Source: Streptomyces graminilatus
GTDB lineage: Bacteria > Actinomycetota > Actinomycetes > Streptomycetales > Streptomycetaceae
NCBI RefSeq assembly: GCF_001418565.1
Contig: NZ_LIQQ01000027.1
Span: forward strand, 25,543 to 89,542
Reading direction: 5' to 3'
DNA: 64,000 nt
Below, one piece after another: positions 1 to 64,000 of this stretch. Position 1 is the first letter of the stretch. The number at the start of each line of letters is the position of its first letter. Under the pieces are notes generated by a model. It worked only from the letters and a program-made list of their open reading frames with translations. It had not been told where the DNA came from and searched no databases. The position numbers and the translations under genes were made by a program.

Positions 1-1
1 G

Positions 2-361
2 AAGTCAATCCGGGATGGCGTCCTTTTCGAAACGGACGTCGGCTTCATGCTGCAAGAGATCCAACACGGCGGTAAATACCGGGAGTTGGCCGCATATCAC
101 GCAGCGAAGATTGCCGCTGAAATCATCAAGGCAGCTCCCCGAGGCCCTCACAAGTTCACCGACGAATACTCGATCAAGAAAAATATCCACGCCAACGTGG
201 AGAAGAACGTATCCGGCTGGATCGGTTACGTGACGATTGAGGAAAATCCCAAGGCTCGACACGCCATGCTGCAAGAGCGCGGATATCGCACTCGTGACGG
301 CAAACGCCATGCAGGCCGCTTTTACATAAAGGGCGTACTGGAGAGGCAGCGTATTGAATGA
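2..361 (+). CDS. HK97 gp10-like neck protein, 5' end outside window
   Basis: The frame is open from base 2 to the stop at 359-361, so these are the last 119 codons of a gene that starts left of the window. The protein is small and basic, with the segments APRGPHKFTDEYSIKKNI and RGYRTRDGKRHAGRFYIKG near its end. Together with its place just before a second small neck gene and the major tail gene, this fits an HK97 gp10-type head-tail joining protein. In siphoviruses these sit in the neck and contact the tail tube. The stop overlaps the next start (AATGA), so the two are translationally coupled. The family call is by resemblance and gene order. Confidence 0.55.
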   Translation, partial: KSIRDGVLFETDVGFMLQEIQHGGKYRELAAYHAAKIAAEIIKAAPRGPHKFTDEYSIKKNIHANVEKNVSGWIGYVTIEENPKARHAMLQERGYRTRDGKRHAGRFYIKGVLERQRIE

Positions 362-744
362 AGGTTGACCCGATACCCGTGGTCGTCGACTACCTGAGGA
401 ATTGCCCAGGTATTCCGGCCGACGCACCTACAGGCACGATGGTCGGCCGAGAGCCCGGCGACACCACCCTCTACATCTTGCACAGCGGCGGATATCGCGT
501 GGTCCGCGACGCGATGGACAAGGCCGAAATCTGGTACGACGCCTACCACAAGGACCGCGCCTCAGCCGCCGGCCTGGCATACCTGACCCGTGAATTTCTC
601 CTTGAGGATCTACCCGGCAAGGTGATCAACGGTGTCCAGATTCTCGACGTAATGGAAGTCTCCTCACCTCGATACATCCCCGACGAAACCTCTCTTGAGG
701 ACGTGTACGGGGGCGAGGTCTGCATTTTCTACGTCGAATCCTGA
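358..744 (+). CDS. Neck or tail-terminator protein of siphovirus type
   Basis: 128 residues, starting at the ATG that overlaps the preceding stop. No catalytic motif is visible. The fold pattern (N-terminal helix VVVDYLRNC, then alternating strands such as TLYILHSGGYRVVRD and GEVCIFYVES) and the position between a gp10-like gene and the major tail gene match the tail-terminator / minor neck slot, whose product caps the tail tube and joins it to the head. Two hairpins follow immediately, so the neck gene cluster probably ends here. The assignment depends on synteny. Confidence 0.5.
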   Translation: MKVDPIPVVVDYLRNCPGIPADAPTGTMVGREPGDTTLYILHSGGYRVVRDAMDKAEIWYDAYHKDRASAAGLAYLTREFLLEDLPGKVINGVQILDVMEVSSPRYIPDETSLEDVYGGEVCIFYVES

Positions 745-752
745 CAACCCCA

Positions 753-798
753 CCGAGCTTAATTGCTCGGCCTGACGGCCCCTACGGGGGCCGTTTTT
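753..798 (+). terminator. Tandem hairpins after the neck genes
   Basis: Two hairpins lie between the neck genes and the major tail gene. CCGAGC-TTAATT-GCTCGG is at 753-770. A GC stem ACGGCCCC/GGGGCCGT at 775-794 runs into TTTTT. The second is a standard intrinsic terminator for rightward transcription and probably sets the high relative level of tail-tube message. Confidence 0.7.
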
Positions 799-823
799 GT
801 TTTCCCCTCTTCAAGGAGCATGC

Positions 824-1408
824 ATGGCCAATGACGCATCCAAAATTCGGTTCGCGCCAAATGGCGCCCTGTTCGTCGCGCCGGCCCCGACTGGTGGCGG
901 CGGTACTACCCTCCCGACCACCGTCGGCGACGGGGGCACGACCGCCCCGTCCGGCTATAAGAGCTTCGGCTACGTCAACGAGAGCGGCGTCACCATCACG
1001 CCGCAGATCAACACGGACCCCGTGAACGTCTGGCAGGCCGCGGTACCGGTCCTCTACAACGTCAAGGACGCCTCGTTCAGCATCAAGGCAACCTTCTCCG
1101 AGGTCTCGAAGATCACCACAGAGGCGTTCTTCGGCGCCACCTGGGTCCAGCAGGGCACGGCCGAACTCTGGAAGCTGGACCTCTCCAGCTCCCCCGAGCT
1201 GACCGAACTGTCGGTCGTCGTCGACTGGCAGGACAAGGGCAGGAACTACCGCTGCGTGATCCCGCGCGCCATGGTCTCGGATCGAGGCGCGATCACCCTC
1301 CAGCGGACCGCGAACCAGGAGTTCGAGCTGACCTTTGAGGCGCTGGATCACCAGGGCGCCTTGGGCTACATGCTCACCGACGACTCCAACGTGGACGACG
1401 GTTCCTGA
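824..1408 (+). CDS. Major tail tube protein
   Basis: 194 residues. The ATG at 824 follows AAGGAGC. The start at 824 (MANDASKIRFAPNGALFVAP) is the usual opening of actinophage tail tube subunits: a strand with a Gly/Thr-rich loop, then GYVNESGVTITP. The rest is beta-rich with a conserved-looking core (SFSIKATFSEVSKITTEAFF) and ends without an Ig-like extension. It should polymerise as hexameric rings around the tape measure. It sits directly before the tail chaperones and tape measure, which is the invariant siphovirus order. Confidence 0.8.
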   Translation: MANDASKIRFAPNGALFVAPAPTGGGGTTLPTTVGDGGTTAPSGYKSFGYVNESGVTITPQINTDPVNVWQAAVPVLYNVKDASFSIKATFSEVSKITTEAFFGATWVQQGTAELWKLDLSSSPELTELSVVVDWQDKGRNYRCVIPRAMVSDRGAITLQRTANQEFELTFEALDHQGALGYMLTDDSNVDDGS

Positions 1409-1432
1409 TCCTCACCCCTGCCGGTGAGGGCC
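1409..1432. terminator. Hairpin after the major tail gene
   Basis: CCTCACC-CCTGCC-GGTGAGG lies a few bases downstream of the major tail stop. There is no strong T-run, so it may only attenuate the rightward transcript, or help to end the leftward small gene that follows it. Confidence 0.4.
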
Positions 1433-1452
1433 CAGCTCTAGCGACTGAGTCC

Positions 1453-1728
1453 TCACCGCGTGTCGAATTCAGAGCCCCACCTTTTAGCCTGATTGTTCAT
1501 GGAACTTTGGTTTTCGTGTGTCGCGGAAGGGCCGTAGCGCATTCTCTGCGCTACCTCTTCGTCACTCGCCGCTTGCTCCCGAAGTCGCCTGATATCCCTT
1601 TCTTCCCACTCAGATGGCTTTTCCCCTCGCCGCCGTTTGGCATCTAGCGCTTCCTGCCGACGATCGGCCAATTCGCGATTCTTCTGGGCCATCTCCTCTA
1701 TCGACCTTGGGTCGTTGTAGTTCGTCAT
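1453..1728 (-). CDS. Small reverse-strand gene inside the tail operon (moron-like)
   Basis: 91 residues, highly charged and helical (MTNYNDPRSIEEMAQKNREL at the start, then Arg/Glu-rich), transcribed against the surrounding late genes. It has a convincing ribosome binding site (AAGGGAG, 7 bases before ATG), and the gap it occupies is otherwise about 480 bp without a late gene. A single reversed gene between major tail and chaperone genes is the usual layout of a moron, an independently expressed cargo gene. No family recognised; it could be expressed from the prophage. Confidence 0.55.
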   Translation of the reverse strand: MTNYNDPRSIEEMAQKNRELADRRQEALDAKRRRGEKPSEWEERDIRRLREQAASDEEVAQRMRYGPSATHENQSSMNNQAKRWGSEFDTR

Positions 1729-1894
1729 GCCGTCTCCCTTCCGATTCGGGGCGGCACGCCTTAGTCGCTCAGGCGCTCTACATCCAGTATCTGCCTCCGT
1801 TGGCGTAGATGCAAATGATCACCCCTCTGCCGGAGAGGGCTAAATATCCGGCCTCTCTCACCCTCAACCCCCTTTATTTTCATTGGAGTTACCT

Positions 1895-2149
1895 ATGTCT
1901 GCTGAGAACGTGGCCGCTGCCGAGTCCGAGGCCACCGAGGAGCCTCGCGTGATCGAGCACAAGGGCGCTGAGTACACCATTCCCGCTCCGCTCGACTTCC
2001 CCCTCGAAGTCGTCTACGCGGAGAACGAAGTGGAAATCGTGCGCCTGATCCTGGGCGAGGTCCAGTGGCCCAAGTACCTGGCCACCAAGCCGTCCATCCG
2101 TGACTTCCAGGAGTTCTCTGAGAAGGTCAACGGTACGCCGGGAAACTGA
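1895..2149 (+). CDS. Tail assembly chaperone, gpG-like
   Basis: 84 residues. The ATG at 1895 follows GGAG. Short acidic protein (N-terminal SAENVAAAESEATEEPRVIE) with the strand VIEHKGAEYTIPAP typical of actinophage tail chaperones. It lies just upstream of the tape measure gene. The last sense codons are CCG GGA AAC before TGA, which form a slippery heptamer (see 2140-2146), so part of the ribosomes should make a longer gpG-T fusion. The chaperone coats the tape measure during tail assembly and is absent from the finished virion. Confidence 0.8.
   Translation: MSAENVAAAESEATEEPRVIEHKGAEYTIPAPLDFPLEVVYAENEVEIVRLILGEVQWPKYLATKPSIRDFQEFSEKVNGTPGN
2140..2146 (+). promoter_or_regulatory. -1 programmed frameshift site GGGAAAC
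   Basis: The zero frame reads CCG GGA AAC TGA, so the heptamer is G GGA AAC in the canonical X XXY YYZ phase. After slipping back one base the ribosome reads CTG ATG TTG GCC, exactly the frame of the next gene. Lambda G-T uses GGGAAAG at the equivalent point. The stop directly after the heptamer is also typical. Confidence 0.8.
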
Positions 2150-2559
2150 TGTTGGCCGTCCGAACTGTGCGGGAGCATCCCGAAGAACTTGAAGCCGATC
2201 TACTTGAGTTCTTCGGGATCGATCTCCTCGACCTGTGGCGTGGACGGCTCTCTCTCCGGCGTATCGCGGTACTCGTGAAGTCACTCGGGCGCCGGCATGG
2301 CCGGTCCAGCCTTGCGGCCGTTCTAGACGAGTCCGCCGAATGGGCCGCCTCTGACTATCTGCTCGCGCGTATCTCTGACGCGCTGGAGATGAGCAACTTC
2401 CTGTTCTTGAAGGCAAATTCCGAGGACAGTAGCTCGCTCACTCCGCCTGACCCAATTCACCGGCCCGGTGTCGAGTACGAAGACACCGAAGAGCCGGAAT
2501 TCGACTACTCCTCCGGTGAGGAGGTTGCGGGCTTCTTCGCCCAAATGAGCAAGCTCTAG
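2149..2559 (+). CDS. Tail assembly chaperone extension, gpT-like
   Basis: The open frame is 136 residues from an ATG that overlaps the gpG stop. As a gpT-type extension it is more likely produced by -1 frameshifting from 2146. Helical, rich in Leu/Arg, with DFFGIDL-like and DLWRGRLSLRRI segments typical of this family in actinophages, ending in an acidic tail before the tape measure start. Independent initiation at 2149 is also possible. Its role is to link gpG-coated tape measure to tube subunits. Confidence 0.75.
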   Translation: MLAVRTVREHPEELEADLLEFFGIDLLDLWRGRLSLRRIAVLVKSLGRRHGRSSLAAVLDESAEWAASDYLLARISDALEMSNFLFLKANSEDSSSLTPPDPIHRPGVEYEDTEEPEFDYSSGEEVAGFFAQMSKL

Positions 2560-2567
2560 GGGGCGAG

Positions 2568-5500
2568 ATGACCACGACACCGCAGGGCATCAAGGTCGGC
2601 AACGCGTACATCGAGATCAACCCTCAGATGGACCAGGACCAACTTGCCCGGCAACTCGCCAAGTTCGAGGAAGCCGTAAGGGTCACCTACAAGCGGCAGT
2701 CGGACGTCACGAAGGCGTACGCCCGCCTTCAGGTCCAGCTCGAAGAGTGGGTCACGAAGAAGTACGGGGCCCAGGCAAAGGCGCGCCTGGCCATCATCGC
2801 CGACGGCATCAAGGCACGAAAGAAGCTCTCGCAGACCGAGTCCGCCGTTCTCCTCCAGGCCCTCGCCGAGGTCGAGAAGGCCGAGCTTGCGAGTGAGAAG
2901 CGCAAGACGGCCGCCAAGGAAGCTGCGGCACGGCGCAAGGAGCGGATAGCCCTGGCCGCCCGTGATCTTGAGATCAAGTACGGGCAGGACGTTGCCAACG
3001 CCTTCACGGCCCAGATCGCCACCATGCAGGCCGGAAAGAAGAAGCTCACCCTCACCCAGATCGCCGAGACGAAGCGCTGGGCTGAGCTGGAACAGGCCGA
3101 GATCCGCAAGGTTGCTGCTGCCCAGCGTCAGGCCCAGCAGGCGGCCATTCGAGGTGCTCAGGTCGAGGCGACCGAGAAGACGGCCGCGGCCAAGAAGGCT
3201 CAGCTCGCCTCCACTCGGACATTCGAGCAGGTGAAGAGTCAGCTCCTTCAGCAGATGCAGTTGGAGAAGATGCGGGAACGCGCCCGTCTCGAAGGCGAGT
3301 TGGCGATTCAGTCCGCCTCCGGTCGGACCGCCGCATTGCAACTGGCCAGTGCTCGTTCGGGCCTTGCTCAGCTCTCCACCCTCACGAGGCGAAGCACCGC
3401 CACCGTGGCGTCTGACTTCAAGAAGGTCGGCACTCGAATAGAGAACGTCGGAACGAACGCCTCTGAGCTGGGGCGAACGCTCATGACGGGTGTCGTCACG
3501 CCGATGGCCGCCGCTGGCACTGCGCTGACCGTCTGGGGCCTCAAGGCGGCCGACAACTTCCAGAACACCCAGACGTCGCTGAAGAACATGGGACTGGCGT
3601 TGAAGGACGCCAACGACCTCATGAACAACCTGACGACGTACGGCCTTCACACGCCGTACTCGATCGGCGACATGCTCACGTACGGCACGCGGATCGCCCG
3701 TGCGGCCGGCGCCCACAACAAGGACTTCACCAGCGCCGATCCGACCCGTCAGGCCAGGGGCTCCGCCGAGGTCTCTCACGAAGCGCAGAGCATTGTTCAG
3801 ATGATCGGTGACCTCGCAGCGCGAGGTGGTATCACCGACTCGTCCATGGTCCAGCGCGGCTACTACGCGATGGAAAAGCTGATGGATGCCGACCGCGTCT
3901 CGCTGCGCGACATGAAGCAGCTTGAGTACGCGATCAACATGCCGGTGCAGGAACTTGCTCAGCTCCTGGGCTTCAAGGACGGGCAGTACACCCAAAAGGA
4001 AGTAGACAAGTTCAGGGGCGTCAACCCTGGGTTCCAGGCGAAGGCCGGCGACGTCTTCCCGGCCTCCGGTCAGATGCTGCGCGTCATGGCCAACGCCAAG
4101 ACCACGGGCGGTGTGCGCGGTCAGGACATGGTCAAGAACCTGCTGGCCTACTGGAACGGCGACAAGGCGGTACCCGGCGGCAAGCCGGACAAGAGCATTA
4201 AGGGCTCCGCCGAGCTGCTCGGTACAGCGACGTTCGGTAGCCGCATCTCGAACATGAAGGAAGCCAGCCAGCAGGGCCTTCGCAAGATGTTCCAGTCCTT
4301 CAACCCGAAGACGGGTGAGCTGGAGTACACGGGCCTCGGCCAGGCGATCATGGGCAAGCGCGTCCAGGTCAAGGGCAAGGACGGCACAGTCCGGAACGAG
4401 TGGCGTGGGGGTCTGCTCAACAAGGTCGCCGGCATCGGCTCCGACCTCATGGGCGAGAACGGCAACGGCGCTGTCCCTCAGATCATGAAGGGCACCGTCG
4501 AGGGCCTGTCCACAGCCGTTGACTGGATCAAGGAGTTCGCTGACGAGCTGGAGAAGCACCCCGAAGTCGTCGAGGCAGTCAAGGAGTTCGGCAAGCTCGC
4601 TGCTGTCGTAGCTCCGCTGGCTCTCGCCTTCGGTGCCACGGCGAAGATTTTCGGCAAGCTGATCAAGCTCTTCTCTCCGCTGGTCTCCCTGGGCAAGGGC
4701 GTCGTCTCAGGTCTGGTCGGTGGCGGCAAGATCGTGGGCCAGGTGGCGCGAGGCGTCCAGTCGGCATCTCAGGGAAACGGCTTCCTCAACGGCTACCGTG
4801 CCCAGCGCGGTGTCTACAACAACGGTGACACCCGGAGCCTCGGCCAGCGGACCGTAGATCGCGTTCGAGGCAGGAACAGCCAAGAGGAAACGCTTCGCCT
4901 CAACATCTCTCAGTACGACGAGCAGATGAAGAAGGCCAAGCAGGCGGCCGACCAGCTGAAGCGCAAGATCGCTGAACTCAACCGACAGGACCTGTCGAAG
5001 CTCGCGAAGGAAGCGGCTGGCAAGGACACCAGCGTCCAGGCCGCCGCGGCGAAGGCCGAGAAGGCAACTGGCAAGGCTGCAAGGGCAGTTCGCAACCTGA
5101 ACAACGAGAAGCTGAAGGCCCTGAAGGACCAGGTCACCGGCAGCGTCTCCAGGGCCAACGCCCTCACCTCTGCTACAGGCAAGGCGACTTCAGCGGCCAA
5201 GACGCTGAACGGCAAGAGCCTGAAGAGCCTGAAGGGCCAGTTCAAGGACGTCGAGGACGCAGCAGACAAGGCGTACAAGAAGGCGTCGACCCTCACGGGT
5301 GAGGTCAAGACGCTCAACGGCAAGACGCTGGGGAGTGTCACGAAGGAGGTCAACCACCTCAAGGATGCTCTGTCGAAGACCAACGACAAGGCGGTTGCCC
5401 TCAACCTCGCGCTCGACAACGTCGACAACCACAAGGGCGGCAGTAGCAAGAAGCCCAAGAACCCCAAGAAGCACGCCAAGGGTGGCGTCATGCCGGGCTA

Positions 5501-8120
5501 CGCGCCCGGCGTCGACAACATCCCGGCCGTCCTGTCTCCGGGTGAGGCGGTTCTTCGTCCCGAGGTCACTCATGCTCTCGGCCCTGAACGAATCAATTTC
5601 TGGAACAGCATGGCCGTCAGAGGCAAGCTGACCAGGAAGTTCGCCAAGGGTGGTGTCGTCGGGAAGCTCGGCCTGGACAAGCTGATCGACCTCATGAAGT
5701 TCCGGGATCTCAGCCCGGACATCCTCTCGTCGTTCGCGACGATGCGGATGGACAGCACCTCGAAGTCAATCGGCGGGACCGCGCAAGAGGGCGTCGTCGG
5801 ATCTGGTACCAACGCCTCGAAGTTCGTCGGCACGGACCTGTCAGAGAAGTTCACCGGAATCTTCGACTTCGTCACGAAGGATTCGTGGAAATTCCTGAAG
5901 AAGATGCCCAGCGGCATCGGTCAGATCGTCGGAATTCTCGGTGGTGCCCTCGCCCCGATCAGCGGCCAGTATTTCTGGGATGACGTGTGGAAGGGGCGTG
6001 GAAACGTCCTCGAAAGAGGAACAGACTTCCTCGACGACATGTTCTCGATGAAGACACTGAAGGGATTCGTCGAAAATCTTTTCGGGGGCGTCTGGGACTC
6101 AGTAAAGAGCATTTGGGACGTCGGCTCTGATCTGGTCACTGATCCGGTCGGGACTGTCTCAGGAGCCGTGGGGGGTGTCTGGGATCTTGTCTCCGCCGAG
6201 TACGGCGGCATGGTCGACATGGTCAAGGGCCTCAGAGAGATCGTAAACAGCCCACTCGACTACGCCAGTCAAGTCCTATCAGATACCTACTCGACCGCCA
6301 AGGAAGCCCTTCCCAACACGGAAGGGCTTTTTGATTTCTCGGGCTCCGGACTGTCCTCGAAGAAGCCGGACATCTCTGCCTTGGTCGACGGACAGATGAG
6401 TACACCCGCCCCTACCGGGGACGCTGTGACTCGCTGGACGCCTCAGGTCAAGAGAGCCCTTGCCCAGCTCGGGCTTCCCCAGTCGTACGCGAACCTGGTA
6501 CTTCACCGCATTCAGGTGGAGTCGGGCGGCAACCCCAAGGCCATCAACAATTGGGACAGCAACGCCAAGGCCGGTTACCCGAGCCAGGGCCTGATGCAGA
6601 CGATTCCTCAGACGTTCGCGGCCTATGCCGGCCCCTACGCGTCGCGGGGCATCACCGACCCCATGGCCAGCATCTATGCCGGCCTCAACTACGCCATGCA
6701 CCGCTACGGCGCCAACTGGTCCAAGGCCCTGTCAGGGACGAAGGGTTACGCCTCGGGCACCAGCGGCGCCGAACGTGGTTGGGCGTGGGTCGGCGAGGAG
6801 GGTCCGGAACTCGTACGGTTCAGCGGCGGTGAGACCGTCCTGAACAACCGGGACAGCATGCTCGCCACGGTCAAGGTGCTCAAGGGCTACGCCTCCGGTA
6901 CCGGGGCCAAGCGCACCACGGGTGTTGCTGCTGACGCCGAGAAGGGCGTGTCCTCGCTCAACTCTGCGGTGAAGAAGCTCTACGAGATCATCACGCAGGC
7001 GTTCACCTCGGGCCGTATCGGCTCGGGCACTGCGAACCCCCTGAACAAGTGGCTGGACAAGGAGAACAAGCAGCTCCAGACGCTCGTGCAGCAGCGCGCG
7101 GACCTGGCGCCGAAGCTGAAGGACGCGAACACCAAGCTGGCCGCGGTCAAGAGGGACGAAGCCGAAATGGCATCGTCGATCTCGGGCCAGGCCAAGGAAC
7201 AACGCTCGCTGGTCGGCGTCTTCAACTCGGATGGTGTCTCCGTCTCTTCGGCTCTCAGCGGGCTCAAGTCCCGTCTGGCGAACATCAAGACGTTCCAGGC
7301 CAACGTCAGTGCGCTGGTGAAGCGAGGCTTCTCGAAGTTCATCATTTCCGATATCGCCCAGGCTGGCCCCGAAGAGGGCGGCGCCATGGCGAAGGAACTG
7401 CTGAACGCGACGTCCGTTCAGGTCGGTGACCTGAACAAGACGTACGCGGCCATCGGTACTGCCTCGGATTCCCTCGGGAAGTCCGTTGCGGGCTCGTACT
7501 ACTCCGCTGGGAAGAAGGCCGCTCACAGCCTTGTCGATGGCCTGACCGCCAAGGACAACAAGCTGAAGAAGCAGATCGAGGGCCTGGCGGACGAGATCAC
7601 GAAGACCCTCAAGAAGAAGCTGCACTTCAACTCGAAGACTCCAGTTTCCTCGGGTCTGGCATCTCTGCTCACCTGGCTCACTGGGGAATCGCAGGCTGTC
7701 AAGGGCGGCGGGTCCACCAGCAAGAAGAAGACGACCAGGGTTACTACGACCTATTCGACAGATTCCAAGGGCCGAAAGGTGACGACTGTTACCACCACAG
7801 TCACTGATCCGACAAAGGGAACCACGACCACCACGACCGAAAGGACTGTGGGCGGTAAGACCACGAAGACTAAAAAGGTGAGCAAGGTGAAGGGCTACTA
7901 CACCGGTACCCTCTCAGCTTCTCCCGGAATGGCTCTCGTGGGCGAAAGAGGTCCTGAGTTGGTCAATTTCAATGGCGGTGAACGAGTCCATAACGCCCGG
8001 CAGACGGCAGAAATGATGGGCCCTCGCTACGAGATCCACATTCACGAAGCCAAGTCTGAGAACACTACTCAGGCGGTCCTTCGGGCGATGAAGTACGCAG
8101 AGGTGATGGCCGCCATGTAA
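2568..8120 (+). CDS. Tape measure protein with lytic transglycosylase domain
   Basis: 1850 residues. Residues 1-280 are Lys/Ala/Glu-rich coiled coil. Hydrophobic segments lie near 300-325, 682-708 and 1113-1136; a second coiled-coil stretch spans about 775-970. Residues about 1286-1391 form an SLT-type transglycosylase: the catalytic-type Glu1318 is in HRIQVESGGNP, followed by GLMQTIPQTF and a YGANW motif. Two copies of the GERGPELV/GGE tape-measure motif occur near 1409 and 1791, flanking further coiled coil and a Thr/Lys-rich linker (about 1715-1775). At this length it sets a tail of very roughly 270 nm, using the usual 0.15 nm per residue. The SLT domain should open peptidoglycan during DNA entry. 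Codon use in the segment around 5,700-6,330 is more AT-ending than elsewhere. Confidence 0.93.
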   Translation: MTTTPQGIKVGNAYIEINPQMDQDQLARQLAKFEEAVRVTYKRQSDVTKAYARLQVQLEEWVTKKYGAQAKARLAIIADGIKARKKLSQTESAVLLQALAEVEKAELASEKRKTAAKEAAARRKERIALAARDLEIKYGQDVANAFTAQIATMQAGKKKLTLTQIAETKRWAELEQAEIRKVAAAQRQAQQAAIRGAQVEATEKTAAAKKAQLASTRTFEQVKSQLLQQMQLEKMRERARLEGELAIQSASGRTAALQLASARSGLAQLSTLTRRSTATVASDFKKVGTRIENVGTNASELGRTLMTGVVTPMAAAGTALTVWGLKAADNFQNTQTSLKNMGLALKDANDLMNNLTTYGLHTPYSIGDMLTYGTRIARAAGAHNKDFTSADPTRQARGSAEVSHEAQSIVQMIGDLAARGGITDSSMVQRGYYAMEKLMDADRVSLRDMKQLEYAINMPVQELAQLLGFKDGQYTQKEVDKFRGVNPGFQAKAGDVFPASGQMLRVMANAKTTGGVRGQDMVKNLLAYWNGDKAVPGGKPDKSIKGSAELLGTATFGSRISNMKEASQQGLRKMFQSFNPKTGELEYTGLGQAIMGKRVQVKGKDGTVRNEWRGGLLNKVAGIGSDLMGENGNGAVPQIMKGTVEGLSTAVDWIKEFADELEKHPEVVEAVKEFGKLAAVVAPLALAFGATAKIFGKLIKLFSPLVSLGKGVVSGLVGGGKIVGQVARGVQSASQGNGFLNGYRAQRGVYNNGDTRSLGQRTVDRVRGRNSQEETLRLNISQYDEQMKKAKQAADQLKRKIAELNRQDLSKLAKEAAGKDTSVQAAAAKAEKATGKAARAVRNLNNEKLKALKDQVTGSVSRANALTSATGKATSAAKTLNGKSLKSLKGQFKDVEDAADKAYKKASTLTGEVKTLNGKTLGSVTKEVNHLKDALSKTNDKAVALNLALDNVDNHKGGSSKKPKNPKKHAKGGVMPGYAPGVDNIPAVLSPGEAVLRPEVTHALGPERINFWNSMAVRGKLTRKFAKGGVVGKLGLDKLIDLMKFRDLSPDILSSFATMRMDSTSKSIGGTAQEGVVGSGTNASKFVGTDLSEKFTGIFDFVTKDSWKFLKKMPSGIGQIVGILGGALAPISGQYFWDDVWKGRGNVLERGTDFLDDMFSMKTLKGFVENLFGGVWDSVKSIWDVGSDLVTDPVGTVSGAVGGVWDLVSAEYGGMVDMVKGLREIVNSPLDYASQVLSDTYSTAKEALPNTEGLFDFSGSGLSSKKPDISALVDGQMSTPAPTGDAVTRWTPQVKRALAQLGLPQSYANLVLHRIQVESGGNPKAINNWDSNAKAGYPSQGLMQTIPQTFAAYAGPYASRGITDPMASIYAGLNYAMHRYGANWSKALSGTKGYASGTSGAERGWAWVGEEGPELVRFSGGETVLNNRDSMLATVKVLKGYASGTGAKRTTGVAADAEKGVSSLNSAVKKLYEIITQAFTSGRIGSGTANPLNKWLDKENKQLQTLVQQRADLAPKLKDANTKLAAVKRDEAEMASSISGQAKEQRSLVGVFNSDGVSVSSALSGLKSRLANIKTFQANVSALVKRGFSKFIISDIAQAGPEEGGAMAKELLNATSVQVGDLNKTYAAIGTASDSLGKSVAGSYYSAGKKAAHSLVDGLTAKDNKLKKQIEGLADEITKTLKKKLHFNSKTPVSSGLASLLTWLTGESQAVKGGGSTSKKKTTRVTTTYSTDSKGRKVTTVTTTVTDPTKGTTTTTTERTVGGKTTKTKKVSKVKGYYTGTLSASPGMALVGERGPELVNFNGGERVHNARQTAEMMGPRYEIHIHEAKSENTTQAVLRAMKYAEVMAAM

Positions 8121-8136
8121 TCGACAGGAGTACTAA

Positions 8137-9126
8137 ATGCCGATTCCCGCAAGGCCACTAGTTCCGGTAAACGGGGCATTCGCACGAAATCCGAGTGTCC
8201 CAGTTCCGGAGGACTGGCAGAACACCTATGTGTCGATCAAGGGAGCCAACGGTCAGGGGGAGGAAATCCCCCTGACCGGCTTCCTGTCCGCCTCGTGGCC
8301 GGCCATCATGCTCCAGCCCGGGGCCACCGGCCTCGATATGCCTCCCTTTGAGCTGCACACCGACGACTCCCCGAACCTCGATGGCTCGATGTTTCGAGGA
8401 GCCAGGGCGGCAACCAGGCAGATCCTCTTGCCGCTCTTCGTCTACGGCATCGACCGCAAGACACTGCGCTCGTTCAAGCGCAAGCTGGCAAATGCACTGA
8501 ATCCCAAGCTCGGGTACTGCGTGCTGACCTTCGTCGAGTCTGACGGAGTTTCTCGACACCTTCAGTGCTACTACGCAGGCGGCATGGAGGGTAACGAGTC
8601 CGTAGACTCCGCTGGTTTCCGATGGATCTCGTACGGAATCCAGTTGAATGCCGTCGACCCGTGGTTCTACGGGGACAAGGAATTCTCTGACCGTTGGGCC
8701 TTCGGGGCTCCTCAGGCATTCCTCGGCAACCCTTTCTTCCCACTCACGCTCGGACATTCAACCGTCACGGCAGGGACCATACAGCTAACCAATCCCGGCG
8801 ACATCGAAGCCTGGCCGATTTGGACTCTCACCGGCCCTCTGAAGAGTTTCGAGTTCACCGGACCCGACGGTACAAGTTGGGGAATTCCCGCCCGGCTGAG
8901 CGGGGTGGATGCCCTTTTGAGTCATCGGACGCTCACCGTGGACTGCCGCCCCGGATACAAGACCGTAAAGGACGACGAGGGAACGAATTATTTCTCCCTA
9001 CTGTCACCCAACCCGTCTCTCTGGTCGGTGCCCCCTGGCAAATCGACCGTTCAAGCCGATCTCGTCGCAGGCAGCGGAACGCCGTCCGTATCAGTTTCCC
9101 TTATTCCTCGCTACACGAGCTACTGA
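8137..9126 (+). CDS. Distal tail protein (Dit-like)
   Basis: 329 residues, 16 bases after the tape measure. The order (tape measure, then a protein of this size) and the recognisable Dit-type core identify the hub protein that closes the tail tube and carries the tip: TRQILLPLFVYGIDRKTLRS, then VESDGVSRHLQCYYAGGMEG and LNAVDPWFYGD. The C-terminal half is beta-rich (TIQLTNPGDIEAWPIWTLTG), a galectin- or OB-like add-on common in actinophage Dit proteins. Confidence 0.8.
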   Translation: MPIPARPLVPVNGAFARNPSVPVPEDWQNTYVSIKGANGQGEEIPLTGFLSASWPAIMLQPGATGLDMPPFELHTDDSPNLDGSMFRGARAATRQILLPLFVYGIDRKTLRSFKRKLANALNPKLGYCVLTFVESDGVSRHLQCYYAGGMEGNESVDSAGFRWISYGIQLNAVDPWFYGDKEFSDRWAFGAPQAFLGNPFFPLTLGHSTVTAGTIQLTNPGDIEAWPIWTLTGPLKSFEFTGPDGTSWGIPARLSGVDALLSHRTLTVDCRPGYKTVKDDEGTNYFSLLSPNPSLWSVPPGKSTVQADLVAGSGTPSVSVSLIPRYTSY

Positions 9127-9138
9127 CATGAGGTATTC

Positions 9139-10371
9139 ATGGGTTATCGAGTGGAGGTGCGCGACGCTGCACTCAACCGAATAGGCATCATTGACACCTG
9201 GATCTCGATGGACCTGGTGGTCCGCTACTGCCAACAAGGCTCCTGGCAAATCCTGGTCGGGGCGGGAACTCCTCAGGCCAACCTTCTCCAGAAGGGCGGC
9301 GGAGTCGCAATCTATCAGGATGGCGTCGACCTTCCGATTCTCACGGGACAGATCGAGTCATTTCAGCATTACTGGACCAACAGCCAACACACCTCTCTGG
9401 GGTCGCTGTATTTCGGAGGGAAGTGTGACAACAAGCTGGCTTACAACAAGCTGGCCTTCCCGGACCCGACGAAGGCCGCCACACAACAGTGGCAGGCAGA
9501 CGACAGCGGCCGGAAAGTCTCCGGGCCGGCGGGCCACCTGATCTGGTCCGAGCTGGACCAGGCGATGGGCTCTGGCGCCCTCCCCAACCGCCAGGTGGCC
9601 GGCGTAGTGATCGGCGACGACGCAGCGTTCGGACAGTCCGTCTCGGACAACCTCCAGTGGGACGTCATCGGCACGAAGATCGAGAGCTGGATCGACACCT
9701 CGACGACCGGTTACCGGTTCCTGTACGACCCCGACGCACAGGCCATCAACCTCCACATCTTCACTCCGCGGAACCTCTCCAAGGGCGTCCGCTTCAGCCG
9801 CGACCTGGGCAACCTCCGTGAATTCACATGGTCCTTGACCGCTCCGACCGTCACACGAGTCGTCGTCGCGTGTCAGGGCGCCGGTAAGAACCGCTACCTG
9901 TACCAGCAGATCGACACCGACTCTGAGGCCGAGTGGGGCCTTCAGATCGAACAGTTCCTCGACCGGCGGGACCTGCCCATCAAGGCGGACCCGACGACGG
10001 GCCTGCCCGTGAAGGCCGACCTCTCGGTGACGGACGAGGACTTCGCGACGGCCAAGCAAGCCGTTCTCGATGCCGCCACGGAGGCCCTGAACACCGGCGC
10101 CAAGAACGGGAACTTCCAGCTCTATCCGATCGACACCCCCCTTATCCAATTCGGCCGGGACTATTTCGTCGGCGACATCGTCACCGTCTCCATTGACGGA
10201 GTCGAGTACACGGACATCGTGCGCGAGGTCTCCATCACCGTGGATCAGGGCGGACAAACAGAGACTGTGTCTCCATCCATCGGCGAGCAAGGATCGGGTA
10301 ACCCACTAAACCTTTACAAGACGGTTTTTGAAATGCGCGAAAAGCTGCGCAAGCTAGAGGCGAGGATGTAA
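9139..10371 (+). CDS. Siphovirus Gp37-like tail protein
   Basis: 410 residues, following Dit by 12 bases. The N-terminal pattern YRVEVRDAALNRIGIIDTW, the central GSLYFGGKCDNKLAYNKLAF and the C-terminal YFVGDIVTVSIDGVEYTDIV with VREVSITVDQGG match the ReqiPepy6 Gp37-like family found directly after Dit in many actinobacterial siphophages. These proteins have the role of the tail-associated lysin / baseplate hub. The stop overlaps the next start (TAATG). Confidence 0.75.
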   Translation: MGYRVEVRDAALNRIGIIDTWISMDLVVRYCQQGSWQILVGAGTPQANLLQKGGGVAIYQDGVDLPILTGQIESFQHYWTNSQHTSLGSLYFGGKCDNKLAYNKLAFPDPTKAATQQWQADDSGRKVSGPAGHLIWSELDQAMGSGALPNRQVAGVVIGDDAAFGQSVSDNLQWDVIGTKIESWIDTSTTGYRFLYDPDAQAINLHIFTPRNLSKGVRFSRDLGNLREFTWSLTAPTVTRVVVACQGAGKNRYLYQQIDTDSEAEWGLQIEQFLDRRDLPIKADPTTGLPVKADLSVTDEDFATAKQAVLDAATEALNTGAKNGNFQLYPIDTPLIQFGRDYFVGDIVTVSIDGVEYTDIVREVSITVDQGGQTETVSPSIGEQGSGNPLNLYKTVFEMREKLRKLEARM

Positions 10372-11450
10372 TGAGCAACGAAATCAGTTACCCATTTACC
10401 GCCGATAGCGCTGGTGGCGGATCTCAGATGGTGACTCAGGCACAGTGGCAATACATGTCACGACAGTTCGCCAAGGACCGGGTTGACTACCGGCTTTCCG
10501 CTGCGAGCCTCGTCGCGTCAGATCTTCCTTTCTATGCCCAGGTAGTCAACGGCACCACGGTTTCCATTGCCCCCGGTAGGGCCTTGGTAGGCGGATTCTA
10601 TTATCAGCTCACTGCCACGAACACGGTTACTATCGCGGGGAATACAGGCGCCCTCCCACGAATCGACCTGATCGTCCTCCGTGCCAACCTGACCGCCGGC
10701 GCTGTCAACCTGGCCGTCGTCCAGGGCCAGGCCGCGGCTTCACCAAAGGTTCCGGTGCTCACCAAGACCTATGGCGCCACGTGGGAGATGCCTCTACACC
10801 AGGTGAGCGTTCCCGCTAACAGCGGTGCCATGGGCGTCATCAACGTCATGCCCTTCGACACGGCCGAGCATGTAGCAGTTCCATGGAACGTCACCGCAGC
10901 ATCAGCCCTGCAATCAGTCGGCACGTTCGTGTACGACATGGACAACAATACGTCCGACACCCAGACCGAGTATTTCGTTGGGCGTGACGCCCTCGCAGTC
11001 ACACGGGACCTGGGCCAGGGGCGCACCTATACCCCGTCTCTGGTCAACGTCAATGACGGCCTACCGTCCGCGAACAGGACAGGGCGTTGGCGTTGGATTG
11101 CCCCTGGCGTCGTCTATTTCTCCCTCTCCATAGTCAACGACTACGAGGACCGGGGGATCGTACGCATAGGCTCGGGGGCTATTGGCATATCACTGCCACA
11201 GCCAGCCGCTAGCGCTACCGGGCAGTTTCTCGGTGGATGGATTTCGAATCCGCAAAGAGGCGGAAACATGCCCAACACCATCGATATCAGCGCGCACATC
11301 AACAAGAGCAGCACTGCTCAGACGGTTGCGTGGCTCTACTACCCCAGCACTTCAAATCTCGCTGAGGGCCAGGACTGGCTACCCGCAATCCCGCTCAGAT
11401 CGACCGTGACGATTTCCGGAGTGTACGAGACGAACACCTTCGGCAACTAA
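10371..11450 (+). CDS. Minor tail protein / baseplate component
   Basis: 359 residues, coupled to the preceding gene by an overlapping start. The N-terminal 150 residues (YPFTADSAGGGSQMVTQAQW, APGRALVGGFYYQLTATNTV, GALPRIDLIVLR) match the N-terminal domain seen in baseplate upper-protein-like tail components of Gram-positive phages. The C-terminal half is a beta-rich domain (RTGRWRWIAPGVVYFSLSI) that could bind the host surface. No enzymatic motif seen. Confidence 0.65.
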   Translation: MSNEISYPFTADSAGGGSQMVTQAQWQYMSRQFAKDRVDYRLSAASLVASDLPFYAQVVNGTTVSIAPGRALVGGFYYQLTATNTVTIAGNTGALPRIDLIVLRANLTAGAVNLAVVQGQAAASPKVPVLTKTYGATWEMPLHQVSVPANSGAMGVINVMPFDTAEHVAVPWNVTAASALQSVGTFVYDMDNNTSDTQTEYFVGRDALAVTRDLGQGRTYTPSLVNVNDGLPSANRTGRWRWIAPGVVYFSLSIVNDYEDRGIVRIGSGAIGISLPQPAASATGQFLGGWISNPQRGGNMPNTIDISAHINKSSTAQTVAWLYYPSTSNLAEGQDWLPAIPLRSTVTISGVYETNTFGN

Positions 11451-11465
11451 ATAGGAGGGTGCCTC

Positions 11466-12992
11466 ATGGCACGACAACTGTTCGGCGGAACAGCGGACAG
11501 CGTGGCCGAAGACGCAACCGGCGCCCGAGTAGCCAACGCCATAGGAACCGTCTGGAACGGACCCAGCGCAGGGGCCACCCGACTCGCTGACCTCACCGAC
11601 GAGAGCGGCGCCCCGATCGACCACCTCACGGCAGATAGCAACGGCTACGTCGCAGCCTTCTACGGCCCGGACGGGTACGCGCGAGTGTGGGTGGACTTCG
11701 GGGCCGGGAAGGTGGCCCTGGTCTCCGTCACGGTCGGAGAGCGGTTCGACTCCCATCTCACCGCTGTTGACCCCCATGGGGACCGCAGCTATGTGGACTC
11801 CAACTTCGTCAAGACCAGCGATGCCGGGTGGGTGACCGAAGCGAACGCAGTGGTATCGCGTCAGAAGGGCATCCATGTCCCGCCTTCCTGGGGCGAGTTC
11901 TGGCGTCCGAAGCGCGCCGCCGCAAAGCTCGCAAGCGGCAAGGCAACCGTCGCCGTTGTTGGAGGCTCCGCGGCTGCTGGCTTCAACGCGTCCAACCTGC
12001 GCACGAAGAGCTGGCCGGGGGCCCTTGCCACCAACCTTCAGACCGTCTTCGGCGACGGCGGATCAGGCTTCTACAGCGCACTCGTCAGCTCTCAGGGCAT
12101 CGGCGGCTCAGACTCCGCCGCAATCACACAGTGGACCACTTCGGGCGGCCTCGTCACCCAGACCGGTACATGGACCATCGGCGGGTACCCGGCCGGACCC
12201 GGCTGGGGCTACCTCTACAGCTCGACCAACGGCAGCACGTTGACCTTCACCGTGCGAGGCTCCTCGGTCACGATCTACACCCTCGGAGCTGACGGGGCGC
12301 ACTCCCCCTGGACCTACAGCATCGACGGGGCTACGGCTGTCGCCGTCACCGACACCGCGACCACCGGTCTGGCCGTACTCACAAAGACCATCACCGGCCT
12401 GTCCACTGGCACCCACACGGTCAAGCTCACTCACACCGGTACGTCGTCTCAGTACCTCTCAGTCTGCGGAGTCACTGCCGAGAACGCGACCGGTGTCGTG
12501 GTCAACAACTTCGGCAAGCGCAATGCCAGCGCAGCCCAGTACGTCACGCCGATGAAGCTCGGCTGGAGCGGTGGCCCCAACTACCCGGCCGACGTAGTCA
12601 TTTACCAGGTCAGTACGGACGACATCGTGAATGGCACCTCAGCTGACGCATGGGCGACCAGCGTGCGCCAGCACCTCTCATACATCCGTGACGGGGGTTC
12701 CGCCGTAGGCAACACGGACCTCGTCATCGTCCTGCCGCACATCGGCCAGGCCGACTTCTCGAACCAGCGCTACCAGGACTACGTGGATCGCGCTCACGGT
12801 CTGGCGACCACCTTCGAAGCCGCCCTCATCGACCTGTGGGGCATAGGCCGAAATTCCTGGAACTACTGGAACTCACTGGGATATTGGTCAAACCCGGCGT
12901 CTCCCGGCGCCGCTGGCACTGACGCCGTCTTCATGTCGGACGCCGGCCACTCCTATGTCGCGGGAGTAATCAATTCGCTCCTCGCGAGCTGA
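11466..12992 (+). CDS. Tail protein with SGNH-hydrolase domain
   Basis: 508 residues, SD AGGAGGG before ATG. Residues 1-110 are a virion-attachment region (ARVANAIGTVWNGPS, YVAAFYGPDGYARVWVDFG). From about residue 160 an SGNH/GDSL-type esterase fold follows: VAVVGGSAAAGFN carries the candidate nucleophile Ser168, block III is the variant QVSTDDIVNG, and block V is SDAGHS with Asp492 and His495 near the C terminus. A carbohydrate-binding-like beta insert lies between blocks I and III. Such tail enzymes remove O-acetyl groups from cell-surface polymers during adsorption. Substrate unknown. Confidence 0.75.
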   Translation: MARQLFGGTADSVAEDATGARVANAIGTVWNGPSAGATRLADLTDESGAPIDHLTADSNGYVAAFYGPDGYARVWVDFGAGKVALVSVTVGERFDSHLTAVDPHGDRSYVDSNFVKTSDAGWVTEANAVVSRQKGIHVPPSWGEFWRPKRAAAKLASGKATVAVVGGSAAAGFNASNLRTKSWPGALATNLQTVFGDGGSGFYSALVSSQGIGGSDSAAITQWTTSGGLVTQTGTWTIGGYPAGPGWGYLYSSTNGSTLTFTVRGSSVTIYTLGADGAHSPWTYSIDGATAVAVTDTATTGLAVLTKTITGLSTGTHTVKLTHTGTSSQYLSVCGVTAENATGVVVNNFGKRNASAAQYVTPMKLGWSGGPNYPADVVIYQVSTDDIVNGTSADAWATSVRQHLSYIRDGGSAVGNTDLVIVLPHIGQADFSNQRYQDYVDRAHGLATTFEAALIDLWGIGRNSWNYWNSLGYWSNPASPGAAGTDAVFMSDAGHSYVAGVINSLLAS

Positions 12993-13005
12993 CTAAGGAG
13001 GATCA

Positions 13006-13986
13006 ATGGGAAACCCCCAGATGCCGCAGGTAATCGCTGTGGCCAAGTCACAGGTTGGGTACCGCGAGGGCTACGCCGAAGGCGGCTGGACCAACATCAC
13101 GAAGTACGCGGCTGAAGTGCCCGGCCTCAGCTGGGCTCAAGGTCAGAGCTGGTGCGCCGTGTTCACGAGCTGGGTAGCGATGCGAGCCGGCGTTCCGTCC
13201 CTCTTCCCTCGTACCGCTGACTGCTCGGCCGCAGTCACCTGGTTCTCCAGCGCAAGCCGCTGGAGCTGGTACCCCGCCGTAGGCGCTCAGGTCATGTACG
13301 GAACTTCCGGACAGGACCACACGGGAATCGTCTATGCCTACGACGCCACTTACATTTGGACGATCGAGGCAAATACGAATGACAACGGGTCGAGCGAGGG
13401 TGACGGAGTCTATTTCCGCAAGCGCAAGCGCTCCGATGCGAATGTCTACGGGTACGGACTCCCTTCCTACTCGGAAGGCGTCACCACGGCAGACCCGGCC
13501 AAGAACGGCGTCAGCGGCTACACCTACGCCGTGAGCAGCCTCGGCCCTGGCCCGGCCTCGCTCCAGCCGGGCGGCCTGATGACGAACAACCTCGTCGCCG
13601 ACACACTCTCGGTCGACGGCACGGCCAACGCCGGCCGCGTGTTCATCCAGCAGAACGACACGTCGACCGTGGGCCTGGAGGTCGTCTCCGCATCCTCCTC
13701 TGCCACCAGTCTGGCCCTGTTCAAGGACGCCAACGGCAATGTGGTCTTCGAGATCACGGGAGCCGGAAACCCTGTCTCCCGCGCGACCCACTACTTCCCC
13801 GCCGCGCTCCAGCTCGGTGCGACCGCCGCGGACCTCGGGGGCTCCGCTGGCGCGGTCCTTTCGATGAAGAACGCGACCACCGCCCCCACCACCAACCCGA
13901 CCGGCGGAGGAATCCTCTTCGCCTCTGGCGGCGCCCTCAAGTGGCGAGGCAGCAGCGGGACGGTAACCACCATCGCACCTGCGTAA
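13006..13986 (+). CDS. CHAP hydrolase fused to a tail-fibre-like domain
   Basis: 326 residues, SD AAGGAGG. Residues 1-165 are a CHAP/NlpC-like amidase-endopeptidase with Cys50 in GQSWCAVFTSW and His105 in GQDHTGIVYAYD, followed by GVYFRKRKR. Residues 185-326 are fibre-like (LVADTLSVDGTANAGRVFI, ATHYFPAALQLGATAADLGG, GGGILFASGGALKWRG), a pattern seen in phage fibre C-termini. The N-terminal half is clearly related to the endolysin at 14,325-15,161, with the catalytic pair at the same residue numbers. A virion-associated wall hydrolase is the likely role. Confidence 0.8.
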   Translation: MGNPQMPQVIAVAKSQVGYREGYAEGGWTNITKYAAEVPGLSWAQGQSWCAVFTSWVAMRAGVPSLFPRTADCSAAVTWFSSASRWSWYPAVGAQVMYGTSGQDHTGIVYAYDATYIWTIEANTNDNGSSEGDGVYFRKRKRSDANVYGYGLPSYSEGVTTADPAKNGVSGYTYAVSSLGPGPASLQPGGLMTNNLVADTLSVDGTANAGRVFIQQNDTSTVGLEVVSASSSATSLALFKDANGNVVFEITGAGNPVSRATHYFPAALQLGATAADLGGSAGAVLSMKNATTAPTTNPTGGGILFASGGALKWRGSSGTVTTIAPA

Positions 13987-13995
13987 GGAGGACCC

Positions 13996-14259
13996 ATGGA
14001 TGTTCAGGCCCTCATGGCTTACGCGGGGATGGCCGCTACTGCCATAGCCGCCGTTGTGATGACGAAGGCCGCATGGCGGATCAATACCGCGAAGGTCTGG
14101 AAAGAGGAAGCCGAAGCCCAGAAGGCTCGCGCTGACCGCCTTTCGGAAGACCTGACTGAGATCAAGGAACGGCTGACTCGGATTGAGGACGAGAACAAGC
14201 GGCTTGTGGAGCTGCTGACTGCACTCGATCCCGAGAGAGTTGCCGCACTCCGTATCTGA
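13996..14259 (+). CDS. Membrane-anchored coiled-coil protein, holin/spanin candidate
   Basis: 87 residues, SD AAGGAGG. An N-terminal transmembrane segment (residues 6-24, LMAYAGMAATAIAAVVMTK) is followed by a charged coiled coil (EEAEAQKARADRLSEDLTEI onward). Located between two wall-hydrolase genes in the lysis module. Size and topology fit a small holin-associated protein. The lack of a second membrane segment makes a classical class I or II holin less likely. Confidence 0.55.
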   Translation: MDVQALMAYAGMAATAIAAVVMTKAAWRINTAKVWKEEAEAQKARADRLSEDLTEIKERLTRIEDENKRLVELLTALDPERVAALRI

Positions 14260-14272
14260 CAAACACTTCCTC

Positions 14273-14303
14273 GGAGGCCGGGTTTCTCCCCGGCCTCCTT
14301 TTT
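14273..14303 (+). terminator. Intrinsic terminator before the endolysin
   Basis: Stem GGAGGCCGGG/CCCGGCCTCC with a six-base loop and TTTTT. It separates the tail module from the endolysin-holin pair, which therefore may be read through or have a separate promoter. Confidence 0.8.
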
Positions 14304-14324
14304 CATGCCCTGAAGGGGGTCATC

Positions 14325-15161
14325 ATGAGTGGTGCCGCAGAACTGATTCGCATAGCAAAGGCAGAAGTTGGCTACAAGGAAGGCTTCGCCAACGGCCACT
14401 GGGACAACACGGAGAAGTACGCCGGGCAGGTGCCCGGCATGGCATGGGTGAGCGCCGGCCACTACCCATGGTGCGCACTCTTCGTCTCCTGGGCGGCCCT
14501 GAAGTCTGGGAACAACGACCTCTTCCCGCGTACCGCGTCCTGCGCCTACGCGCTCGACTGGTTCCGAAAGAAGGGCCGGTTCAGCGAGTACCCGGCGATC
14601 GGCGCCCAGGTGCTCTTCGGCCCGAACGGCGGGACCCACACCGGCATCGTCTATGCCTATGACTCGACCTACGTCTACACCGTCGAGGGGAACACCAACA
14701 CCAGCGGTTCCCCGGAGGGCAACGGGGTCTACCTCCGCAAGCGTGCTCGCCGAGACGCGAGCACCTACGGCTACGGCCTGCCGAAGTTCCCCGAGGGCGT
14801 GACCACTGCGGACCCTGCTCTCAAGGGCAAGTCCGGCTTCACGTACGCCGCAAAGGCTGACGGCCCTGCGGCCAAGCACGCGGCCCCGAAGGCGGGCCTG
14901 AAGAAGGTCATCGTGAAGTCCGGCATGACGCTTTCCTCGATCGCCCTGGCTGCGGGCGTCACCCTCGCGTCCCTGCTGACGGCCAACCCGAGCCTCAAGA
15001 ACCCGGACAAGATCCAGCCCGGCCAGACCATCACTGTGCCGGCGAAGCCGTCGCCGACCGCGACGAAGAAGCCTGCGAGCAAGCCCAGCGCGAAGCCGAC
15101 CAAGTCGGCGACCGCCAAGGCGACTCCGAAGGCAACCAGCACCAAGCCCTCTTGCAAGTGA
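14325..15161 (+). CDS. Endolysin: CHAP domain plus LysM
   Basis: 278 residues, start after GAAGGGGG. Residues 1-160 are a CHAP-type domain with Cys50 (HYPWCALFVSW) and His105 (GGTHTGIVYAYD). Residues about 195-240 form a LysM wall-binding repeat (VKSGMTLSSIALAAGVT, ending KIQPGQTITVPAK). The tail is a Lys/Pro/Ala/Thr-rich disordered stretch. It should cut peptide bridges in peptidoglycan after holin release. No signal peptide is visible, so it depends on the holin. Closely related to the CHAP half of the gene at 13,006-13,986, indicating a duplication inside the prophage. Confidence 0.88.
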   Translation: MSGAAELIRIAKAEVGYKEGFANGHWDNTEKYAGQVPGMAWVSAGHYPWCALFVSWAALKSGNNDLFPRTASCAYALDWFRKKGRFSEYPAIGAQVLFGPNGGTHTGIVYAYDSTYVYTVEGNTNTSGSPEGNGVYLRKRARRDASTYGYGLPKFPEGVTTADPALKGKSGFTYAAKADGPAAKHAAPKAGLKKVIVKSGMTLSSIALAAGVTLASLLTANPSLKNPDKIQPGQTITVPAKPSPTATKKPASKPSAKPTKSATAKATPKATSTKPSCK

Positions 15162-15180
15162 CCCCCGCTTAGGAGCCTCT

Positions 15181-15489
15181 ATGAAGGAATTCATTGCCCG
15201 GCACGCTGTCCGCCTGATCGGTCTGCTCGGCTCGATCACGCCCGTCCTGGTCGCTCGATACCCCGGCGTTCCGTGGGAAGCCCTGGTGGGTGTCGGAGCC
15301 GCGTTCCTCGGCCTCGGTGAGGTCGCTCAGCGCAAGCACGACACCAAGACTGCCGCCGCGTGGGCCCTGGCCGAGGCCGGTCAGTACGCGCTTCGCGAGA
15401 TCGAGCGTCTCCAGAACAAGGCCGCTGCGGAGGACGAGTTCGCTGCGACTTCGCACGAGCCCGCTGCCCATCCGCCCTACACGGCCTGA
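15181..15489 (+). CDS. Holin candidate
   Basis: 102 residues. SD TAGGAG before ATG. Two hydrophobic segments (about residues 10-25, AVRLIGLLGSITPVLVA, and 30-47, PWEALVGVGAAFLGLG) are followed by a charged C-terminal half. Placed immediately after the endolysin as the last late gene. This matches the small class II-like holins of Streptomyces phages that release endolysin through the membrane. Confidence 0.7.
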   Translation: MKEFIARHAVRLIGLLGSITPVLVARYPGVPWEALVGVGAAFLGLGEVAQRKHDTKTAAAWALAEAGQYALREIERLQNKAAAEDEFAATSHEPAAHPPYTA

Positions 15490-15538
15490 CGGCCCAAGAG
15501 CTGAGGTAGAGGGGTCTACCTCGGGTGAGAGATGAACT

Positions 15539-15568
15539 GCCCCCCAGCCTTCGGGCTGGGGGGCTTTT
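15539..15568 (+). terminator. End of late operon
   Basis: GCCCCCCAGCC-TTCG-GGCTGGGGGGC-TTTT, a strong stem with a stable UUCG tetraloop. It ends rightward late transcription just before the convergent early genes. Confidence 0.9.
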
Positions 15569-15592
15569 CTGCGTTCCGGCTATGATGTAGCT

Positions 15593-15629
15593 GCACGGCC
15601 CTGGATACTTTGGCGTTCCAGGGCCGTGC
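15593..15629. repeat. ACTTTGGC-loop hairpin, copy 1
   Basis: Perfect 13-bp stem GCACGGCCCTGGA/TCCAGGGCCGTGC closed by the loop TACTTTGGCGT. It lies between the convergent late and early operons. The loop octamer ACTTTGGC recurs in three other hairpins of the early region (19,678; 25,599; 27,063). There is no T-run, so it is not a plain terminator. Confidence 0.75.
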
Positions 15630-15641
15630 GGCCGTTCGTGA

Positions 15642-15860
15642 TCAGAACCGGGTCAGCACCCCATCGACGTACCCGAGGGGCACCACATCAGTGTGAGGCT
15701 CTCGCGTGTCAGGGTCATCAATCCGGTAGTGATGTCTGCCATGCTGGTCCTCAATCAGGACCAGGGGATCAGCTCCGCACCGACGGCACCGGAAAAAAGC
15801 GAACTCAGCCTGACTCGCCGACGGGCTTATATCGCTCGGGCTTTTGAGAACTGCTGCCAC
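15642..15860 (-). CDS. Small zinc-ribbon-like protein
   Basis: 72 residues, last gene of the leftward early operon. Contains one CxxC pair (FFRCRRCGADP) followed by an acidic/His segment (EDQHGRHHYRIDDPD). Could bind a metal, but a second ligand pair is not evident. No family recognised. Confidence 0.5.
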   Translation of the reverse strand: MAAVLKSPSDISPSASQAEFAFFRCRRCGADPLVLIEDQHGRHHYRIDDPDTREPHTDVVPLGYVDGVLTRF

Positions 15861-15915
15861 AGGGCTCCTCCCAACCTTGGGTTTTACTGAGATTCTGCCA
15901 CTTGTAGGCCAGATA

Positions 15916-15941
15916 AGAAAAGCGCCCTTGCACGGGGCGCA
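15916..15941 (-). terminator. Leftward terminator after the DUF6884 gene
   Basis: On the minus strand, GCGCCC and GGGCGC form a stem followed by TTTTC, directly downstream of the stop at 15,972. Confidence 0.65.
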
Positions 15942-15971
15942 CTCTTCTCTGCTGAGGCATATCGGATGGAT

Positions 15972-17780
15972 TCACTTTCCCGTCCTCCGGTACTCCTCGC
16001 AACGGCGCTTCCAGTACGCCTTGGCCTGGTCCGTGTTACCTTCCTCAGCCAGTTCGAGGAAGTTGGCTGGCACCTCGTAGCCGCCAGGCGGCATCGTCTC
16101 CTCAACTGCCGCGGGCTCCTCCTTCCGCATGGGGGTCTGTGCGGGGGACCAGTGGATCTGAGAGACCAGGCTGCACGTCATAACCTTCTGATCCGTCTTC
16201 ACGTCGATCAGGTCGTACCGGCCCTCTCCGATGTAGATGACATTGACCTTCACCCACTGACCCGGCTGAGGGTTTCTCTTGCCTGCCTTGCCACCGAACC
16301 AGACGACCAGGCCATGTGAGTGGTACCGCCCTGGCAGGCCCATGACGTTCCGGAACTGGCCGGACTTCCACTCGTCCGGTCCTTCGTGCTCCTGGTCCTG
16401 GTGCTCGTCCTCGTCCAACGGGTCACCGCTGTACATCTCAGCGAGCTGCTTGAGCTGCTGCCCTATACCGCCCTTCAGCGGCGCCTCTGCGTCCGGCCAG
16501 ATTTGCCGAGCCGCCTTCACGTACCTCTCTCCGCCGAGGACGGTGACCGTCGCGTTCTTCAGGCCCAGCTCCTCGACCTGTCGCTTCACGAATCCGAGAC
16601 GGACACTGTCCTTGTCGCCCATCGTCACGTCGTAGTTCTCGATCTCCTCGGTGAGAGGGATCAGCCCGTACTTCGCGCTGAGGACCATCGTCACGCCGTC
16701 CATGACCTCTGAGGCCATCAGGCAGGCGGTGAAGTAGTTCCCGATGTAGCGCTCGCCGGCGGGGATCTTCCCCTGCCTCTGGGACTTCTTTCCGCCGCAG
16801 GCCACCAAGACCAGGCGCTTCGTCGCCTCCTTGGGGGCGTCATCCTCTTCGCCCGTCCCGAGGTAGCCGTTGATGAGTCGCCCGGTCTGCTCGTACGCCC
16901 CGGTGTGGGTGCCGATGAACTTCAGAGCCGCCCGCTTCACGGCACTGCTGTCGTAGTCCTTGAACCGGTCCATCTTCCCCAGGAGCCACCCCAGGGTTTC
17001 GGTGCGGACGCGGCCCGAGGCTCCAGTCTTCGCCCACGTCATGGCCAAGAGGTCTTCCTTCACGGCCTCCGGGATGCTCGTGTCCTTCGCGAAGTCCGAG
17101 ACGTACGGACTGACCAGGCTGCCTGACAGGCTTGCGGGAAGTTTGATCTCGTGCCGGGTCTCGCGCGGGTCATCCGGCGCGTAGTCCATCTCATGACGGG
17201 CCAAGATGCTCTTCCCCGCCATCCACTCATTGTTGTTGTCGTTCTTGATCACCCACTTTCGGGCCTGCCTGATCAGCACGCCGAGGGCGCTGTTCGTCAG
17301 GGGGACCGTGGTCGACCTCTGGGAGTTACCGAGTCCGAGCGCCTTGCAGGCGTCCATCAGATCCCGCTCGGCCTGGGTATCCGCGTCCATAGTCCGTGTC
17401 GCCCACTTACGGGCCGTCGCCGGAAGGTGGACCTCGATCTTGTTCGTCATGCTGATCTCCACTTCGGTTTCATGACTGTCGTTGAGGATGTTGAGTACGG
17501 GCACGTCAATGCGCCCCGTGCATACGTCGCAGTCGCATTCGTGATGCATGCAGAAGCAGCCGAGTTCATCGCACAGCCGGTCAGGGCCCCTGCCATTTCC
17601 CTGGTCGTACCAAGTGGGGTAGACCACGTGCTGACGGCTATACGGATGTCCGTGAGGGAGGGGCCGGCCCTCACAGTCGGCCCGTGCTCTCTCTGCGTTC
17701 TCGGGCGCAAGAAAGGCCGCCCTGCACGTGGTGCACTGAAGGCGGCCTTCTGGTCGTTTCCTAAGGGTGTGTCTACTCAA
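15972..17780 (-). CDS. DUF6884-domain phage protein with Cys-rich N-terminus
   Basis: 602 residues if started at the TTG at 17,780, which overlaps the previous stop and has GGAAG upstream. An in-frame ATG with GGAG at 17,450 would give 492 residues. The first 110 residues hold Cys clusters (LQCTTCRAAF; CDELGCFCMHHECDCDVC) that could bind zinc. Residues about 310-450 are a DUF6884-type domain: RLVLVACGGKKSQ, GERYIGNYFTACL, VLSAKYGLIPLTEEIENYD, VTVLGGERYV. The C-terminal 130 residues are strand-rich (GRYHSHGLVVWFGGKAG). The domain's activity is not established. It occurs in actinophages and in neighbourhoods of nucleic-acid modification genes, so a role in nucleotide or DNA/RNA chemistry is only inferred. 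Confidence 0.7.
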   Translation of the reverse strand: MSRHTLRKRPEGRLQCTTCRAAFLAPENAERARADCEGRPLPHGHPYSRQHVVYPTWYDQGNGRGPDRLCDELGCFCMHHECDCDVCTGRIDVPVLNILNDSHETEVEISMTNKIEVHLPATARKWATRTMDADTQAERDLMDACKALGLGNSQRSTTVPLTNSALGVLIRQARKWVIKNDNNNEWMAGKSILARHEMDYAPDDPRETRHEIKLPASLSGSLVSPYVSDFAKDTSIPEAVKEDLLAMTWAKTGASGRVRTETLGWLLGKMDRFKDYDSSAVKRAALKFIGTHTGAYEQTGRLINGYLGTGEEDDAPKEATKRLVLVACGGKKSQRQGKIPAGERYIGNYFTACLMASEVMDGVTMVLSAKYGLIPLTEEIENYDVTMGDKDSVRLGFVKRQVEELGLKNATVTVLGGERYVKAARQIWPDAEAPLKGGIGQQLKQLAEMYSGDPLDEDEHQDQEHEGPDEWKSGQFRNVMGLPGRYHSHGLVVWFGGKAGKRNPQPGQWVKVNVIYIGEGRYDLIDVKTDQKVMTCSLVSQIHWSPAQTPMRKEEPAAVEETMPPGGYEVPANFLELAEEGNTDQAKAYWKRRCEEYRRTGK

Positions 17781-18051
17781 CCCACACTTCCGTCTCGCTG
17801 ACGATGCGAATGCGGCTCGCGTCGCCCCCAGCGGCTCGAAGGGCCACCTTCATCACCACTGGGTGAACGCGGACCACAGAGACCGGCCCGTTCCGAGCAC
17901 GGGCACGGCTCTGAGTGACAGCCCTACGCCTCTTGATCAGTTTGCGGCGCGTATCCCGCTCTTCGCGGTCCAGCCTTAGCCACTCGTCTGCCGCACGTTG
18001 AGCGGGCGTCGACGACATATCGCTAAGGCTGGTGGGCTGTTCCTGGTGCAT
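17773..18051 (-). CDS. Small basic early protein, unknown
   Basis: 92 residues. Arg/Lys-rich middle (REERDTRRKLIKRRRAVTQS) with a C-terminal strand region (RIRIVSETEVWVE). Lies 11 bases after the replication-type gene and overlaps the following TTG start, so it is part of the same leftward operon. No domain recognised. Confidence 0.5.
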   Translation of the reverse strand: MHQEQPTSLSDMSSTPAQRAADEWLRLDREERDTRRKLIKRRRAVTQSRARARNGPVSVVRVHPVVMKVALRAAGGDASRIRIVSETEVWVE

Positions 18052-18062
18052 AGTGCGGCTCT

Positions 18063-19439
18063 CTACAGAAGGGCCAAGATCGGATTAGTGGGTGCAGCAG
18101 GTGGGGCAACAGCCGCGACCTCACGGACCTTACGAGGCTTCTTTGGGGGCTTTGAATCCTGTCCGACGACCACCCTAAGCACAGGTTTGCCAGAATGTGG
18201 AGCCTTGGATTCCGTTTCAGTGGATTCCGGAACCTCCGTTTCGACTCCCTCGGTCAGCCGATACATGATCGGCTTTGCCCCTCGTCCGGGCTGTTGCAGC
18301 TTGTAGACCTCGACGTCATCCATGTCCGCAACAGCCTCCTTCAGGGCCGCCGCGTTGGCACGGGTGCCCAGGGCACGGAGAAGCGTGGTGCTGGACGCCT
18401 CGCCTCCGTAGCGAGTGAGGATTTCCCGAACCAGCTCTTCCGTGGTCTTCATCGGCCTCGCGCCCTGGTCGGCCGCATCGCGAACCAGCTGCTCGACAGA
18501 TGCCATGGACTTCTGAACGAAGGCCCAGGCCGCCTCAACGGCACGCCTGCTGATCTTCGTCTTCTTCTCGGAGGCCGCGAGCACCGCGGCGATTCGCTGA
18601 ACCTGCTCAGCGGCCCGTTCCATGTAGCTCGACAGCAGCTCGGGCATCTCTGCCATGCGCTGTTCGATGTAGGCCCTCAGCTCGTCGAACCGGCGGCCGG
18701 CAGGCTTGTCGAAGCTCATAACCCGCTCTTCCTCGGCCGCCCACTTAAAGGCCGCCGCCAGCGGCGCCACATCCGGGAACGTCGGCTTGTGGTCGTACGG
18801 CAACATCTTCGAGCCCTGCACCAGGACCGGAAGGAGACGGTTGTACGAGCCGCCCAGGGCCTCGCTCGAAGACACGTACTTGGCCCACTCACCAGGCGTG
18901 ATGTGGCTGTGAAAGCCCAGCAGTGGCCGTTGGACCGACTGTAGGCCCTCCTTCTTCGTGCGATTCGAAATCGGCTTGCCGTCCCAAGCCGTACGGAAGA
19001 GGGTGCTGAACTTGCTGCACCGCTTCTGTGTCTTGAGGACGCTCGCCCACTCCTCTTCCACCAGCATGGCCCGGCCGTCGATCCCCAGCTCGGAGCCCAT
19101 CGTTTCCAGCTCCAGCTTGGCCAGCATGTCCACCAGCGACGGGCCAGACGAGACGCCGTCACGTATACGAGCCTCCATGTACCCGCCGATGACCGGACGG
19201 AGGATTCCCCTCGCGGTATTGAGTGCGTAGCCCTTCCGGCCGATGGCCGATCGGCCCGCAAGGACGGTCCAGACCACGACGGGCCGGCCGTTGTCCAGCC
19301 GGACCTTCCGACTGATCGCGGACGAGTACAGGGAAAGGCACGCTGCCCACACCCCGATCGGATCGGCCTCACTCGACGGCATGACCGCCTCAACGGCCTC
19401 GCCCAGAGGGCCGTACTTCATCGCTTCGAACGTGGTCAC
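18063..19439 (-). CDS. DUF3987-like replication protein
   Basis: 458 residues. The N-terminal 250 residues follow the DUF3987 pattern common in actinobacterial plasmids and phages: EAVMPSSEADPIGVWAACLS, VVWTVLAGRSAIGRKGYALN (a Walker A-like but degenerate loop), MLVEEEWASVLKTQKRC and HSHITPGEWAKYVSS. A winged-helix-like region (residues 330-395, TEELVREILTRYGGEASST) and a Lys/Pro-rich tail follow. DUF3987 proteins are primase-helicase-like factors. Here the Lys-Thr of a true P-loop is absent, so ATPase activity is uncertain. It is the largest early gene besides the DUF6884 gene and the best replication candidate in the window. Confidence 0.65.
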   Translation of the reverse strand: MTTFEAMKYGPLGEAVEAVMPSSEADPIGVWAACLSLYSSAISRKVRLDNGRPVVVWTVLAGRSAIGRKGYALNTARGILRPVIGGYMEARIRDGVSSGPSLVDMLAKLELETMGSELGIDGRAMLVEEEWASVLKTQKRCSKFSTLFRTAWDGKPISNRTKKEGLQSVQRPLLGFHSHITPGEWAKYVSSSEALGGSYNRLLPVLVQGSKMLPYDHKPTFPDVAPLAAAFKWAAEEERVMSFDKPAGRRFDELRAYIEQRMAEMPELLSSYMERAAEQVQRIAAVLAASEKKTKISRRAVEAAWAFVQKSMASVEQLVRDAADQGARPMKTTEELVREILTRYGGEASSTTLLRALGTRANAAALKEAVADMDDVEVYKLQQPGRGAKPIMYRLTEGVETEVPESTETESKAPHSGKPVLRVVVGQDSKPPKKPRKVREVAAVAPPAAPTNPILALL

Positions 19440-19455
19440 TTCCTGCCTCCTCTTC

Positions 19456-19644
19456 TTACGCGGTCTGCGCGGCGAGCTGACTGCTGCCGAGCGCTTCCGC
19501 GAACCAGGTCCGGAACTTCCCGCCGTGCTCCTCGCACACGTCGTACTCGTCGCCGAAGATTTCGAGCTTCCCGACCGCTTCGCGCTCCTCGCCCTTCTTT
19601 TCGCACGGGTCGCACGTCACAGACTTGATAACCTTGGTCGCCAT
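19456..19644 (-). CDS. Small Cys-pair protein
   Basis: 62 residues, SD AAAGGAG. VTCDPCEKKGEE and DEYDVCEEHGGKF give a C-x2-C and C-x2-H arrangement that fits a small zinc ribbon. Its 5' leader contains an ACTTTGGC-loop hairpin (19,678-19,696). Recurrent small-gene type in Streptomyces phages; function unknown. Confidence 0.6.
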   Translation of the reverse strand: MATKVIKSVTCDPCEKKGEEREAVGKLEIFGDEYDVCEEHGGKFRTWFAEALGSSQLAAQTA

Positions 19645-19677
19645 TCCAATAGGCTCCTTTGCGAATAGATCCGAACA

Positions 19678-19696
19678 CTCGTACTTTGGCTACGAG
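19678..19696. repeat. ACTTTGGC-loop hairpin, copy 2
   Basis: CTCGTA-CTTTGGC-TACGAG: six paired bases and a seven-base loop, in the 5' leader of the gene starting at 19,644. On the leftward transcript the loop reads GCCAAAG. Confidence 0.65.
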
Positions 19697-19704
19697 CACC
19701 CATG

Positions 19705-19739
19705 ACGAAGGGCCGGGAATTCTATTCCCGGCCCTTCGT
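19705..19739. terminator. 16-bp perfect inverted repeat
   Basis: ACGAAGGGCCGGGAAT-TCT-ATTCCCGGCCCTTCGT lies between the genes ending at 19,758 and starting at 19,644 on the minus strand. There is no long T-run on either side. It may act as a terminator or an RNA-processing stem separating two blocks of the early operon. It shares GGCCGGGAAT with the hairpin at 22,332. Confidence 0.6.
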
Positions 19740-19757
19740 TAAAGATGTTCGACCAAG

Positions 19758-20048
19758 TCAGCCCGCAGTACGCGCTGCCGCTATCGCTGCTGCGGACTCC
19801 TCTCCCTCACGGCGCACTTTCTCAACCCATTCCGGGTGAAGGAACGTGTTGTCATCTGGCCATCGGGGCTCTACTTCGTCCACCCAGGCAGACCAGACCT
19901 CCGCTGTCTGCTCAGCGTCAGACGGATGGTCGATTTCCCAGAGCAGGCAACGAAGGACGTGGGCTCTGTCTCCCTCAGGCTCGAACCCTGACCATGTTTC
20001 GTACTCCTTCGCCACGAGTGCACGAATACGCTTTGCCTCGTCACTCAT
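19758..20048 (-). CDS. Small early protein, unknown
   Basis: 96 residues from ATG at 20,048. Acidic and Trp-rich (KEYETWSGFEPEGDRAH, EIDHPSDAEQTAEVWSAWVD). Overlaps the upstream gene by four bases (ATGA). No domain recognised. Confidence 0.5.
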   Translation of the reverse strand: MSDEAKRIRALVAKEYETWSGFEPEGDRAHVLRCLLWEIDHPSDAEQTAEVWSAWVDEVEPRWPDDNTFLHPEWVEKVRREGEESAAAIAAARTAG

Positions 20049-20278
20049 GACACACCTGCCAGTACTCGGCGGCCGGCCTGCCACTCCTCGACCACGTGAG
20101 CCACCAGAGCGCGGACAACCACGTCCGGGTCTGCGTAGGCGCCCGCTACGTGTCCGCAGTCTTGGAACACGCTCCGCAGGGCCACAAAGCTCTCGTTGAA
20201 GTCCGGCTTCGCAGCGGCAGCTTTGGCTCTGTCGCCCACCGAGGCGGAGTCAAGGAGGAAGTCCTTCATCGCGCTCAC
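20045..20278 (-). CDS. Small early protein, unknown
   Basis: 77 residues from the GTG at 20,278, which overlaps the upstream stop (GTGA); the ATG at 20,269 is an alternative. Helical (DFLLDSASVGDRAKAAAAKP; VVVRALVAHVVEEWQAGRRV). No domain recognised. Confidence 0.45.
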   Translation of the reverse strand: MSAMKDFLLDSASVGDRAKAAAAKPDFNESFVALRSVFQDCGHVAGAYADPDVVVRALVAHVVEEWQAGRRVLAGVS

Positions 20279-20616
20279 TCGGCCGCCCCGAACTTCGCAC
20301 GCTGCTTGTTGGACATGTCCACGGGCGCCCACCACTTGAAGTAGGCGAAGCCCGCAAGGCTCCGGACGAACCGCGCCGGGAGAGGGACGATGCTGACCAG
20401 GCCCCGGTACACGAGCATGTCCAGCTCGGAGTCATCCGGGGTGTAGCCGATCGGCCCCTTCCCGGTGGCGTAGTAGTCGTGGCCTTCGAGGACTTGCCCC
20501 TCTGCGGTGATCAGGGTCATGGCGTACTTCTCACTGCCAGGCGTCCACTCGACGACCACTCCGAGGTTGGTGAGGCCGTCGGGGACCAGGCCCACGGCCA
20601 CATGTGTGTGCTTCAC
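20275..20616 (-). CDS. Early protein, unknown
   Basis: 113 residues, ATG overlapping the preceding gene's stop. Strand-rich N-terminus (HVAVGLVPDGLTNLGVVVEW) and an aromatic C-terminal segment (FAYFKWWAPVDMSNKQRAKF). No domain recognised. Confidence 0.5.
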   Translation of the reverse strand: MKHTHVAVGLVPDGLTNLGVVVEWTPGSEKYAMTLITAEGQVLEGHDYYATGKGPIGYTPDDSELDMLVYRGLVSIVPLPARFVRSLAGFAYFKWWAPVDMSNKQRAKFGAAE

Positions 20617-20951
20617 GCATGTCCTTTCGCTTCGTTGTATGCCTCGATCACGCGCCGCGGAATGCGGCCCCGCGTGCCCACGAAATAGCCGTTCTCACGG
20701 CCCCATTCGCGCATGTCCTTCATGAGCCAGATCTGATGCTCAGCCCGTTTACGATCTTCGGCGGCTTCTGCCCACATCCGCGTTTCCTTCTCGCGCTGCT
20801 CCGCCTCACGCTTCAAGCGCGCCAGATGGCGGGGGTAGTACTCGCGGAAGTAGCGGATCTCTGGATCGGTGGGCGACCCTCCGTCGTCGGCGCTCCGGAG
20901 CCTCTCGTGGACCATGAATTCCCGGACAAGGTCCGGGTCCGGCTCGGTCAC
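20613..20951 (-). CDS. Protein with Lsr2-type DNA-binding tail
   Basis: 112 residues from the GTG at 20,951, which overlaps the upstream stop. A long charged helical region (ARLKREAEQREKETRMWAEA) is followed by MREWGRENGYFVGTRGRIPR and VIEAYNEAKG. This reproduces the C-terminal Lsr2 DNA-binding motif (RxWAxxNGxxVxxRGRIPxxVxxAYxxA), including an RGR core that inserts in AT-rich minor grooves. It lacks the Lsr2 N-terminal dimerisation strands, so it may bind DNA differently or antagonise host Lsr2. Confidence 0.65.
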   Translation of the reverse strand: MTEPDPDLVREFMVHERLRSADDGGSPTDPEIRYFREYYPRHLARLKREAEQREKETRMWAEAAEDRKRAEHQIWLMKDMREWGRENGYFVGTRGRIPRRVIEAYNEAKGHA

Positions 20952-21130
20952 CTGACGATCAGAGGACGAGTGGTCACGTTTTCGTCCTCCTCCCACCGTT
21001 CGGCGTGCTCGTCACAGTGCGGCCAGGAGACGAACCGCTTGTCTCCGTATCGCTCGATGTCGACCCATCGAGTCGCGGGCCGGCCGCAGTTGGTCATGCA
21101 ATTTCCGCTGTAGTCCTTGGGGTACGGCAC
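20948..21130 (-). CDS. Small Cys/His protein
   Basis: 60 residues. YSGNCMTNCGRPATRWVDIE then WPHCDEHAERW gives Cys-x3-Cys and Cys-x2-His spacing, suggestive of a small zinc site. Overlaps the downstream GTG start by four bases. Confidence 0.5.
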   Translation of the reverse strand: MPYPKDYSGNCMTNCGRPATRWVDIERYGDKRFVSWPHCDEHAERWEEDENVTTRPLIVR

Positions 21131-21133
21131 AGG

Positions 21134-21382
21134 TCACCAGCCTCGATCAATTCCGTGGTCTTGCCGAAGGTGATTGCCCTCCCAAAGGGTGGCCTGCCTG
21201 TTCATCCACGGGTGTTCCTTCTCCATGAGTGAGGAGGAAAGCGCCTTGAACACCTCACCGTGCTCGGAGCACGAGACCACGACGTTGCCGTACGCCACCC
21301 AGTGGAGTCGGCCCCCATCGGAGGTCCAGCGCCTCGGCTTGGGGAACTCCACGAAAGTGAGCGTCATTTCCGGATGTTCCAT
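21134..21382 (-). CDS. Small early protein, unknown
   Basis: 82 residues, ATG overlapping the previous stop (TGATG). The segment LHWVAYGNVVVSCSEHGEVF looks like a strand pair. No domain recognised. Confidence 0.45.
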   Translation of the reverse strand: MEHPEMTLTFVEFPKPRRWTSDGGRLHWVAYGNVVVSCSEHGEVFKALSSSLMEKEHPWMNRQATLWEGNHLRQDHGIDRGW

Positions 21383-21723
21383 CAGGCACGCACCTCCAAC
21401 ACGGCGTTGCTCGGGGAGATACAGCGGCCCATCCGGTAATCGCTGACCGTGATAAATCCGCCCTCCATACGGTCCATGCGGATGTGCGGGCCGTCCTCCT
21501 CAGACCACTCGGACGCGTCCTCCAGACGCTCAGCCGTCGTCGTCTCCGCCCACACCGTAAATTCGGCCCCGTACAACTCACTCCACTGGTTCATGATGTT
21601 GAACAGGTGCTCGAACTTCTCCACGAGAGCAACCGCCCTCGCGTCCTTAGGGGCGGGCATCTCCGCATATCTCGGATTGTTGGAGTCGGTACGCTCGCCA
21701 AGGGCCATAATCCAGCGCGCCAT
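21382..21723 (-). CDS. Early protein, unknown
   Basis: 113 residues from ATG at 21,723 with AAAGGAAAG upstream. Starts MARWIMALGERTDSNNPRYA, contains a helical stretch (AVALVEKFEHLFNIMNQWSE) and a C-terminal strand pair (GGFITVSDYRMGRC). No domain recognised. Confidence 0.5.
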   Translation of the reverse strand: MARWIMALGERTDSNNPRYAEMPAPKDARAVALVEKFEHLFNIMNQWSELYGAEFTVWAETTTAERLEDASEWSEEDGPHIRMDRMEGGFITVSDYRMGRCISPSNAVLEVRA

Positions 21724-21734
21724 TTTCTTTCCTT

Positions 21735-22019
21735 TCAGTTCTGGGCGAAGGGCACGTGGCCCTGAAGAACAGCGACGGCGTGCAGGTAAGAAGCCGATTC
21801 CCCGAACCGCTTGACCGCTTCCGACTCGGCCTCGTCCGAGGCGTTCGAGCCGCTGGTGGCCCACACGTGGAAGAGCTGGGGCTCATCCGTCATGTGAAAT
21901 TGCTCCCACCCTTCAATGAATATTTCCGGGTCCCAGTCGCGGACGACAGTGAACGGCTTCAGGTTTCCCCGCTGACTGATTCGTCCCATGACCGCCGGAA
22001 TCACGCTTCTCCAGCTCAA
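21735..22019 (-). CDS. Early protein, unknown
   Basis: 94 residues if started at the TTG that overlaps the upstream stop; an ATG at 21,989 is the alternative. FTVVRDWDPEIFIEGWEQF, then an Ala/Glu-rich helix. No domain recognised. Confidence 0.45.
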   Translation of the reverse strand: MSWRSVIPAVMGRISQRGNLKPFTVVRDWDPEIFIEGWEQFHMTDEPQLFHVWATSGSNASDEAESEAVKRFGESASYLHAVAVLQGHVPFAQN

Positions 22020-22297
22020 TTTGCACTCTCCATTTCCAGAAACTTGCGCGCCTCTTCGGCGAAGGCGGTCCAGGTGTCTTGGGCATCGAACGCGAAGTTG
22101 GTGTCCCTCTCGTCGTAGACACCCATTTCCTCGTCAATACAGGGCTGGTCCCCGTCGACGGGGGCATACGAGGGGATCTCTCGAAAGGACTCCTCTCGGT
22201 CCTTCTCCCACTGGCCGTGTGCCTTGACGAGCTTTTCCAGCAACTCCCGTTGCACAGCACTCTGGAACTTCATTCGCTTGGTGTACTTGCGAGACAT
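22016..22297 (-). CDS. Early protein, unknown
   Basis: 93 residues from ATG at 22,297 with GAGAGG upstream. Basic helical N-terminus (SRKYTKRMKFQSAVQRELLE), acidic C-terminus. A palindromic hairpin lies in its leader. No domain recognised. Confidence 0.5.
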   Translation of the reverse strand: MSRKYTKRMKFQSAVQRELLEKLVKAHGQWEKDREESFREIPSYAPVDGDQPCIDEEMGVYDERDTNFAFDAQDTWTAFAEEARKFLEMESAN

Positions 22298-22331
22298 CTG
22301 CTCTCCTCTCAATCGGTTACCCGTGGCGAAC

Positions 22332-22349
22332 GGCCGGGAATTCCCGGCC
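22332..22349. repeat. 18-bp palindrome GGCCGGGAATTCCCGGCC
   Basis: Self-complementary sequence between the genes at 22,370 and 22,297, flanked by GGCG/CGCC that can extend the stem. It shares GGCCGGGAAT with the inverted repeat at 19,705-19,739, which also lies at a break between gene blocks. Confidence 0.5.
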
Positions 22350-22369
22350 GCCACCAAACAGGAACCGCG

Positions 22370-22738
22370 TCAGACGGAAGCGGCGGCGTTGTCCTGGTCG
22401 TCCTCGGGTTCGCTGTCGTCGCCGGCGACCTGGTAGCGCTCCCAGAATTCAGCCGCATCGTGACGGCCGGCCGCGTGCATCAATCCCGTGAGCGGTGCCA
22501 ACTCCAGCTCGGACAGATGCGGTGCAACACCGTGCGCCAGGTTGGGGTCATCGAACTTGTCCACCAGCTCCATGGCGGCGATCAGCAGAACCTCACGCTT
22601 CGGGTCCCTGGCTCCCATCTGGAGACGAAGTTTCTCCAGGTCCTCGTGGAGCTGGACGTTCGACTGCACGAGCATGGTCAGAGCGGTGTCCCGCATGTCG
22701 CGGTGGATAAGCCAGTGGGTGATGAACGGGATACGCAT
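22370..22738 (-). CDS. Early protein, unknown
   Basis: 122 residues, entirely helical by inspection (TALTMLVQSNVQLHEDLEKL; EVLLIAAMELVDKFDD) with an acidic C-terminal tail. First gene after a terminator-like stem, so it may start a separate transcription unit. No domain recognised. Confidence 0.5.
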   Translation of the reverse strand: MRIPFITHWLIHRDMRDTALTMLVQSNVQLHEDLEKLRLQMGARDPKREVLLIAAMELVDKFDDPNLAHGVAPHLSELELAPLTGLMHAAGRHDAAEFWERYQVAGDDSEPEDDQDNAAASV

Positions 22739-22753
22739 GCTGAGTCCTTTCGG

Positions 22754-22783
22754 GCATGAAAAAAGACCAGGGGGATTCCTGGC
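22754..22783 (-). terminator. Leftward intrinsic terminator
   Basis: On the minus strand CCAGG-AATCCC-CCTGG is followed by TCTTTTTT, between the stop at 22,810 and the start at 22,738. It divides the early genes into two blocks. Confidence 0.75.
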
Positions 22784-22809
22784 CTCGGTTGGGGGTTGGG
22801 GAGGTGCGG

Positions 22810-23283
22810 CTACTCCGGCGAGGGCTCACGCTCTTTGAGCGCCTCAAACACCGCGAGGGCGGTCATGCCGATGAGTCCCGCCTCATGGCTCTTGTCGGTC
22901 ATCCATCCGCCACCGGCCATGAACTCGGAGAATGCGCGATTGCTGTTCCAACTGCCGTGCTTCCGCTGGACGTCGAACGCGACCCCGGCGGCTCGGTCCA
23001 TGACGTTGCTCGCGAACTCGATACGGTCCAGGCCGCTCCACGTCGCCGTGCCAGCGTGGTCCGTCACGTACTGCTGGGCCGCCTTACGCGCAGCCTCCAC
23101 GTCGAAGAGGACGTAGGCCCCGCAGACGGAGCAACTCACGTCCTTCAACTCCGACGAGTAGATGGGCTCAGCCATGATGACCGGGAGTCCGCCGTTACAC
23201 GGCGTTCGGTCTCCCGAGAACGAGACGTGCGATTCGCCCGGTGTCTTCCGGCTCCAGCTCACCTGAAAATCGACCTTGCTCAC
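22810..23283 (-). CDS. Early protein with one CxxC pair
   Basis: 157 residues from the GTG at 23,283 that overlaps the upstream stop. SKVDFQVSWSRKTPGESHVS at the start, LKDVSCSVCGAYVLFDVEAA in the middle, then a Gly-rich hydrophobic stretch and an acidic end. No family recognised. Confidence 0.5.
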   Translation of the reverse strand: MSKVDFQVSWSRKTPGESHVSFSGDRTPCNGGLPVIMAEPIYSSELKDVSCSVCGAYVLFDVEAARKAAQQYVTDHAGTATWSGLDRIEFASNVMDRAAGVAFDVQRKHGSWNSNRAFSEFMAGGGWMTDKSHEAGLIGMTALAVFEALKEREPSPE

Positions 23284-23468
23284 TTGCTCTCCTCCAGGAC
23301 TTCCAGGATCGAGGTGTCCTCGATCTCCCACTGACGGGGGTTACATGTCTTGCAGTAGCGGACGTGGGTGTTGCACATGCGGACCGTTCCGGCCGAGGTC
23401 GTGAACAGCGTCAGGAGCTGGGGACAGTTGGCCGCCTTGAGCGCCATTCCGTTGTGCCAGGCGTTCAT
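23280..23468 (-). CDS. Small Cys-rich early protein
   Basis: 62 residues from ATG at 23,468, overlapping the upstream stop (TGATG). CNTHVRYCKTCNPRQ plus an upstream Cys (AANCPQL) could bind zinc. No family recognised. Confidence 0.5.
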   Translation of the reverse strand: MNAWHNGMALKAANCPQLLTLFTTSAGTVRMCNTHVRYCKTCNPRQWEIEDTSILEVLEESK

Positions 23469-23701
23469 CACCACCCCCTCTCGCTCTTGAACTCGTCCAG
23501 GTCCTGGCCGTAGTTCTCGGTGACGACGTCTTCCAAGTCGGCCTGCATGTCGGATGTGAGGACGGTTATGGTCGCGTTCACCAAGAGCGACAGCAGGTCT
23601 TCCATCTCCTGGTCGCACTCGATGTCCTGGATGACCAGGTCCATGGCCGCATTCGCGGCCTCGCTCACCCGATCCTCGGTGTAGGTCTTCTCGTTGCTCA
23701 C
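23468..23701 (-). CDS. Small acidic early protein
   Basis: 77 residues from GTG at 23,701, chosen because it overlaps the upstream stop (GTGA); an ATG 12 bases earlier is possible. Strongly acidic and helical (MDLVIQDIECDQEMEDLLSL). Confidence 0.45.
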   Translation of the reverse strand: MSNEKTYTEDRVSEAANAAMDLVIQDIECDQEMEDLLSLLVNATITVLTSDMQADLEDVVTENYGQDLDEFKSERGW

Positions 23702-23871
23702 GAGTTCGCCCATGCCTTTGCGTCGTCCGAGTTGATCCAGCCCTTCCGTCCGGCCTGGTCCTTGATCTCGATAAGGTCGTGAGCGGTGTACCGCACTACG
23801 GTCACCCGCTCCCGCCCGAGAGCGCTGCTGTCGTAGACCGCCTGGCCTCGCTTGAACTTCTTCTCGATCAT
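23698..23871 (-). CDS. Small SH3-like early protein
   Basis: 57 residues from ATG at 23,871, coupled by ATGA. FKRGQAVYDSSALGRERVTV, then TAHDLIEIKDQAGRKGWIN, has the strand spacing of a small SH3/KOW-like barrel. Function unknown. Confidence 0.45.
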   Translation of the reverse strand: MIEKKFKRGQAVYDSSALGRERVTVVRYTAHDLIEIKDQAGRKGWINSDDAKAWANS

Positions 23872-24242
23872 TTCTCCCCTTCCTTGATGCGGGTGGTGCT
23901 CACGCTGTAATCCGGCTGGCGACGCTCCACGTCGATGGGTGCGGGGCCGTCGAGGAAACCGCGCAGCAGATCGGCGGTGTTGCCGTGGTAGCCGATTCCC
24001 TCGTACGAGTAGGCGGCATTGCCCATGTAGATGTTGGCTTCGGGGTAGTACGGGCCGCACTCAGCCGCCCAAGTACCGTTCGCCCGGATCACCACACGGT
24101 CGTACTCGTGCGAGATTTCCAGGCCCTTGCGGTACTGCTCTTCCGCACGTCCGGGAACCCTGCCGTCGAACTCCGTAGCGAAGTCCTCAGGTTTCAGAAA
24201 AGCCTCAGGCGGAAGAGCAGTGAGTTCGGAGTAGGGGCGCAT
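23868..24242 (-). CDS. Early protein, unknown
   Basis: 124 residues. Middle segment YYPEANIYMGNAAYSYEGIG is Tyr-rich. SD GGAGGA before ATG. No domain recognised. Confidence 0.5.
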   Translation of the reverse strand: MRPYSELTALPPEAFLKPEDFATEFDGRVPGRAEEQYRKGLEISHEYDRVVIRANGTWAAECGPYYPEANIYMGNAAYSYEGIGYHGNTADLLRGFLDGPAPIDVERRQPDYSVSTTRIKEGEK

Positions 24243-24251
24243 AAATCCTCC

Positions 24252-24599
24252 TCAGAGGGGACGAACGTCGACTACGCCGAACTTCTTGGCGGCATAGGCT
24301 TCCATCACGGTGAACATGAATCGCAACTCCGTGTCCCCGAGGTCGATTACGTCGATCTCCTCCCACGTGGACGGTGTACCACCCTGCGAGTTGTCCCAGT
24401 TGTTGAACCAGTAGGTTCCCTCGTCGATCATCCGAGAGACGCGGATGATCGAACGCTCATGCTCTCGCCACTGGAGTTGGTACTGCTCGCCACCTTCCTG
24501 GCTCTCCCAGACGTGAAGCGAGTTGTAGCCGTAATTCCCGCCGCGGATGGCGAGCGGGTAGGCGTAGGGCTTGCTTTCCGGCTTGTTCTTACGAGGCAT
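24252..24599 (-). CDS. Early protein, unknown
   Basis: 115 residues from ATG at 24,599, with GAAAGGGG upstream. PRKNKPESKPYAYPLAIRGG at the start, EQYQLQWREHERSIIRVSRM in the middle. The ATG abuts the stop of the upstream gene. Confidence 0.5.
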   Translation of the reverse strand: MPRKNKPESKPYAYPLAIRGGNYGYNSLHVWESQEGGEQYQLQWREHERSIIRVSRMIDEGTYWFNNWDNSQGGTPSTWEEIDVIDLGDTELRFMFTVMEAYAAKKFGVVDVRPL

Positions 24600-24835
24600 C
24601 ACGTTGCCCCTTTCACTGGGTAGGTGTTCTGGATGATCAGCTCCCATGCCTCATTCAGCTCGGACGTGGTGTCGTACTTGCGCAGCCAGACGTTCCCCTG
24701 AGAGTCCTCGGTGAGGATCACGGCTTCGAGCTGGTAGAGCCCGAACCAGGCCGGCCCCTCAACGCTGTCGCCTACCTCCTGCTCGGGCTGGAGGTAATAA
24801 AGTTCTTCGGCCTCGGGCGTTTCGAACTTGGACAT
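24599..24835 (-). CDS. Early protein, unknown
   Basis: 78 residues from ATG at 24,835 (TGATG overlap). LYQLEAVILTEDSQGNVWLR suggests a beta hairpin; acidic overall. Confidence 0.5.
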   Translation of the reverse strand: MSKFETPEAEELYYLQPEQEVGDSVEGPAWFGLYQLEAVILTEDSQGNVWLRKYDTTSELNEAWELIIQNTYPVKGAT

Positions 24836-24999
24836 CAGCGCCCCTTCGCGGCGGGCTGGCAGGTACGGGTGAAGGTCGCGAGCTGGGCATCGGTGATCAG
24901 CCCCGTTTCTCGCCACTCGGCGAGGAAATCGGTTTGCCCCTTGATCACAGGGACAGCGGAATTTCCTCGGTTTCCCTTTTCGAGTTCGGCCTTACGCAT
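24835..24999 (-). CDS. Short early protein, 54 residues
   Basis: Starts at ATG 24,999 inside the end of the previous gene (8-base overlap) and ends at TGA 24,835-24,837, which overlaps the next ATG. It fills the gap exactly, and both junctions show translational coupling. The product begins MRKAELEKGNRGNSAVPVIK and includes DFLAEWRETGLITDAQLATF, a helical segment resembling short-linker sequences. Function unknown. Confidence 0.55.
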   Translation of the reverse strand: MRKAELEKGNRGNSAVPVIKGQTDFLAEWRETGLITDAQLATFTRTCQPAAKGR

Positions 25000-25297
25000 G
25001 AAACCGCCTTTCTCTCAGAGGCCAGCCGCGCTCTATCAACTCCGCGGGGAATCCAAGGTGTCCGGCCCGCTTGCGGTTGACTAGCCGAATGGCTTCCCAG
25101 TCCGTTGGCACCTTCGTCACGAGGCGCAAGATCTCGTCCTTGAAGACGGCCATCTCTGCGCACTCACCGTGATTCGGTCCGTCGAAGCTGCACACAATGC
25201 GCCAATTCGGATTGACGATGAACTGGCAGCCACACGGCCAGGAATTCCACCCGAGCCGCAGTTCTTTGGGCTCCATCTCAAGCCGTCCATTCCGCAC
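24992..25297 (-). CDS. Early protein with GWNSWPCGC motif
   Basis: 101 residues from GTG at 25,297; ATG at 25,276 is an alternative. LGWNSWPCGCQFIVNPNWRI and FDGPNHGECAEM give three Cys and one His that could form a metal site. Overlaps both neighbours. Confidence 0.5.
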   Translation of the reverse strand: MRNGRLEMEPKELRLGWNSWPCGCQFIVNPNWRIVCSFDGPNHGECAEMAVFKDEILRLVTKVPTDWEAIRLVNRKRAGHLGFPAELIERGWPLRERRFHA

Positions 25298-25577
25298 GGC
25301 AGGTCACGCACTCAAAGCCGCCAGCGACCAGACGCTTTGCGCAGGACAGGCACGGGCCGACATAGGCAAGCGCCTTGCGCTCGTACTCGGCCTTGCTGAT
25401 GGCGTCTATGTGCGCCGCCCAAATCGGCTTCGTGGCCTGGCACTCCCAGCACATGTATCCGCCGCAGGTCTTGCGCGTCTCGCGCTTGCAGAGCCAACAG
25501 GGCTCGTCACGTCTCTGCATCAGGTAGGCCGCCAACTCGTCTTCTTCGCGAGTCGACGGCAGGAAGAAAACAGGCAT
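25278..25577 (-). CDS. Zinc-ribbon early protein
   Basis: 99 residues. Four CxxC pairs: CWLCKRETRKTCGGYMCWEC, and later PCLSCAKRL with ECVTCRAEW. Two zinc-binding ribbons are likely, so nucleic-acid or protein contacts are plausible. Its 5' leader contains an ACTTTGGC-loop hairpin, and the 13-bp early repeat lies just beyond that. Confidence 0.65.
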   Translation of the reverse strand: MPVFFLPSTREEDELAAYLMQRRDEPCWLCKRETRKTCGGYMCWECQATKPIWAAHIDAISKAEYERKALAYVGPCLSCAKRLVAGGFECVTCRAEWTA

Positions 25578-25598
25578 GGATGTCCTCTCAACTCGACA

Positions 25599-25630
25599 GG
25601 CTCGCAGGTACTTTGGCCTACCTACGAGCC
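25599..25630. repeat. ACTTTGGC-loop hairpin, copy 3
   Basis: GGCTCGCAGGTA and TACCTACGAGCC pair over 12 positions with one C-A mismatch, closing the loop CTTTGGCC. Located in the 5' leader of the gene starting at 25,577. Confidence 0.7.
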
Positions 25631-25632
25631 GA

Positions 25633-25650
25633 TCACCGACTCAACTTTTA
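25633..25650 (-). promoter_or_regulatory. GTTGAGTCGGTGA early repeat, copy 1
   Basis: Minus strand TAAAAGTTGAGTCGGTGA. The first three bases are the stop of the gene at 25,648-25,884. An identical 17-mer occurs at 26,546 and 27,478, always in the same orientation relative to leftward transcription. Confidence 0.65.
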
Positions 25651-25884
25651 CGGCATGAAGAAGCGTGCCGGGTCTGCCGGACCGAACAGGCCCGACCCGT
25701 CGAGCTGCCATTCGAACCATGACATCTGGTCACGCTCGAACAGGACGTCGCTGATCATTCGAGCAGCGATCTTGTGCCACTCCACATCACCCTGCGACAT
25801 GGCCGTGTAGTCCTCGCAGAGCTGAAGAGTGGTCCTCTTGCGCAAGTGCTCAACAAGGAGTTGCGCGTTCACGTGCTGTGCCAT
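25648..25884 (-). CDS. Early protein, unknown
   Basis: 78 residues, helical (VNAQLLVEHLRKRTTLQLCE; HKIAARMISDVLFERDQMSW) with the C-terminal PADPARFFMP. Starts at ATG 25,884 with AAAGG upstream. No domain recognised. Confidence 0.5.
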   Translation of the reverse strand: MAQHVNAQLLVEHLRKRTTLQLCEDYTAMSQGDVEWHKIAARMISDVLFERDQMSWFEWQLDGSGLFGPADPARFFMP

Positions 25885-25934
25885 ATCGACCTTTCACACA
25901 CACCGGTATCGCTCGGACGCTTACCGGATTCCAC

Positions 25935-25952
25935 CGCGCCCCGAAGGGCGCG
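25935..25952 (-). terminator. Hairpin between early genes
   Basis: CGCGCCC-CGAA-GGGCGCG, a seven-base-pair stem between the stop at 25,970 and the start at 25,884. No T-run; weak terminator or processing site. Confidence 0.4.
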
Positions 25953-25969
25953 ATAGGACCCGCCAAGTG

Positions 25970-26194
25970 TCAGACCGGGTTGAGGACACACGTGGCAGGG
26001 TTCTCGATCTGCTGCTGATACGTGCTGAGATAGACGGCCGGCGGGGAGGGTGCGACCCGCGAACGGACCTCGAAGCCTCTCGCCATCCAGTCCTGTGCGA
26101 GCGTCCCGGCCTCGTCGCCGCGGACAGTGTCAACCTCGCGCCAGACCGAAAACTCTTCGTCGAGCACGGACACGCGAATCCAGATGTTGAGCAT
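25970..26194 (-). CDS. Early protein, unknown
   Basis: 74 residues from ATG at 26,194 with GGAGGACTCCCC upstream. Starts MLNIWIRVSVLDEEFSVWRE, strand-rich; contains TLAQDWMARGFEVRSRV. No domain recognised. Confidence 0.5.
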   Translation of the reverse strand: MLNIWIRVSVLDEEFSVWREVDTVRGDEAGTLAQDWMARGFEVRSRVAPSPPAVYLSTYQQQIENPATCVLNPV

Positions 26195-26220
26195 GGGGAG
26201 TCCTCCGTAGCGGTAGCGAG

Positions 26221-26520
26221 TCAGCGGGTCTCGACGAGCCAGGAACATGCGGGCGTGAACCCCTGGTCGCAGTCGTCTTGCTTGCTGTCCCTGAAGCCGT
26301 CGTTGAAGGTGTCCACGTAGGCCACATTTCCGGCCTGGTCGACGACGAAGGACATCCCGCGCCCGTTGCCCTGCTTGCCCGCGTCCCAGTAACAGTTCAC
26401 CGACTCCTCGGACTTGCACGGCTGGAGCTGGGGAGCTGTGGCGTCCCCGTAGATCGCACCGCCCGTGAACGCGGCAGCGGCCAGCACCAGAGCCGACAGG
26501 GTCATTCCACGCTTGCGCAT
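26221..26520 (-). CDS. Exported or membrane-anchored small protein
   Basis: 99 residues from ATG at 26,520. A signal-anchor sequence (MRKRGMTLSALVLAAAAFTG, then GAIYGDATA) precedes a soluble domain with four Cys (QPCKSEESVNCYWDAG; DDCDQGFTPACSW), which could form two disulphides outside the cell. An early phage protein at the cell surface is a candidate for superinfection exclusion, but no homologue is recognised. Confidence 0.6.
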   Translation of the reverse strand: MRKRGMTLSALVLAAAAFTGGAIYGDATAPQLQPCKSEESVNCYWDAGKQGNGRGMSFVVDQAGNVAYVDTFNDGFRDSKQDDCDQGFTPACSWLVETR

Positions 26521-26545
26521 GTTGGGTCTCACTTTCCAAAACTCC

Positions 26546-26563
26546 TCACCGACTCAACTTTTA
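26546..26563 (-). promoter_or_regulatory. GTTGAGTCGGTGA early repeat, copy 2
   Basis: Minus strand TAAAAGTTGAGTCGGTGA between the small basic gene (stop at 26,572) and the exported protein gene (start 26,520). Identical to copy 1 over 18 bases. Confidence 0.65.
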
Positions 26564-26571
26564 GGACAGGG

Positions 26572-26733
26572 CTATGCACAGGGCTTGACCACGATGCGGG
26601 CCCGCAGCCCGCGAGTGATCGGACGCGCAGCCATCGTGCCGCGCTTCTTGGACTTGCGCTTATTGGGCAGTCGCTCACCCGGTCGACCCCACACGTCCGC
26701 CCCGTGAGCGCGCGTGGTATTGATCGAAGCCAT
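26572..26733 (-). CDS. Small, very basic protein, 53 residues
   Basis: ATG at 26,733 follows a strong SD (GGAGGGG, five to six bases upstream). The product is Arg/Lys-rich (MASINTTRAHGADVWGRPGE, then LPNKRKSKKRGTMAARPITR) and ends KPCA. It is the first gene downstream of the structured region and control island on the leftward strand, so it would be expressed early. Charge suggests nucleic-acid binding. Confidence 0.6.
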   Translation of the reverse strand: MASINTTRAHGADVWGRPGERLPNKRKSKKRGTMAARPITRGLRARIVVKPCA

Positions 26734-26758
26734 CGAATCCCCTCCGGACATGAACCAA

Positions 26759-26784
26759 GCGCACTGAGCGAATTCTCAGTGCGC
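26759..26784. repeat. 10-bp perfect inverted repeat
   Basis: GCGCACTGAG-CGAATT-CTCAGTGCGC, 26 bases upstream of the small basic gene on its leader side. It could be an operator or a hairpin that controls translation or termination of the early transcript. Confidence 0.55.
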
Positions 26785-26841
26785 ATGGAGCCACTTCCGA
26801 CTTGGGGCCGCCCGTCCAGCTTTCCGAGCGGCATCACGTAC

Positions 26842-27304
26842 GGCGCATCATCGTTGTGCGCCTGATTGGGTTACCCGTCCCTGCTCGCGCTCCCGCTACG
26901 TACCTCCGACGTAGCCTCACTGCGCATTGGTCATTGCGTCACGCCCCACAAGGGCGGCTCAAAGGTTCCTTAGGTAACCCGCTGGTTTTCCGGCCACGGG
27001 CAGAGTTGCTAGTCCTGCCCGTGCCTTCGTGTGGTGTGTGTCTTCCCCTACGCTTTCCGCTTAGCGTGCCACTTTGGCCAGCACGCTTCCGGCCGCCCTA
27101 GATGCGCCGTCATTGCACACACCTAAAAACGGGTTCTCGCCCTCAGGATCGTTCGCCGAAGCGCACTTCTCCCCACACGGTCGTCTCGATTACGGGCGGT
27201 TGCTAGTCGCCCGACGCGAGATCCCTCTATTCAGTTCACAAGTAGCCAGGGGTCCCTTTGCGCGGCCTATCGGCCAGCACCCTCCACACGTTCCTGTGTG
27301 GAGG
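26842..27304 (-). ncRNA. Candidate structured RNA / long early leader
   Basis: No credible gene is seen in this GC-rich 460 bp, yet it is dense with perfect stems. GGCGCA/TGCGCC is at 26,842-26,862. GGGTTACC (26,868) pairs with GGTAACCC (26,973) around CTACGT/ACGTAG. CACGGGCAG/CTGCCCGTG is at 26,995-27,023 with loop AGTTGCTAGTC. The ACTTTGGC hairpin is at 27,063. CGGGCG/CGCCCG is at 27,193-27,213 with loop GTTGCTAGT. CCTCCACAC/GTGTGGAGG is at 27,281-27,304. On the minus strand the unpaired parts are purine-rich (GGAAAACC, GGGGAAGACACAC), as in structured RNAs, and this is the direction of early transcription. Type and function unknown. Confidence 0.5.
27063..27087. repeat. ACTTTGGC-loop hairpin, copy 4
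   Basis: AGCGTGC-CACTTTGGCCA-GCACGCT, a seven-base-pair perfect stem inside the structured region. The loop shares ACTTTGGC with copies 1 to 3. Confidence 0.65.
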
Positions 27305-27477
27305 AGCCGCGCACCCTCACCCGCCGGTGTGGGTGCGGCCCGCATGTAAGCGGGGTCGCTCCGGTCCCCTGCCCGAACACTTGGGATGCGAGCCCATGTG
27401 ATCGAGCGGGTGTCGCGCCCTGCGCCCCGTGTGTCCGGGCCGCGTTCGGCGACAGGCAGAACACTCCACGAATTCCG

Positions 27478-27494
27478 TCACCGACTCAACTTTT
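27478..27494 (-). promoter_or_regulatory. GTTGAGTCGGTGA early repeat, copy 3
   Basis: Minus strand AAAAGTTGAGTCGGTGA, at the boundary between the AT-rich island and the structured region. Copy 3 of three identical 17-mers. Confidence 0.65.
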
Positions 27495-27519
27495 GCCGCA
27501 CAGAGAGGGTGGGTGGACA

Positions 27520-28140
27520 CAATTAATTAATTCAGACATCAAGGCATGGATCGCCCAGGATCAATTCGGGCAATGCAGGCTAGATAGGGGCGAATGTCTG
27601 TGATGGGCGTCACATATAGGGGTGCTCACAAATACCCGCAACATGGACACGTCTAGACCAATTCTAGATAGTGGTCTAGCCCAATATGGAGTGGTGGTTT
27701 AGACCAGTGCGTTATGAGCCTGTTACTGAAAACGGCTGTTTGTAATCATCTTGCGCACCCAAGCGTTATTAATTCGTGTCCGAATGCAGAGCGACCGCGC
27801 GCATTGGATTCCCCACAATGCGGGTCAATTCAGACACTTACCCAATCTAACAATTCGCTATTCGCATTAGCAGGTCTAAACCATTTACTATTTGCGATTC
27901 ACGAATGCGTGGGTGCGAATTAGTTTGCTATTCACTGATGCATGCTTTGCATTACACGCTGAATATCTGAGTGCCAGTCAGGGATGCCCCCGCATGACTG
28001 TATTCATGAATTAATTCCCCCTCGAATTCATTCATTCACTCGGCCGTTTAGGCTGAATGGGGGGTAATCCATATATACATTCAGAAAGGACCCACCGGGG
28101 GTGCTGTCCTTCCAGCGTGTACGGGTATTAATTTTTCGAA
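27520..28140. other. AT-rich control island without genes
   Basis: About 620 bp whose base composition is far more AT-rich than the surroundings (runs such as AATTAATTAATTCAG and ATTCATTCATTCACTC). No open frame looks coding. It holds four TGGTYTAGACCA-like sites (27,651-27,660; 27,672-27,683; 27,695-27,706; 27,872-27,883) and repeated CTATTCGC / CTATTTGCGATTC segments. It is the likely early promoter-operator region and possibly a replication origin. A phage lsr2, whose product binds AT-rich DNA, starts about 700 bp to the right. Confidence 0.6.
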
Positions 28141-28415
28141 GCTCTGTGCGTCCCGTAGACGGCCGCGTAGCGAACCCTACCACACCAGGCCCCAACTGAC
28201 CCCTCCCAAGCCCGTACAGCAGCTCTCAGAGGCTGGGAGGTCGGTCAACCGGCTCTGTTGCCCCCTCACTCGCCCGTCTTGAATGAATGAATTAGGTCAA
28301 CAGGCGTGAGCTGAGCCTCAGTTGAGGGCTCGGGTGTCCAGACATGGCCAGATTGACACCGACATCTTTTTTGGTGGGGGTTATATGCCCTCTATGGTGC
28401 CTAACCGAGTTGCCT
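28141..28415. other. Gene-free spacer
   Basis: No gene seen. It contains TGAATGAATGAATT (near 28,280) complementary to the ATTCATTCATTCA near 28,027, and short poly-purine runs. It probably contributes to the early promoter region. Confidence 0.4.
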
Positions 28416-28416
28416 A

Positions 28417-28439
28417 GCCCCCTCCACCGGAGAGGGGGC
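28417..28439 (-). terminator. Hairpin after lsr2
   Basis: GCCCCCTC-CACCGGA-GAGGGGGC, about 40 bases downstream of the lsr2 stop on the minus strand. No long T-run. Confidence 0.5.
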
Positions 28440-28474
28440 CCGCAATTCATTCACGAATAGCTCGTATCAGGGCC

Positions 28475-28831
28475 TCAGCCATTGGCCTTTTCGTAGGCTT
28501 CCTTCACTGAAGCCGGAACTCGACCCCGGTCATTCACGTCGTGGCCATTTTCTTTGGCCCAGGCCCGAATCTTGGCCGTGTCCGAGGCGCCGGCCGTTCC
28601 CCCAGCTCGGCGCTTTGCCTTCGCGCCAGCAGCCGAGATGCCTCCTCGCACCCGCCGAGCGCCCTCAGCGCTCAAGTAGGGCTTCAGAAGCTCCAGCAGG
28701 GCGTCATGACTCTCCGTGGAGAGGTCAATTTCGACCCCAGCCCCGTCGATGAGGATGGTGTGAGTACCGATCTCCTCAGACTCTTCGCCTGTGAGATCGT
28801 CCGAGTAAGTGATAACAGTCTTCTGGGCCAT
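28475..28831 (-). CDS. lsr2: Phage-encoded Lsr2 nucleoid protein
   Basis: 118 residues from ATG at 28,831, close to the 105-115 of host Lsr2. The N-terminal half has the dimerisation strands (AQKTVITYSDDLTGEESEE, GVEIDLSTESHDALLELLKP). The C-terminal half is the DNA-binding domain IRAWAKENGHDVNDRGRVPA followed by SVKEAYEKANG, with the RGR AT-hook-like core. Lsr2 silences AT-rich foreign DNA. A phage copy next to its own AT-rich control island could tune prophage silencing or displace host Lsr2. Confidence 0.9.
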   Translation of the reverse strand: MAQKTVITYSDDLTGEESEEIGTHTILIDGAGVEIDLSTESHDALLELLKPYLSAEGARRVRGGISAAGAKAKRRAGGTAGASDTAKIRAWAKENGHDVNDRGRVPASVKEAYEKANG

Positions 28832-28872
28832 GCCCAGATTGTAGGGCCAACCGGGACCCTCTTTAGCACCCA

Positions 28873-28902
28873 AAGAGGCCCTGGCTTGACGGCCAGGGCC
28901 TC
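28873..28902 (-). terminator. Hairpin after the XRE gene
   Basis: AGAGGCCCTGGC/GCCAGGGCCTCT, a 12-bp perfect stem between the regulator stop (28,921) and the lsr2 start. Confidence 0.65.
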
Positions 28903-28920
28903 TCAGTGACAGCTCACACG

Positions 28921-30105
28921 CTAATCAGCCAGGCCAGCCCTCTTGGCCATCTTCATCAGCTGGGGACGCGCCCTCTGGTGTAGCACGAAGAGCACTCGGA
29001 TTACCTCTCTGGACATGGGATGGACCTCGGCCATCTGAGGTGCGATCAGGAAGGCTTTCTCAAGCGCCTCTTCCGCGCCGGCATAGTCCTTCGTGTCGAG
29101 CCGGGCCCGAGCGATGTCGATGAACATGCGGCCCAGTCGGCTCGGCGTCAGTGTCGAGGGCGGAGTGGCTAGGAGAGGCTCCCCCATCTCGGCAGCGCGG
29201 TCCGGGTTCCCCATCTCGATGTGTGCTGCCAGCTCGTACAGAGCCGTGTTCTCCTGTCCAAAGGTCAAGTTGTGCCTGAGAACATCGTTCGGGATTCCGA
29301 GGGCGTACTTTTTGGCCCTCGCAAGGTGGTCCGCGGTGGCCTGCTTGTCCTTGTGTCGAGAGGCGAGGACGATCCCTCGAAGGTGCAGGGAGCCAAGGGA
29401 GAGCGCTCGGGCAGGCGTATCGCTCGAAGACGCGCTCTCGTACTTGCTGATGGCCCTCTCCACGATGGCAAGACCATCGTCGTACTGTCCGGCTGACTGG
29501 TAGGTGCCGGCCTCATTCCAGGCCGCTGCGACTTCGGCCTCCGGGTTCCAGGTCTGCTGGGCCGCCCATGCCTGCCGAGACACGATCATGTCGGCAAGGT
29601 CCGGTTGCGCAAGCCGATGAGCCGCTGCGTAGGCGCAGCCGTAGACATCAGCCACCTGAGTCCAGGCGCCAGCCTCTCCAGACGCGGCGGTGAGGGCAGT
29701 CGAAGTGACTTGGTCCAGGAGCTTCGGGAGCATCCCGAGCAGTTCCAGGTACTTGGCCCCCGCCCGCAGGTTCATGGCCTTCTCCACGTCGGCCGCCAAC
29801 TGCGCCGGGTCGGGTACGTCTTCCTTCGGCAGCGTGTACCGCCGCACCGAGCCACGGAGGTCGTTGAGAAGGTCAGCTTGTTCGGATGGCCCCAGGAACG
29901 GCTGACCGTAGATGCGCTGGGTGGGGACCTTCATGGCCTTTGCCAAGGCCGCAACCAGCGGCGGCGTAACTGGCCGCGTGCCTACCTCGATCTTGCTGAG
30001 GTAGGACACAGAGATACCAGCCATGCGGGCGAGCTTGCTCTGCCCGAGTCCTCGTGCCTTGCGCAGTACGGCGATGTTCGAGCCGGGTGCGGGGGTGCTC
30101 TCCAT
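28921..30105 (-). CDS. XRE-family regulator with TPR-like domain
   Basis: 394 residues. Helix-turn-helix at residues 8-60 (NIAVLRKARGLGQSKLARMA, then GISVSYLSKIEVGTRPVTPP). The rest is helical and repeat-like (AAWNEAGTYQSAGQYDDGLA; LYELAAHIEMGNPDRAAEMG; EEALEKAFLIAPQMAEVHPM), consistent with TPRs that sense a ligand or peptide. Divergent from the gene at 30,242, so it probably controls that shared promoter. It may be the prophage state regulator, although classical immunity repressors are shorter. The same divergent theme (XRE plus a 122-130 residue partner) recurs at 37,274-38,606. Confidence 0.75.
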   Translation of the reverse strand: MESTPAPGSNIAVLRKARGLGQSKLARMAGISVSYLSKIEVGTRPVTPPLVAALAKAMKVPTQRIYGQPFLGPSEQADLLNDLRGSVRRYTLPKEDVPDPAQLAADVEKAMNLRAGAKYLELLGMLPKLLDQVTSTALTAASGEAGAWTQVADVYGCAYAAAHRLAQPDLADMIVSRQAWAAQQTWNPEAEVAAAWNEAGTYQSAGQYDDGLAIVERAISKYESASSSDTPARALSLGSLHLRGIVLASRHKDKQATADHLARAKKYALGIPNDVLRHNLTFGQENTALYELAAHIEMGNPDRAAEMGEPLLATPPSTLTPSRLGRMFIDIARARLDTKDYAGAEEALEKAFLIAPQMAEVHPMSREVIRVLFVLHQRARPQLMKMAKRAGLAD

Positions 30106-30241
30106 GCGCCCACTGTCGCACGCGGGCCGATATACGCACCGTCAGATTCATTGCCTGCGTGGCCCGTTGTGCAAGGTTTGTGTTAACTGATCTTGGTCTC
30201 CGGCGGTTGTCTAGTAATCAGGCAACCAAGGGAGAAGCGCG

Positions 30242-30610
30242 GTGGCGAGCGTGACCAAGGAACCTCAGGCGAGCGTCGACAGCATGCCCATCGACACGGT
30301 GACCATCCTTGCCATTGCTGACCAGGCGTTAGCCATGAGCCTGAGCACGTCGACCCGAGAGGATATCGACCTCAGGACGACTCGCCTCATCGGCTGCTTG
30401 GGACTGCTGCTCGCCGAAGACCTGGGGGCGGAGCAGGACGAGGACGTCCTCAAGCTGTTCCAGATGGTGTACAAGCACCTGGACCTGCCGGGCCGGCCGA
30501 GTAGATCGACGCCAACGTTCGCGGCATTCGAGTATATGACCGACACCGCGACCTTCACCAAGGCAGTACTGAAAGCGTACGCGAAGAAGAACGAGATCAG
30601 CCTCCCATGA
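30242..30610 (+). CDS. Small regulatory partner protein, paralogue of 38,214 gene
   Basis: 122 residues from GTG at 30,242 with GGGAG upstream. LLAEDLGAEQDEDVLKLFQM and YKHLDLPGRPSRSTPTFAAF align by eye with LLGEDLGADEDNDVRELFRK and YRLLDLKNRPTAETPAFGTF in the island gene at 38,214. Helical, no known domain. In both places it sits beside an XRE regulator, which suggests a modulator. Confidence 0.65.
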   Translation: MASVTKEPQASVDSMPIDTVTILAIADQALAMSLSTSTREDIDLRTTRLIGCLGLLLAEDLGAEQDEDVLKLFQMVYKHLDLPGRPSRSTPTFAAFEYMTDTATFTKAVLKAYAKKNEISLP

Positions 30611-30846
30611 GTCCCACTAGAGTCTTCCGCTTCGTGAACTACACAACCAGGCGCGACCCTGGCGGGGCTCTGACATGGGCTGCTGTCTGCGTCACCGGAG
30701 AGTCCGCCGACTGTGGCGCGGCGTCCCCGGAGAACGCCGACGAAGAAACGGCGAACCGGTGGATGGTCGAGCACACAGCCCAGACCCGGCACCAACGGTT
30801 CCAGCGCACCTTCAACGACTTCGCGATCGTGGAGCCGAAAGCGTGA
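30607..30846 (+). CDS. DUF7848-like small protein
   Basis: 79 residues, ATG overlapping the previous stop (ATGA). The pattern FVNYTTRRDPGG, CVTGESADCGAASPE, RWMVEHTAQTRHQRFQRTFN matches a small family widespread beside XRE regulators in Streptomyces; the conserved Cys, His and Arg suggest a small fold. Function unknown. Confidence 0.6.
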   Translation: MSPTRVFRFVNYTTRRDPGGALTWAAVCVTGESADCGAASPENADEETANRWMVEHTAQTRHQRFQRTFNDFAIVEPKA

Positions 30847-31031
30847 CGGCCCAGACCTGGGCTGTAGGTCTCTGCTGGCTCTGCCGGCGCGCAGAGTCCG
30901 TGACCTTCATCGGCCCCATAACCGTTAACGGCGTCACCGCACCCGGCTACGCATGCCAAGGATGCTGCGACTGGTCTCGTGAGTACGTCGCGACCTGGGC
31001 CCAGCAGCACGACATACGAGCCGCTTCATGA
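30843..31031 (+). CDS. Small zinc-finger-like protein
   Basis: 62 residues from the GTG at 30,843 that overlaps the preceding stop. GLCWLCRRAES and YACQGCCDW give two CxxC pairs, likely a zinc ribbon. Member of the same rightward operon. Confidence 0.55.
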   Translation: MTAQTWAVGLCWLCRRAESVTFIGPITVNGVTAPGYACQGCCDWSREYVATWAQQHDIRAAS

Positions 31032-31059
31032 CACCGTCCAGCGATCGAGAGGCTCCAAG

Positions 31060-31491
31060 ATGACATTCCGATGTCCGGCCACGATCCAGGTCGATGACAG
31101 TGTCCGAGCTAACGCAGCGAAGATCCCTACGCCCCATGGCTCGGTCGATTGGACGTTGTCCACGGACCTTCAGTGTCTGGTCGAAGACGTGCCCCACGAT
31201 TTCCACGCCGCCTTCCTCCGTACCGGCTCTCGCACCGAACCGGATTCAGATGTGTTCTTGTGCTGGAAGGAAGGCTCCTCGGCGCAGAGCTTGGCAGATC
31301 TTGAATGCTGCTTTAACCGGCGTTTCGAGTTGGGCACGGGGTGCACGATCTTCAAGAACCATCCCGGACGGTGCGATTGGGCATACATCGACCCTGAAGT
31401 CGTAGCCGTTCAGGCGCAGGCTGATCAGCTCGTCGAGGAGCTGGATTTGTCGCCGATCTGGCGTGACGCATTGAGACCCGAAACCCCCTGA
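31060..31491 (+). CDS. Unknown protein, Cys-rich C-terminal half
   Basis: 143 residues from ATG at 31,060 (AGGCTCCAAG upstream). CPATIQVDDSVRANAAKIPT, TDLQCLVEDVPHDFHAAFLR, then LECCFNRRFELGTGCTIFKN. Ends the small operon just before a long stem. No family recognised. Confidence 0.5.
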   Translation: MTFRCPATIQVDDSVRANAAKIPTPHGSVDWTLSTDLQCLVEDVPHDFHAAFLRTGSRTEPDSDVFLCWKEGSSAQSLADLECCFNRRFELGTGCTIFKNHPGRCDWAYIDPEVVAVQAQADQLVEELDLSPIWRDALRPETP

Positions 31492-31493
31492 AA

Positions 31494-31557
31494 TCCCGCC
31501 CTGCTGGTCGACTTCCGATGGTCTCCCACGTCTATCGAGGACCCCAGCAGGGCGGGG
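31494..31557 (+). terminator. Long stem-loop ending the regulatory operon
   Basis: CCCGCCCTGCTGG and CCAGCAGGGCGGG pair over 13 bases around a 36-base loop, directly after the stop. No T-run, but the position is terminator-like. Confidence 0.55.
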
Positions 31558-31599
31558 CTGAACCTCGCCTCACGAGGAACACCCGCACTAGATCCCCAT

Positions 31600-31696
31600 C
31601 CCCTTGTAGCTCAAGCGGTAGAGCGCTGTTGACTTGTCGCTTTAGTCGAACGGCCACGTCCAACAGAGGTTCCGGGTTCGATCCCCGGCAAGGGGA
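31600..31696 (+). tRNA. tRNA-like gene with a 31-base anticodon loop
   Basis: 97 bases, against about 73-76 for an ordinary tRNA. All arms are present: acceptor CCCCTTG (31,600) with CAAGGGG (31,689), D arm GCTC/GAGC, anticodon stem CTGTT (31,626) with AACAG (31,662), five-base variable region, T arm CCGGG-TTCGATC-CCCGG. The sequence between the anticodon-stem halves is 31 bases instead of 7, and the base after the first loop position is A rather than the invariant U33. An alternative inner stem GTTGACT with AGTC-G-AAC is possible. Amino-acid identity cannot be assigned. It may be a tRNA with a 24-base insertion, or a defunct copy. Confidence 0.55.
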
Positions 31697-31750
31697 CTGC
31701 TCGCCCTGGGCGAGCGGCAAGGCACCACAACTCTGACCAGAGGAGTGAGT

Positions 31751-32197
31751 ATGTCTGCACCTGTCATCGAGCGAGTGTCGGCAAGGACACTCGTCGAACC
31801 GGCGTTCTTCACACGGCTCAGCCGCCGTGTGGCCACGGTCAACGGCCTGGGTCAAGAGGAGGCGGAGCGGGTCACGGATCAGGCTCTCGCCTATCTCGCG
31901 GCCAGCGCGCTGAAGGGGCCCGACGTCGGGGCCTTCGGCCCGAGTCCGGCCGTGGACAAGGGCGTGCACGCCTTCCTGGAGTACACCCGTCAGTATGACC
32001 ACTTCTTCGCGTCACGTGGTTGGAAGAAAGTGCACCACAACCCCACGGACGTGCCCGGCCGGGAATACGAGCCCGCTGCGGTACTCATCCCGCGCACGCT
32101 GCGAGGGATCGAGTCGGCCGGGTTCGTGATCGACCCCGAGCTGTGGGCGGCTGACAAGGCCGAGTGCAACGAGCTTCCGTGCGGGGATCACGGCTGA
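31751..32197 (+). CDS. Glycine-rich-domain-like protein of actinobacteria
   Basis: 148 residues from ATG at 31,751 with GAGGAG upstream. RLSRRVATVNGLGQEEAERV, GVHAFLEYTRQYDHFFASRG and KKVHHNPTDVPG match a Streptomyces family annotated as glycine-rich domain-containing proteins with a conserved His-His and aromatic core. Function not known. It lies directly after the tRNA-like gene, in the cargo end of the prophage. Confidence 0.55.
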   Translation: MSAPVIERVSARTLVEPAFFTRLSRRVATVNGLGQEEAERVTDQALAYLAASALKGPDVGAFGPSPAVDKGVHAFLEYTRQYDHFFASRGWKKVHHNPTDVPGREYEPAAVLIPRTLRGIESAGFVIDPELWAADKAECNELPCGDHG

Positions 32198-32218
32198 GCC
32201 GAGATCACTGTCTGACGT

Positions 32219-32248
32219 CGGTCCCCGCCCTACTGTGGGCGGGGACCG
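32219..32248 (+). terminator. Strong hairpin after 31,751 gene
   Basis: CGGTCCCCGCCC-TACTGT-GGGCGGGGACCG, a 12-bp perfect stem between two rightward genes. Confidence 0.7.
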
Positions 32249-32266
32249 GCTGCGTTAGGAGAGAAG

Positions 32267-32722
32267 ATGGCCCAGACCCTCACTGGAACCGGACGAGTGA
32301 CGATCTTCCCGTTCTTACATGACTGGAGCACCGGTTCCCGGTGCGTTCTCGCATACTCAACAACGGACGGGGGCCTAACTGCTGTCATGGGGGTCATCCC
32401 CATCGAAGGCAACGTGTTCGAACCGGGGGACCTCTTCGCCCTGGCCGGAAGGCACGGCTTCGTCGGCGAGTGGAAGGGCGACCACAAGCAGCGGTGCGGC
32501 TGCTGGCTCGCCTGCACCGGCTACAGCTCGCGGACCGTGAGAAAGCCAGGCACCATCGATGTGCCTAACGCCCCGTGGGCAGTCGATATGGCGTCAACGG
32601 TCGTGATGGACAGCTCGTACTACGGCCACAAGTCGGTGTTCGCCGGCCGCTTCAGCTCCGTCGACCAAGATCTGATGACACAGGCCCGTGCACTCGTCCC
32701 GGTACCTGTACCTGCTGCATGA
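32267..32722 (+). CDS. Unknown protein
   Basis: 151 residues, AGGAGAGAAG before ATG. TGRVTIFPFLHDWSTGSRCV, GDLFALAGRHGFVGEWKGDH, then RCGCWLACTG. No recognised domain. It forms a one-gene unit closed by a terminator shared with the convergent DUF2637-like gene. Confidence 0.5.
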   Translation: MAQTLTGTGRVTIFPFLHDWSTGSRCVLAYSTTDGGLTAVMGVIPIEGNVFEPGDLFALAGRHGFVGEWKGDHKQRCGCWLACTGYSSRTVRKPGTIDVPNAPWAVDMASTVVMDSSYYGHKSVFAGRFSSVDQDLMTQARALVPVPVPAA

Positions 32723-32770
32723 ATGAATTACCCTCGGCCTGGCCGAGGGGACCATCCGAGTCCCGGAGGT

Positions 32771-32809
32771 CAGAGAACCCCCCCACTGACCCTGTGGGGG
32801 GGTTCTCTG
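32771..32809. terminator. Bidirectional terminator between convergent genes
   Basis: CAGAGAACCCCCCCAC-TGACCCT-GTGGGGGGGTTCTCTG, a 16-bp perfect stem midway between stops at 32,722 (+) and 32,822 (-). Confidence 0.85.
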
Positions 32810-32821
32810 CTTTCCGGCCTG

Positions 32822-33619
32822 TTATGCGCTCAGAGGCAGCATGCCGGCCGTCAACTGAGGTTCGGCAGGCCTATGGCGGTAGTAGGTGGCTTGAGAGATG
32901 CCAACGCTCTTGCAGACGTTCTCAACAGTCGCCTTCTCTCCCTTCGCAGCGAGAGCCTTTCGGGCCTGGTCGATCCGCTGAGTGAGAGCCAGCGTCCGAG
33001 GCTGGGCCTCCTCCTCCCTGAGAGAGTCGTCCAGGACCCCAGTGACTTTCGCGGCTGCCGCAGACAACTCCTCTGCGGTGTCGGCAGCTCTCACCACCTC
33101 GACAAGGACCGCACCAGCACGAGAGACCAGAGCCGCGCTCTCTGAGGCAACGAGAGCCGTCGTGAGGCTCTTGATCGTCTCTCGGGCCTCAGTCAGTTCC
33201 TCAGAGGCAGAACGGACCTCGGATGGAGTCTCAGCCATGTGAATGAGGTGGGCGATCACGAGAGGCGGAATGCAGGAGACAGCCACCACCAGGGCCGCGG
33301 AAGTCCCCATGTAGCTCTGCTCGATCAGGTGAGAGATCGACTGGGCAGACATCGCGAGAACGAGAGCCAGCACACCGCCAATGAGAGCTGTCCTCTCGCC
33401 GGACAGCCGCATCTTGCGGCGGTACCACGAGATGGCACCAGCCGCGAGGGCGTACACCGAGAGGCAGACCGGCATGGCGGGGGCATACCTCTCACTCCAC
33501 CCAGCGGTGCGAGCTAGGGCCACTTCTCCGGGGATGGAGAGGTATAGCGCTGCGAGTACAGCGGCGGGGATGGCGACGTACAGGACTGCCTTGATGTACC
33601 AGGGCACAGCTCTAGACAT
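32822..33619 (-). CDS. DUF2637-like membrane protein with C-terminal HTH
   Basis: 265 residues. Four hydrophobic segments in the first 135 residues (AVLYVAIPAAVLAALYLSI; MPVCLSVYALAAGAISWY; TALIGGVLALVLAMSAQSI; AALVVAVSCIPPLVIAHLIH). A helical Glu/Ala/Ser-rich linker follows, then a short HTH near the end (ATVENVCKSVGISQATYYRH). Membrane spread-type proteins with this layout are typical of Streptomyces conjugative plasmids and integrative elements. In a prophage this is unusual. The HTH could bind element DNA at the membrane. Confidence 0.65.
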   Translation of the reverse strand: MSRAVPWYIKAVLYVAIPAAVLAALYLSIPGEVALARTAGWSERYAPAMPVCLSVYALAAGAISWYRRKMRLSGERTALIGGVLALVLAMSAQSISHLIEQSYMGTSAALVVAVSCIPPLVIAHLIHMAETPSEVRSASEELTEARETIKSLTTALVASESAALVSRAGAVLVEVVRAADTAEELSAAAAKVTGVLDDSLREEEAQPRTLALTQRIDQARKALAAKGEKATVENVCKSVGISQATYYRHRPAEPQLTAGMLPLSA

Positions 33620-33650
33620 GAGTGTCCTCTCAAATGTGCTTGGGGGGGAG

Positions 33651-34517
33651 TTAGACGCCGAGGAACGAGGCGGCGCGGCCCATCTCGTCCTTGCAGTTGC
33701 GGCAGACGCCGCCGTGGTGGCCGAGAGGGAAGATCACCGCACAGACCTCGCAGGCAACCCGCTCAACGGGCTTGGAGGTCTGCTGATGACGGACAGACCT
33801 CTCCGGGGTGAAGTGCTTCAGCCGGTGAGAGATCAGACCTGCAACCGAGTCGATCGGACCAGGGAGGGCAGCGGTGAGGCACTTAAGGATCTCGTCGCTT
33901 CGGTAGTCCTCGCGCAGCCACGGCACGACCTTGGGGGCCAGGCGGGCAATCTCCTGGTCCGTGAGAGGCAGGCTCTTGTGCAGGCTCAGCCGCTCAAGGA
34001 TGCGGCGCCCTTCACGGGCCATCTCGCGATCGATCTTGTGCAGGAAGGCGGCTTCTCCCTCCCCGCCCTTCTCGGGGCTTTGGGGTGTGAGCGGAGCCAG
34101 GTCCTGAGCATCGCTCGGGGGTGGGGTGATGTCTTTCTTGCTCTTCGTCTTTCTCCCTATGGGAGAGGCGCCGACGGCCCGACCACTCGCCACACCGGCC
34201 GCCGGGAACCGGTCAGTCGGAGCTTCAGGGGTATCCGTGACAGTCGTGATGGTGACCCACCGGCCAGTCTCCGGGTCCTGCACCTTGGCGCGCTTGACGT
34301 AGCCAGCCTCGATCAGCTCGTTCATGGCTTTCGAGACAGAACGCCGGCCGTTGGAGACCTGCGCGGCGATCCTGTCGACCGTCGCCCCGGCGCCATCAGG
34401 CAAGGAGAGCAAACGCGTCAGCAGGCCCACGGCCTCAAGAGAGAGGATGCCGTGACGTGCGATTGTGTTGGGTATCTGGACATAGCCAGATGAGCGATTG
34501 GTACGCTTGACCTGCAT
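33651..34517 (-). CDS. Winged-helix protein of actinobacterial mobile elements
   Basis: 288 residues from ATG at 34,517. The N-terminal winged helix (VQIPNTIARHGILSLEAVGL, LPDGAGATVDRIAAQVSNGR, SVSKAMNELIEAGYVKRAKV) resembles replication-initiator or MarR-like helix-turn-helix domains. A disordered Pro/Ser linker, a helical domain (ILERLSLHKSLPLTDQEIAR) and a C-terminal zinc ribbon (CEVCAVIFPLGHHGGVCRNC) follow. This architecture is common on Streptomyces plasmids next to DUF2637/Spd-like proteins, as here. Likely a regulator or replication protein of the element. Confidence 0.6.
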   Translation of the reverse strand: MQVKRTNRSSGYVQIPNTIARHGILSLEAVGLLTRLLSLPDGAGATVDRIAAQVSNGRRSVSKAMNELIEAGYVKRAKVQDPETGRWVTITTVTDTPEAPTDRFPAAGVASGRAVGASPIGRKTKSKKDITPPPSDAQDLAPLTPQSPEKGGEGEAAFLHKIDREMAREGRRILERLSLHKSLPLTDQEIARLAPKVVPWLREDYRSDEILKCLTAALPGPIDSVAGLISHRLKHFTPERSVRHQQTSKPVERVACEVCAVIFPLGHHGGVCRNCKDEMGRAASFLGV

Positions 34518-34841
34518 CGAAGACCTAGACCTCTTCGGTTGCACTGACCCCCGCGAGGTACCAGCCTCAAGGGGGTCGCTTATGGGTGATGTAGTTGAGT
34601 GGGTGACGGTTGAGTGGGTGAGGACCGTAGCATGATCGACCGGCCTCCGGTCAACCCCCTACCGCGCCTCCTGTCCCCTGATGTGCCGCACTGGACCGTC
34701 GCGGGCTCCCTCCGCAGACTCAGCAGAATCTCAGCAGAGCAACCATCACGCACTACATCCAAGAGGCACGAACGAGCACAACAAAAAGGCCCTGACCAGG
34801 GCGTTTGACCAGGTCAGAGCCTCGTGCTATTAACGGCCCGA
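34518..34841. other. Right end of the prophage, no gene seen
   Basis: About 320 bp between the winged-helix gene and the interrupted host gene. It contains a tandem pair of GTTGAGTGGGTGA (34,594 and 34,609) and a small hairpin GCCCTG-ACC-AGGGC (34,793). The phage-host junction lies at about 34,842-34,850, where the phosphoribosyltransferase reading frame stops matching its family. No integrase gene is present at this end. Confidence 0.55.
34594..34621 (+). repeat. Tandem GTTGAGTGGGTGA
   Basis: Two exact copies, 15 bases apart start to start. They differ from the early-region 13-mer GTTGAGTCGGTGA by one base and are oriented on the plus strand, toward the attachment end. Confidence 0.6.
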
Positions 34842-35063
34842 TTAAACCTCGACGTTCACCAGGTGGATGTTCTTGCACTCAAGCGCGTACGCGAGACCGC
34901 CCGCGACGAACACACCACCGCGCGCGATGCTGAGGACGACATCGGGCTCGTACCCGTCGTCGGCGATGGTCTGTGCGAGCTCACGGACGGCGAGACCGAA
35001 CTGCTCGTAGGAGAGGTTCTCCCGTATGACTGCCGGGTCTGCCGGGTCTGCCATGTCCGTCAT
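34842..35063 (-). pseudogene. Phosphoribosyltransferase gene cut by prophage integration
   Basis: 73 residues from the ATG that overlaps the dcd stop (ATGA). RENLSYEQFGLAVRELAQTI, DGYEPDVVLSIARGGVFVAG and ALECKNIHLVNVE are the N-terminal third of the conserved actinobacterial phosphoribosyltransferase that follows dcd in Streptomyces, normally about 165 residues. After NVE it reads one codon and a stop. The PRPP-binding loop (usually a VLIADDVADTGKT-like motif) and everything after it are missing. The missing part should be at the other end of the prophage, beyond the left edge of the window. Confidence 0.75.
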
Positions 35064-35635
35064 ACCTGCGTCCGGTGGAAGTTGAGGAAGGACCGGGAGG
35101 CGGTGGGGCCGCGCTGCCCCTGGTACCGGGAGCCGTACCGCTCGCTGCCGTACGGGAACTCGGCCGACGAGCTGAGCTGGAACAGACACAACTGCCCGAT
35201 CTTCATACCGGGCCAGAGCTTGATGGGCAGCGTCGCGAGGTTGGAGAGTTCGAGCGTCACGTGCCCGGAGAACCCGGGGTCGATGAACCCTGCGGTGGAG
35301 TGGGTGACGAGCCCGAGCCGCCCGAGCGAGCTCTTGCCCTCAAGCCGGGAGGCAAGGTTGTCGGGAAGAGTGATGACTTCATACGTGGAGGCGAGCACGA
35401 ACTCCCCGGGGTGGAGGATGAACGGCTCGTCGCCCTCGGGCTCGACGAGCCGCGTGAGGTCGGACTGCTCGATCGACGGGTCGATGTGGGGGTAGCGGTG
35501 GTTCTCGAACACCCGGAAGAAGCGGTCGAGGCGCACGTCGACGCTCGACGGCTGCACCATGGATTCGTCGTAGGGATCGATCCGTACTCGCCCGGAGTCG
35601 ATCTCGGCCCGGATGTCCTTGTCTGAGAGAAGCAC
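35060..35635 (-). CDS. dcd: dCTP deaminase
   Basis: 191 residues, the usual length for actinobacterial Dcd. Recognisable motifs in order: [79 protein letters not shown] and [15 protein letters not shown]. It converts dCTP to dUTP (or to dUMP in bifunctional forms) in dTMP synthesis. Strongly conserved host gene; its position beside tRNA-Gly and the phosphoribosyltransferase identifies the chromosomal locus. Confidence 0.96.
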
Positions 35636-35729
35636 GCCCCGAGGATACGCAAGACGCGCGAACCCGACACCACCGGCCGGTTCCGCGCGCCTGCCACTCC
35701 CTCTACCTACTCCACTTGGTGCTTCTACT

Positions 35730-35987
35730 TCACTTGGTGCTGGTGCTCCGCTGCTGTTCCAACTGCTGCTCCAACGTCACTGGCACCACACTGCGGAGCC
35801 GCGCGCAGCGCGGACACCGGACCAGCCGGCCGGGGCCGAGCCGCTCGGCCTGCTGCATCGGGAACGAAGCGGTGCTGAACACGTGCCCTTCGGCACAACG
35901 GACGACGGTGCGCTCGATCAAGTCCTCAGAGTCCCTTCCCCAAGAGCCGTCGCCGGTCACTGTCGAGACCGACGAGGAAAGCCACAT
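35730..35987 (-). CDS. Small conserved Streptomyces protein
   Basis: 85 residues from ATG at 35,987; the true start may be a later GTG or TTG near the TTGATCGAGCGC codons. The C-terminal core [20 protein letters not shown], then [18 protein letters not shown], is a zinc-ribbon-like pattern that I recognise as conserved in Streptomyces. Function unknown. It lies between dcd and tRNA-Gly. Confidence 0.55.
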
Positions 35988-36270
35988 TACGGGACGAAAA
36001 GGGCCACCCCTCAGGCGGCACTCCGATCCCGCCCAGCCCCTCTTCCGCGCCCCCACCGTACGCCCCAACTCCGGCCACCCGCAGCCGGGTCGCGCCGCGA
36101 AAACGCGTCCGATCCGGGTTCGGCCGGGGCATGGTTCGCGCCCGTTTTCCACCTGGAACACCCTCGGAATCCCCCGGAAACGGGAGCAGGCCCCACGGCT
36201 TCGAGACCGGGGGCCTGGCGTACGGTAGAGTGACTGAGCGTTCGGACATCGGTTCAGACCGGCGTCTTAC

Positions 36271-36344
36271 GCGGGTGTAGTTTAGTGGTAGAACATCAGC
36301 TTCCCAAGCTGAGAGTGCGAGTTCGATTCTCGTCACCCGCTCCA
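36271..36344 (+). tRNA. tRNA-Gly (anticodon CCC)
   Basis: Acceptor GCGGGTG/CACCCGC, D arm, anticodon arm TCAGC-TTCCCAA-GCTGA with anticodon CCC, T arm GCGAG-TTCGATT-CTCGT, and an encoded CCA. A terminator follows (ACCCCAGG...CCTGGGGT then TTTATTTATT at about 36,350-36,380). Its 3' 46 bases are repeated at 43,635-43,680, showing it was the attachment site of an element. Confidence 0.95.
36299..36344 (+). repeat. Attachment-site direct repeat, tRNA end
   Basis: Matches 43,635-43,680 at 45 of 46 bases (A/G difference in the anticodon loop). Marks the left boundary of a tRNA-Gly-integrated island of about 7.3 kb. Confidence 0.8.
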
Positions 36345-36351
36345 TATTGAA

Positions 36352-36383
36352 ACCCCAGGTCAGTGGCCTGGGGTTTATTTATT
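36352..36383 (+). terminator. tRNA-Gly terminator
   Basis: AACCCCAGG-TCAGTGG-CCTGGGGTTTATTT; stem of nine pairs followed by a T-rich tail. A related but decayed copy occurs at about 61,133-61,170 (ACCCCAGGTCGGAGACCCTTGGGTTCTTTG). Confidence 0.75.
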
Positions 36384-36437
36384 GTCTAGTCCAATCCTGG
36401 GCAGCGCGCCCTCCGCGCGGTCAGCTTCCTCACCCCT

Positions 36438-36495
36438 GGCAAGTTTCGGCAAGTTCCTCGCTCCCCGGCTCCGTCGCGGGCAAGCTCTGGCACAG
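36438..36495 (+). promoter_or_regulatory. GGCAAG-type operator repeats
   Basis: GGCAAGTTTC, GGCAAGTTCC and GGGCAAGCTCTGGCAC occur within 60 bp upstream of the gene at 36,526. The same word GGGCAAGTTCCGGCAC occurs upstream of 38,214. Repeats are in direct orientation. Likely binding sites of the adjacent XRE regulator. Confidence 0.5.
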
Positions 36496-36525
36496 CGATC
36501 GTTACCGGCATTCGAGGAGGACATC

Positions 36526-36756
36526 ATGGCCCTGCGTAAGCTCGGTAAGGACCCGGAGAGTCCCAGCGGCGGCTCCCCCACCATCTACCTCGACGAGGAG
36601 AAGGACAGCTACCTCGTTCAGGGGCTGAAGGTGGAGAACATCGAGCGCCTCGGGCAGATGGACATCCCCGGTCATGAATCGGTGGTGGAGATCCCCCGGC
36701 GCATGGTGCAGTTCTTCCTGGAGGTGAAGAAGGTTGACGAGGACCCCGACGTTTGA
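36526..36756 (+). CDS. Small XRE-associated protein
   Basis: 76 residues, strong SD CGAGGAGGACATC. GGSPTIYLDEEKDSYLVQGL, then MDIPGHESVVEIPRRMVQFF. This is the type of small protein found upstream of DUF6879 and XRE regulators in Streptomyces (WhiJ/AbaA-like gene sets). Overlaps the next gene by 23 bases. Confidence 0.6.
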   Translation: MALRKLGKDPESPSGGSPTIYLDEEKDSYLVQGLKVENIERLGQMDIPGHESVVEIPRRMVQFFLEVKKVDEDPDV

Positions 36757-37246
36757 GGAGTTGTTCCGCGACTGCCAGCGGACGGCCGTCCATCTGGAGA
36801 TGCGAGACGCCTACATGAAGTCGGACCCGGCGTTCGTCGACTGGAAGGCCGGCGCAACGCTCGACCCGGCCGAGCGCTGGGGCGACTGGCTCAGCCTCGC
36901 CACGGAGGCGACTTCGCGAGGCGTCGAAGTGCGCCGGGCGCGTGTCGTCTCGACGCCCGTCAGTGAGTACATCCGCTTCGAGTACGACGTGACGGACGGC
37001 CTCAACATCGCCGCCGGCGAGGACGTGCACTGGCTCTCCCGACGAAACGCAACGGGCCTCGCTCTCCCGGGCAACGACTTCTGGCTCTTCGACTCCAGCC
37101 TCGTTCTCGTCAACCACTTCGATGGCGAGGGCGAGAACATGGAGATGGAACTCACGGAGGACCCCGAGGTCGCGAAGCTGTGCGAGTCGGCCTTCGAGGC
37201 CGTGTGGGCGCGAGCAACACCCCACGCAGAGTTCCAGCCGGACTGA
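36734..37246 (+). CDS. DUF6879-family protein
   Basis: 170 residues. FEELFRDCQRTAVHLEMRDA, then EVRRARVVSTPVSEYIRFEY, GEDVHWLSRRNATGLALPGN and WLFDSSLVLVNHFDGEG are the conserved blocks of DUF6879, a family found next to XRE/DUF5753 regulators in Streptomyces. Role unknown; probably modulates the partner regulator. Confidence 0.8.
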   Translation: MTRTPTFEELFRDCQRTAVHLEMRDAYMKSDPAFVDWKAGATLDPAERWGDWLSLATEATSRGVEVRRARVVSTPVSEYIRFEYDVTDGLNIAAGEDVHWLSRRNATGLALPGNDFWLFDSSLVLVNHFDGEGENMEMELTEDPEVAKLCESAFEAVWARATPHAEFQPD

Positions 37247-37273
37247 CAACTCGAACAGCATCAACCCAACGAC

Positions 37274-38119
37274 ATGACGTCGCCCTCTTCGAGCGTTCAA
37301 GAAGCCCGCAGGGCCCTGGGGAAACGCCTGAGCGAAATCCGGCTCGAAGCCGGGCTCACCAAGCGGGCGTTGGCCACCAGTCTCGGCTGGCACGAGTCGA
37401 AGTGTTCGCGGTTCGAGAGCGGCACCCGCCCGCCCTCGGAGCGCGACCTTCGTGCGTGGGCCGCTGCTTGCGGCGCACAGAGCGTGGCCGAGGATCTCGT
37501 CTCGACGGCCCGTGGCATCGAAGGCATGTACGTCGAGTGGCGCCGGATGGAGCGCACCGGCCTGAAGCAGGCCCAGGAGTCCGTACTCCCCCTCTGGGAA
37601 CGCACCCAGCGCTTCCGTATCTACTCGCCGTGGCTGATTCCCGGCCCCGTGCAGACGGGCTCGTACATCACCGCGCTCCTCACCTCTATTCGCGACCGTC
37701 GCGGCCTCATCGATGACGTGCCGGCGGCTGTCAGGGTGCGCGTGGAGAAGCAGCAGATCGTGTACGGCAACCACACGTTCGCGATCCTCCTGGAAGAGGG
37801 AGCGCTCCGAAAGCGCATAGGCGGCACTGAGGTGATGGCCGGTCAACTCGGCTACCTGCTCAGCGTTATGGCGCTGCCCTCGGTGAGCATCGGCATCATT
37901 CCCGAGGACGCCGACCGTTCAAGCCTCTGGCCTGTCGAGGGGTTCTTCCTGTACGACGACCACACGGTCCACGTCGAACTCGTCTCAGCCCACTTGGCTG
38001 TGACGCAGAAGCACGAACTTGCCATGTATGCCCAGACGTTCACGGATCTGGCCGAACTTGCCGTCTACGGCCCGGCAGCTCGCGAACTCATCACAGCAGC
38101 CATCGACTCCCTGGGGTGA
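37274..38119 (+). CDS. XRE regulator with DUF5753 domain
   Basis: 281 residues. Helix-turn-helix at residues 11-66 (LGKRLSEIRLEAGLTKRALA, SLGWHESKCSRFESGTRPPS). C-terminal DUF5753: RFRIYSPWLIPGPVQTGSYI, QQIVYGNHTFAILLEEGALR, PSVSIGIIPEDADRSSLWPV, FTDLAELAVYGPAARELI. WhiJ-type regulators of this family act with small partner proteins in Streptomyces development and antibiotic control. Candidate target sites are the GGCAAG repeats around 36,440 and 38,124. Confidence 0.88.
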   Translation: MTSPSSSVQEARRALGKRLSEIRLEAGLTKRALATSLGWHESKCSRFESGTRPPSERDLRAWAAACGAQSVAEDLVSTARGIEGMYVEWRRMERTGLKQAQESVLPLWERTQRFRIYSPWLIPGPVQTGSYITALLTSIRDRRGLIDDVPAAVRVRVEKQQIVYGNHTFAILLEEGALRKRIGGTEVMAGQLGYLLSVMALPSVSIGIIPEDADRSSLWPVEGFFLYDDHTVHVELVSAHLAVTQKHELAMYAQTFTDLAELAVYGPAARELITAAIDSLG

Positions 38120-38121
38120 AT

Positions 38122-38140
38122 GCCGGGCAAGTTCCGGCAC
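38122..38140 (+). promoter_or_regulatory. GGGCAAGTTCCGGCAC site
   Basis: Same word as upstream of 36,526, here in the 95-bp gap between the XRE gene and the 38,214 gene, followed by CACTCGTAG. CACTCGTAGA appears again upstream of 39,455. Confidence 0.45.
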
Positions 38141-38213
38141 ACTCGTAGAGCCTCGACCACCGCCCTTTCTAGCGTTATCGGCACGGCTGGAACACGTGCG
38201 CTGAAGGGGCGAA

Positions 38214-38606
38214 GTGGTGATCACTGTGGCAAGTAGTGTCAAGGCGTCGAGAGCAACCGACAGCGCGGGAGCCGAAGTTCTCCCGGTCGACGTCGAGACG
38301 ATTCCGGAGAGCACCGAGGCTGCCCTAGCAATGCAGATGGCCACCTCGACCCGCAAGGACATGGACGTGTCCACGCCGGAGATCATCGGGCACCTCAACC
38401 TTCTCCTCGGCGAGGATCTGGGAGCGGACGAGGACAACGACGTTCGGGAGCTGTTCCGCAAGGCGTACCGGCTCCTCGACCTGAAGAATCGTCCGACCGC
38501 AGAGACTCCGGCATTCGGCACCTTCATCTACCTCCGGGATGCCGCCGACCTCACGCGAAGGCTCCTGTGGGTCTACACCCAGCGCCACGGGCTCGGTGCC
38601 CCGTGA
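38214..38606 (+). CDS. Small regulatory partner protein, paralogue of 30,242 gene
   Basis: 130 residues from GTG with GAAGGGG upstream. STRKDMDVSTPEIIGHLNLL and LGADEDNDVRELFRKAYRLL align with the prophage-encoded 30,242 product over about 100 residues. Unknown fold. Its stop overlaps the GTG start of the next gene. Confidence 0.65.
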   Translation: MVITVASSVKASRATDSAGAEVLPVDVETIPESTEAALAMQMATSTRKDMDVSTPEIIGHLNLLLGEDLGADEDNDVRELFRKAYRLLDLKNRPTAETPAFGTFIYLRDAADLTRRLLWVYTQRHGLGAP

Positions 38607-38986
38607 GTGTCACGGAACTGCTGAAACTCGCGGTCAAGCACGAGGTTCTGACCCCGCGTGGAGCGCTCCACACGGGGATCGCGAGCCTGGCCACCGACCT
38701 CGGCGTCCCTGCGAGCGCCAAGCCCGTGCCGGTCGAAGACCTGCTCGCCCGCCTCAATGACGCGCCCGTCATCGTGTCCGTCACCGAGCAGTTCCCGGAC
38801 GACGGCCGTTCCGGAGGACACCTCGTCATCCTTCGCGGCTACGAGGACGGTCCCGACCCCACCATCTTCATCCGGGACCCATCGGCCTGGGGCCAGACGC
38901 ACGATCGAATCCCCCTGACCCGCCTGTCCCCTTCCTACACCGGCCGCGCGATCACCTTCGCGCCCCTGAACAACGGAGAGTCCTGA
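38603..38986 (+). CDS. C39-like peptidase, C-terminal part only
   Basis: 127 residues from GTG 38,603 (GTGA overlap). The segments VIVSVTEQFPDDGRSGGHLV and TIFIRDPSAWGQTHDRIPLT are the His and Asp/Asn portion of a papain-like C39_2 fold. No Cys is present anywhere in the protein, so the N-terminal half with the nucleophile is missing. Either it is a decayed gene or a non-catalytic domain reused by the XRE gene set. Confidence 0.6.
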   Translation: MSVTELLKLAVKHEVLTPRGALHTGIASLATDLGVPASAKPVPVEDLLARLNDAPVIVSVTEQFPDDGRSGGHLVILRGYEDGPDPTIFIRDPSAWGQTHDRIPLTRLSPSYTGRAITFAPLNNGES

Positions 38987-39348
38987 TGCCCGAGGCAGAC
39001 GGCGACACGACCGAGGCCGCAGGCGGCCGGAGGATCGCCGTACTCGGAGAGATGCTGGAACTGGGCGACGAAGCCGTCGAAGCGCACCGGGAGGTCGGCC
39101 GCATGGCGGCCGAGAACGGCGTCGATCTCGTCGTCGCGGTCGGCGACGCTCTCGCCAAGCAACTCGCCCTCGCGGCGGGAGCTGCAGGCGTACCGGACGT
39201 CGCGGTGGTCGGCGACAACAACACCGCCGCCGCCTATCTGACCTCCATCCTCCGCCCCGGCGACGTCGTTCTCGTGAAGGCATCCCGCGGTGGCCAGCTC
39301 TGGCAGATCGCCCAAGCACTCACCGGGCAGCCCGTCACGGGCCTGTGA
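38986..39348 (+). CDS. MurF C-terminal domain alone
   Basis: 120 residues; ATG overlaps the preceding stop. RRIAVLGEMLELGDEAVEAH, DLVVAVGDALAKQLALAA and ILRPGDVVLVKASRGGQLWQ match the C-terminal domain of UDP-MurNAc-tripeptide D-Ala-D-Ala ligase. The ATP-binding central domain and N-terminal domain are absent, so it cannot be a working ligase. The frame is clean, so it may be maintained. Confidence 0.65.
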   Translation: MPEADGDTTEAAGGRRIAVLGEMLELGDEAVEAHREVGRMAAENGVDLVVAVGDALAKQLALAAGAAGVPDVAVVGDNNTAAAYLTSILRPGDVVLVKASRGGQLWQIAQALTGQPVTGL

Positions 39349-39454
39349 GCGGGTCGTCGGCTTCGCTGGGCGCACCAGGACAGGGCCGGGTCGAGAAACT
39401 CGATTCGATCCCAGACCCGAAAGGCCGTCCGAGCACTCGTAGATACTGGCCGAC

Positions 39455-39676
39455 ATGGCAGAAACCTCCGATCCGCAGCTGGACGTCACATACCGAGCGC
39501 CGGTCGGCTCCGTCGACCTCAAGGCGTTCGACGACAACGGCAACTCGTACGAGATCCATGCCTGCCACGACTGTCTGCCGTGGCACGCGGAAGTCGTGGT
39601 CGTTGCCGGGAAAGTCCTCGTCAGGGAGTGGCATGCCGTCGGGTGTCCACAGTTCCAGGAACTCATCCGAGACTGA
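39455..39676 (+). CDS. Small unknown protein
   Basis: 73 residues. VGSVDLKAFDDNGNSYEIHA, CHDCLPWHAEVVVVAGKVLV: one CHDC motif, strand-rich. Ends 11 bases before the next gene, so probably co-transcribed with it. Confidence 0.5.
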   Translation: MAETSDPQLDVTYRAPVGSVDLKAFDDNGNSYEIHACHDCLPWHAEVVVVAGKVLVREWHAVGCPQFQELIRD

Positions 39677-39687
39677 GACGGGAATTC

Positions 39688-40884
39688 ATGACTCAGGGCC
39701 GGGACACATCCCCGATGGGTGATGATGTTGCGGTGAGTCTGGACCTGAGTAACTACGAACTCCTCTGGCCCGCACCGCTGTTCGTGTCCGAGGGGGAGCG
39801 CGTGCTCCGGTCCACGGGCTCCTGGCAGGCCCGGGCGACATGGCTCATGACGGAGGCCCTGGCCGGTACAACCGCAGTGGCCGACTTCGAGGACCTGCCC
39901 GACCACACCGCGCCAACAGCCGATCCATGGGCAACCACCGCCACCGGCTGGGGCGCCAAACGGACAGTGATGGATCAGCACGACTGGTTCACGGAGCTCA
40001 TCAACCGGGGGACCGAGCTCAGGCACGCGGCCACGCCCCGGCCGTACTGGCCGCAGCGCCGCGGCACCGGGCTCGCCCACGACGGGAGTACGGCGCGAGA
40101 CACTCGGCGTGACTTCGCGCGGCTCATCGGCGAGTTCTCCGACAACGGCTACCTGGTTGAGGTGTTCGGCGAGGAATGCGTCGATGATCACAGCGAGTTG
40201 CCCGACGCTTCCGAGGTGATCGGAAGGCGCCTGGGCATCCCGGATCTATGGCCTCTGGCGCCGGAGACGTGGGACGAACTTGCCTTCTACGGGCTGATAG
40301 AGGTGTTCCACGACCTCGTAAGCCGGCCCCGCATTCGGCACTACCACTCCTACAGCGGTTGCGGATGGCACCACTCGGAGTTCCACAACGGCCCAGCACG
40401 CGTCCTGTACCAGTGGAAGGTCAACCAGCTGCTGCGCGAGGCCGACATCGAGTACGAACTCGCCGCGGAAGGCGAGGATCTCGGGCGTCTGGTCGCCGTC
40501 ACTGACGATGCTCGCAGCCAACTGGTACACCGCGCTCTCAACGACAGCCCGCCCGACACAACCGCCAGCGTTCGCCACGCCATCGCGCTCTTCCGAGGGC
40601 GTGATACGTCGGCTGAGAGCAAGAGATCGGCGATCTTCAACCTCGCCCGCATCCTTGAGGAACGTCGTGCCCTGATCAAAGAGCACCTCCATAAAAAGGA
40701 CGAAGGCGCCCTGTTCCAGATCGCCAACAGCTTCGATCTGCGACACAGCAATGCCAGTCAGCAACGCGAGTACGACGAAGCGTTCCTCGACTGGATCTTC
40801 TGGTGGTACCTGGCCACGGTGGAGCTGACCAACCGACTCATCGCCTCCCGCGGCCTGGAGGTAGAAACTGACCGCCCCTTCTAA
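39688..40884 (+). CDS. HEPN/Abi-like protein, candidate phage defence
   Basis: 398 residues from ATG 39,688 (39,715 is an alternative). The first 290 residues are not recognised. The last 110 are helical and carry FNLARILEERRALIKEHLHK, FQIANSFDLRHSNASQQREY and LDWIFWWYLATVELTNRLIA. This pattern (helix, F-x-(I/L)RH(N/S)N-x-x-Q-x-x-YD, then an aromatic helix) is found in abortive-infection-like and HEPN-type proteins in islands. The RH pair may be the RNase-like element. Location in a tRNA island supports a defence role, which is inferred. Confidence 0.5.
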   Translation: MTQGRDTSPMGDDVAVSLDLSNYELLWPAPLFVSEGERVLRSTGSWQARATWLMTEALAGTTAVADFEDLPDHTAPTADPWATTATGWGAKRTVMDQHDWFTELINRGTELRHAATPRPYWPQRRGTGLAHDGSTARDTRRDFARLIGEFSDNGYLVEVFGEECVDDHSELPDASEVIGRRLGIPDLWPLAPETWDELAFYGLIEVFHDLVSRPRIRHYHSYSGCGWHHSEFHNGPARVLYQWKVNQLLREADIEYELAAEGEDLGRLVAVTDDARSQLVHRALNDSPPDTTASVRHAIALFRGRDTSAESKRSAIFNLARILEERRALIKEHLHKKDEGALFQIANSFDLRHSNASQQREYDEAFLDWIFWWYLATVELTNRLIASRGLEVETDRPF

Positions 40885-41047
40885 GTGACTGTCCGAGTTA
40901 CTCAGCCCGCGCAGCAACCCTTGGGACAACTCGGCCTAAGCGACCGGGCGTTCCTCCCCGAGCTGTACCTTGCCACCCTCGCCGTTAGCAGCACCGAAAT
41001 GACTTCGGCCGCCGCGCCGGCCTGACACACCCAGGATGCCGGGGTGT

Positions 41048-41383
41048 GAGTGCGAGGCCCAGTAGCCGGTCGGCGCGGTCGCCTTCGGCGAGTCGGTCAC
41101 GGAAGGCGGACAGGACGCTGTGGTGGAAGCCGGGATCGTCCAGGTCCAGTCCGAGTGCGTACGTGAAGTCGATTCGGCAGCGCACCGCCTCGGCGGCCTG
41201 GTGGTCGGAGAGGTTCATCGCGTACTGCAGCACGCAGAAGGTGGCGAGCTGGGCGGGTGAGAGCCCAGGGCGGCCGTCACGCGGGGACCAGGCGGTGAAG
41301 TCCTCGTCACTCCAGAGGCCGTCGAGGCGGTCACGGATCCACATCGCGGTGGTGCCCTTGGGGTTGGCATTACACCAGTCAAT
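41048..41383 (-). pseudogene. IS1182-family transposase fragment
   Basis: N-terminal about 110 residues only: DWCNANPKGTTAMWIRDRLD, GRPGLSPAQLATFCVLQYAM, NLSDHQAAEAVRCRIDFTYA and GLDLDDPGFHHSVLSAFRDR. The downstream catalytic DDE region is absent; the similarity ends near 41,048. It abuts the 3' end of the ParA gene, which may have lost its own terminus to this event. Confidence 0.75.
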
Positions 41384-42440
41384 CCGGGCAGTAGTCGCAC
41401 CCACACTCGTTGAGATACGGGAACGCCCACATGCGCCTCATCACCTCCCGGTAGTCCACGGAGGCCACCGAGTCGGGTAGGAGGATCGGCAGGGGGACCT
41501 GGTCCTCGTAGATCTTCTCGGCGTCTGCCGAGTACCGGATGTAGGGCAGCAGCACCGAGCTGTACATCGCCTCCACTGTGGGCGTGGCGCGACGGGCTGC
41601 CACCTGCTCGGGCCAGGTCGGCGGCTCCGTGCCGGTGAGGATCAAGCGCTTGAGTGTCGGCCGGCCGGGGACGGACCGGCAGCCGCGGTTCTTGTCGCGG
41701 ACTCGCTCCAGTTCGTCCGTGAGCCGCTTGACCAGCTTGACGGCCTTGGGGTCGGGCTTGATCGACGCAATGACGGAGTCCTCTTCGTCCAGCATGCGCA
41801 GCACGGAGTAGGGCATCTTGCCGTAGCCCGCCGGGAAGTCCAGGTAGAAGACCATGTCGTCGCCCTCGTAGGAGCGCAGGACCTCGGCGAACCAGTCGTT
41901 GCGGTCCGCGTCCTGTGCGATGGCGAGGTCCGCGCCGGCCATGGCGGGGCTGCCGGGCACGACGCGCAGGTTCTCGATGGGCTCGAAGTCCTCTTCGGGG
42001 TCGTCGCCGTCGCCGATGCGGTAGCGGGCGGGCAGCGCGACCTCGTCCAGGGTGGCCCTGCCGTAGAGCAGGTCGATCGCGGTCTTCCTGCCCTTGAGGG
42101 CGGTCTCGTCGTAGCCGAGGACGGTGGTCGACGACATGTTGCTGTCGAGGTCGAAGACGACGCCTGGGTAGCCGTCCAGGGCGGCGGTGACGGCCATGGA
42201 CGTGGCGCTGGTGGTCTTGGTGGACCCGCCGCCTTCGATGATGTACGCCCAGATGAGGGGCCAGTTCCGGCCCTTGGGGCGGAACTGGGAGTCGACTGTG
42301 CCGTACCACCACAGAGACGACAGATCCGGGTCCAGGGTGTCCCCGCTGCCGTCCGTGTCGGTGTACAGGACCTCTTCGGGAGCCTCTTCGGGCTTGGACT
42401 TGGCGCCTTCACGCTTGAGCCGCGGGAGCTCGCCTGCCAT
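41379..42440 (-). CDS. ParA-family protein with altered P-loop
   Basis: 353 residues from ATG 42,440 (TGGAGGTCTG upstream). IIEGGGSTKTTSATSMAVTA stands where ParA has KGGVGKTT, so both the signature lysine and the Gly-Lys of Walker A are changed. GYPGVVFDLDSNMSSTTVLG is the Walker A' / switch I region and DDMVFYLDFPAGYGKM the switch II region. The family occurs on Streptomyces plasmids and islands. ATP binding may be weakened. It ends beside the IS1182 fragment. Confidence 0.7.
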   Translation of the reverse strand: MAGELPRLKREGAKSKPEEAPEEVLYTDTDGSGDTLDPDLSSLWWYGTVDSQFRPKGRNWPLIWAYIIEGGGSTKTTSATSMAVTAALDGYPGVVFDLDSNMSSTTVLGYDETALKGRKTAIDLLYGRATLDEVALPARYRIGDGDDPEEDFEPIENLRVVPGSPAMAGADLAIAQDADRNDWFAEVLRSYEGDDMVFYLDFPAGYGKMPYSVLRMLDEEDSVIASIKPDPKAVKLVKRLTDELERVRDKNRGCRSVPGRPTLKRLILTGTEPPTWPEQVAARRATPTVEAMYSSVLLPYIRYSADAEKIYEDQVPLPILLPDSVASVDYREVMRRMWAFPYLNECGCDYCPD

Positions 42441-42690
42441 CAGACCTCCAGGACTGCGGTGGGCACGGGGGGGCGAGACTAGCGTTTCCGGACCCTTCCC
42501 CGCCCAGAATTTGCGCTGGATACGGCGGGAGGCGGCTCGCTCCTGGATGGCGGGGTGGATCGACAACGCCGCGTTGACGCTTGGGTGTTGGCCCGGGTGT
42601 CGCGTGTTTTCCACTGGAAACGGATGCCAGCGACCAGTAGCCCCGTGTTCACAGAAGCCTTCATCCAGCACCTGCGGGCGGCAAAGCGTG
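42441..42690. other. Spacer between parA and vapC
   Basis: No gene seen. The right end (from about 42,625) matches the sequence next to the vapBC scar at about 54,563, so the duplicated vapBC unit extended into this spacer. Confidence 0.45.
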
Positions 42691-43101
42691 TCAGGCGACG
42701 TCGTGGATGTTGTGCTCGGTGAGGTCGGACGCGTGCCGGGCGATCGTGCCGTAGTCCGCATCGTCGTGGAGGACGGCCAGACCGTGGTGAGCGGCGGTCG
42801 CGGCGATGACGAGGTCCACCGCCGAGGCGCTGCGATGCTCCCCGGCCTGCGCCATCCGGTGTTGCACCGCGCTGATCCAACGCCCTGCGTTCTTCGGCAC
42901 CGCGGCGTCGGGATAAAGGTCGGAGAACATTTCCGCGATCTCGTCGTACTCGCGACGGTCCCGGGCGCTGTACAGGAACTCGGCGCGCTGCACATAGCAG
43001 GACGCGACGGCCCCGGCGTCGATCGCGTCGTACCAGGCCGATTGCAGTTTCGGCTCGCGGAGCAGCCGGACCAGGCCAGATGTGTCGAGCAGATAGATCA
43101 C
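42691..43101 (-). CDS. vapC: VapC-type PIN-domain toxin
   Basis: 136 residues from the GTG at 43,101 that overlaps the vapB stop (GTGA). PIN features: VIYLLDTSGLVRLL with the first Asp, YVQRAEFLYSARDRREYD, AVDLVIAATAAHHGLAVLHD with the later acidic residues, and DADYGTIARHASDL. Predicted Mg-dependent RNase that halts translation when free of VapB. All expected acidic positions are present, so it looks active. Confidence 0.88.
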   Translation of the reverse strand: MIYLLDTSGLVRLLREPKLQSAWYDAIDAGAVASCYVQRAEFLYSARDRREYDEIAEMFSDLYPDAAVPKNAGRWISAVQHRMAQAGEHRSASAVDLVIAATAAHHGLAVLHDDADYGTIARHASDLTEHNIHDVA

Positions 43102-43319
43102 CGGCCGTGCTTCTCCGCCCTGTGCTGACGCTCGGCGTCCTCGACGGCACCCCACTCGCGCGCCCGCTCGAAGTGACGGCTTATGCGCGCCGCGCGCTCC
43201 TGCTGATCGGCGTAGAAGTTCAGGGCGATGTTCACCGCTTCCTTCTTGGTCCGGACATGAGCCAGCGCCATCGCGCGTTCCAGGGCGTCGTCATCGATGT
43301 CGATCTGGGTCACGGACAT
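43098..43319 (-). CDS. vapB: VapB-type antitoxin
   Basis: 73 residues, GGGAGGCGTGGC before ATG. The N-terminal ribbon-helix-helix core MSVTQIDIDDDALERAMALA, then VRTKKEAVNIALNFYADQQE, is the standard DNA-binding fold. The C-terminal Arg/Glu-rich segment should bind VapC. Autoregulation is likely through the inverted repeat directly upstream. Confidence 0.88.
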   Translation of the reverse strand: MSVTQIDIDDDALERAMALAHVRTKKEAVNIALNFYADQQERAARISRHFERAREWGAVEDAERQHRAEKHGR

Positions 43320-43344
43320 GCCACGCCTCCCGCGCGATCTGCGT

Positions 43345-43384
43345 AATGTTGGTGATGTACATAGAAGAATACGTCACCAACATT
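43345..43384. promoter_or_regulatory. vapBC operator, 11-bp inverted repeat
   Basis: AATGTTGGTGA and TCACCAACATT separated by 18 bases, 25 bases upstream of the vapB start. A nearly identical 40-bp element is at 54,734-54,773 in front of the vapBC scar, which supports a conserved function. Confidence 0.75.
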
Positions 43385-43418
43385 TACGGGTCCACCTGCC
43401 GGCTCCGGTGTATGCAGT

Positions 43419-43640
43419 CGCGACGGACCCTCCAGTTCAGGCCCAGAGACGATGCGGTCCCGTTGGTGCAGGCGCCGCGCACTGTACGATCCGACTGCCG
43501 GTCACTCCCGTGCCCACAGCGTGCCCGTAAGAGCGGACAACCACGGTCAACAACGGTGCCACCAAGAACTCGCGCCTGCTGCGGCAGAACGAACCCGCGC
43601 AGGTCAAATACCATGTACCAGCCCAAGCGCCGTCGCTTCC
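43419..43640. repeat. Integrase-flank duplication, copy A
   Basis: Related to 46,044-46,273. Shared blocks include CAGAGACGATGCGGTCC-like, GTGCCCACAGCGTGCCCGTAAGAG, CCACGGTCAACAACGGTG-like and CGCAGGTCAAA. In copy B this sequence lies immediately downstream of an integrase C-terminus. In copy A it leads straight into the attachment repeat, with no integrase left. Confidence 0.6.
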
Positions 43641-43680
43641 CGAGCTGAGAGTGCGAGTTCGATTCTCGTCACCCGCTCCA
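43635..43680 (+). repeat. Attachment-site direct repeat, distal end of tRNA-Gly island
   Basis: GCTTCCCGAGCTGAGAGTGC onward to CACCCGCTCCA repeats the 3' 46 bases of tRNA-Gly with one mismatch. It is not a tRNA by itself. Marks the right end of the island. Confidence 0.8.
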
Positions 43681-43778
43681 GAGAAGGGCCCAAGTCATCG
43701 ACCGGGGCCTTTTGTTGCGCGCTTCGCCGCTGACGGCCTCGTCGACGATCTCGCCCGCCTACCGGTCGCGGAATGGGC

Positions 43779-44321
43779 TCACGTCGCCGGGAGCTGGTAC
43801 GACAGCACGTTCGCGTCCGCCGACATCACGGTGTCGCAGACCTCCACGGCCCGCCCTTCGGTGTCGTACGCGGTACGGATCAGGTGGATCACGGGCACGC
43901 CGGAGGCCAGCCGCAGCGTCTTGACCTCAGCCGGCGCGGGCATCCGGGCCCGGATCTCCTCCTCGAAGTGGTCGAGCCGGTGGCCGAGTTCTTCGAGGCG
44001 GGCGTAGATGCCGCCGGGGCCAGGGTTGGGGCTCGGCGATCGCCGTTCCGCGGGCGATGTCGAGCGGGAGGTAGGAGGCGGCGAACTCGACCGGCTTCCC
44101 GTCGAGGAGATACCGGCGCCGCCGGGCGAGCACCCGACGTACCGAGCCGAGCCGGGCGGAGACGTCCTGGCTGGCCTTCTCCTCCTTGACCTCAAGGCTG
44201 TCGACCTGGGGGTGACTGCCGGCGGCGTCGGCCTCGACGATGAACGCGGAATTCCCCTGCTCTCTGTGCCGCCGTGGCTGCCGTGGCCCGGGTTGTCGTG
44301 CACCCGCAGGTCTGCGGTGAA
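43779..44321 (-). pseudogene. GntR-family regulator, truncated and frameshifted
   Basis: A UTRA ligand-binding domain read in two frames. Upstream frame: QGNSAFIVEADAAGSHPQVD, SARLGSVRRVLARRRRYLLD, KPVEFAASYLPLDIARGTAI. Downstream frame: GGIYARLEELGHRLDHFEEE, RLASGVPVIHLIRTAYDTEG, VCDTVMSADANVLSYQLPA. The switch is near 44,020-44,035. The N-terminal winged helix is missing. Confidence 0.75.
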
Positions 44322-44358
44322 CAGGGCGACGGAGACGCGCCCGGTTCCTCGATCCCCC

Positions 44359-45870
44359 TCAGCGGGTGCGGGCCGGTTCAGGGGCGGCCGATTCGGCCGC
44401 GGTGGCGATGTTGCGGGCCATGCCGCCGAAGACCGCGGCGTGGAAGGGGGCCACGCCCCACCAGTAGGCGTGTCCGGCCAGACCGTGCGGATGGAACAGG
44501 GCCCGCTGCCGGTACACCGTGCGCCCCTGGGGATCCCGGTCGACGGTCATCTCCAGCCAGGCCAGGCCCGGCAGGCGCATCTCCGCGCGCAGCCGGAGCA
44601 GCCGGCCCGGCTCGATCTCCTCCACCCGCCAGAAGTCCAGGCTGTCGCCGACCCGCAGCCGGGTCGCGTCCCGGCGGCCCCGGCGCAGACCGACCCCGCC
44701 CACCAGGGTGTCCAGCCAGCCCCGCAGGAACCAGGCCGACGGCGAGGAGTACCAGCCGTTCGTACCGCCGATCCCCTCCACCACGCGCCACAGCGCCTGT
44801 GGCGACGCCGCGACCGTACGCTCGCGGTGGTCCGTGTAGAGGCTCCCGCCCGCCCAGTCGGGGTCGGTCGGCAGCGGGTCGCTGGGGGCGCGGGGAGTCG
44901 CGGCCGAGGACCATCTGGTGGCCACGTCCGCGTCCTGCACGCGCCGCAGAGCCAGCCCGATCGCCCGGTCGAGGGTGAGCGGCCCCTCCGGCGGGTCCGG
45001 CACGTATCGGACGATGTCCCGCTCGGCGCAGACCACCTCGTGTTTCAGCGACTCGACCAGCGGGCGCGCCAGAGCACCCGGCACCGGGGTGACCAGACCG
45101 ACCCAGAGGCTGGACAACCGGGGGGTGAGCAGCGGAACGGGGACGATGACACGCTTGCGCAGGCCGGCGACGGCGGCGTACCGCCGCATCATCTCCTGGT
45201 ACGTGACGATGTCCGGTCCGCCGATGTCGAAGGTGCGGTTCACGTCGTGAGGCAGCCGCGCGGACCCCACGAGGAGGCGGAGCACGTCGCGGACGGCGAT
45301 CGGCTGGATGCGGGTGCGCACCCAACTCGGGGTCACCATCGCGGGGAGCCGCTCGGTCAGATGGCGCAGCATCTCGAACGAGGCCGAACCCGACCCGATG
45401 ATCACAGCTGCCCGCAGCACGGCGGTCGGTACGCCCGAGGCCAGGAGGATGCGGCCCACTTCGGCGCGGGACCGCAGATGGGGTGAGAGTGCGTACTCGG
45501 GTACGCCGGAGGGGGTCAGCCCGCCGAGGTAGACGATCCGGCGGATTCCGGCGGCACGCGCCTGCTCACCGAAGATCCTGGCCGCGCGCCGGTCGGTCTC
45601 CTCGAAACCCCGCCCGGTGCCCAGCGCGTGCACCAGGTAGTACGCGACATCCATTCCCTCCATGGCCGCGCGCACGGACTCCTCGTCCGTCACGTCACCG
45701 CGCACGGCCTCCGCCTGCCCTGCCCACGGATGGTCCCGCAGCTTGCCGGGCGAGCGGGCCAGGCAGCGCACCGAGTACCCGGCCGCCAGCAACTCCGGCA
45801 CCAGCCTGCCGCCCAGGTAACCGGTGGCGCCGGTTACCAGACAGCGCAGCGGCCGGTCGTTGTCGGTCAT
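44359..45870 (-). CDS. NAD(P)-binding SDR-type protein with DUF2867 domain
   Basis: 503 residues from ATG 45,870. The Rossmann motif RCLVTGATGYLGGRLVPELL is at the N-terminus. RRIVYLGGLTPSG and VGRILLASGVPTAVLRAAVI follow, then VPVPLLTPRLSSLWVGLVTP as in atypical/extended SDRs of the NmrA-like group. The C-terminal 150 residues are DUF2867 (LRVGDSLDFWRVEEIEPGRL; MRLPGLAWLEMTVDRDPQGR). Likely an oxidoreductase or NAD-binding sensor; substrate unknown. Confidence 0.8.
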   Translation of the reverse strand: MTDNDRPLRCLVTGATGYLGGRLVPELLAAGYSVRCLARSPGKLRDHPWAGQAEAVRGDVTDEESVRAAMEGMDVAYYLVHALGTGRGFEETDRRAARIFGEQARAAGIRRIVYLGGLTPSGVPEYALSPHLRSRAEVGRILLASGVPTAVLRAAVIIGSGSASFEMLRHLTERLPAMVTPSWVRTRIQPIAVRDVLRLLVGSARLPHDVNRTFDIGGPDIVTYQEMMRRYAAVAGLRKRVIVPVPLLTPRLSSLWVGLVTPVPGALARPLVESLKHEVVCAERDIVRYVPDPPEGPLTLDRAIGLALRRVQDADVATRWSSAATPRAPSDPLPTDPDWAGGSLYTDHRERTVAASPQALWRVVEGIGGTNGWYSSPSAWFLRGWLDTLVGGVGLRRGRRDATRLRVGDSLDFWRVEEIEPGRLLRLRAEMRLPGLAWLEMTVDRDPQGRTVYRQRALFHPHGLAGHAYWWGVAPFHAAVFGGMARNIATAAESAAPEPARTR

Positions 45871-46043
45871 GCCGATCGCACGCATGCCGGTCGAGTGCAC
45901 CTTGTCAGGCGACGCCCGGCGGACCTGACCGCAAGAAACGTCATGGCTCTCATTTCTTCCCGGGACGTGCCCCTCCGAGGGGCTCTGCCGCTGTTCCCCT
46001 GAGGTCATGCTTGGGGCCGAGGGCGAGCACCGCAACCTCGTCG
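45871..46043. other. Spacer, no gene seen
   Basis: Upstream region of the SDR gene. No clear promoter motif recognised; it runs into the integrase-flank duplication. Confidence 0.35.
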
Positions 46044-46273
46044 TCGCGACGGACGCTCCGGACCAGCCCGAGAGACAATGCGGTCCGGCCGGCGCAGGCG
46101 TCGCGCGCGCGTATGGCCCGGCTGCCAGTGGCGCCCGTGCCCACAGCGTGCCCGTAAGACCCACAGCGTGCCCGTAAGAGCAGACAGCCACGGTCGACAG
46201 CGGTGTTGTCCGACCTCACGACCATCTCAGAGGGAAGGTATCTACGCAGGTCAAAGCCATAGAGTCCGCCCAA
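46044..46273. repeat. Integrase-flank duplication, copy B
   Basis: See copy A at 43,419-43,640. This copy additionally has a 20-base tandem duplication (CCCACAGCGTGCCCGTAAGA twice, about 46,139-46,178). Confidence 0.6.
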
Positions 46274-46274
46274 G

Positions 46275-46545
46275 TCAGCTTTCGGCGGCCTCCTCGCCGT
46301 GGTGCGGGGACGCGTCCTTGTGGTGTTTCGCACGCTCGGCCCGGACCAGGGCGTCGAGGCCGGCGGCCATCTCCCGCTGCCGCTCCTCGTCGGAGTGCTG
46401 GTAGATCAGCGCGGCTTTCTCGTAGGACTGCCCGGCGCGGACCGTCGCGTCTTTGAGTGTGGCGCCGGAGCGGGTCGAAAGGGTGTCTCCGGTGTGACGA
46501 AGGTCGTAGAAGCGAAAGCCGTCAGGGAGCCGACGGCGGCGTGGG
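46275..46545 (-). pseudogene. Tyrosine integrase, C-terminal fragment
   Basis: About 85 residues: LPDGFRFYDLRHTGDTLSTR with the Arg/His of the LRHT box, GATLKDATVRAGQSYEKAAL and QHSDEERQREMAAGLDALVR. This is the final catalytic part of Streptomyces phage/ICE integrases. The rest of the gene is lost; unrelated sequence starts near 46,545. Confidence 0.8.
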
Positions 46546-46656
46546 CGCGACACCGATGAGTTGCCGGGCCGGGCTGCTGTCGTTGTGACGGCGATGGGCG
46601 TGGCCGGGCCCGGCCCGGGAGGAGGGCCGGAGCCGGACGTCGGCCGGGAGTCGGTG

Positions 46657-48057
46657 TCAGTAGCCGATGCGGAAGGTGGCGTCCTGTCGTTCGGTGGCGG
46701 TCGAGATGGGGTCGATGCGCAGGGCGTAGTCGTGGTGCCGGATGTAGCGGGTCGGGTAGTTGTACGAGCGGAAGGACGACCAGCTGGAGTCCGCCAGGCC
46801 GGCCGTGTGGTGGAAGGTCGCGTCCGCGGCGAATGCCGGTGTGCCGTCGTTGGCGTCGAGGCGCAGGTCGTAGAAGTAGTGGCGCAGGTAGCGGGTGGGG
46901 TAGTTGACCGACTGGAAGGACACGGCGGAGCTGTCGGCGAGGCCGGGCACGAGCTTCCACTGGGAGTCGGTGTACGGGGCGATCGGGTAGGTGTCGATGC
47001 GGCCGAGGTAGTCGGCGTGGCGGATGTAACGGCCCGGGTAGTTGTAGGACTTGAGCCGGTTCCAGGTCGGCGTGCCCCACTTGGCGAGCAGGTTGCCGTA
47101 CTCGGTGCCGGTGATGGGCGCGATGCCGCAGTGCTTGGAGTTGAGCGGCTGGGTGTAGGTCTTCTGGTCGAGGGGGGTCCAGGTTCCGGACGCGAGGTCG
47201 GAGGTCTGCCACGCGTAGAAGACTCCGTTGGGGGTGTAGCTGTCTCCCCACAGGTACCAGGTGTTCGACGTGAGGGACTTGACCACCTCGGGGGCCTCGG
47301 TGCCGCCGTGTGCGACACCGGGGCTGAACTCGGTGAAGCTGCCGGGGTTGAGCGAGGTGGAGCGTGCGCCGACCAGGGTCTGGTTCTTCTTGAAGTAGAG
47401 GTGGTTGACGCCGCCCGGACCCATGGTCAGGTTGCCGTCGATGACGTCGTAGCCGGGGTCGAAGAAGACCTGCGGGGCGGAGGCCGTGACGAAGTCGCTG
47501 GTGTAGTTCACCATGATCACGTTGTGGCCGCTGGAGTTCACCGCCGAGTAGATGACCGCGTACTGGCCCCGGCCCACGTCCCAGAACGCCTCGGGTGCCC
47601 AGCTGTGGGTGGTCATGTCATGCAGTTTGAGGCGGCGGTAGCCGGTGAAGGTGCGCAGGTCGGCCGAGTCCCAGATGTGGATGTACTGGCTGTTGTAGTT
47701 CCAGTTGGTGCCGTTGAGGTCGGTGGCGATCACGACGAAGGTGCCGTTCTGCTTGCGCAGGATGAACGGGTCGCGCAGGCCGAGTGCGCCCTCGGTGGGG
47801 GTGACGACGGGGTTGTTCTGGTTCAGCGGCGTCCAGTTCAGTCCGTCGGGGCTGACCGCGAGGTGGAGACCGTAGTCGGTGCCCGCGCCGAGGTTGTTCG
47901 CCTCGGTGAAGTAAGCCATCACGTAGGCCGAGTCGGCGGCGTGGGCGGTGCCCGCGCCGAGACTCATCACCCCGGCCATGGCCATGGGCGCGGCAGCGGC
48001 CAGGCCGAGGACGGTGCGCCGTGACGGCTGGGGTCCGGGGTGCGGTCTTGCGCTCAT
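46657..48057 (-). CDS. Secreted GH43-type enzyme with AbfB (CBM42) domain
   Basis: 466 residues. Twin-arginine signal peptide (SRRTVLGLAAAAPMAMAGVM, cleavage after AHA near residue 40). GH43-like five-bladed core: AYVMAYFTEANNLGAGTDYG, LGLRDPFILRKQNGTFVVIA, DSADLRTFTGYRRLKLHDMT, THSWAPEAFWDVGRGQYAVI, DGNLTMGPGGVNHLYF. C-terminal 140 residues are AbfB repeats (SYNYPGRYIRHADYLGRIDT, VNYPTRYLRHYFYDLRLDAN, YNYPTRYIRHHDYALRID). Acts on arabinan or arabinoxylan side chains outside the cell. The exact substrate is not determined. Confidence 0.88.
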   Translation of the reverse strand: MSARPHPGPQPSRRTVLGLAAAAPMAMAGVMSLGAGTAHAADSAYVMAYFTEANNLGAGTDYGLHLAVSPDGLNWTPLNQNNPVVTPTEGALGLRDPFILRKQNGTFVVIATDLNGTNWNYNSQYIHIWDSADLRTFTGYRRLKLHDMTTHSWAPEAFWDVGRGQYAVIYSAVNSSGHNVIMVNYTSDFVTASAPQVFFDPGYDVIDGNLTMGPGGVNHLYFKKNQTLVGARSTSLNPGSFTEFSPGVAHGGTEAPEVVKSLTSNTWYLWGDSYTPNGVFYAWQTSDLASGTWTPLDQKTYTQPLNSKHCGIAPITGTEYGNLLAKWGTPTWNRLKSYNYPGRYIRHADYLGRIDTYPIAPYTDSQWKLVPGLADSSAVSFQSVNYPTRYLRHYFYDLRLDANDGTPAFAADATFHHTAGLADSSWSSFRSYNYPTRYIRHHDYALRIDPISTATERQDATFRIGY

Positions 48058-48113
48058 CTGGTCTCCATGTGAGGTGTGGGCATGGGAGAAAAGGAACGAC
48101 TCTATGACCGAAA

Positions 48114-48132
48114 TACCGAACGAGGTTCGGTA
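48114..48132. promoter_or_regulatory. Operator upstream of the GH43 gene
   Basis: TACCGAAC-GAG-GTTCGGTA, an eight-base perfect inverted repeat 57 bases upstream of the GH43 start. Suited to a dimeric sugar-responsive repressor (LacI, GntR or ROK type). No regulator gene is adjacent. Confidence 0.6.
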
Positions 48133-48239
48133 AATCGATCAGAAGGTAGGGGTCCGCCGTGTGCACGTCAATCATTCTGTCGTTATTGGGTGATTCTCAG
48201 GAAGCTCTGGTCCGCACAGCGGCTCATTCATCGGATGCC

Positions 48240-48405
48240 TCTCCGGCCCGAGCGCAAGATGTGCCGTGCGGAGCCTGGACGTCATCCACCTGGCAACGCT
48301 CTCCGTATCCGTTCCCGGCTCACCTTCTTCGTCACGTACGAGAAACGACCGGCCGACGCCGCTCAAGCAGCCGGACCGGCCGTCGAAACGCCCGCCTGGG
48401 ACATC
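48240..48405 (+). pseudogene. PIN-domain (VapC-like) C-terminal fragment, frameshifted
   Basis: RSLDVIHLATLSVS in one frame, then LTFFVTYEKRPADAAQAAGP and AVETPA in another, reproduces the end of a PIN toxin (RSLDAIHLATA...FVTYDxRLAxAA). The frame changes near 48,305. The first half is absent. Confidence 0.65.
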
Positions 48406-48410
48406 TCTTC

Positions 48411-48559
48411 CCGGCTGCCATGGGGAGAGACAGGTGGGTGTCGTCCACGCCGGCACGCATACCTGGGGGGGTGGGGGGATGGTCCGCTACTGGCCACAAG
48501 TGAGGCTGCCGGGACAGGGGTTGTTGAAATAGGCCACACTCCGCCACCCGTTTACCTCC
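48411..48559. repeat. 150-bp dispersed repeat, copy 1
   Basis: Nearly identical to 56,031-56,180 (blocks GTCGTCCACGCCGGCACGCA, GGCCACAAGTGAGGCT, GGGACAGGGGTTGTTGAAAT, CCACACTCCGCCACCC). No reading frame is convincing. Here it leads into the IS1380 remnant. Confidence 0.75.
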
Positions 48560-48886
48560 GCATCCGCACCGACTCCGCGGGCGGCACCCACGACTTCGTC
48601 GCCTGGCTCGCACGGCGGGGACGATGGCTGTCCTGCTCGGTCGGCATGGTGATCGCCGAGGCTATCCACCAGCATGCGCTGAAGGTTCCGGTATCGGCCT
48701 GGACGGCGGCCGTCGAGGCGGACGGCGAGATCCGACACCGCGACCGGACAGCTCGTGGCCACCGGCCGTCGGCGCATCCTCCGCCTGGCCCGGAACTGGC
48801 CCTGGTCCTGGCCCTGGCCCTGGCCCTGGACCGGTCACATCACCGCGGCCCTCGACCGGCTCGCCCAACTACCCGACCCTCGCTGA
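48553..48886 (+). pseudogene. IS1380-family transposase remnant
   Basis: LRIRTDSAGGTHDFVAWLAR, then RRGRWLSCSVGMVIAEAIHQ and VSAWTAAVEADGEIR are the central part of IS1380 transposases. After a deletion, TGRRRILRLARNWPW and ITAALDRLAQLPDPR are the C-terminus, in another frame. A six-base microsatellite sits at the end (next feature). Confidence 0.75.
48796..48830 (+). repeat. CTGGCC/CTGG microsatellite
   Basis: Six-base units of CTGGCC type repeated about six times, with one CCTGGT variation, inside the transposase remnant. It probably arose by slippage after inactivation. Confidence 0.7.
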
Positions 48887-49047
48887 CCAGCGGATTCCCC
48901 GTCCCTTCGACAGCACATCCACACCCGGAGCAGTGGAATCCGGCGCCATCCCGAGGCGACACTCGGGTCTTCGGCCTGCACGGCCTCAGCCCACGGCACA
49001 AAAACGGCCCACCGACCCCGTCGGCGGACCGTCACGAAACTTCGAGG

Positions 49048-49455
49048 TCAGAGCCCTGATTCGAGGACATCCTGAAGACGCTTGGTGCGCTCCTCGCCAT
49101 GATGGGTGTTGGACTCCGACATGTGGTCGAAGGTCAGCACGCCGTCGGCGAAGGAGATCCCCGACGGGCTGAAGAACGTACCGCTGTTCTTGATGACGAC
49201 CTTCGACACCCCCTCGCGGAGCGCGTCCTTACCCATGTCATCAACCCCGACCGCGCTCAACGCGTCCACCAGCGGCTGGAAGTACACCTGGGGGAAGTAT
49301 TCGGCGTAACTGTCGGCGTAATCGGCGACGGCCAGTTCCTGCCACTCCACCTCGATCGGCACCTCGAACCCTGCCGCCTCGTCGATCCGTGATTTCCACC
49401 CGGGGTAGTCGTCGTTCTTGAACCGCTCAACGCTGCGACGTTCCGCAAGCCCCAT
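49048..49455 (-). CDS. Unknown conserved-looking protein
   Basis: 135 residues. The ATG at 49,455 is chosen for the SD GGAGG six bases upstream. ERFKNDDYPGWKSRIDEAAG, FEVPIEVEWQELAVADYADS, YAEYFPQVYFQPLVDALSAV and FFSPSGISFADGVLTFDHMS suggest an intact soluble alpha/beta protein. No family name recognised. Confidence 0.55.
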   Translation of the reverse strand: MGLAERRSVERFKNDDYPGWKSRIDEAAGFEVPIEVEWQELAVADYADSYAEYFPQVYFQPLVDALSAVGVDDMGKDALREGVSKVVIKNSGTFFSPSGISFADGVLTFDHMSESNTHHGEERTKRLQDVLESGL

Positions 49456-49591
49456 CCGATCCTCCAGTTTATCGATCACGATCATGGTCATGCTCGTGGT
49501 GATCATTCCGGCCGCCGAGCCAGGAGGCATCAGTAGGTCTACGTAAATTCAGTACGGCCCAGGCCTCGCGTGATGGCGTGGCCGCGGTACG

Positions 49592-49640
49592 GTGCCCCAC
49601 CGGTGCCCCCACCGGTGCCCCCGACGGTGCCCCCGACGGA
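49592..49640. repeat. Short tandem repeat in divergent promoter
   Basis: CGGTGCCCC(C)A / CGGTGCCCCCGA units of 12 bases, four copies, between the divergent genes starting at 49,455 (-) and 49,720 (+). Confidence 0.6.
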
Positions 49641-49719
49641 GACCGGCGCCGAAGATAGGTAACCAATTTAGGTAGACCCACGGTTGTCCCGTACGGACGC
49701 GGCTCGGAAGCTCGTCCTC

Positions 49720-50469
49720 ATGACTCCACTCACCCCCGCGTCGCCCGAGGTCGCCGGCCTGGCCGCCCGCCATCGGCTGGGGGCGCTCCAATTCGTCTTC
49801 GCGCCGAAGCGCCTGCGCCGGACGGCGTTCGCCGCGCATGTCTTCAACTGCCTCATGCTCTTGATGTTCTTCCTGGTCCCCGGGCTGCTGTACTACTGGT
49901 TCGCCATGCGCCGCTTCCCCGACTTCAACCCCGGGCGAGCGGCCCTGCGGCTGCACCTGTTCGAAGAGGGACTGGTCGTGCACCCTCAGTCGGGTGGCGA
50001 GCCGGTCGCCCTGCGCTGGGACTCCCTGCGCCTCCAGCAGGAGATCACCCAGCTGGTCGTCAACGGCGTCTCCGCGCCGGCCAAATACGTCTACTCGGCG
50101 AGCGCCTCCGGCTACGGGACGGTGCGGATCACGGACTTCTACGAGAATCCCGAGGTCTGGGGTCCCCGCATGCAGGACGCGGTGACGCGCGCGCAGGAAC
50201 CGGCTGTGTCGGAGGCGCTTCGCGAGGGCGGCACGGTCCCGTTCGGAGTTCTCTCGCTCTCCCGTACGGCCGTCTCCGCCCGCGGCCAGGGCAGCCTGCC
50301 CTGGGCGAAGGTCCGGGAGGTCTGGACCGGAGGCGGCCTGGTCCGCGTCATGACCACCGACTCCTCGGGCAGCCCCGCCCGGTGGTCCAACCACCTTGCC
50401 AAGGACATCACGAACCTGAGTCTGTTCCTGGCGGTCGCCCGCAGCCTGCACGAGCGGTCCGCCGCCTGA
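49720..50469 (+). CDS. DUF6585-like membrane protein
   Basis: 249 residues from ATG 49,720. A hydrophobic segment near residues 45-65 (FNCLMLLMFFLVPGLLYYWF) is followed by a PH-like beta-rich cytoplasmic region (RLHLFEEGLVVHPQSGGEPV; RWDSLRLQQEITQLVVNG; GQGSLPWAKVREVWTGGGLV), the pattern of DUF6585 proteins in actinobacteria. Role unknown. Confidence 0.65.
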   Translation: MTPLTPASPEVAGLAARHRLGALQFVFAPKRLRRTAFAAHVFNCLMLLMFFLVPGLLYYWFAMRRFPDFNPGRAALRLHLFEEGLVVHPQSGGEPVALRWDSLRLQQEITQLVVNGVSAPAKYVYSASASGYGTVRITDFYENPEVWGPRMQDAVTRAQEPAVSEALREGGTVPFGVLSLSRTAVSARGQGSLPWAKVREVWTGGGLVRVMTTDSSGSPARWSNHLAKDITNLSLFLAVARSLHERSAA

Positions 50470-50527
50470 CGCACCGGCCACTGGCGGCGGCCCGCGCGCG
50501 GGACAGCGATGACGAGAGAGAACAGCG

Positions 50528-51235
50528 ATGACAGGAGATGACGTGAGGTTGCCTCGAAGGCGGCGAACTGCCCAGGGTGTACTGGGACTTACGGGCAAGG
50601 GCAGGCGCGCGGCCGGGTGGGGTACGGGCGCGCTGCTCGTCCTCGGCTCACTGGCCGGGTGCGGCGGTGGGGACGGGAAGGCATCGGCCCATGCCGCGGC
50701 GACGTCGGCGGCTGTTGCCGGGCCGACGAACGGGCCGGGCGACTACCGTCCGCCCACGGACCTCTGCCCGAAGGTCGACTTCGGCCCGCTGACCGCCGCC
50801 GTCGCGCCGAAGGCCGGTCCGGCGAAGGGGCAGCGGACCGGCTCCGATCCGGCGGTCTCCAGCGGCGCCGCCTGTCTCCAGGGCTTCAGGACGGCCGGCC
50901 CGAAGGCGGACGGCCGTTCGACCGTCTACTGCTCCGCGTGGAAGGACGTCGCCACCGCGGTCAAGGTGTACAAGTACCGGCTGTCTTCGGCACCGAAGGA
51001 GGCCCGAGGTCCGGTGGTGCGGGAACCCGGCCTCGGGCAGGGGGCGTTCCGCTACGAGAACGTCAAGGAGGCCGCCCCGTTCGTCAACGACCTCCGGCTA
51101 CTGGTCCGGGACAGCAACCTCGAGTGCGAGGTCCAGGTGCAGAGCCTGAAACCCCTGACCGATCAACATGTCGACGCGGCCTTGCCCGCGATGGCCGAGA
51201 CCGTCAGGACGCTGCTGCCCAAGCTCCGTTCCTGA
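50528..51235 (+). CDS. Lipoprotein of unknown function
   Basis: 235 residues. Basic N-terminus, hydrophobic stretch and lipobox LAGC (WGTGALLVLGSLAGCGGGDG) at about residues 31-50, so it is exported and lipid-anchored at the Cys. The mature part has three more Cys (SGAACLQGF, VYCSAWKD, NLECEVQV) and a helical/strand mix typical of actinobacterial DUF3558-like lipoproteins. Probably transcribed with the preceding membrane protein gene. Confidence 0.65.
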   Translation: MTGDDVRLPRRRRTAQGVLGLTGKGRRAAGWGTGALLVLGSLAGCGGGDGKASAHAAATSAAVAGPTNGPGDYRPPTDLCPKVDFGPLTAAVAPKAGPAKGQRTGSDPAVSSGAACLQGFRTAGPKADGRSTVYCSAWKDVATAVKVYKYRLSSAPKEARGPVVREPGLGQGAFRYENVKEAAPFVNDLRLLVRDSNLECEVQVQSLKPLTDQHVDAALPAMAETVRTLLPKLRS

Positions 51236-51296
51236 CCTACGGCACCGCTGCTGGCCGACCGCCGGACCGACCGTCGGGCCGACCGTCGGGCCGGGG

Positions 51297-54254
51297 TCAG
51301 ACCGTCGGCCCCTGGACCGTTCGCCCCAGGGCGCGAGGCAGTGCCACCCGAGAGGAGATGTCGAGCTTGCGGTAGATACGGCCGAGGTGGGCTTCGACCG
51401 TCCTGGTACTGACGAAGAGCTGCTCCGCGATCTCCTTGGCGCGGTTTCCCCCCGCCGCCAGCTCCGCGATCTCCAGCTCCCTCTTGGTGAGAAGGGCCAC
51501 CGTCGCCGGGGCGCCGGCGTCCCGCGCCGTCACGGCCGCCGCGCTCAGGGCCCGGCGGGACGCCGGCAGCAGGGTCCTGGCCCTTGCCGCCTCCTCACGG
51601 ATCCGCTGTGCGCCACAGGCCCGGGCGGCCTTTCCCGCCGCATCGAGCCACTCCAGCGCCTGCGGGGTGCCATGGGCCGCGTGCGCCGAAGGTGCCCCGG
51701 CCAGCAGGGTCCGGGCGTGTTCCAGCGGCAGACCCGCGCGGCGGAACGACTCCGCGGTCTCATGGAACAACTCTGCCGCGAGGCGGTGTTCGCCTTCGGC
51801 TGCGTGGATCGCGGCCCGGACCCTGCGCACATGGTGCTCTTGCAGCGGCAGCCCCAGCTGTTCGGCGGCGGCCTCCCCCGTTCCGGCCCAGCCGCGTGCG
51901 GCGTCGACGTCACCGCACCGCAGTGCCGCAGTGGAGGCGAGGGCCAGCAGCGAGGGCTGCCAGGCCCGCGGCAGCAGCCGCAGCTGTGGGCCACCCTCCT
52001 CGACGAGGGTGCGCAGACAGCCTGCCGGGTCTCCGCCGATGAACTGGGCGTGGGCGTGCAGGCCGACCGCTACGGCCGCGCGCCAGCCACGCTTGCGCAG
52101 GGCGAGGGAGAGGCCTTGCCCGGCGAGTTCGAGCAGTCTGTCGGTGTCCCGCCGTGGCCGGGTCCACAGCAGCCCCGTCGCCCGCAGGATCATGGCGACC
52201 CCGGCGGCCTCGTCGGCCCCGGTCGTCCGGGCGAGCAGCTCGGCCTCGCCGGCCCGGCGGCAGAGCGACTCCAGACGTCCCGTCATCTCGTCCAGATGGC
52301 ACAGGGCCACGAGTTGGTTGATCCGGCTGAGCCTGCGGGTGGCACCCGTGGTGGCCTGCAGTCCTCGTTCCAGATGTCGGTAGGCGTCGTGCAGCCGCTC
52401 CTGGAACAGCTCCGCGCAGCCGAGCATCGCCAGGACGTCGGGCATGGTGACGGCCGCGGTGTCCGGCAGCGCGTCCACGATCCGCGCGCACTCGGTGACC
52501 TCGGCGACGGCCTCGGGCAGCAGCCCGAGCTGGGTGTCGCCGAGGGCGCCCAGGGCACGCAGGTACGGCACCGCCGGGCCGGGGGCGGCTTCGGCAGCCC
52601 GCGCCGCCTCGCGGACCACGTCACGTGCCTCGCCGTAGGTGCCCCGGAACAGCTGCACCCTCCCGTACGCGGTGATGACTTCGGCCGCCGACGCCGGCAG
52701 CGGAACGGGCAGAGGGCGGGGTACGAGGTCGAGTGCCGTCCGGACCACCGCCTCGGCCTCCTGGTGACGGCCCAGCAACCGCTCCAGCTCGCCGCAGACG
52801 GCGTAGGCGCTCAGCCTCAGGTCCTCGGAGAGATCCCGCTGATGCCGCAGGAGATCGTGCACCAGCGAGCGGGCCTCCCGCAGGCGGCCCACGGCGCTGA
52901 GAGCCCGGCAGCAGTCGAGCACCAGAGCTACGCGGGGAGCGCCGATCGCGTCCCCCGCGGGCAGGTGGTCCAGCGCCAGGCGCAGCCAACGGGCGGCGAC
53001 GGCCGGTGACTTGACCATCGCCTCCGCCGCACCCTCGACGAGCACCTGCCGGGCCTCCGCACTGCCGGCGCCCACCAGGTGCTCGGCCTGGCGGGCGCGT
53101 CGGTGCGCCGATGCTCCTCGCGCGGTGAGCAGATCCAGGGCCCGTCTGTGGGCGTTGACGCGCAGCGTCGGCGAAGCGTGTTCCAGGGCGACGTGGCCGA
53201 GCACCGGGTACCGGAAGACGTAGCCGCCGCCCGAGGGCAGCGGTCGTATCAGGTCCGCTTCGACGAGTTCGGTGAAGGCTCCGAGGGTCTGTTGCAGGCC
53301 GAGATCGGACAGCTCGGCGACGTCGTCCGGCAGGAAGGGATCGCCGAGAACCGCGGCGATCTCGGCCGAGATCGCCGCGTCGGCGGTGAGGGAGTCCAGA
53401 TCGCTGACGACGGGGACGGCCTCCCGGAGCATGCCGTCCCCGTCCGGACCGGCACACAGCGGCCACTCGTCCGGGTCCCACCGCGCCGCGACCAGGATGC
53501 GCAGTATCCGCGGGTTGCCGCCGCAGGCGCCGTGCAACTGCTCGGCGTAGGTGTCGTCGATCAGGGGTGCCGGGGAGGCGCGCCACTCGGTGTACGCGTG
53601 GTCGGGCGCCGGGTGGGAGCAGGCGCGTCGGGAGGGGACGTCCGTGGGAGATCCCTCGTGGCCGAGGAAGGCGGATATCGCCCGGAGGTCCAGGGAGGGC
53701 GGGGCCAGACGGATGACCGAGCCGGTCTCGACTCCGCGTTCGAGGGCTTCTCTCAATGCCGGGTCGGACTGCCGCGGGCGGTGTGCCAGCGCCAGGATGA
53801 ACGGGCCGGGCGGGGGCGTCCGCACCAGCTGCGCGATCAGTGTCGCGGACTGCTCGTCGCACAGATGTACGTTGTCGAGAACAAGCACGCCGCCGCGCCC
53901 CGCCGCCCAGCGCCCCAGCATGCTCCGCGCCTCGGCGTCCGTCCCGGCGCCGAGCCCCCGGACGATCGGGGAGTCCCGCGGCTCCAGGGCGTCCAGCACC
54001 TCTGCGACGAGCCCGCCGGGTTGTGCCGTACCGCGCGCGGCGTGGGCCCGCGCCACCAGTGCTCCCGCGCCGGCGGCCCGCTCGGCGAGCAGGCCGAGCA
54101 GGGCGGTCTTGCCGATACCCGGCTCACCGGTGATCTCCAGGACCGCTCCCCGGCCCTCGGTCAGATCCCGTACAGCCGCGGAAAGAGACTCGATCTGCGG
54201 GTGTCTGCCGACGAGAACGGCACCGTTCTCGTCGGCCGGTTCCTTGGGGGGCAA
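51297..54254 (-). CDS. LAL-type LuxR regulator
   Basis: 985 residues from the TTG at 54,254 (GGGAGAGG upstream), a normal size for the family. N-terminal AAA ATPase: Walker A GEPGIGKTALL near residue 42, Walker B GGVLVLDNVHLCDEQ near 130. A long helical sensor region with TPR-like pattern follows, and a C-terminal LuxR HTH (LTKRELEIAELAAGGNRAKE, IAEQLFVSTRTVEAHLGRIY). Such activators commonly control secondary metabolism or sugar use. It ends 60 bases after the lipoprotein gene (convergent). No biosynthetic cluster is visible nearby. Confidence 0.92.
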   Translation of the reverse strand: MPPKEPADENGAVLVGRHPQIESLSAAVRDLTEGRGAVLEITGEPGIGKTALLGLLAERAAGAGALVARAHAARGTAQPGGLVAEVLDALEPRDSPIVRGLGAGTDAEARSMLGRWAAGRGGVLVLDNVHLCDEQSATLIAQLVRTPPPGPFILALAHRPRQSDPALREALERGVETGSVIRLAPPSLDLRAISAFLGHEGSPTDVPSRRACSHPAPDHAYTEWRASPAPLIDDTYAEQLHGACGGNPRILRILVAARWDPDEWPLCAGPDGDGMLREAVPVVSDLDSLTADAAISAEIAAVLGDPFLPDDVAELSDLGLQQTLGAFTELVEADLIRPLPSGGGYVFRYPVLGHVALEHASPTLRVNAHRRALDLLTARGASAHRRARQAEHLVGAGSAEARQVLVEGAAEAMVKSPAVAARWLRLALDHLPAGDAIGAPRVALVLDCCRALSAVGRLREARSLVHDLLRHQRDLSEDLRLSAYAVCGELERLLGRHQEAEAVVRTALDLVPRPLPVPLPASAAEVITAYGRVQLFRGTYGEARDVVREAARAAEAAPGPAVPYLRALGALGDTQLGLLPEAVAEVTECARIVDALPDTAAVTMPDVLAMLGCAELFQERLHDAYRHLERGLQATTGATRRLSRINQLVALCHLDEMTGRLESLCRRAGEAELLARTTGADEAAGVAMILRATGLLWTRPRRDTDRLLELAGQGLSLALRKRGWRAAVAVGLHAHAQFIGGDPAGCLRTLVEEGGPQLRLLPRAWQPSLLALASTAALRCGDVDAARGWAGTGEAAAEQLGLPLQEHHVRRVRAAIHAAEGEHRLAAELFHETAESFRRAGLPLEHARTLLAGAPSAHAAHGTPQALEWLDAAGKAARACGAQRIREEAARARTLLPASRRALSAAAVTARDAGAPATVALLTKRELEIAELAAGGNRAKEIAEQLFVSTRTVEAHLGRIYRKLDISSRVALPRALGRTVQGPTV

Positions 54255-54562
54255 GTGATCCTCTCCCTTCCCTTGGATGTGCGCACGAGCCAGGACGCCC
54301 TTTGTCGTCGATTCGGATATTAGGCCATGACGTAGGACGACTTGTGGCTTGAACGGTGACCCGAGGCCGAGGGAGAGCGGAGGGGCTGAACCGGCCTTGG
54401 GGCTTGATCCGCTTTGGCGGACATTCGGGATCAGGGGTCGTCTGTGGGCTTCGTCCTCACGCGCCGTCCACTCGACCGGTTCGACTCCAGGGTGGCTCCG
54501 AGGGTCTACGGCGTCCCGGCAGGCCGCTCGCCCGTGACGTCGCCAGTCGGCCCGACGGCGAT

Positions 54563-54773
54563 CAGGAGCCCCGTGTTCGCAGAAGCCCTCATCCACCACC
54601 TGCGGGCGGCAAAGCGCGTCGGACGACGTCGCGGATGTTGTGCTCGGTCAGGTCGGACACGTGCCGGGCGATGGTGCCGTAGTCCGCGTCGTCGATGTCG
54701 ATCTGGGTCACGGACATGCCATACCTCCCGTGCAATGTTGGTGATGTACATGGAGGAATACGTCACCAACATT
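54563..54773 (-). pseudogene. vapBC deletion scar, 42-codon chimera
   Basis: An open frame at 54,589-54,717 reads MSVTQIDIDD (start of VapB) joined directly to ADYGTIARHVSDLTEHNIRD (end of VapC), then RRALPPAGGG. It retains the full operator (54,734-54,773). The join lies at a GCGTCGTC / GCATCGTC microhomology shared by both genes in the intact copy (42,691-43,319), so a single internal deletion explains it. No active toxin or antitoxin is left. Confidence 0.8.
54734..54773. promoter_or_regulatory. Second copy of the vapBC operator
   Basis: AATGTTGGTGA - 18 bases - TCACCAACATT, with the spacer nearly identical to that at 43,345-43,384 (three differences). VapB made from the intact locus could still bind here. 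Confidence 0.75.
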
Positions 54774-54844
54774 CACAGGTTCGTCTGCCGGCTCGGAATC
54801 GCCTCAAGCAGGCCGGGGATCCCTGAGGTGATACTGGCTGGTCG

Positions 54845-55993
54845 TTACGCCGGGTCGATGCGGGAGACGCTGCCGCGCAGGTCGAGCACGTACAGCTCGC
54901 CATTGCCTCCCTGTACGAACGAGACGACCTGGCCGCCGTTGACTCCGAGGTTGCTCACGCCGGTCACCTTGCCGTTCTCCATCCGGAGAGCGCGGACGGT
55001 GCCGTCGCAGTAGTCGCTGAAGACGTACTGGCCCTTGAGGTCCGGGATCGCCTTGCCTCGGTAGACGTATCCGCCGGTCACCGAGCAGCCGGGCCCACTG
55101 CGGTCGTACTCGTGGATCGGTGGTACGTGGTTCGCGGGCGCCGTGCCGCCCCGGAAGGGATGGTTGCCCTCCATCTGGGACCAGCCGTAGTTCTCGCCAC
55201 CCTTGCTGGTTGCCGGCGCCCAGTCGATCTCCTCCCAGGCGCTCTGGCCGACGTCTCCGATCAGCAGGTCGCCCGTGCCCGCGTCGAAGGAGAACCGCCA
55301 CGGATTGCGCAACCCGTACGCCCAGATCTCGTCCTTCGCGTTCGGGTCGCCCACAAACGGGTTGCCCGGCGGGATCGCGTACGGCTTGCCGCCGCTCGGG
55401 TCGATCCGCAGCAGCTTGCCGAGCAGTGTGCCGAGGTTCTGCCCGTTGGCGTGAGGGTCGCCGGCCGAGCCGCCGTCGCCGAGCGCGATGTAGAGGTAGC
55501 CGTCGGGGCCGAACGCGATGTCGCCGCCGTTGTGGTTCGCGTAGGGCTGTGTCTGGGTGAGGACGGTACGCCGGGTCTGCGGCTGGATCTTGCCGTCCCG
55601 CACCGCGAACTCGTCCACGGTGCTGGTGCCTTGGAGGTTCGTGAACGAGATGTAGAAGTGCGCGAACTCGTTGTCGAACGTGATGCCCAGCAGGCCGCGT
55701 TCGCCGTTGGTGGTGGTCTCGCCGGATATGTCGATGACGGGGTCGCCGAGCCCCTCATCGTCCAAGACCCTTACCTTGCCCGCGCGTTCGGCTATCCAGA
55801 CCGTGCCACCGGGACCGGCGGCGCCGGCGGTTGGATTCCGGGCCGTTGCCACTTTCTTGAGCACGACCTTCGCTGCCTGACGTGGGGTGCCGGGCTCGTC
55901 GGCGGACGCCGTGGTCAGAGTGAGGGAAGCAGTGAGGGAAACGACGAGGCAGAGGGTGCCGATGACCGCCGAGCTTCTGGTGCGAACTTTCAC
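54845..55993 (-). CDS. Secreted PQQ-type sugar dehydrogenase
   Basis: 382 residues from GTG 55,993 with TAGGAGGATCAC upstream. A Sec signal peptide (SSAVIGTLCLVVSLTASLTL, cleavage after ASA near residue 30) precedes a glucose/sorbosone-dehydrogenase beta-propeller: GTVWIAERAGKVRVLDDEGL, GERGLLGITFDNEFAHFYIS, ANHNGGDIAFGPDGYLYIAL, GDGGSAGDPHANGQNLGTLL, DEIWAYGLRNPWRFSFD, YVFSDYCDGTVRAL. Blocks of this order bind PQQ and calcium. Extracellular oxidation of aldoses is the likely activity. Confidence 0.9.
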   Translation of the reverse strand: MKVRTRSSAVIGTLCLVVSLTASLTLTTASADEPGTPRQAAKVVLKKVATARNPTAGAAGPGGTVWIAERAGKVRVLDDEGLGDPVIDISGETTTNGERGLLGITFDNEFAHFYISFTNLQGTSTVDEFAVRDGKIQPQTRRTVLTQTQPYANHNGGDIAFGPDGYLYIALGDGGSAGDPHANGQNLGTLLGKLLRIDPSGGKPYAIPPGNPFVGDPNAKDEIWAYGLRNPWRFSFDAGTGDLLIGDVGQSAWEEIDWAPATSKGGENYGWSQMEGNHPFRGGTAPANHVPPIHEYDRSGPGCSVTGGYVYRGKAIPDLKGQYVFSDYCDGTVRALRMENGKVTGVSNLGVNGGQVVSFVQGGNGELYVLDLRGSVSRIDPA

Positions 55994-56030
55994 CGTGATC
56001 CTCCTAGAGGCGGCGAACGGGGGAGAGCAC

Positions 56031-56180
56031 CCGGCTGCCATGGGCAGAGACAGGCGGGTGTCGTCCACGCCGGCACGCATACCTGGGGGGTGGGGGGATG
56101 GTGTGCTACAGGCCACAAGTGAGGCTACCGGGACAGGGGTTGTTGAAATAGACCACACTCCGCCACCCAATTACCTCCGC
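56031..56180. repeat. 150-bp dispersed repeat, copy 2
   Basis: See 48,411-48,559. Here it lies 38 bases upstream of the sugar dehydrogenase start, so it may include that gene's promoter. Confidence 0.75.
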
Positions 56181-56600
56181 TCCGCTTCCCGTCGGGGCCT
56201 GAGCCTCCCCGTTCCCCGGCGCACGGATGCTCAACGGTGACGGTGACGGTGCCAGGGCCGGGCGGGCAGTTCCGAGGGAGGCGCGAAAGTCGCCAGGTGT
56301 CGGAACCCGAGGTCAGCGGCCCAACTCCCCCGCCTCTCTCCTGAGCGGTGGTTGGCGGCAGCAAGCGTCGGCACTCCGTGCCCATGCTTGCCGGAGATGA
56401 CTACTTGATCCGCTGGACAGCGCGCGAGGTCTTGGCCCGGCCGAGTCCCGTGCCGGCCACAGCAGGGCTCTACGGGTGGCTGTTCTTGACCTTGCACGTA
56501 TGGATGCGCTGGACTCGCCTCGACCTTTCGTTGGGTGCAGCATGATCGCAACGCGCCACCGGGCCCGAATCAGGCGAAACCGTGGTCGCCAAAGGCGATA
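56181..56600. other. Spacer, no gene seen
   Basis: About 420 bp without a credible gene. It contains a GGTGAC triplet (ACGGTGACGGTGACGGTGCC near 56,235). No terminator or promoter is evident. Confidence 0.35.
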
Positions 56601-56640
56601 CACGCCAAGGACCTCATCCGCGCACACAAGGGAGAGTCAA

Positions 56641-56946
56641 GTGTCATTGCCAGTGGGCAGCCGTTGGACCATCAAACGAAGCTCCGTAGGGACCGAGACC
56701 ATCGAGATCATCGATAGTCAAGGCGAGACCTTCACCGCGAAATATGTCAGCACCACAGACCCGAGCAAGTTCTCGGGTGAAGTAGGCAGTCGGCAACATG
56801 AGGTCATCACCCTCAAGCAGCACAACGCGGGGCCCAAGTATGTCGCTTTCCACAGCGGACTGCGAGAGGCGTCGAATGGTACCTACACGGGAAGTTGGTA
56901 CGACGTAGCGGGCAACAAGGGAGACTTCAGCCTGGTCAAGCAGTAG
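56641..56946 (+). CDS. Small unknown protein
   Basis: 101 residues from GTG 56,641 with GGGAGAG upstream. Strand-rich (VGSRWTIKRSSVGTETIEII; GTYTGSWYDVAGNKGDFSLV). The pattern, with a conserved-looking GxYxGxWYD near the end, is of a small beta-barrel. It ends inside a 40-bp perfect palindrome. Confidence 0.5.
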   Translation: MSLPVGSRWTIKRSSVGTETIEIIDSQGETFTAKYVSTTDPSKFSGEVGSRQHEVITLKQHNAGPKYVAFHSGLREASNGTYTGSWYDVAGNKGDFSLVKQ

Positions 56947-56967
56947 GCCTACTGCTTGACCAGGCTG
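56928..56967. terminator. 40-bp perfect palindrome over the stop codon
   Basis: CAGCCTGGTCAAGCAGTAGG and its exact complement CCTACTGCTTGACCAGGCTG, centred at 56,947/56,948 with no spacer. The last five codons and the TAG stop form one arm. A 20-bp stem is an effective transcription or RNA-decay barrier, but without a T-run. It could also be a protein-binding site. Confidence 0.7.
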
Positions 56968-57432
56968 TTACCTCAACCCGTCGTCGAGGACGACACGGTG
57001 GAGCCGGGCCCAGACCCGCTCTCGGCGACTCGCCCCGCCTGATCTGCTGTGAGGCTTTGAGCGGCCGAAGGCGGGCCGAGGGGACCGCCGGGCCGCATCG
57101 ATCTTGGTGAGTGGTTTGAGGGCCCTCGGCGGGAGATCGGCGAACGGGTTCTCGGAATGGGGTCAGCAGGTGCCATCTCACAAAGGCAGGAGCCCCAACT
57201 GACCACGGCTTCCCAAGCTCAGAGCCCGGGGTCAGCCGGGCAAATCCGGTCCCGCCCGAGTGCCCTGTCCACCATGCGCTGCTGATCCGGGGCCAGCGGC
57301 GCAGGCTGAAGGGGAGAAGCCTCATGGCGCGCAAGCCAAGATCAAGATCTACGGCTGGTGGTACTGGGTTCACCATGAGACCGGGTACTGGTTTCATGGC
57401 AACGTCCTCCTGCGGTGTCCTAGCGTCGTGCC
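56968..57432. other. Spacer, no gene seen
   Basis: About 460 bp without a convincing gene. It contains the phrase GATCTACGGCTGG...TACTGG near 57,347, which recurs near 59,336 downstream of the response regulator, so the kinase-regulator pair may be flanked by related sequence. Confidence 0.35.
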
Positions 57433-58677
57433 ATGACGATTCCAGCTGGACTGACACGCACGGTCCTCCGGGCGCAGCGGGACACCGGCTTTCTTGCCGC
57501 TGGTGTGCTGCCGCACCTGGCGCTGGTGCCCGTGTGGGCCTGGGCGGCGGCGACTACCGCCAGGACGGGGAACCGACTTCTTACGGTTTCCGTGTCGGCC
57601 GCCCTGGTCCTGCTCGGCACCCCGGTGCTGACGGCCGTTCAGCGGGCTCGCTACCGGGTACTCATCGGTGTGGACGTCCCCCGGCTCACCCCCACCGCGC
57701 CGGAACAATGGACGTGGGCCTCGACCGCCCGGTGGCTCGCGGCGACGCGGCCTTGGCGCAAGATCGGCTACCACCTCCTGCTGGGGCCGCTGCTCGCGCT
57801 GCTGGAGCTGCTGGTGCTCGCGGTGGCAGCGGCGTCCCTGGCGGGCGTCATCGCCTACGCCTGGTCATGGGCACTGCCAACCGGAATCCGCCAGGACTGG
57901 TTCGGCCACCTGACCCAGCTGCCGGCTTACACAGCGGCTGGACTCCTCCTCCTGTGCGCCCTGCCCTGGACCGCGCGGGCAGTAGCCCGGGCCGAGGCGC
58001 GGCTGGCGTTGGGCCTGCTCGGGCCCAGCCGGGCGCAGCGGCTCCAGGAACGGGTCGATCAACTGGCCGTGAGCCGGACCGACTTGATCGAGGCCGTCGA
58101 CGCGGAGCGTCGCCGGATCGAGCGCGACCTGCACGACGGCACCCAGCAACGGTTGGTGTCTCTCGCGGTCAACCTGGGTCTGGCCATTGCCACCCGCCCG
58201 GACCTGCCGAGTGATGCCCGCGAGGTGATCGCGAGAGCGCACCTGGAGGCGAAAGAGGCGATCGCCGAACTCAATGACCTGGTGCGGGGACTGCACCCGG
58301 CCGTGCTCGAAGACCGAGGTCTGGACGCGGCGTTGTCCGGGCTGGCTGCCCGCACGCCCCTGCCGGTGCGGCTGCGGGTCGATCTGGAGGAGCGGGTGGC
58401 GCCCGACGTGGAGTCAGTCGCGTACTTCGTGATCTCTGAGGCGCTGACCAATGCGACGAAGCACGCCAACGCGATGCGCACAGAGGTGATGGTCAGTCAG
58501 GTCGGCGAGGTGCTGCGAGTGCGCGTTACCGACGACGGGCTGGGCGGTGCCGACGCCGCCGGCACGGGGCTGACCGGGCTGGCCAAGCGGGTCGGCTCCC
58601 TCGACGGGGCCTTCCACGTCAGCAGCCCCGTTGGCGGGCCCACCACCATCACCGCGGAGCTGCCGTGCGCGCGGTGA
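57433..58677 (+). CDS. NarL-type sensor histidine kinase
   Basis: 414 residues. Four membrane segments in the first 210 residues (LPHLALVPVWAWAAA, LLTVSVSAALVLLGTPVL, LLLGPLLALLELLVLAVAAA, LPAYTAAGLLLLCALPW). HisKA_3 motif ERRRIERDLHDGTQQRLVSL with His at the RDLHDG core. A degenerate N-box (VISEALTNATKHANA) and G-box (VTDDGLGGADAAGTGLTGLA) give the ATPase domain. It should phosphorylate the overlapping response regulator gene. The signal is not known; no extracellular domain is visible. Confidence 0.92.
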   Translation: MTIPAGLTRTVLRAQRDTGFLAAGVLPHLALVPVWAWAAATTARTGNRLLTVSVSAALVLLGTPVLTAVQRARYRVLIGVDVPRLTPTAPEQWTWASTARWLAATRPWRKIGYHLLLGPLLALLELLVLAVAAASLAGVIAYAWSWALPTGIRQDWFGHLTQLPAYTAAGLLLLCALPWTARAVARAEARLALGLLGPSRAQRLQERVDQLAVSRTDLIEAVDAERRRIERDLHDGTQQRLVSLAVNLGLAIATRPDLPSDAREVIARAHLEAKEAIAELNDLVRGLHPAVLEDRGLDAALSGLAARTPLPVRLRVDLEERVAPDVESVAYFVISEALTNATKHANAMRTEVMVSQVGEVLRVRVTDDGLGGADAAGTGLTGLAKRVGSLDGAFHVSSPVGGPTTITAELPCAR

Positions 58678-59315
58678 TCGCCGAGGATTCGGTGTTGTTG
58701 CGGGTCGGCCTGATCAAGGTGCTGGAGATGGGCGGGTTCCAGGTCGCCGCGGAAGCCGGCGACGCGGAGGGGCTGTTGGCGGCAGTGGCGGAGCATCGGC
58801 CCGATCTCGCCTTGATCGACGTCCGGATGCCGCCCGGCTTCACCGACGAGGGGGTGCGGGCGGCGATGGAGATCCGTCGGCGATGGCCGGGGACGCCAGT
58901 GGTGCTGCTTTCGCAGTATGTGGAGGAGCGGTACGCGGCTGACCTGCTGTCCGCGAACACCAGCGGTGTGGGCTACCTGCTCAAGCAGCGGGTTGCCGAT
59001 GTCGCCGACTTCGTGGCGGCGGTCCGGCGAGTGGCGGACGGGGGCACGGCCCTGGACCCGCAGGTCGTCGCCCAGCTGCTGCTGCGGCGCGACAGCGACC
59101 CGCTCGCGCGGCTGACCCCCCGCGAACGGGAGGTGCTCGGCCTGATGGCCGAGGGGCGCTCCAATGCCGGCATCGCGCAGGCGCTGGTGGTCAGCGAGAG
59201 CGCCGTGGCGAAGCACATCAACAACATCTTCGCCAAGCTTGACCTGCCCGTGGTCGACGCGGACCACCGCCGCGTCCTGGCCGTGCTGCGGTTCCTCGGA
59301 GCGTCCCGGGCCTGA
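58665..59315 (+). CDS. NarL/LuxR-type response regulator
   Basis: 216 residues, ATG 13 bases inside the kinase gene's end. Receiver domain: RAVIAEDSVLLRVGLIKVLE, LALIDVRMPPG with the phosphoacceptor Asp near residue 53, VVLLSQYVE, LLKQRVADV with the conserved Lys. LuxR HTH: LTPREREVLGLMAEGRSNAG, VSESAVAKHINNIFAKLDLP. Partner of the kinase at 57,433. Confidence 0.94.
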   Translation: MRAVIAEDSVLLRVGLIKVLEMGGFQVAAEAGDAEGLLAAVAEHRPDLALIDVRMPPGFTDEGVRAAMEIRRRWPGTPVVLLSQYVEERYAADLLSANTSGVGYLLKQRVADVADFVAAVRRVADGGTALDPQVVAQLLLRRDSDPLARLTPREREVLGLMAEGRSNAGIAQALVVSESAVAKHINNIFAKLDLPVVDADHRRVLAVLRFLGASRA

Positions 59316-59380
59316 CCTTCCCGTCCGTGATCACGATCTACGGCTGAATACTGGTACTCCAGTGCGACTTCGTGATCCAG

Positions 59381-59758
59381 CTAGGCGTCGAGGTAGTGGT
59401 AGTCCCCATCCGGGCGGCCGATCACCAAGCCGCCGCTGTGGACCCTCCACTCGCTCATGCCGTCGGCGTCGTGGCTGACCAGAAACAGCCCCCGGGGCCT
59501 CTCGTCGTACTCGTCATCCGGGTAGGAGGCTGGGATCCGGGCGATCTGACGCAGCCTCTCCTCGAACCAGCCGAGGGACACCGCGCGGATGTTGCCCCCG
59601 TAGAAGGCCCACCTGACGTAGTTGTACTGCCGAGCGGGGAAAGCCCAACCCCCGCTGTAGGTGTGCTCCGGATCGTCTGCTTCCACGATCTCCTTGATCT
59701 GGGCCAGCTGTCCGTCGTCACACTCCAGCCAGCCCCTGACCGAGACCATGGTTCCCAC
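59381..59758 (-). CDS. Unknown protein
   Basis: 125 residues. MGTMVSVRGWLECDDGQLAQ, TYSGGWAFPARQYNYVRWAF, LRQIARIPASYPDDEYDERP and LVIGRPDGDYHYLDA suggest an intact globular protein. The pattern resembles immunity-like or SMI1-like small proteins only vaguely. Antisense to the regulator's downstream side. Confidence 0.5.
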   Translation of the reverse strand: MGTMVSVRGWLECDDGQLAQIKEIVEADDPEHTYSGGWAFPARQYNYVRWAFYGGNIRAVSLGWFEERLRQIARIPASYPDDEYDERPRGLFLVSHDADGMSEWRVHSGGLVIGRPDGDYHYLDA

Positions 59759-59936
59759 GGCGGTTGCTCCTCATTCGTATGGCGCGCTGCCCTGGCGCAC
59801 GGTTCCTACGCGCTTGCACGCTAGGGGCGACCTGCTCGGTCGCGCAAAGGGATTGGCAGGTGGATCAGCCTCCTCGGGCGAGGGCGCGCCATCCCCGTCC
59901 GGTCGGCCCTCGCGATCACCCACTACCGACGACGGC

Positions 59937-60372
59937 TCACCAGCCACTGATGGAGGCGGCCACGGCGGACGTGGCCCACTTCAGAAGGACGAAGACCGCT
60001 GCGAGGGCCAGGAGCGGCCCGAACAGCAGTTGGTGACCGAGCTGCCGTCGGCCCGCCGGCGAACGCAGCCACTCGGGCAGCGGGGGACGCGGTCCCGTAG
60101 GGCGAGGGGATGTCCACACCGAGACGGGTACGGAAGCGGGCGTGCTGGGCCTCGGTCGGCAACGGCCCGGCCAGCATGACGGCGGCGAGCGGGACGAGAA
60201 CCGCGAGGAGGGTCGCCGCCAACGTTTCCGGGACGAAGGAGATCCATGGCAGAGCCATGACGACCGGGACAGCGAGCTGGATCAGAACCCCGGTGACGAT
60301 GAACGCGGCCGGGCGTCCTGCGCCCCGGAACGGCCACTGGGTCACGCGCCGCAGGCGGGCGGTTATGTGCAT
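59937..60372 (-). pseudogene. Sensor kinase N-terminal remnant, frameshifted
   Basis: MHITARLRR start, then PWISFVPETLAATLLAVLVP, LAGPLPTEAQHARFRTRLGV and DIP follow the same membrane-segment pattern as the intact kinase at 57,433 (PVLTAVQRARYRVLIGVDVP). After a frame shift near 60,110, PEWLRSPAGRRQLGHQLLFG, PLLALAAVFVLLKWATS follows, then a stop. The catalytic half is absent. Confidence 0.7.
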
Positions 60373-60506
60373 GACGGAACGGTAAGTGCCGAGGTCAGGG
60401 GTGGTCCATGACGTAGGGGTCCGTCTTGGGGGTGTAGTTGGTGCCACCCCCAAGACGGACATCTGCGTTACTGACTGTCATCGCCCCGCAGTCGAGGCTG
60501 AAGGCC

Positions 60507-60983
60507 ATGAAGGAGAACCGCGAACGCGAGAAGCCCGAACCGATGAGTGCGCTGATCACCCGTCAACCACATGGTGTCGAGGGCGGGTCGACCCCGCGGC
60601 GGGTGCGCCGCTGGTACCGAATGGAGCACGTCCTCGTCGCCTGCGGGCTCGCCCTGCTCCCCTGGCTGGTCGTGTTGGCCAACAGCCTGCCCGCGGCGGC
60701 CGTTGCCCCGAATTGGCGCACGGTCTGGATCGGCCTGGACGCCGCGGAGGCGGTGGCCCTGATCGCCACGGGGCTGCTGGCCGTACGAGGTCACCGCCTG
60801 CACCCGCTGACGGCCACCACCGCCGCCACGCTGCTGACGGTCGACGCCTGGTTCGACACCATGACAGCGGCACCGGGCGTGGACCAGGTCTCGGCGGCGG
60901 CGATGGCACTCGGCGCGGAGCTGCCGCTGGCGGTGGTGTGCGTCGTACTGGCGACAAGGGCGCACGCCCGATTCACGGTCTGA
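60507..60983 (+). CDS. Membrane protein, unknown
   Basis: 158 residues from ATG 60,507; the sequence before it (CTGAAGGCC) offers only a weak SD. Four hydrophobic segments (EHVLVACGLALLPWLVVLA; DAAEAVALIATGLLAVRG; LTATTAATLLTVDAWFDTM; LPLAVVCVVLATRA) after a basic N-terminus. No family recognised. Confidence 0.55.
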   Translation: MKENREREKPEPMSALITRQPHGVEGGSTPRRVRRWYRMEHVLVACGLALLPWLVVLANSLPAAAVAPNWRTVWIGLDAAEAVALIATGLLAVRGHRLHPLTATTAATLLTVDAWFDTMTAAPGVDQVSAAAMALGAELPLAVVCVVLATRAHARFTV

Positions 60984-61590
60984 TCGTCTTCTGGGCCTTC
61001 TCCGCGTGGCAGCGTGTGCGACGGGAACGGCACTTCGTAGGCCGGCGGGCGCACCGGGCCGGACGGACGAATCAGAGCCGCGCGACCGGGCCGGACCTGC
61101 TCCGCGCGGCCACCGTGCCTTCCGCGTGCCATGTGAAACCCCAGGTCGGAGACCCTTGGGTTCTTTGTTGTCCAGGCCAATGGGTGGAGCCCGTCCGGGA
61201 GACCGACGACCGCGCGAGTCCGACGCCGCTTCCGGTGCTCAGCGGGATCCTCACCGCTTTCGGCGTATGGCGGATCCGGCACCGGGTGAGTCGACCCCCG
61301 CGTCATCCGGCGACGGACACGGAAGTTATCGAGGTCGACGTCTCCGCGGCGGAGGCCGGCCTGCTCTTCCGGCCGTCTCGGACCGTACGCGCCGGGGCAG
61401 ACCATGAGCCGCCAGCGCGTTCCCGCCGCTTCGGCGAGAGTGTCGACCTGGGCGGCACCGCGCCTGACGCCGCTATGTCGGCCCGGAGCAGACACGCCGC
61501 CGCCCGGATCCCGAGGGGCTGGGCGGCGGCGTGCAGACATGCGTCACGTGTTGGCGGATCAGGGGGTCATAGGGTCACGGGGTCACGGGG
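60984..61590. other. Decayed mobile-element sequence, no intact gene
   Basis: About 600 bp. Near 61,130 a stem ACCCCAGG...CCTTGGGTT plus CTTTGTTGTCC resembles a decayed copy of the terminator after tRNA-Gly (36,352). On the minus strand near 61,300-61,360, AGLRRGDVDLD looks like a tyrosine-integrase scrap. A GTCACGGGGTCACGGGGTCA tandem repeat sits at 61,570-61,600 before the M4 protease stop. Confidence 0.4.
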
Positions 61591-63912
61591 TCACGGGGTC
61601 AGCTGCCAGCGTGCGATGTATCCGACGTCGATGGGCGCCCGGTCCTGCACGCGCAGTTTCCAGGTGCCGTTGAGCGGTTGGGCGGAGGCGTCGACCGTGA
61701 AGGTCTGGTCAACGTTGTGCTCGGAGCCGCCGCTGCGGTTGAGCAGGGGGTAGACGGTGCCGTCCGGGCCGATGAGCTCGACGATGAGGTCGCCGCGCCA
61801 GGTGTGGACGATGTTGACGTAGACCGAGGTCGTCGCGGAGGCGTTGCCCTCGCGGCCGGTGATCGTCACCGGCGACTCCACGGCGCCCCCGTTGTCGGGG
61901 ATGTCCACACGAGTGGCGTTGGTGTAGATGTAGGCGATCTGCCAGCTGAAGGTGTCCGAGACGGTCGACCCGGTGCTGTCGGTCACCGTGATCGTGACGT
62001 CGCTGGTGCCGAGGGTGGTCGGGGTGCCGCTGATCAGACCTGTGGGGCTGAGGGTAAGGCCGTCGGGCAGGCCGGTGGCCTCGTAGGTCAGGGCGGCGCC
62101 CGTGTTGGTGGTGTAGGCGTCCAGTTGGAGGCTGACGTCCTGGTTTAGGCCGCTCATCTGGTCGGCGGTCGGGGCGAGGTTGACGCCGATGGCGACACGG
62201 TGGCCGACGTTGATCGCGGCCCAGGCGTCGGCGACGGCGAGGTAGGTCGGGCTGTAGGCGCCGAACAGGTCGGCGGCGGCCGACAGGGTGGCGGTGCGGG
62301 CACCGGCGTAGTCGGTCGTCGAGACCATGTACGTCGTCAGCGCGCGGTACCAGATCGCGGCGGCGTTCTCGACTCCGATGCCGGTGACCGGACGGCCGTC
62401 GGACGTCGGGCTGTCGTAGTTGACGCCGTTGACTGTCTTCGCGCCGCTGCCCTCGGAGAGCAGGTAGAAGAGGTGGTTCGCGGGGCCGGAGGAGTAGTGG
62501 ACGTCCAGCCCGCCCAGGCTGGGGCTCCAACTGTCGCGCGAGGCACCGTCCTTGGACGGCTTGTCCATGTAACGCAGCGGAGTGCCGTTGCCGTTGATGT
62601 CGATCTTCTCGCCGACGAGGTAGTCACCGGGGTCGGCCGCGAGGCCCTCGTGGAACTCGACCGCGGCGGCGAAGATGTCGGAGGTCGCCTCGTTCAGGCC
62701 GCCCGACTCGCCGCTGTAGTTCAGGCCGGCGGTGGCGGCGGTGACACCGTGGGTCATCTCATGGGCGGCCACGTCGAGCGCCGTCAGCGGATGGGTGTTG
62801 CCTGAACCGTCGCCGTACGTCATGCAGAAGCATTCGTCCTGCCAGAAGGCGTTGACGTAGTTGTTGCCGTAGTGGGCACGGCTGTAGGCGGCGACACCGT
62901 CGTTGCGGATGCCGTTGCGGCCGTACATCTCCTTGTAGTAGTCCCAGGTGGCCGCGGCGCCGAAGGCCACGTCGACACCGGCGGTCTGGCGGTTGGACGG
63001 CAGACCGTTGCCCCAGACATCGTTGTCGTCCGTGAACAGGGTGCCGGTGCCCGAAGAGCCCTGGTTGAGGTCGTACGTCTTCTGCCCGGCGCGGTCCGGG
63101 TCGACGAGCTGGTACGACGATCCGGACAGGGTGGTACCGAGCGGGACCTCGCCGACGTACTGACCGGTGCCGGTACCGGAGCTGGTGCCGGTTCTGGTGC
63201 CTGTGCCGTCGGTGTGCACCTGTTCGGCGGCCTGGAGCTGCTTGCCGGAGGCGGCGTCGGTGACGACCTGGAGTTCGCTGGGGGTGCCGTCCCGCTGAAC
63301 GCCCTTTACGAGGGTCTCCCAGGCCAGCACCGGCTTCCCGCTGCCGGCCCAGATCACCAGACGGGGCGCCCGCTCCGTCGCGGAACCCTTGACTTCGGCC
63401 TTCTTCGAGGCGCCCAGGGCCTTGGCGGCGGCACCGGCAGCCGTGACCTTCGGCGTGAGCGAGGGCACCGCGAGACGGAACGGGTTCGCCTTCGTGACGG
63501 TCGTACCGCCGCCCTTGCCGCCCTTCCCGCTCTTGTCATGGACGACCAGGTCACCACCGAGGACCGGCAATCCCGCGTACGTGCGCTCGTAGCGCGTGTG
63601 CAGGGTGCCGTCGGCGTCCTTGATCACGTCCTTGACGACGAGCCTCTCCTTGGCACCGAGGCCGATCCGCCGCGCCGTACCGGCCGCCATGGACCGGGCA
63701 CTCTCGATCAGCGCGGCCCGCCGGGCAGGCGTCAGGGACGACTGGGCCGCGCCCGCCCGGGGGGTGGCGGTGATCTTCGCGGGACCGCCCGGGTTCACCG
63801 GGGCCGCTACGGCCAAGTCAGGGGCGGCCAGCGCGAGCAGGGACCCTACAGCCGTGAGGGCGAGGGCGGCGGCACGTCTGCGCCCTACAAAAGCGCGGTG
63901 TCGCAGGGGCAA
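61591..63912 (-). CDS. Secreted M4 metallopeptidase with P-domain
   Basis: 773 residues from TTG 63,912 (AAGGAG six bases upstream). Signal peptide (RRAAALALTAVGSLLALAAP, cleavage near AVA). FTP/PepSY propeptide region (about 60-230). M4 catalytic domain with VAAHEMTHGV (the HExxH zinc site) followed by GGLNEATSDIFA with the third ligand Glu, and HYSSGPANHLFYLLS. A putative Ig/cadherin-like domain (about 590-650, ALTYEATGLPDGLTLSPTGL) precedes a proprotein-convertase P-domain (TRVDIPDNGGAVESPVTITG; HTWRGDLIVELIGPDGTVYP). A complete, probably active extracellular protease. Confidence 0.93.
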   Translation of the reverse strand: MPLRHRAFVGRRRAAALALTAVGSLLALAAPDLAVAAPVNPGGPAKITATPRAGAAQSSLTPARRAALIESARSMAAGTARRIGLGAKERLVVKDVIKDADGTLHTRYERTYAGLPVLGGDLVVHDKSGKGGKGGGTTVTKANPFRLAVPSLTPKVTAAGAAAKALGASKKAEVKGSATERAPRLVIWAGSGKPVLAWETLVKGVQRDGTPSELQVVTDAASGKQLQAAEQVHTDGTGTRTGTSSGTGTGQYVGEVPLGTTLSGSSYQLVDPDRAGQKTYDLNQGSSGTGTLFTDDNDVWGNGLPSNRQTAGVDVAFGAAATWDYYKEMYGRNGIRNDGVAAYSRAHYGNNYVNAFWQDECFCMTYGDGSGNTHPLTALDVAAHEMTHGVTAATAGLNYSGESGGLNEATSDIFAAAVEFHEGLAADPGDYLVGEKIDINGNGTPLRYMDKPSKDGASRDSWSPSLGGLDVHYSSGPANHLFYLLSEGSGAKTVNGVNYDSPTSDGRPVTGIGVENAAAIWYRALTTYMVSTTDYAGARTATLSAAADLFGAYSPTYLAVADAWAAINVGHRVAIGVNLAPTADQMSGLNQDVSLQLDAYTTNTGAALTYEATGLPDGLTLSPTGLISGTPTTLGTSDVTITVTDSTGSTVSDTFSWQIAYIYTNATRVDIPDNGGAVESPVTITGREGNASATTSVYVNIVHTWRGDLIVELIGPDGTVYPLLNRSGGSEHNVDQTFTVDASAQPLNGTWKLRVQDRAPIDVGYIARWQLTP

Positions 63913-64000
63913 CGGATTCTCCTTCAGGACGACGGCCGGCCCGTAACGGGGGCCGTGGGAGAGACGGAACGGCAAGGGATGCCGGTCCGGAGCGCTGCAC

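Follow-up and report, generated by a model that had tools for sequence, protein, structure and literature searches.

A structured region ahead of the early genes

What occupies the gap between the regulatory genes and the early genes of this prophage? The window (the whole stretch of DNA analysed, 64,000 nt) holds a Streptomyces prophage with genes for a tape measure protein (2568-8120), a Gp37-like protein (9139-10371) and an endolysin (14325-15161). The tail genes and the endolysin gene run rightward; the early reading frames are small, point leftward and occupy 26751 to 15972. We found no convincing minus-strand gene in the gap at 28474-26752, to the right of which lie an Lsr2-like gene (28475-28873) and then a gene for an XRE-TPR regulator (28921-30105). 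A sequence-only reading had proposed a large structured RNA at 26842-27304, the lower part of this gap adjoining the first early gene. The 11-kb early operon downstream begins with two short genes:

26572-26751, minus strand: first early gene after the leader, 59 aa; conserved in the related prophage L085
26221-26532, minus strand: second early gene, 103 aa; relatives occur in Streptomyces phages, close to the early end

The stems, loops and long-range pairing named in that reading are all present in the sequence. GGGTTACC (26868-26875) pairs with GGTAACCC (26973-26980) around a nested CTACGT/ACGTAG hairpin, the stems CACGGGCAG/CTGCCCGTG and CCTCCACAC/GTGTGGAGG are also found, and two hairpins have the common loop GTTGCTAGT (27005 and 27199), with no other in the window even at one mismatch. 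ACTTTGGC occurs exactly four times in the window, always as a hairpin loop and once inside the region; on the early strand these are four GCCAAAG-loop hairpins (15607, 19683, 25610 and 27071, plus-strand coordinates). The region is structured as proposed, but the unit is larger, extending from about 27456 to 26776, so that about 150 nt at its 5' end had been missed. A motif of the rRNA-leader type at 27259-27227 was likewise absent from the earlier description. The leader and its parts, in 5' to 3' order of the minus strand, are as follows:

26776-27456 (both ends estimated), minus strand: predicted early leader RNA, ~680 nt; compensatory changes in L085, 5' and 3' blocks in L093
27451-27462, minus strand: 5' block GTTCTGCCTGTC, probable start region; its TGTTCTGYCTGTC is also present in L085, in L093 and in seven Brataylor-type loci
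27411-27454, minus strand: 5' terminal hairpin TGTCGC...GCGACA; invariant in L085
27282-27303, minus strand: hairpin CTCCACAC/GTGTGGAG, in which L085 has several exchanged pairs
27264-27275, minus strand: GGCC-GATA-GGCC hairpin, directly 5' of the rRNA-type motif
27227-27259, minus strand: rRNA-leader-type motif AAAGG-N17-GAACTGAATAG, with a boxC-like block at 27237-27227; pattern and model matches
27185-27220, minus strand: two-part hairpin, loop with CTAGCAA (the first GTTGCTAGT loop of the earlier reading); compensatory changes in L085
27028-27179, minus strand: long-range helix of 27179-27173 with 27034-27028; invariant in L085, so that variation neither supports nor contradicts it
27063-27087, minus strand: GCCAAAG-loop hairpin (ACTTTGGC on the plus strand); in L085, two of its pairs are exchanged and the loop reads UCCUAAG
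26995-27023, minus strand: hairpin with the second TAGCAAC loop
26868-26980, minus strand: long-range helix GGGTTACC/GGTAACCC; invariant in L085
26883-26927, minus strand: 3' block ATGCGCAGTGAGGC-stem-GCGGGAGCGCGAGC; another perfect stem in its place in L093
26843-26861, minus strand: hairpin GCGCA/TGCGC; G-C to A-U exchange in L085

Folding energy exceeded chance on both strands, but only moderately (minus strand z -2.53, 2 of 100 shuffles as good; plus strand z -3.32, 0 of 100), and the excess was not uniform across the region. A scan with 150-nt windows gave minus-strand z values of -2.68, 0.12, 0.75, 0.03 and -4.62 at five positions, the middle of the region being ordinary. These z-scores are a weak guide, and the comparison with L085 is far stronger support. 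The strongest local outliers between 15 and 36 kb lie elsewhere, at 32701-32850 (z -7.1 minus, -6.1 plus) and at 19651-19800 (z -4.4 minus, -6.2 plus).

Compensatory changes favour the strand of the early genes

The leader was compared with those of one close relative (L085) and one distant relative (L093). The alignment between the L085 prophage and the window spans the entire leader (74% over 1632 columns); over 26776-27470 the two are 85% identical, with blocks of at least 50 nt that are invariant. RNAalifold folded the pair into 190 base pairs, 18 of them changed on both sides. For a stricter test, we took structures predicted from the window only and permuted the L085 residues 2000 times, exchanging them only between sites that have an identical base in the window. 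The minus-strand minimum free energy (MFE) structure (226 pairs) had nine two-sided changes against a null mean of 1.78 and 17 broken pairs against 37.8; for the centroid structure (161 pairs) the values were ten against 1.21 and 11 against 26.8. None of the 2000 permutations reached these values for either structure. On the plus strand, broken pairs were not reduced (34 vs 37.1, P 0.22; 31 vs 33.1, P 0.34). Two-sided changes were raised there as well (six and seven, P 0.008 and 0.001), as one would predict for hairpins able to form on either strand. An upstream intergenic control (75% identical, sound) had no two-sided excess on either strand, with broken pairs slightly low (P 0.04-0.11); an upstream coding control was weak because the aligned stretch was only 44% identical.

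Both comparable GCCAAAG hairpins, that in the leader and that before the gene starting at 25577, carry UCCUAAG in L085. L093 retains the blocks on either side of the hairpin at 26915-26895 and has another perfect stem, of 7 bp, between them. We saw no coding selection or synonymous bias in the six frames examined over the region. Because pairs are compensated in L085, antisense pairs are broken at chance level and coding selection is not seen, the structured unit is very likely a non-coding leftward early leader RNA of ~680-700 nt, as predicted from sequence comparison. The retained and compensated pairs support the earlier proposal that this is a leader or non-coding RNA made in the direction of early transcription. 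No Rfam family matched at the gathering threshold and nothing relevant appeared in the window at curated or permissive thresholds, in keeping with the suggestion of a possibly undescribed RNA type. The comparison with GOLLD, which had been drawn from the occurrence of such RNAs near tRNA or control regions, was not supported: there was no Rfam match, and the sole Rfam tRNA in the window (36271) lies ~9 kb away.

The leader contains a close match to the host rRNA-leader motif

The motif RAWGG-N17-GAACTSAAYAG lies at 27259-27227 on the minus strand and makes up ~33 of the leader's ~680 nt. The window form is AAAGG-N17-GAACTGAATAG; the host rRNA leader has AAAGG-N17-GAACTCAACAG ~167 nt upstream of the 16S gene (locus L126), and the window differs from it by TTGT and GAACTG in place of TTGA and GAACTC. 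The block GAACUCAAUAG is reportedly the NusA-binding boxC of the Mycobacterium tuberculosis rrn leader.

The composite motif has six exact matches in the 9.6-Mb host genome, and the reversed pattern has none. Three of the six are the same rRNA-leader sequence, two of them on contigs that end before the 16S gene could be checked. The remaining three are the window site, a site ~200 nt before a gntR-DTE RNA (host contig C407; L131, 1484-1791) and a site on contig C779 (L136, ~1500-1532) with no Rfam match in the surrounding 3 kb. The second of these suggests that the gntR-DTE family, too, may lie in antitermination leaders; we found nothing on gntR-DTE in the open-access papers searched.

We also built a motif model from 28 other examples, with the window, L085, L094 and L095 not included. 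L155 was omitted from the alignment as doubtful, and L094 was kept for independent testing. L149, L156 and L159 have a single sequence in common. The model was run over the window, 24 relatives that share an upstream anchor element (described below) and three phage loci (314 kb). It matched the window (E 5.2e-5), L085 (7.5e-5), L094 (6.6e-8), L095 (2.2e-9) and L086 and L087 (0.0072 each), that is, five of the 24 relatives but four distinct leaders, since L086 and L087 have the same match. The matched sites lie 689-919 nt after the anchor. At E values up to 5, there was no match in the other 19 relatives, including L093 and also L090, which ends 546 nt after the anchor and so falls short of the place where a site would lie, or in the three phage loci (Celia, CandC and Triscuit). 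Over the whole host genome, the window site was much weaker than those of the rRNA leaders: it scored 21.2 bits (E 0.0016), the five stronger sites scored 49-56, and the next, at chance level, 16.7.

The motif recurs in other actinophages

A blastn search with 26780-27520 gave no match in phage or plasmid records and, in 392 Streptomyces genomes, only matches of 26-47 bases in 11 genomes beyond the window itself. Relatives of the XRE-TPR regulator were present in 53 of the 392 genomes; none of the 20 places examined had an Lsr2 gene or the leader next to the regulator. One locus with a relative of the regulator (L023) shares a short element upstream of the leader, which served as a search anchor:

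28088-28128, minus strand: element common to relatives, ATACCCGTACA...GCACCCCCGGTGGGTCC...TTACCCCC, with constant spacing

The anchor core occurs in 19 viral stretches, 17 of which have further similarity, one being the window's own prophage (L089). The two without it (L080, L098) were left out, and L081 and L096 were kept despite a missing ATACCCGTACA half. The longer pattern (28128-28088) was found at nine places in six of the 392 Streptomyces genomes, including the window, and the reversed pattern at none. The element is possibly a cos site, an origin or a control site; tested as cos, it had no terminase beside it among the annotated proteins tested there. ARAGORN called no tRNA at a T-arm-like hairpin that is visible by eye at the end of the equivalent leader in L023 (6100-6160).

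L093 shares the 5' and 3' blocks of the leader. Exact leader patterns were found in the viral collection in L085 and the window's own contig only, with the 3' block also in L093, and a scan for the 3' block in a genome collection of 84,980 species returned no matches. A stricter form of the motif was found in 34 viral stretches, including L085 and the window's own prophage, and also in the isolated phages RedBear and Brataylor. Neither of two 16S signatures was found at the other 32 loci in the DNA examined. At 12 of these 32, the first open reading frame with a ribosome-binding-like site starts 121-279 nt after the motif and encodes 123-128 aa; eight of the 12 begin like the first early gene, an annotated acetyltransferase, of the Streptomyces phages RedBear and Brataylor, where the motif lies 122-123 nt before that gene.

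TGTTCTGYCTGTC is unique in the host genome and occurs in seven Brataylor-type loci (in Brataylor but not RedBear), always after TTGACA; the putative start of our leader is placed from this block. Another copy, at a single place in one genome (L033/L062), is apparently unrelated. The leaders of L086 and L095 have a similar 5' block and the motif, and this subtype covaries in its own right (14 two-sided changes vs 4.05 expected, 36 broken pairs vs 56, both reached by 0 of 2000 permutations; antisense broken pairs P 0.31). The leader therefore looks modular: its start and its rRNA-type motif are shared, and its structured domains vary. Comparison of L097 with L088 and with L122 gave no transcript-strand covariation (for L097/L088, antisense MFE broken pairs had P 0.02), so we do not claim these leaders as the same RNA.

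A possible antitermination leader and its alternatives

We consider it fairly likely that the region encodes a leader RNA of the prophage early operon that acts as an rrn/nut-type antitermination leader through a host rRNA signal. Sequence analysis shows the structure, the strand on which it forms, and the motif with its spacing and its recurrence in related and isolated phages; from these we infer transcription and its start point, NusA binding and antitermination. RNA polymerase would start leftward near 27456. The motif at 27259-27227 would be exposed on the nascent RNA and bound by NusA and probably by other host Nus factors, and the modified polymerase would then be resistant to termination both in the untranslated leader and in the early genes beyond it. 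NusA is reported to enhance readthrough at rrn nut sites (PMC12781872). Such a model would account for making a long untranslated RNA ahead of an 11-kb operon; it accounts for neither the size of the RNA nor its recurring GCCAAAG loops. A promoter scan gave no minus-strand match before the leader. Terminator-like sites in 15200-28480 were not in excess (10 vs 9.4), and there is therefore no direct sign of terminators to overcome. More tentatively, and with slightly more doubt than belief, we suggest that actinophages may have captured the host rRNA antitermination signal into fast-evolving, ornate early leaders, giving rRNA-like transcription without a phage antiterminator protein.

The features that antitermination leaves unexplained bear on the main competing idea, that the product is a stable trans-acting non-coding RNA, ornate or a decoy for Nus factors, and that the motif merely helps to make a long RNA. 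A nut site would require far less RNA than this leader provides, blocks of 50 nt or more are invariant in L085, and four hairpins carry the GCCAAAG loop, which changes in a coordinated way in L085. That the leader sits immediately 5' of the first early gene, shares its strand and is separated from it by no clear terminator argues against a free-standing product, and we regard this idea as unlikely. A leader under attenuation or under ligand or protein control, with a coincidental motif match and no relation to Nus factors, would fit L093, which has both end blocks and no motif match. Coincidence sits poorly with six matches in 9.6 Mb against none for the control and with the independent recurrence of the motif in relatives at a similar distance, and we judge such a leader quite improbable.

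Two further explanations seem to us very improbable. An RNA-based prophage replication origin, as in the extrachromosomal prophages of cluster A mycobacteriophages, could be suggested by the long AT-rich stretch (28474-27500) that adjoins the leader and by a replication-initiation-like protein encoded at 33651-34544. Here, however, the RNA points into the early genes, whereas the cluster A RNA is reported to be expressed in the prophage state and to lie beside and opposite parA (PMC7157519). Nor do we expect that the region is not an RNA at all and consists of DNA palindromes or a plus-strand protein-coding stretch. Its inverted repeats do fold on both strands, the antisense fold shares the two-sided excess reported above, and one plus-strand frame (26802-27101) has a 79-residue match in L085. 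Yet only the minus-strand fold has fewer broken pairs than expected, and 20 of the 25 changes in that frame are non-synonymous (five synonymous), with five of the 25 at codon position 3.

Comparison with known RNAs

In the antitermination reading, the closest comparison is with actinobacterial rrn nut sites, which share AAAGG-N17-GAACTSAAYAG at the spacing of the host rRNA leader, on the strand of the following genes and before a long untranslated RNA. The window differs in its GAACTG and TTGT, in the unrelated ~680-nt RNA around the motif and in being followed by phage genes, not 16S. In lambda and HK022, the nut sites and the put RNAs, respectively, are signals in leader RNA through which RNA polymerase becomes resistant to termination. 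By analogy, our leader would carry such a signal, but it is much larger and the signal resembles that of host rRNA. GOLLD and ROOL are often phage-borne and, like OLE, are large structured RNAs; the leader matches neither these nor any other Rfam family above the gathering threshold. A host copy of the gntR-DTE RNA (RF02989) lies ~200 nt after such a motif, but the window has no gntR-DTE match in Rfam. The cluster A origins are also non-coding RNA regions of actinophages (~400-500 bp; PMC7157519), and differ from the leader in position and orientation.

Antitermination by Nus factors is known; what is new is a variant with an RNA for which we found no description. Among the open-access papers listed in our searches, we found no description of such phage leaders or of what drives the long early operons of Streptomyces phages. 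A structured leader with a host rRNA-type signal offers a concrete mechanism proposal and a new RNA with measurable covariation, and the marker AAGG-N13-TTGN-GAACTSAAYAG picks out similar leaders in many actinophages. If the mechanism is correct, lambda-type use of host Nus factors would extend to a phylum for which we found no report, and if the signal was indeed captured from the host, the leaders would represent an undescribed RNA class and an undescribed form of early-gene control in Streptomyces phages.

Neighbouring elements

A repeated sequence lies just before the leader:

27478-27494, minus strand: 17-base repeat AAAAGTTGAGTCGGTGA, possibly an operator or part of a promoter

Further copies lie before early genes at 26562-26546 and 25649-25633 (minus strand), and two more are on the same prophage contig (L101 and L105). 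In other prophages, the second half of AAAAGTTGAGTCGGTGA takes a form particular to each and is repeated within that phage. Farther to the right, the 3' end of the tRNA-Gly gene (36299-36344) is repeated at ~43635-43680 (46 bp, 98%), ~7.3 kb apart. From their arrangement, these repeats look like the att sites of a separate small element with a ParA-like gene (41379-42995).
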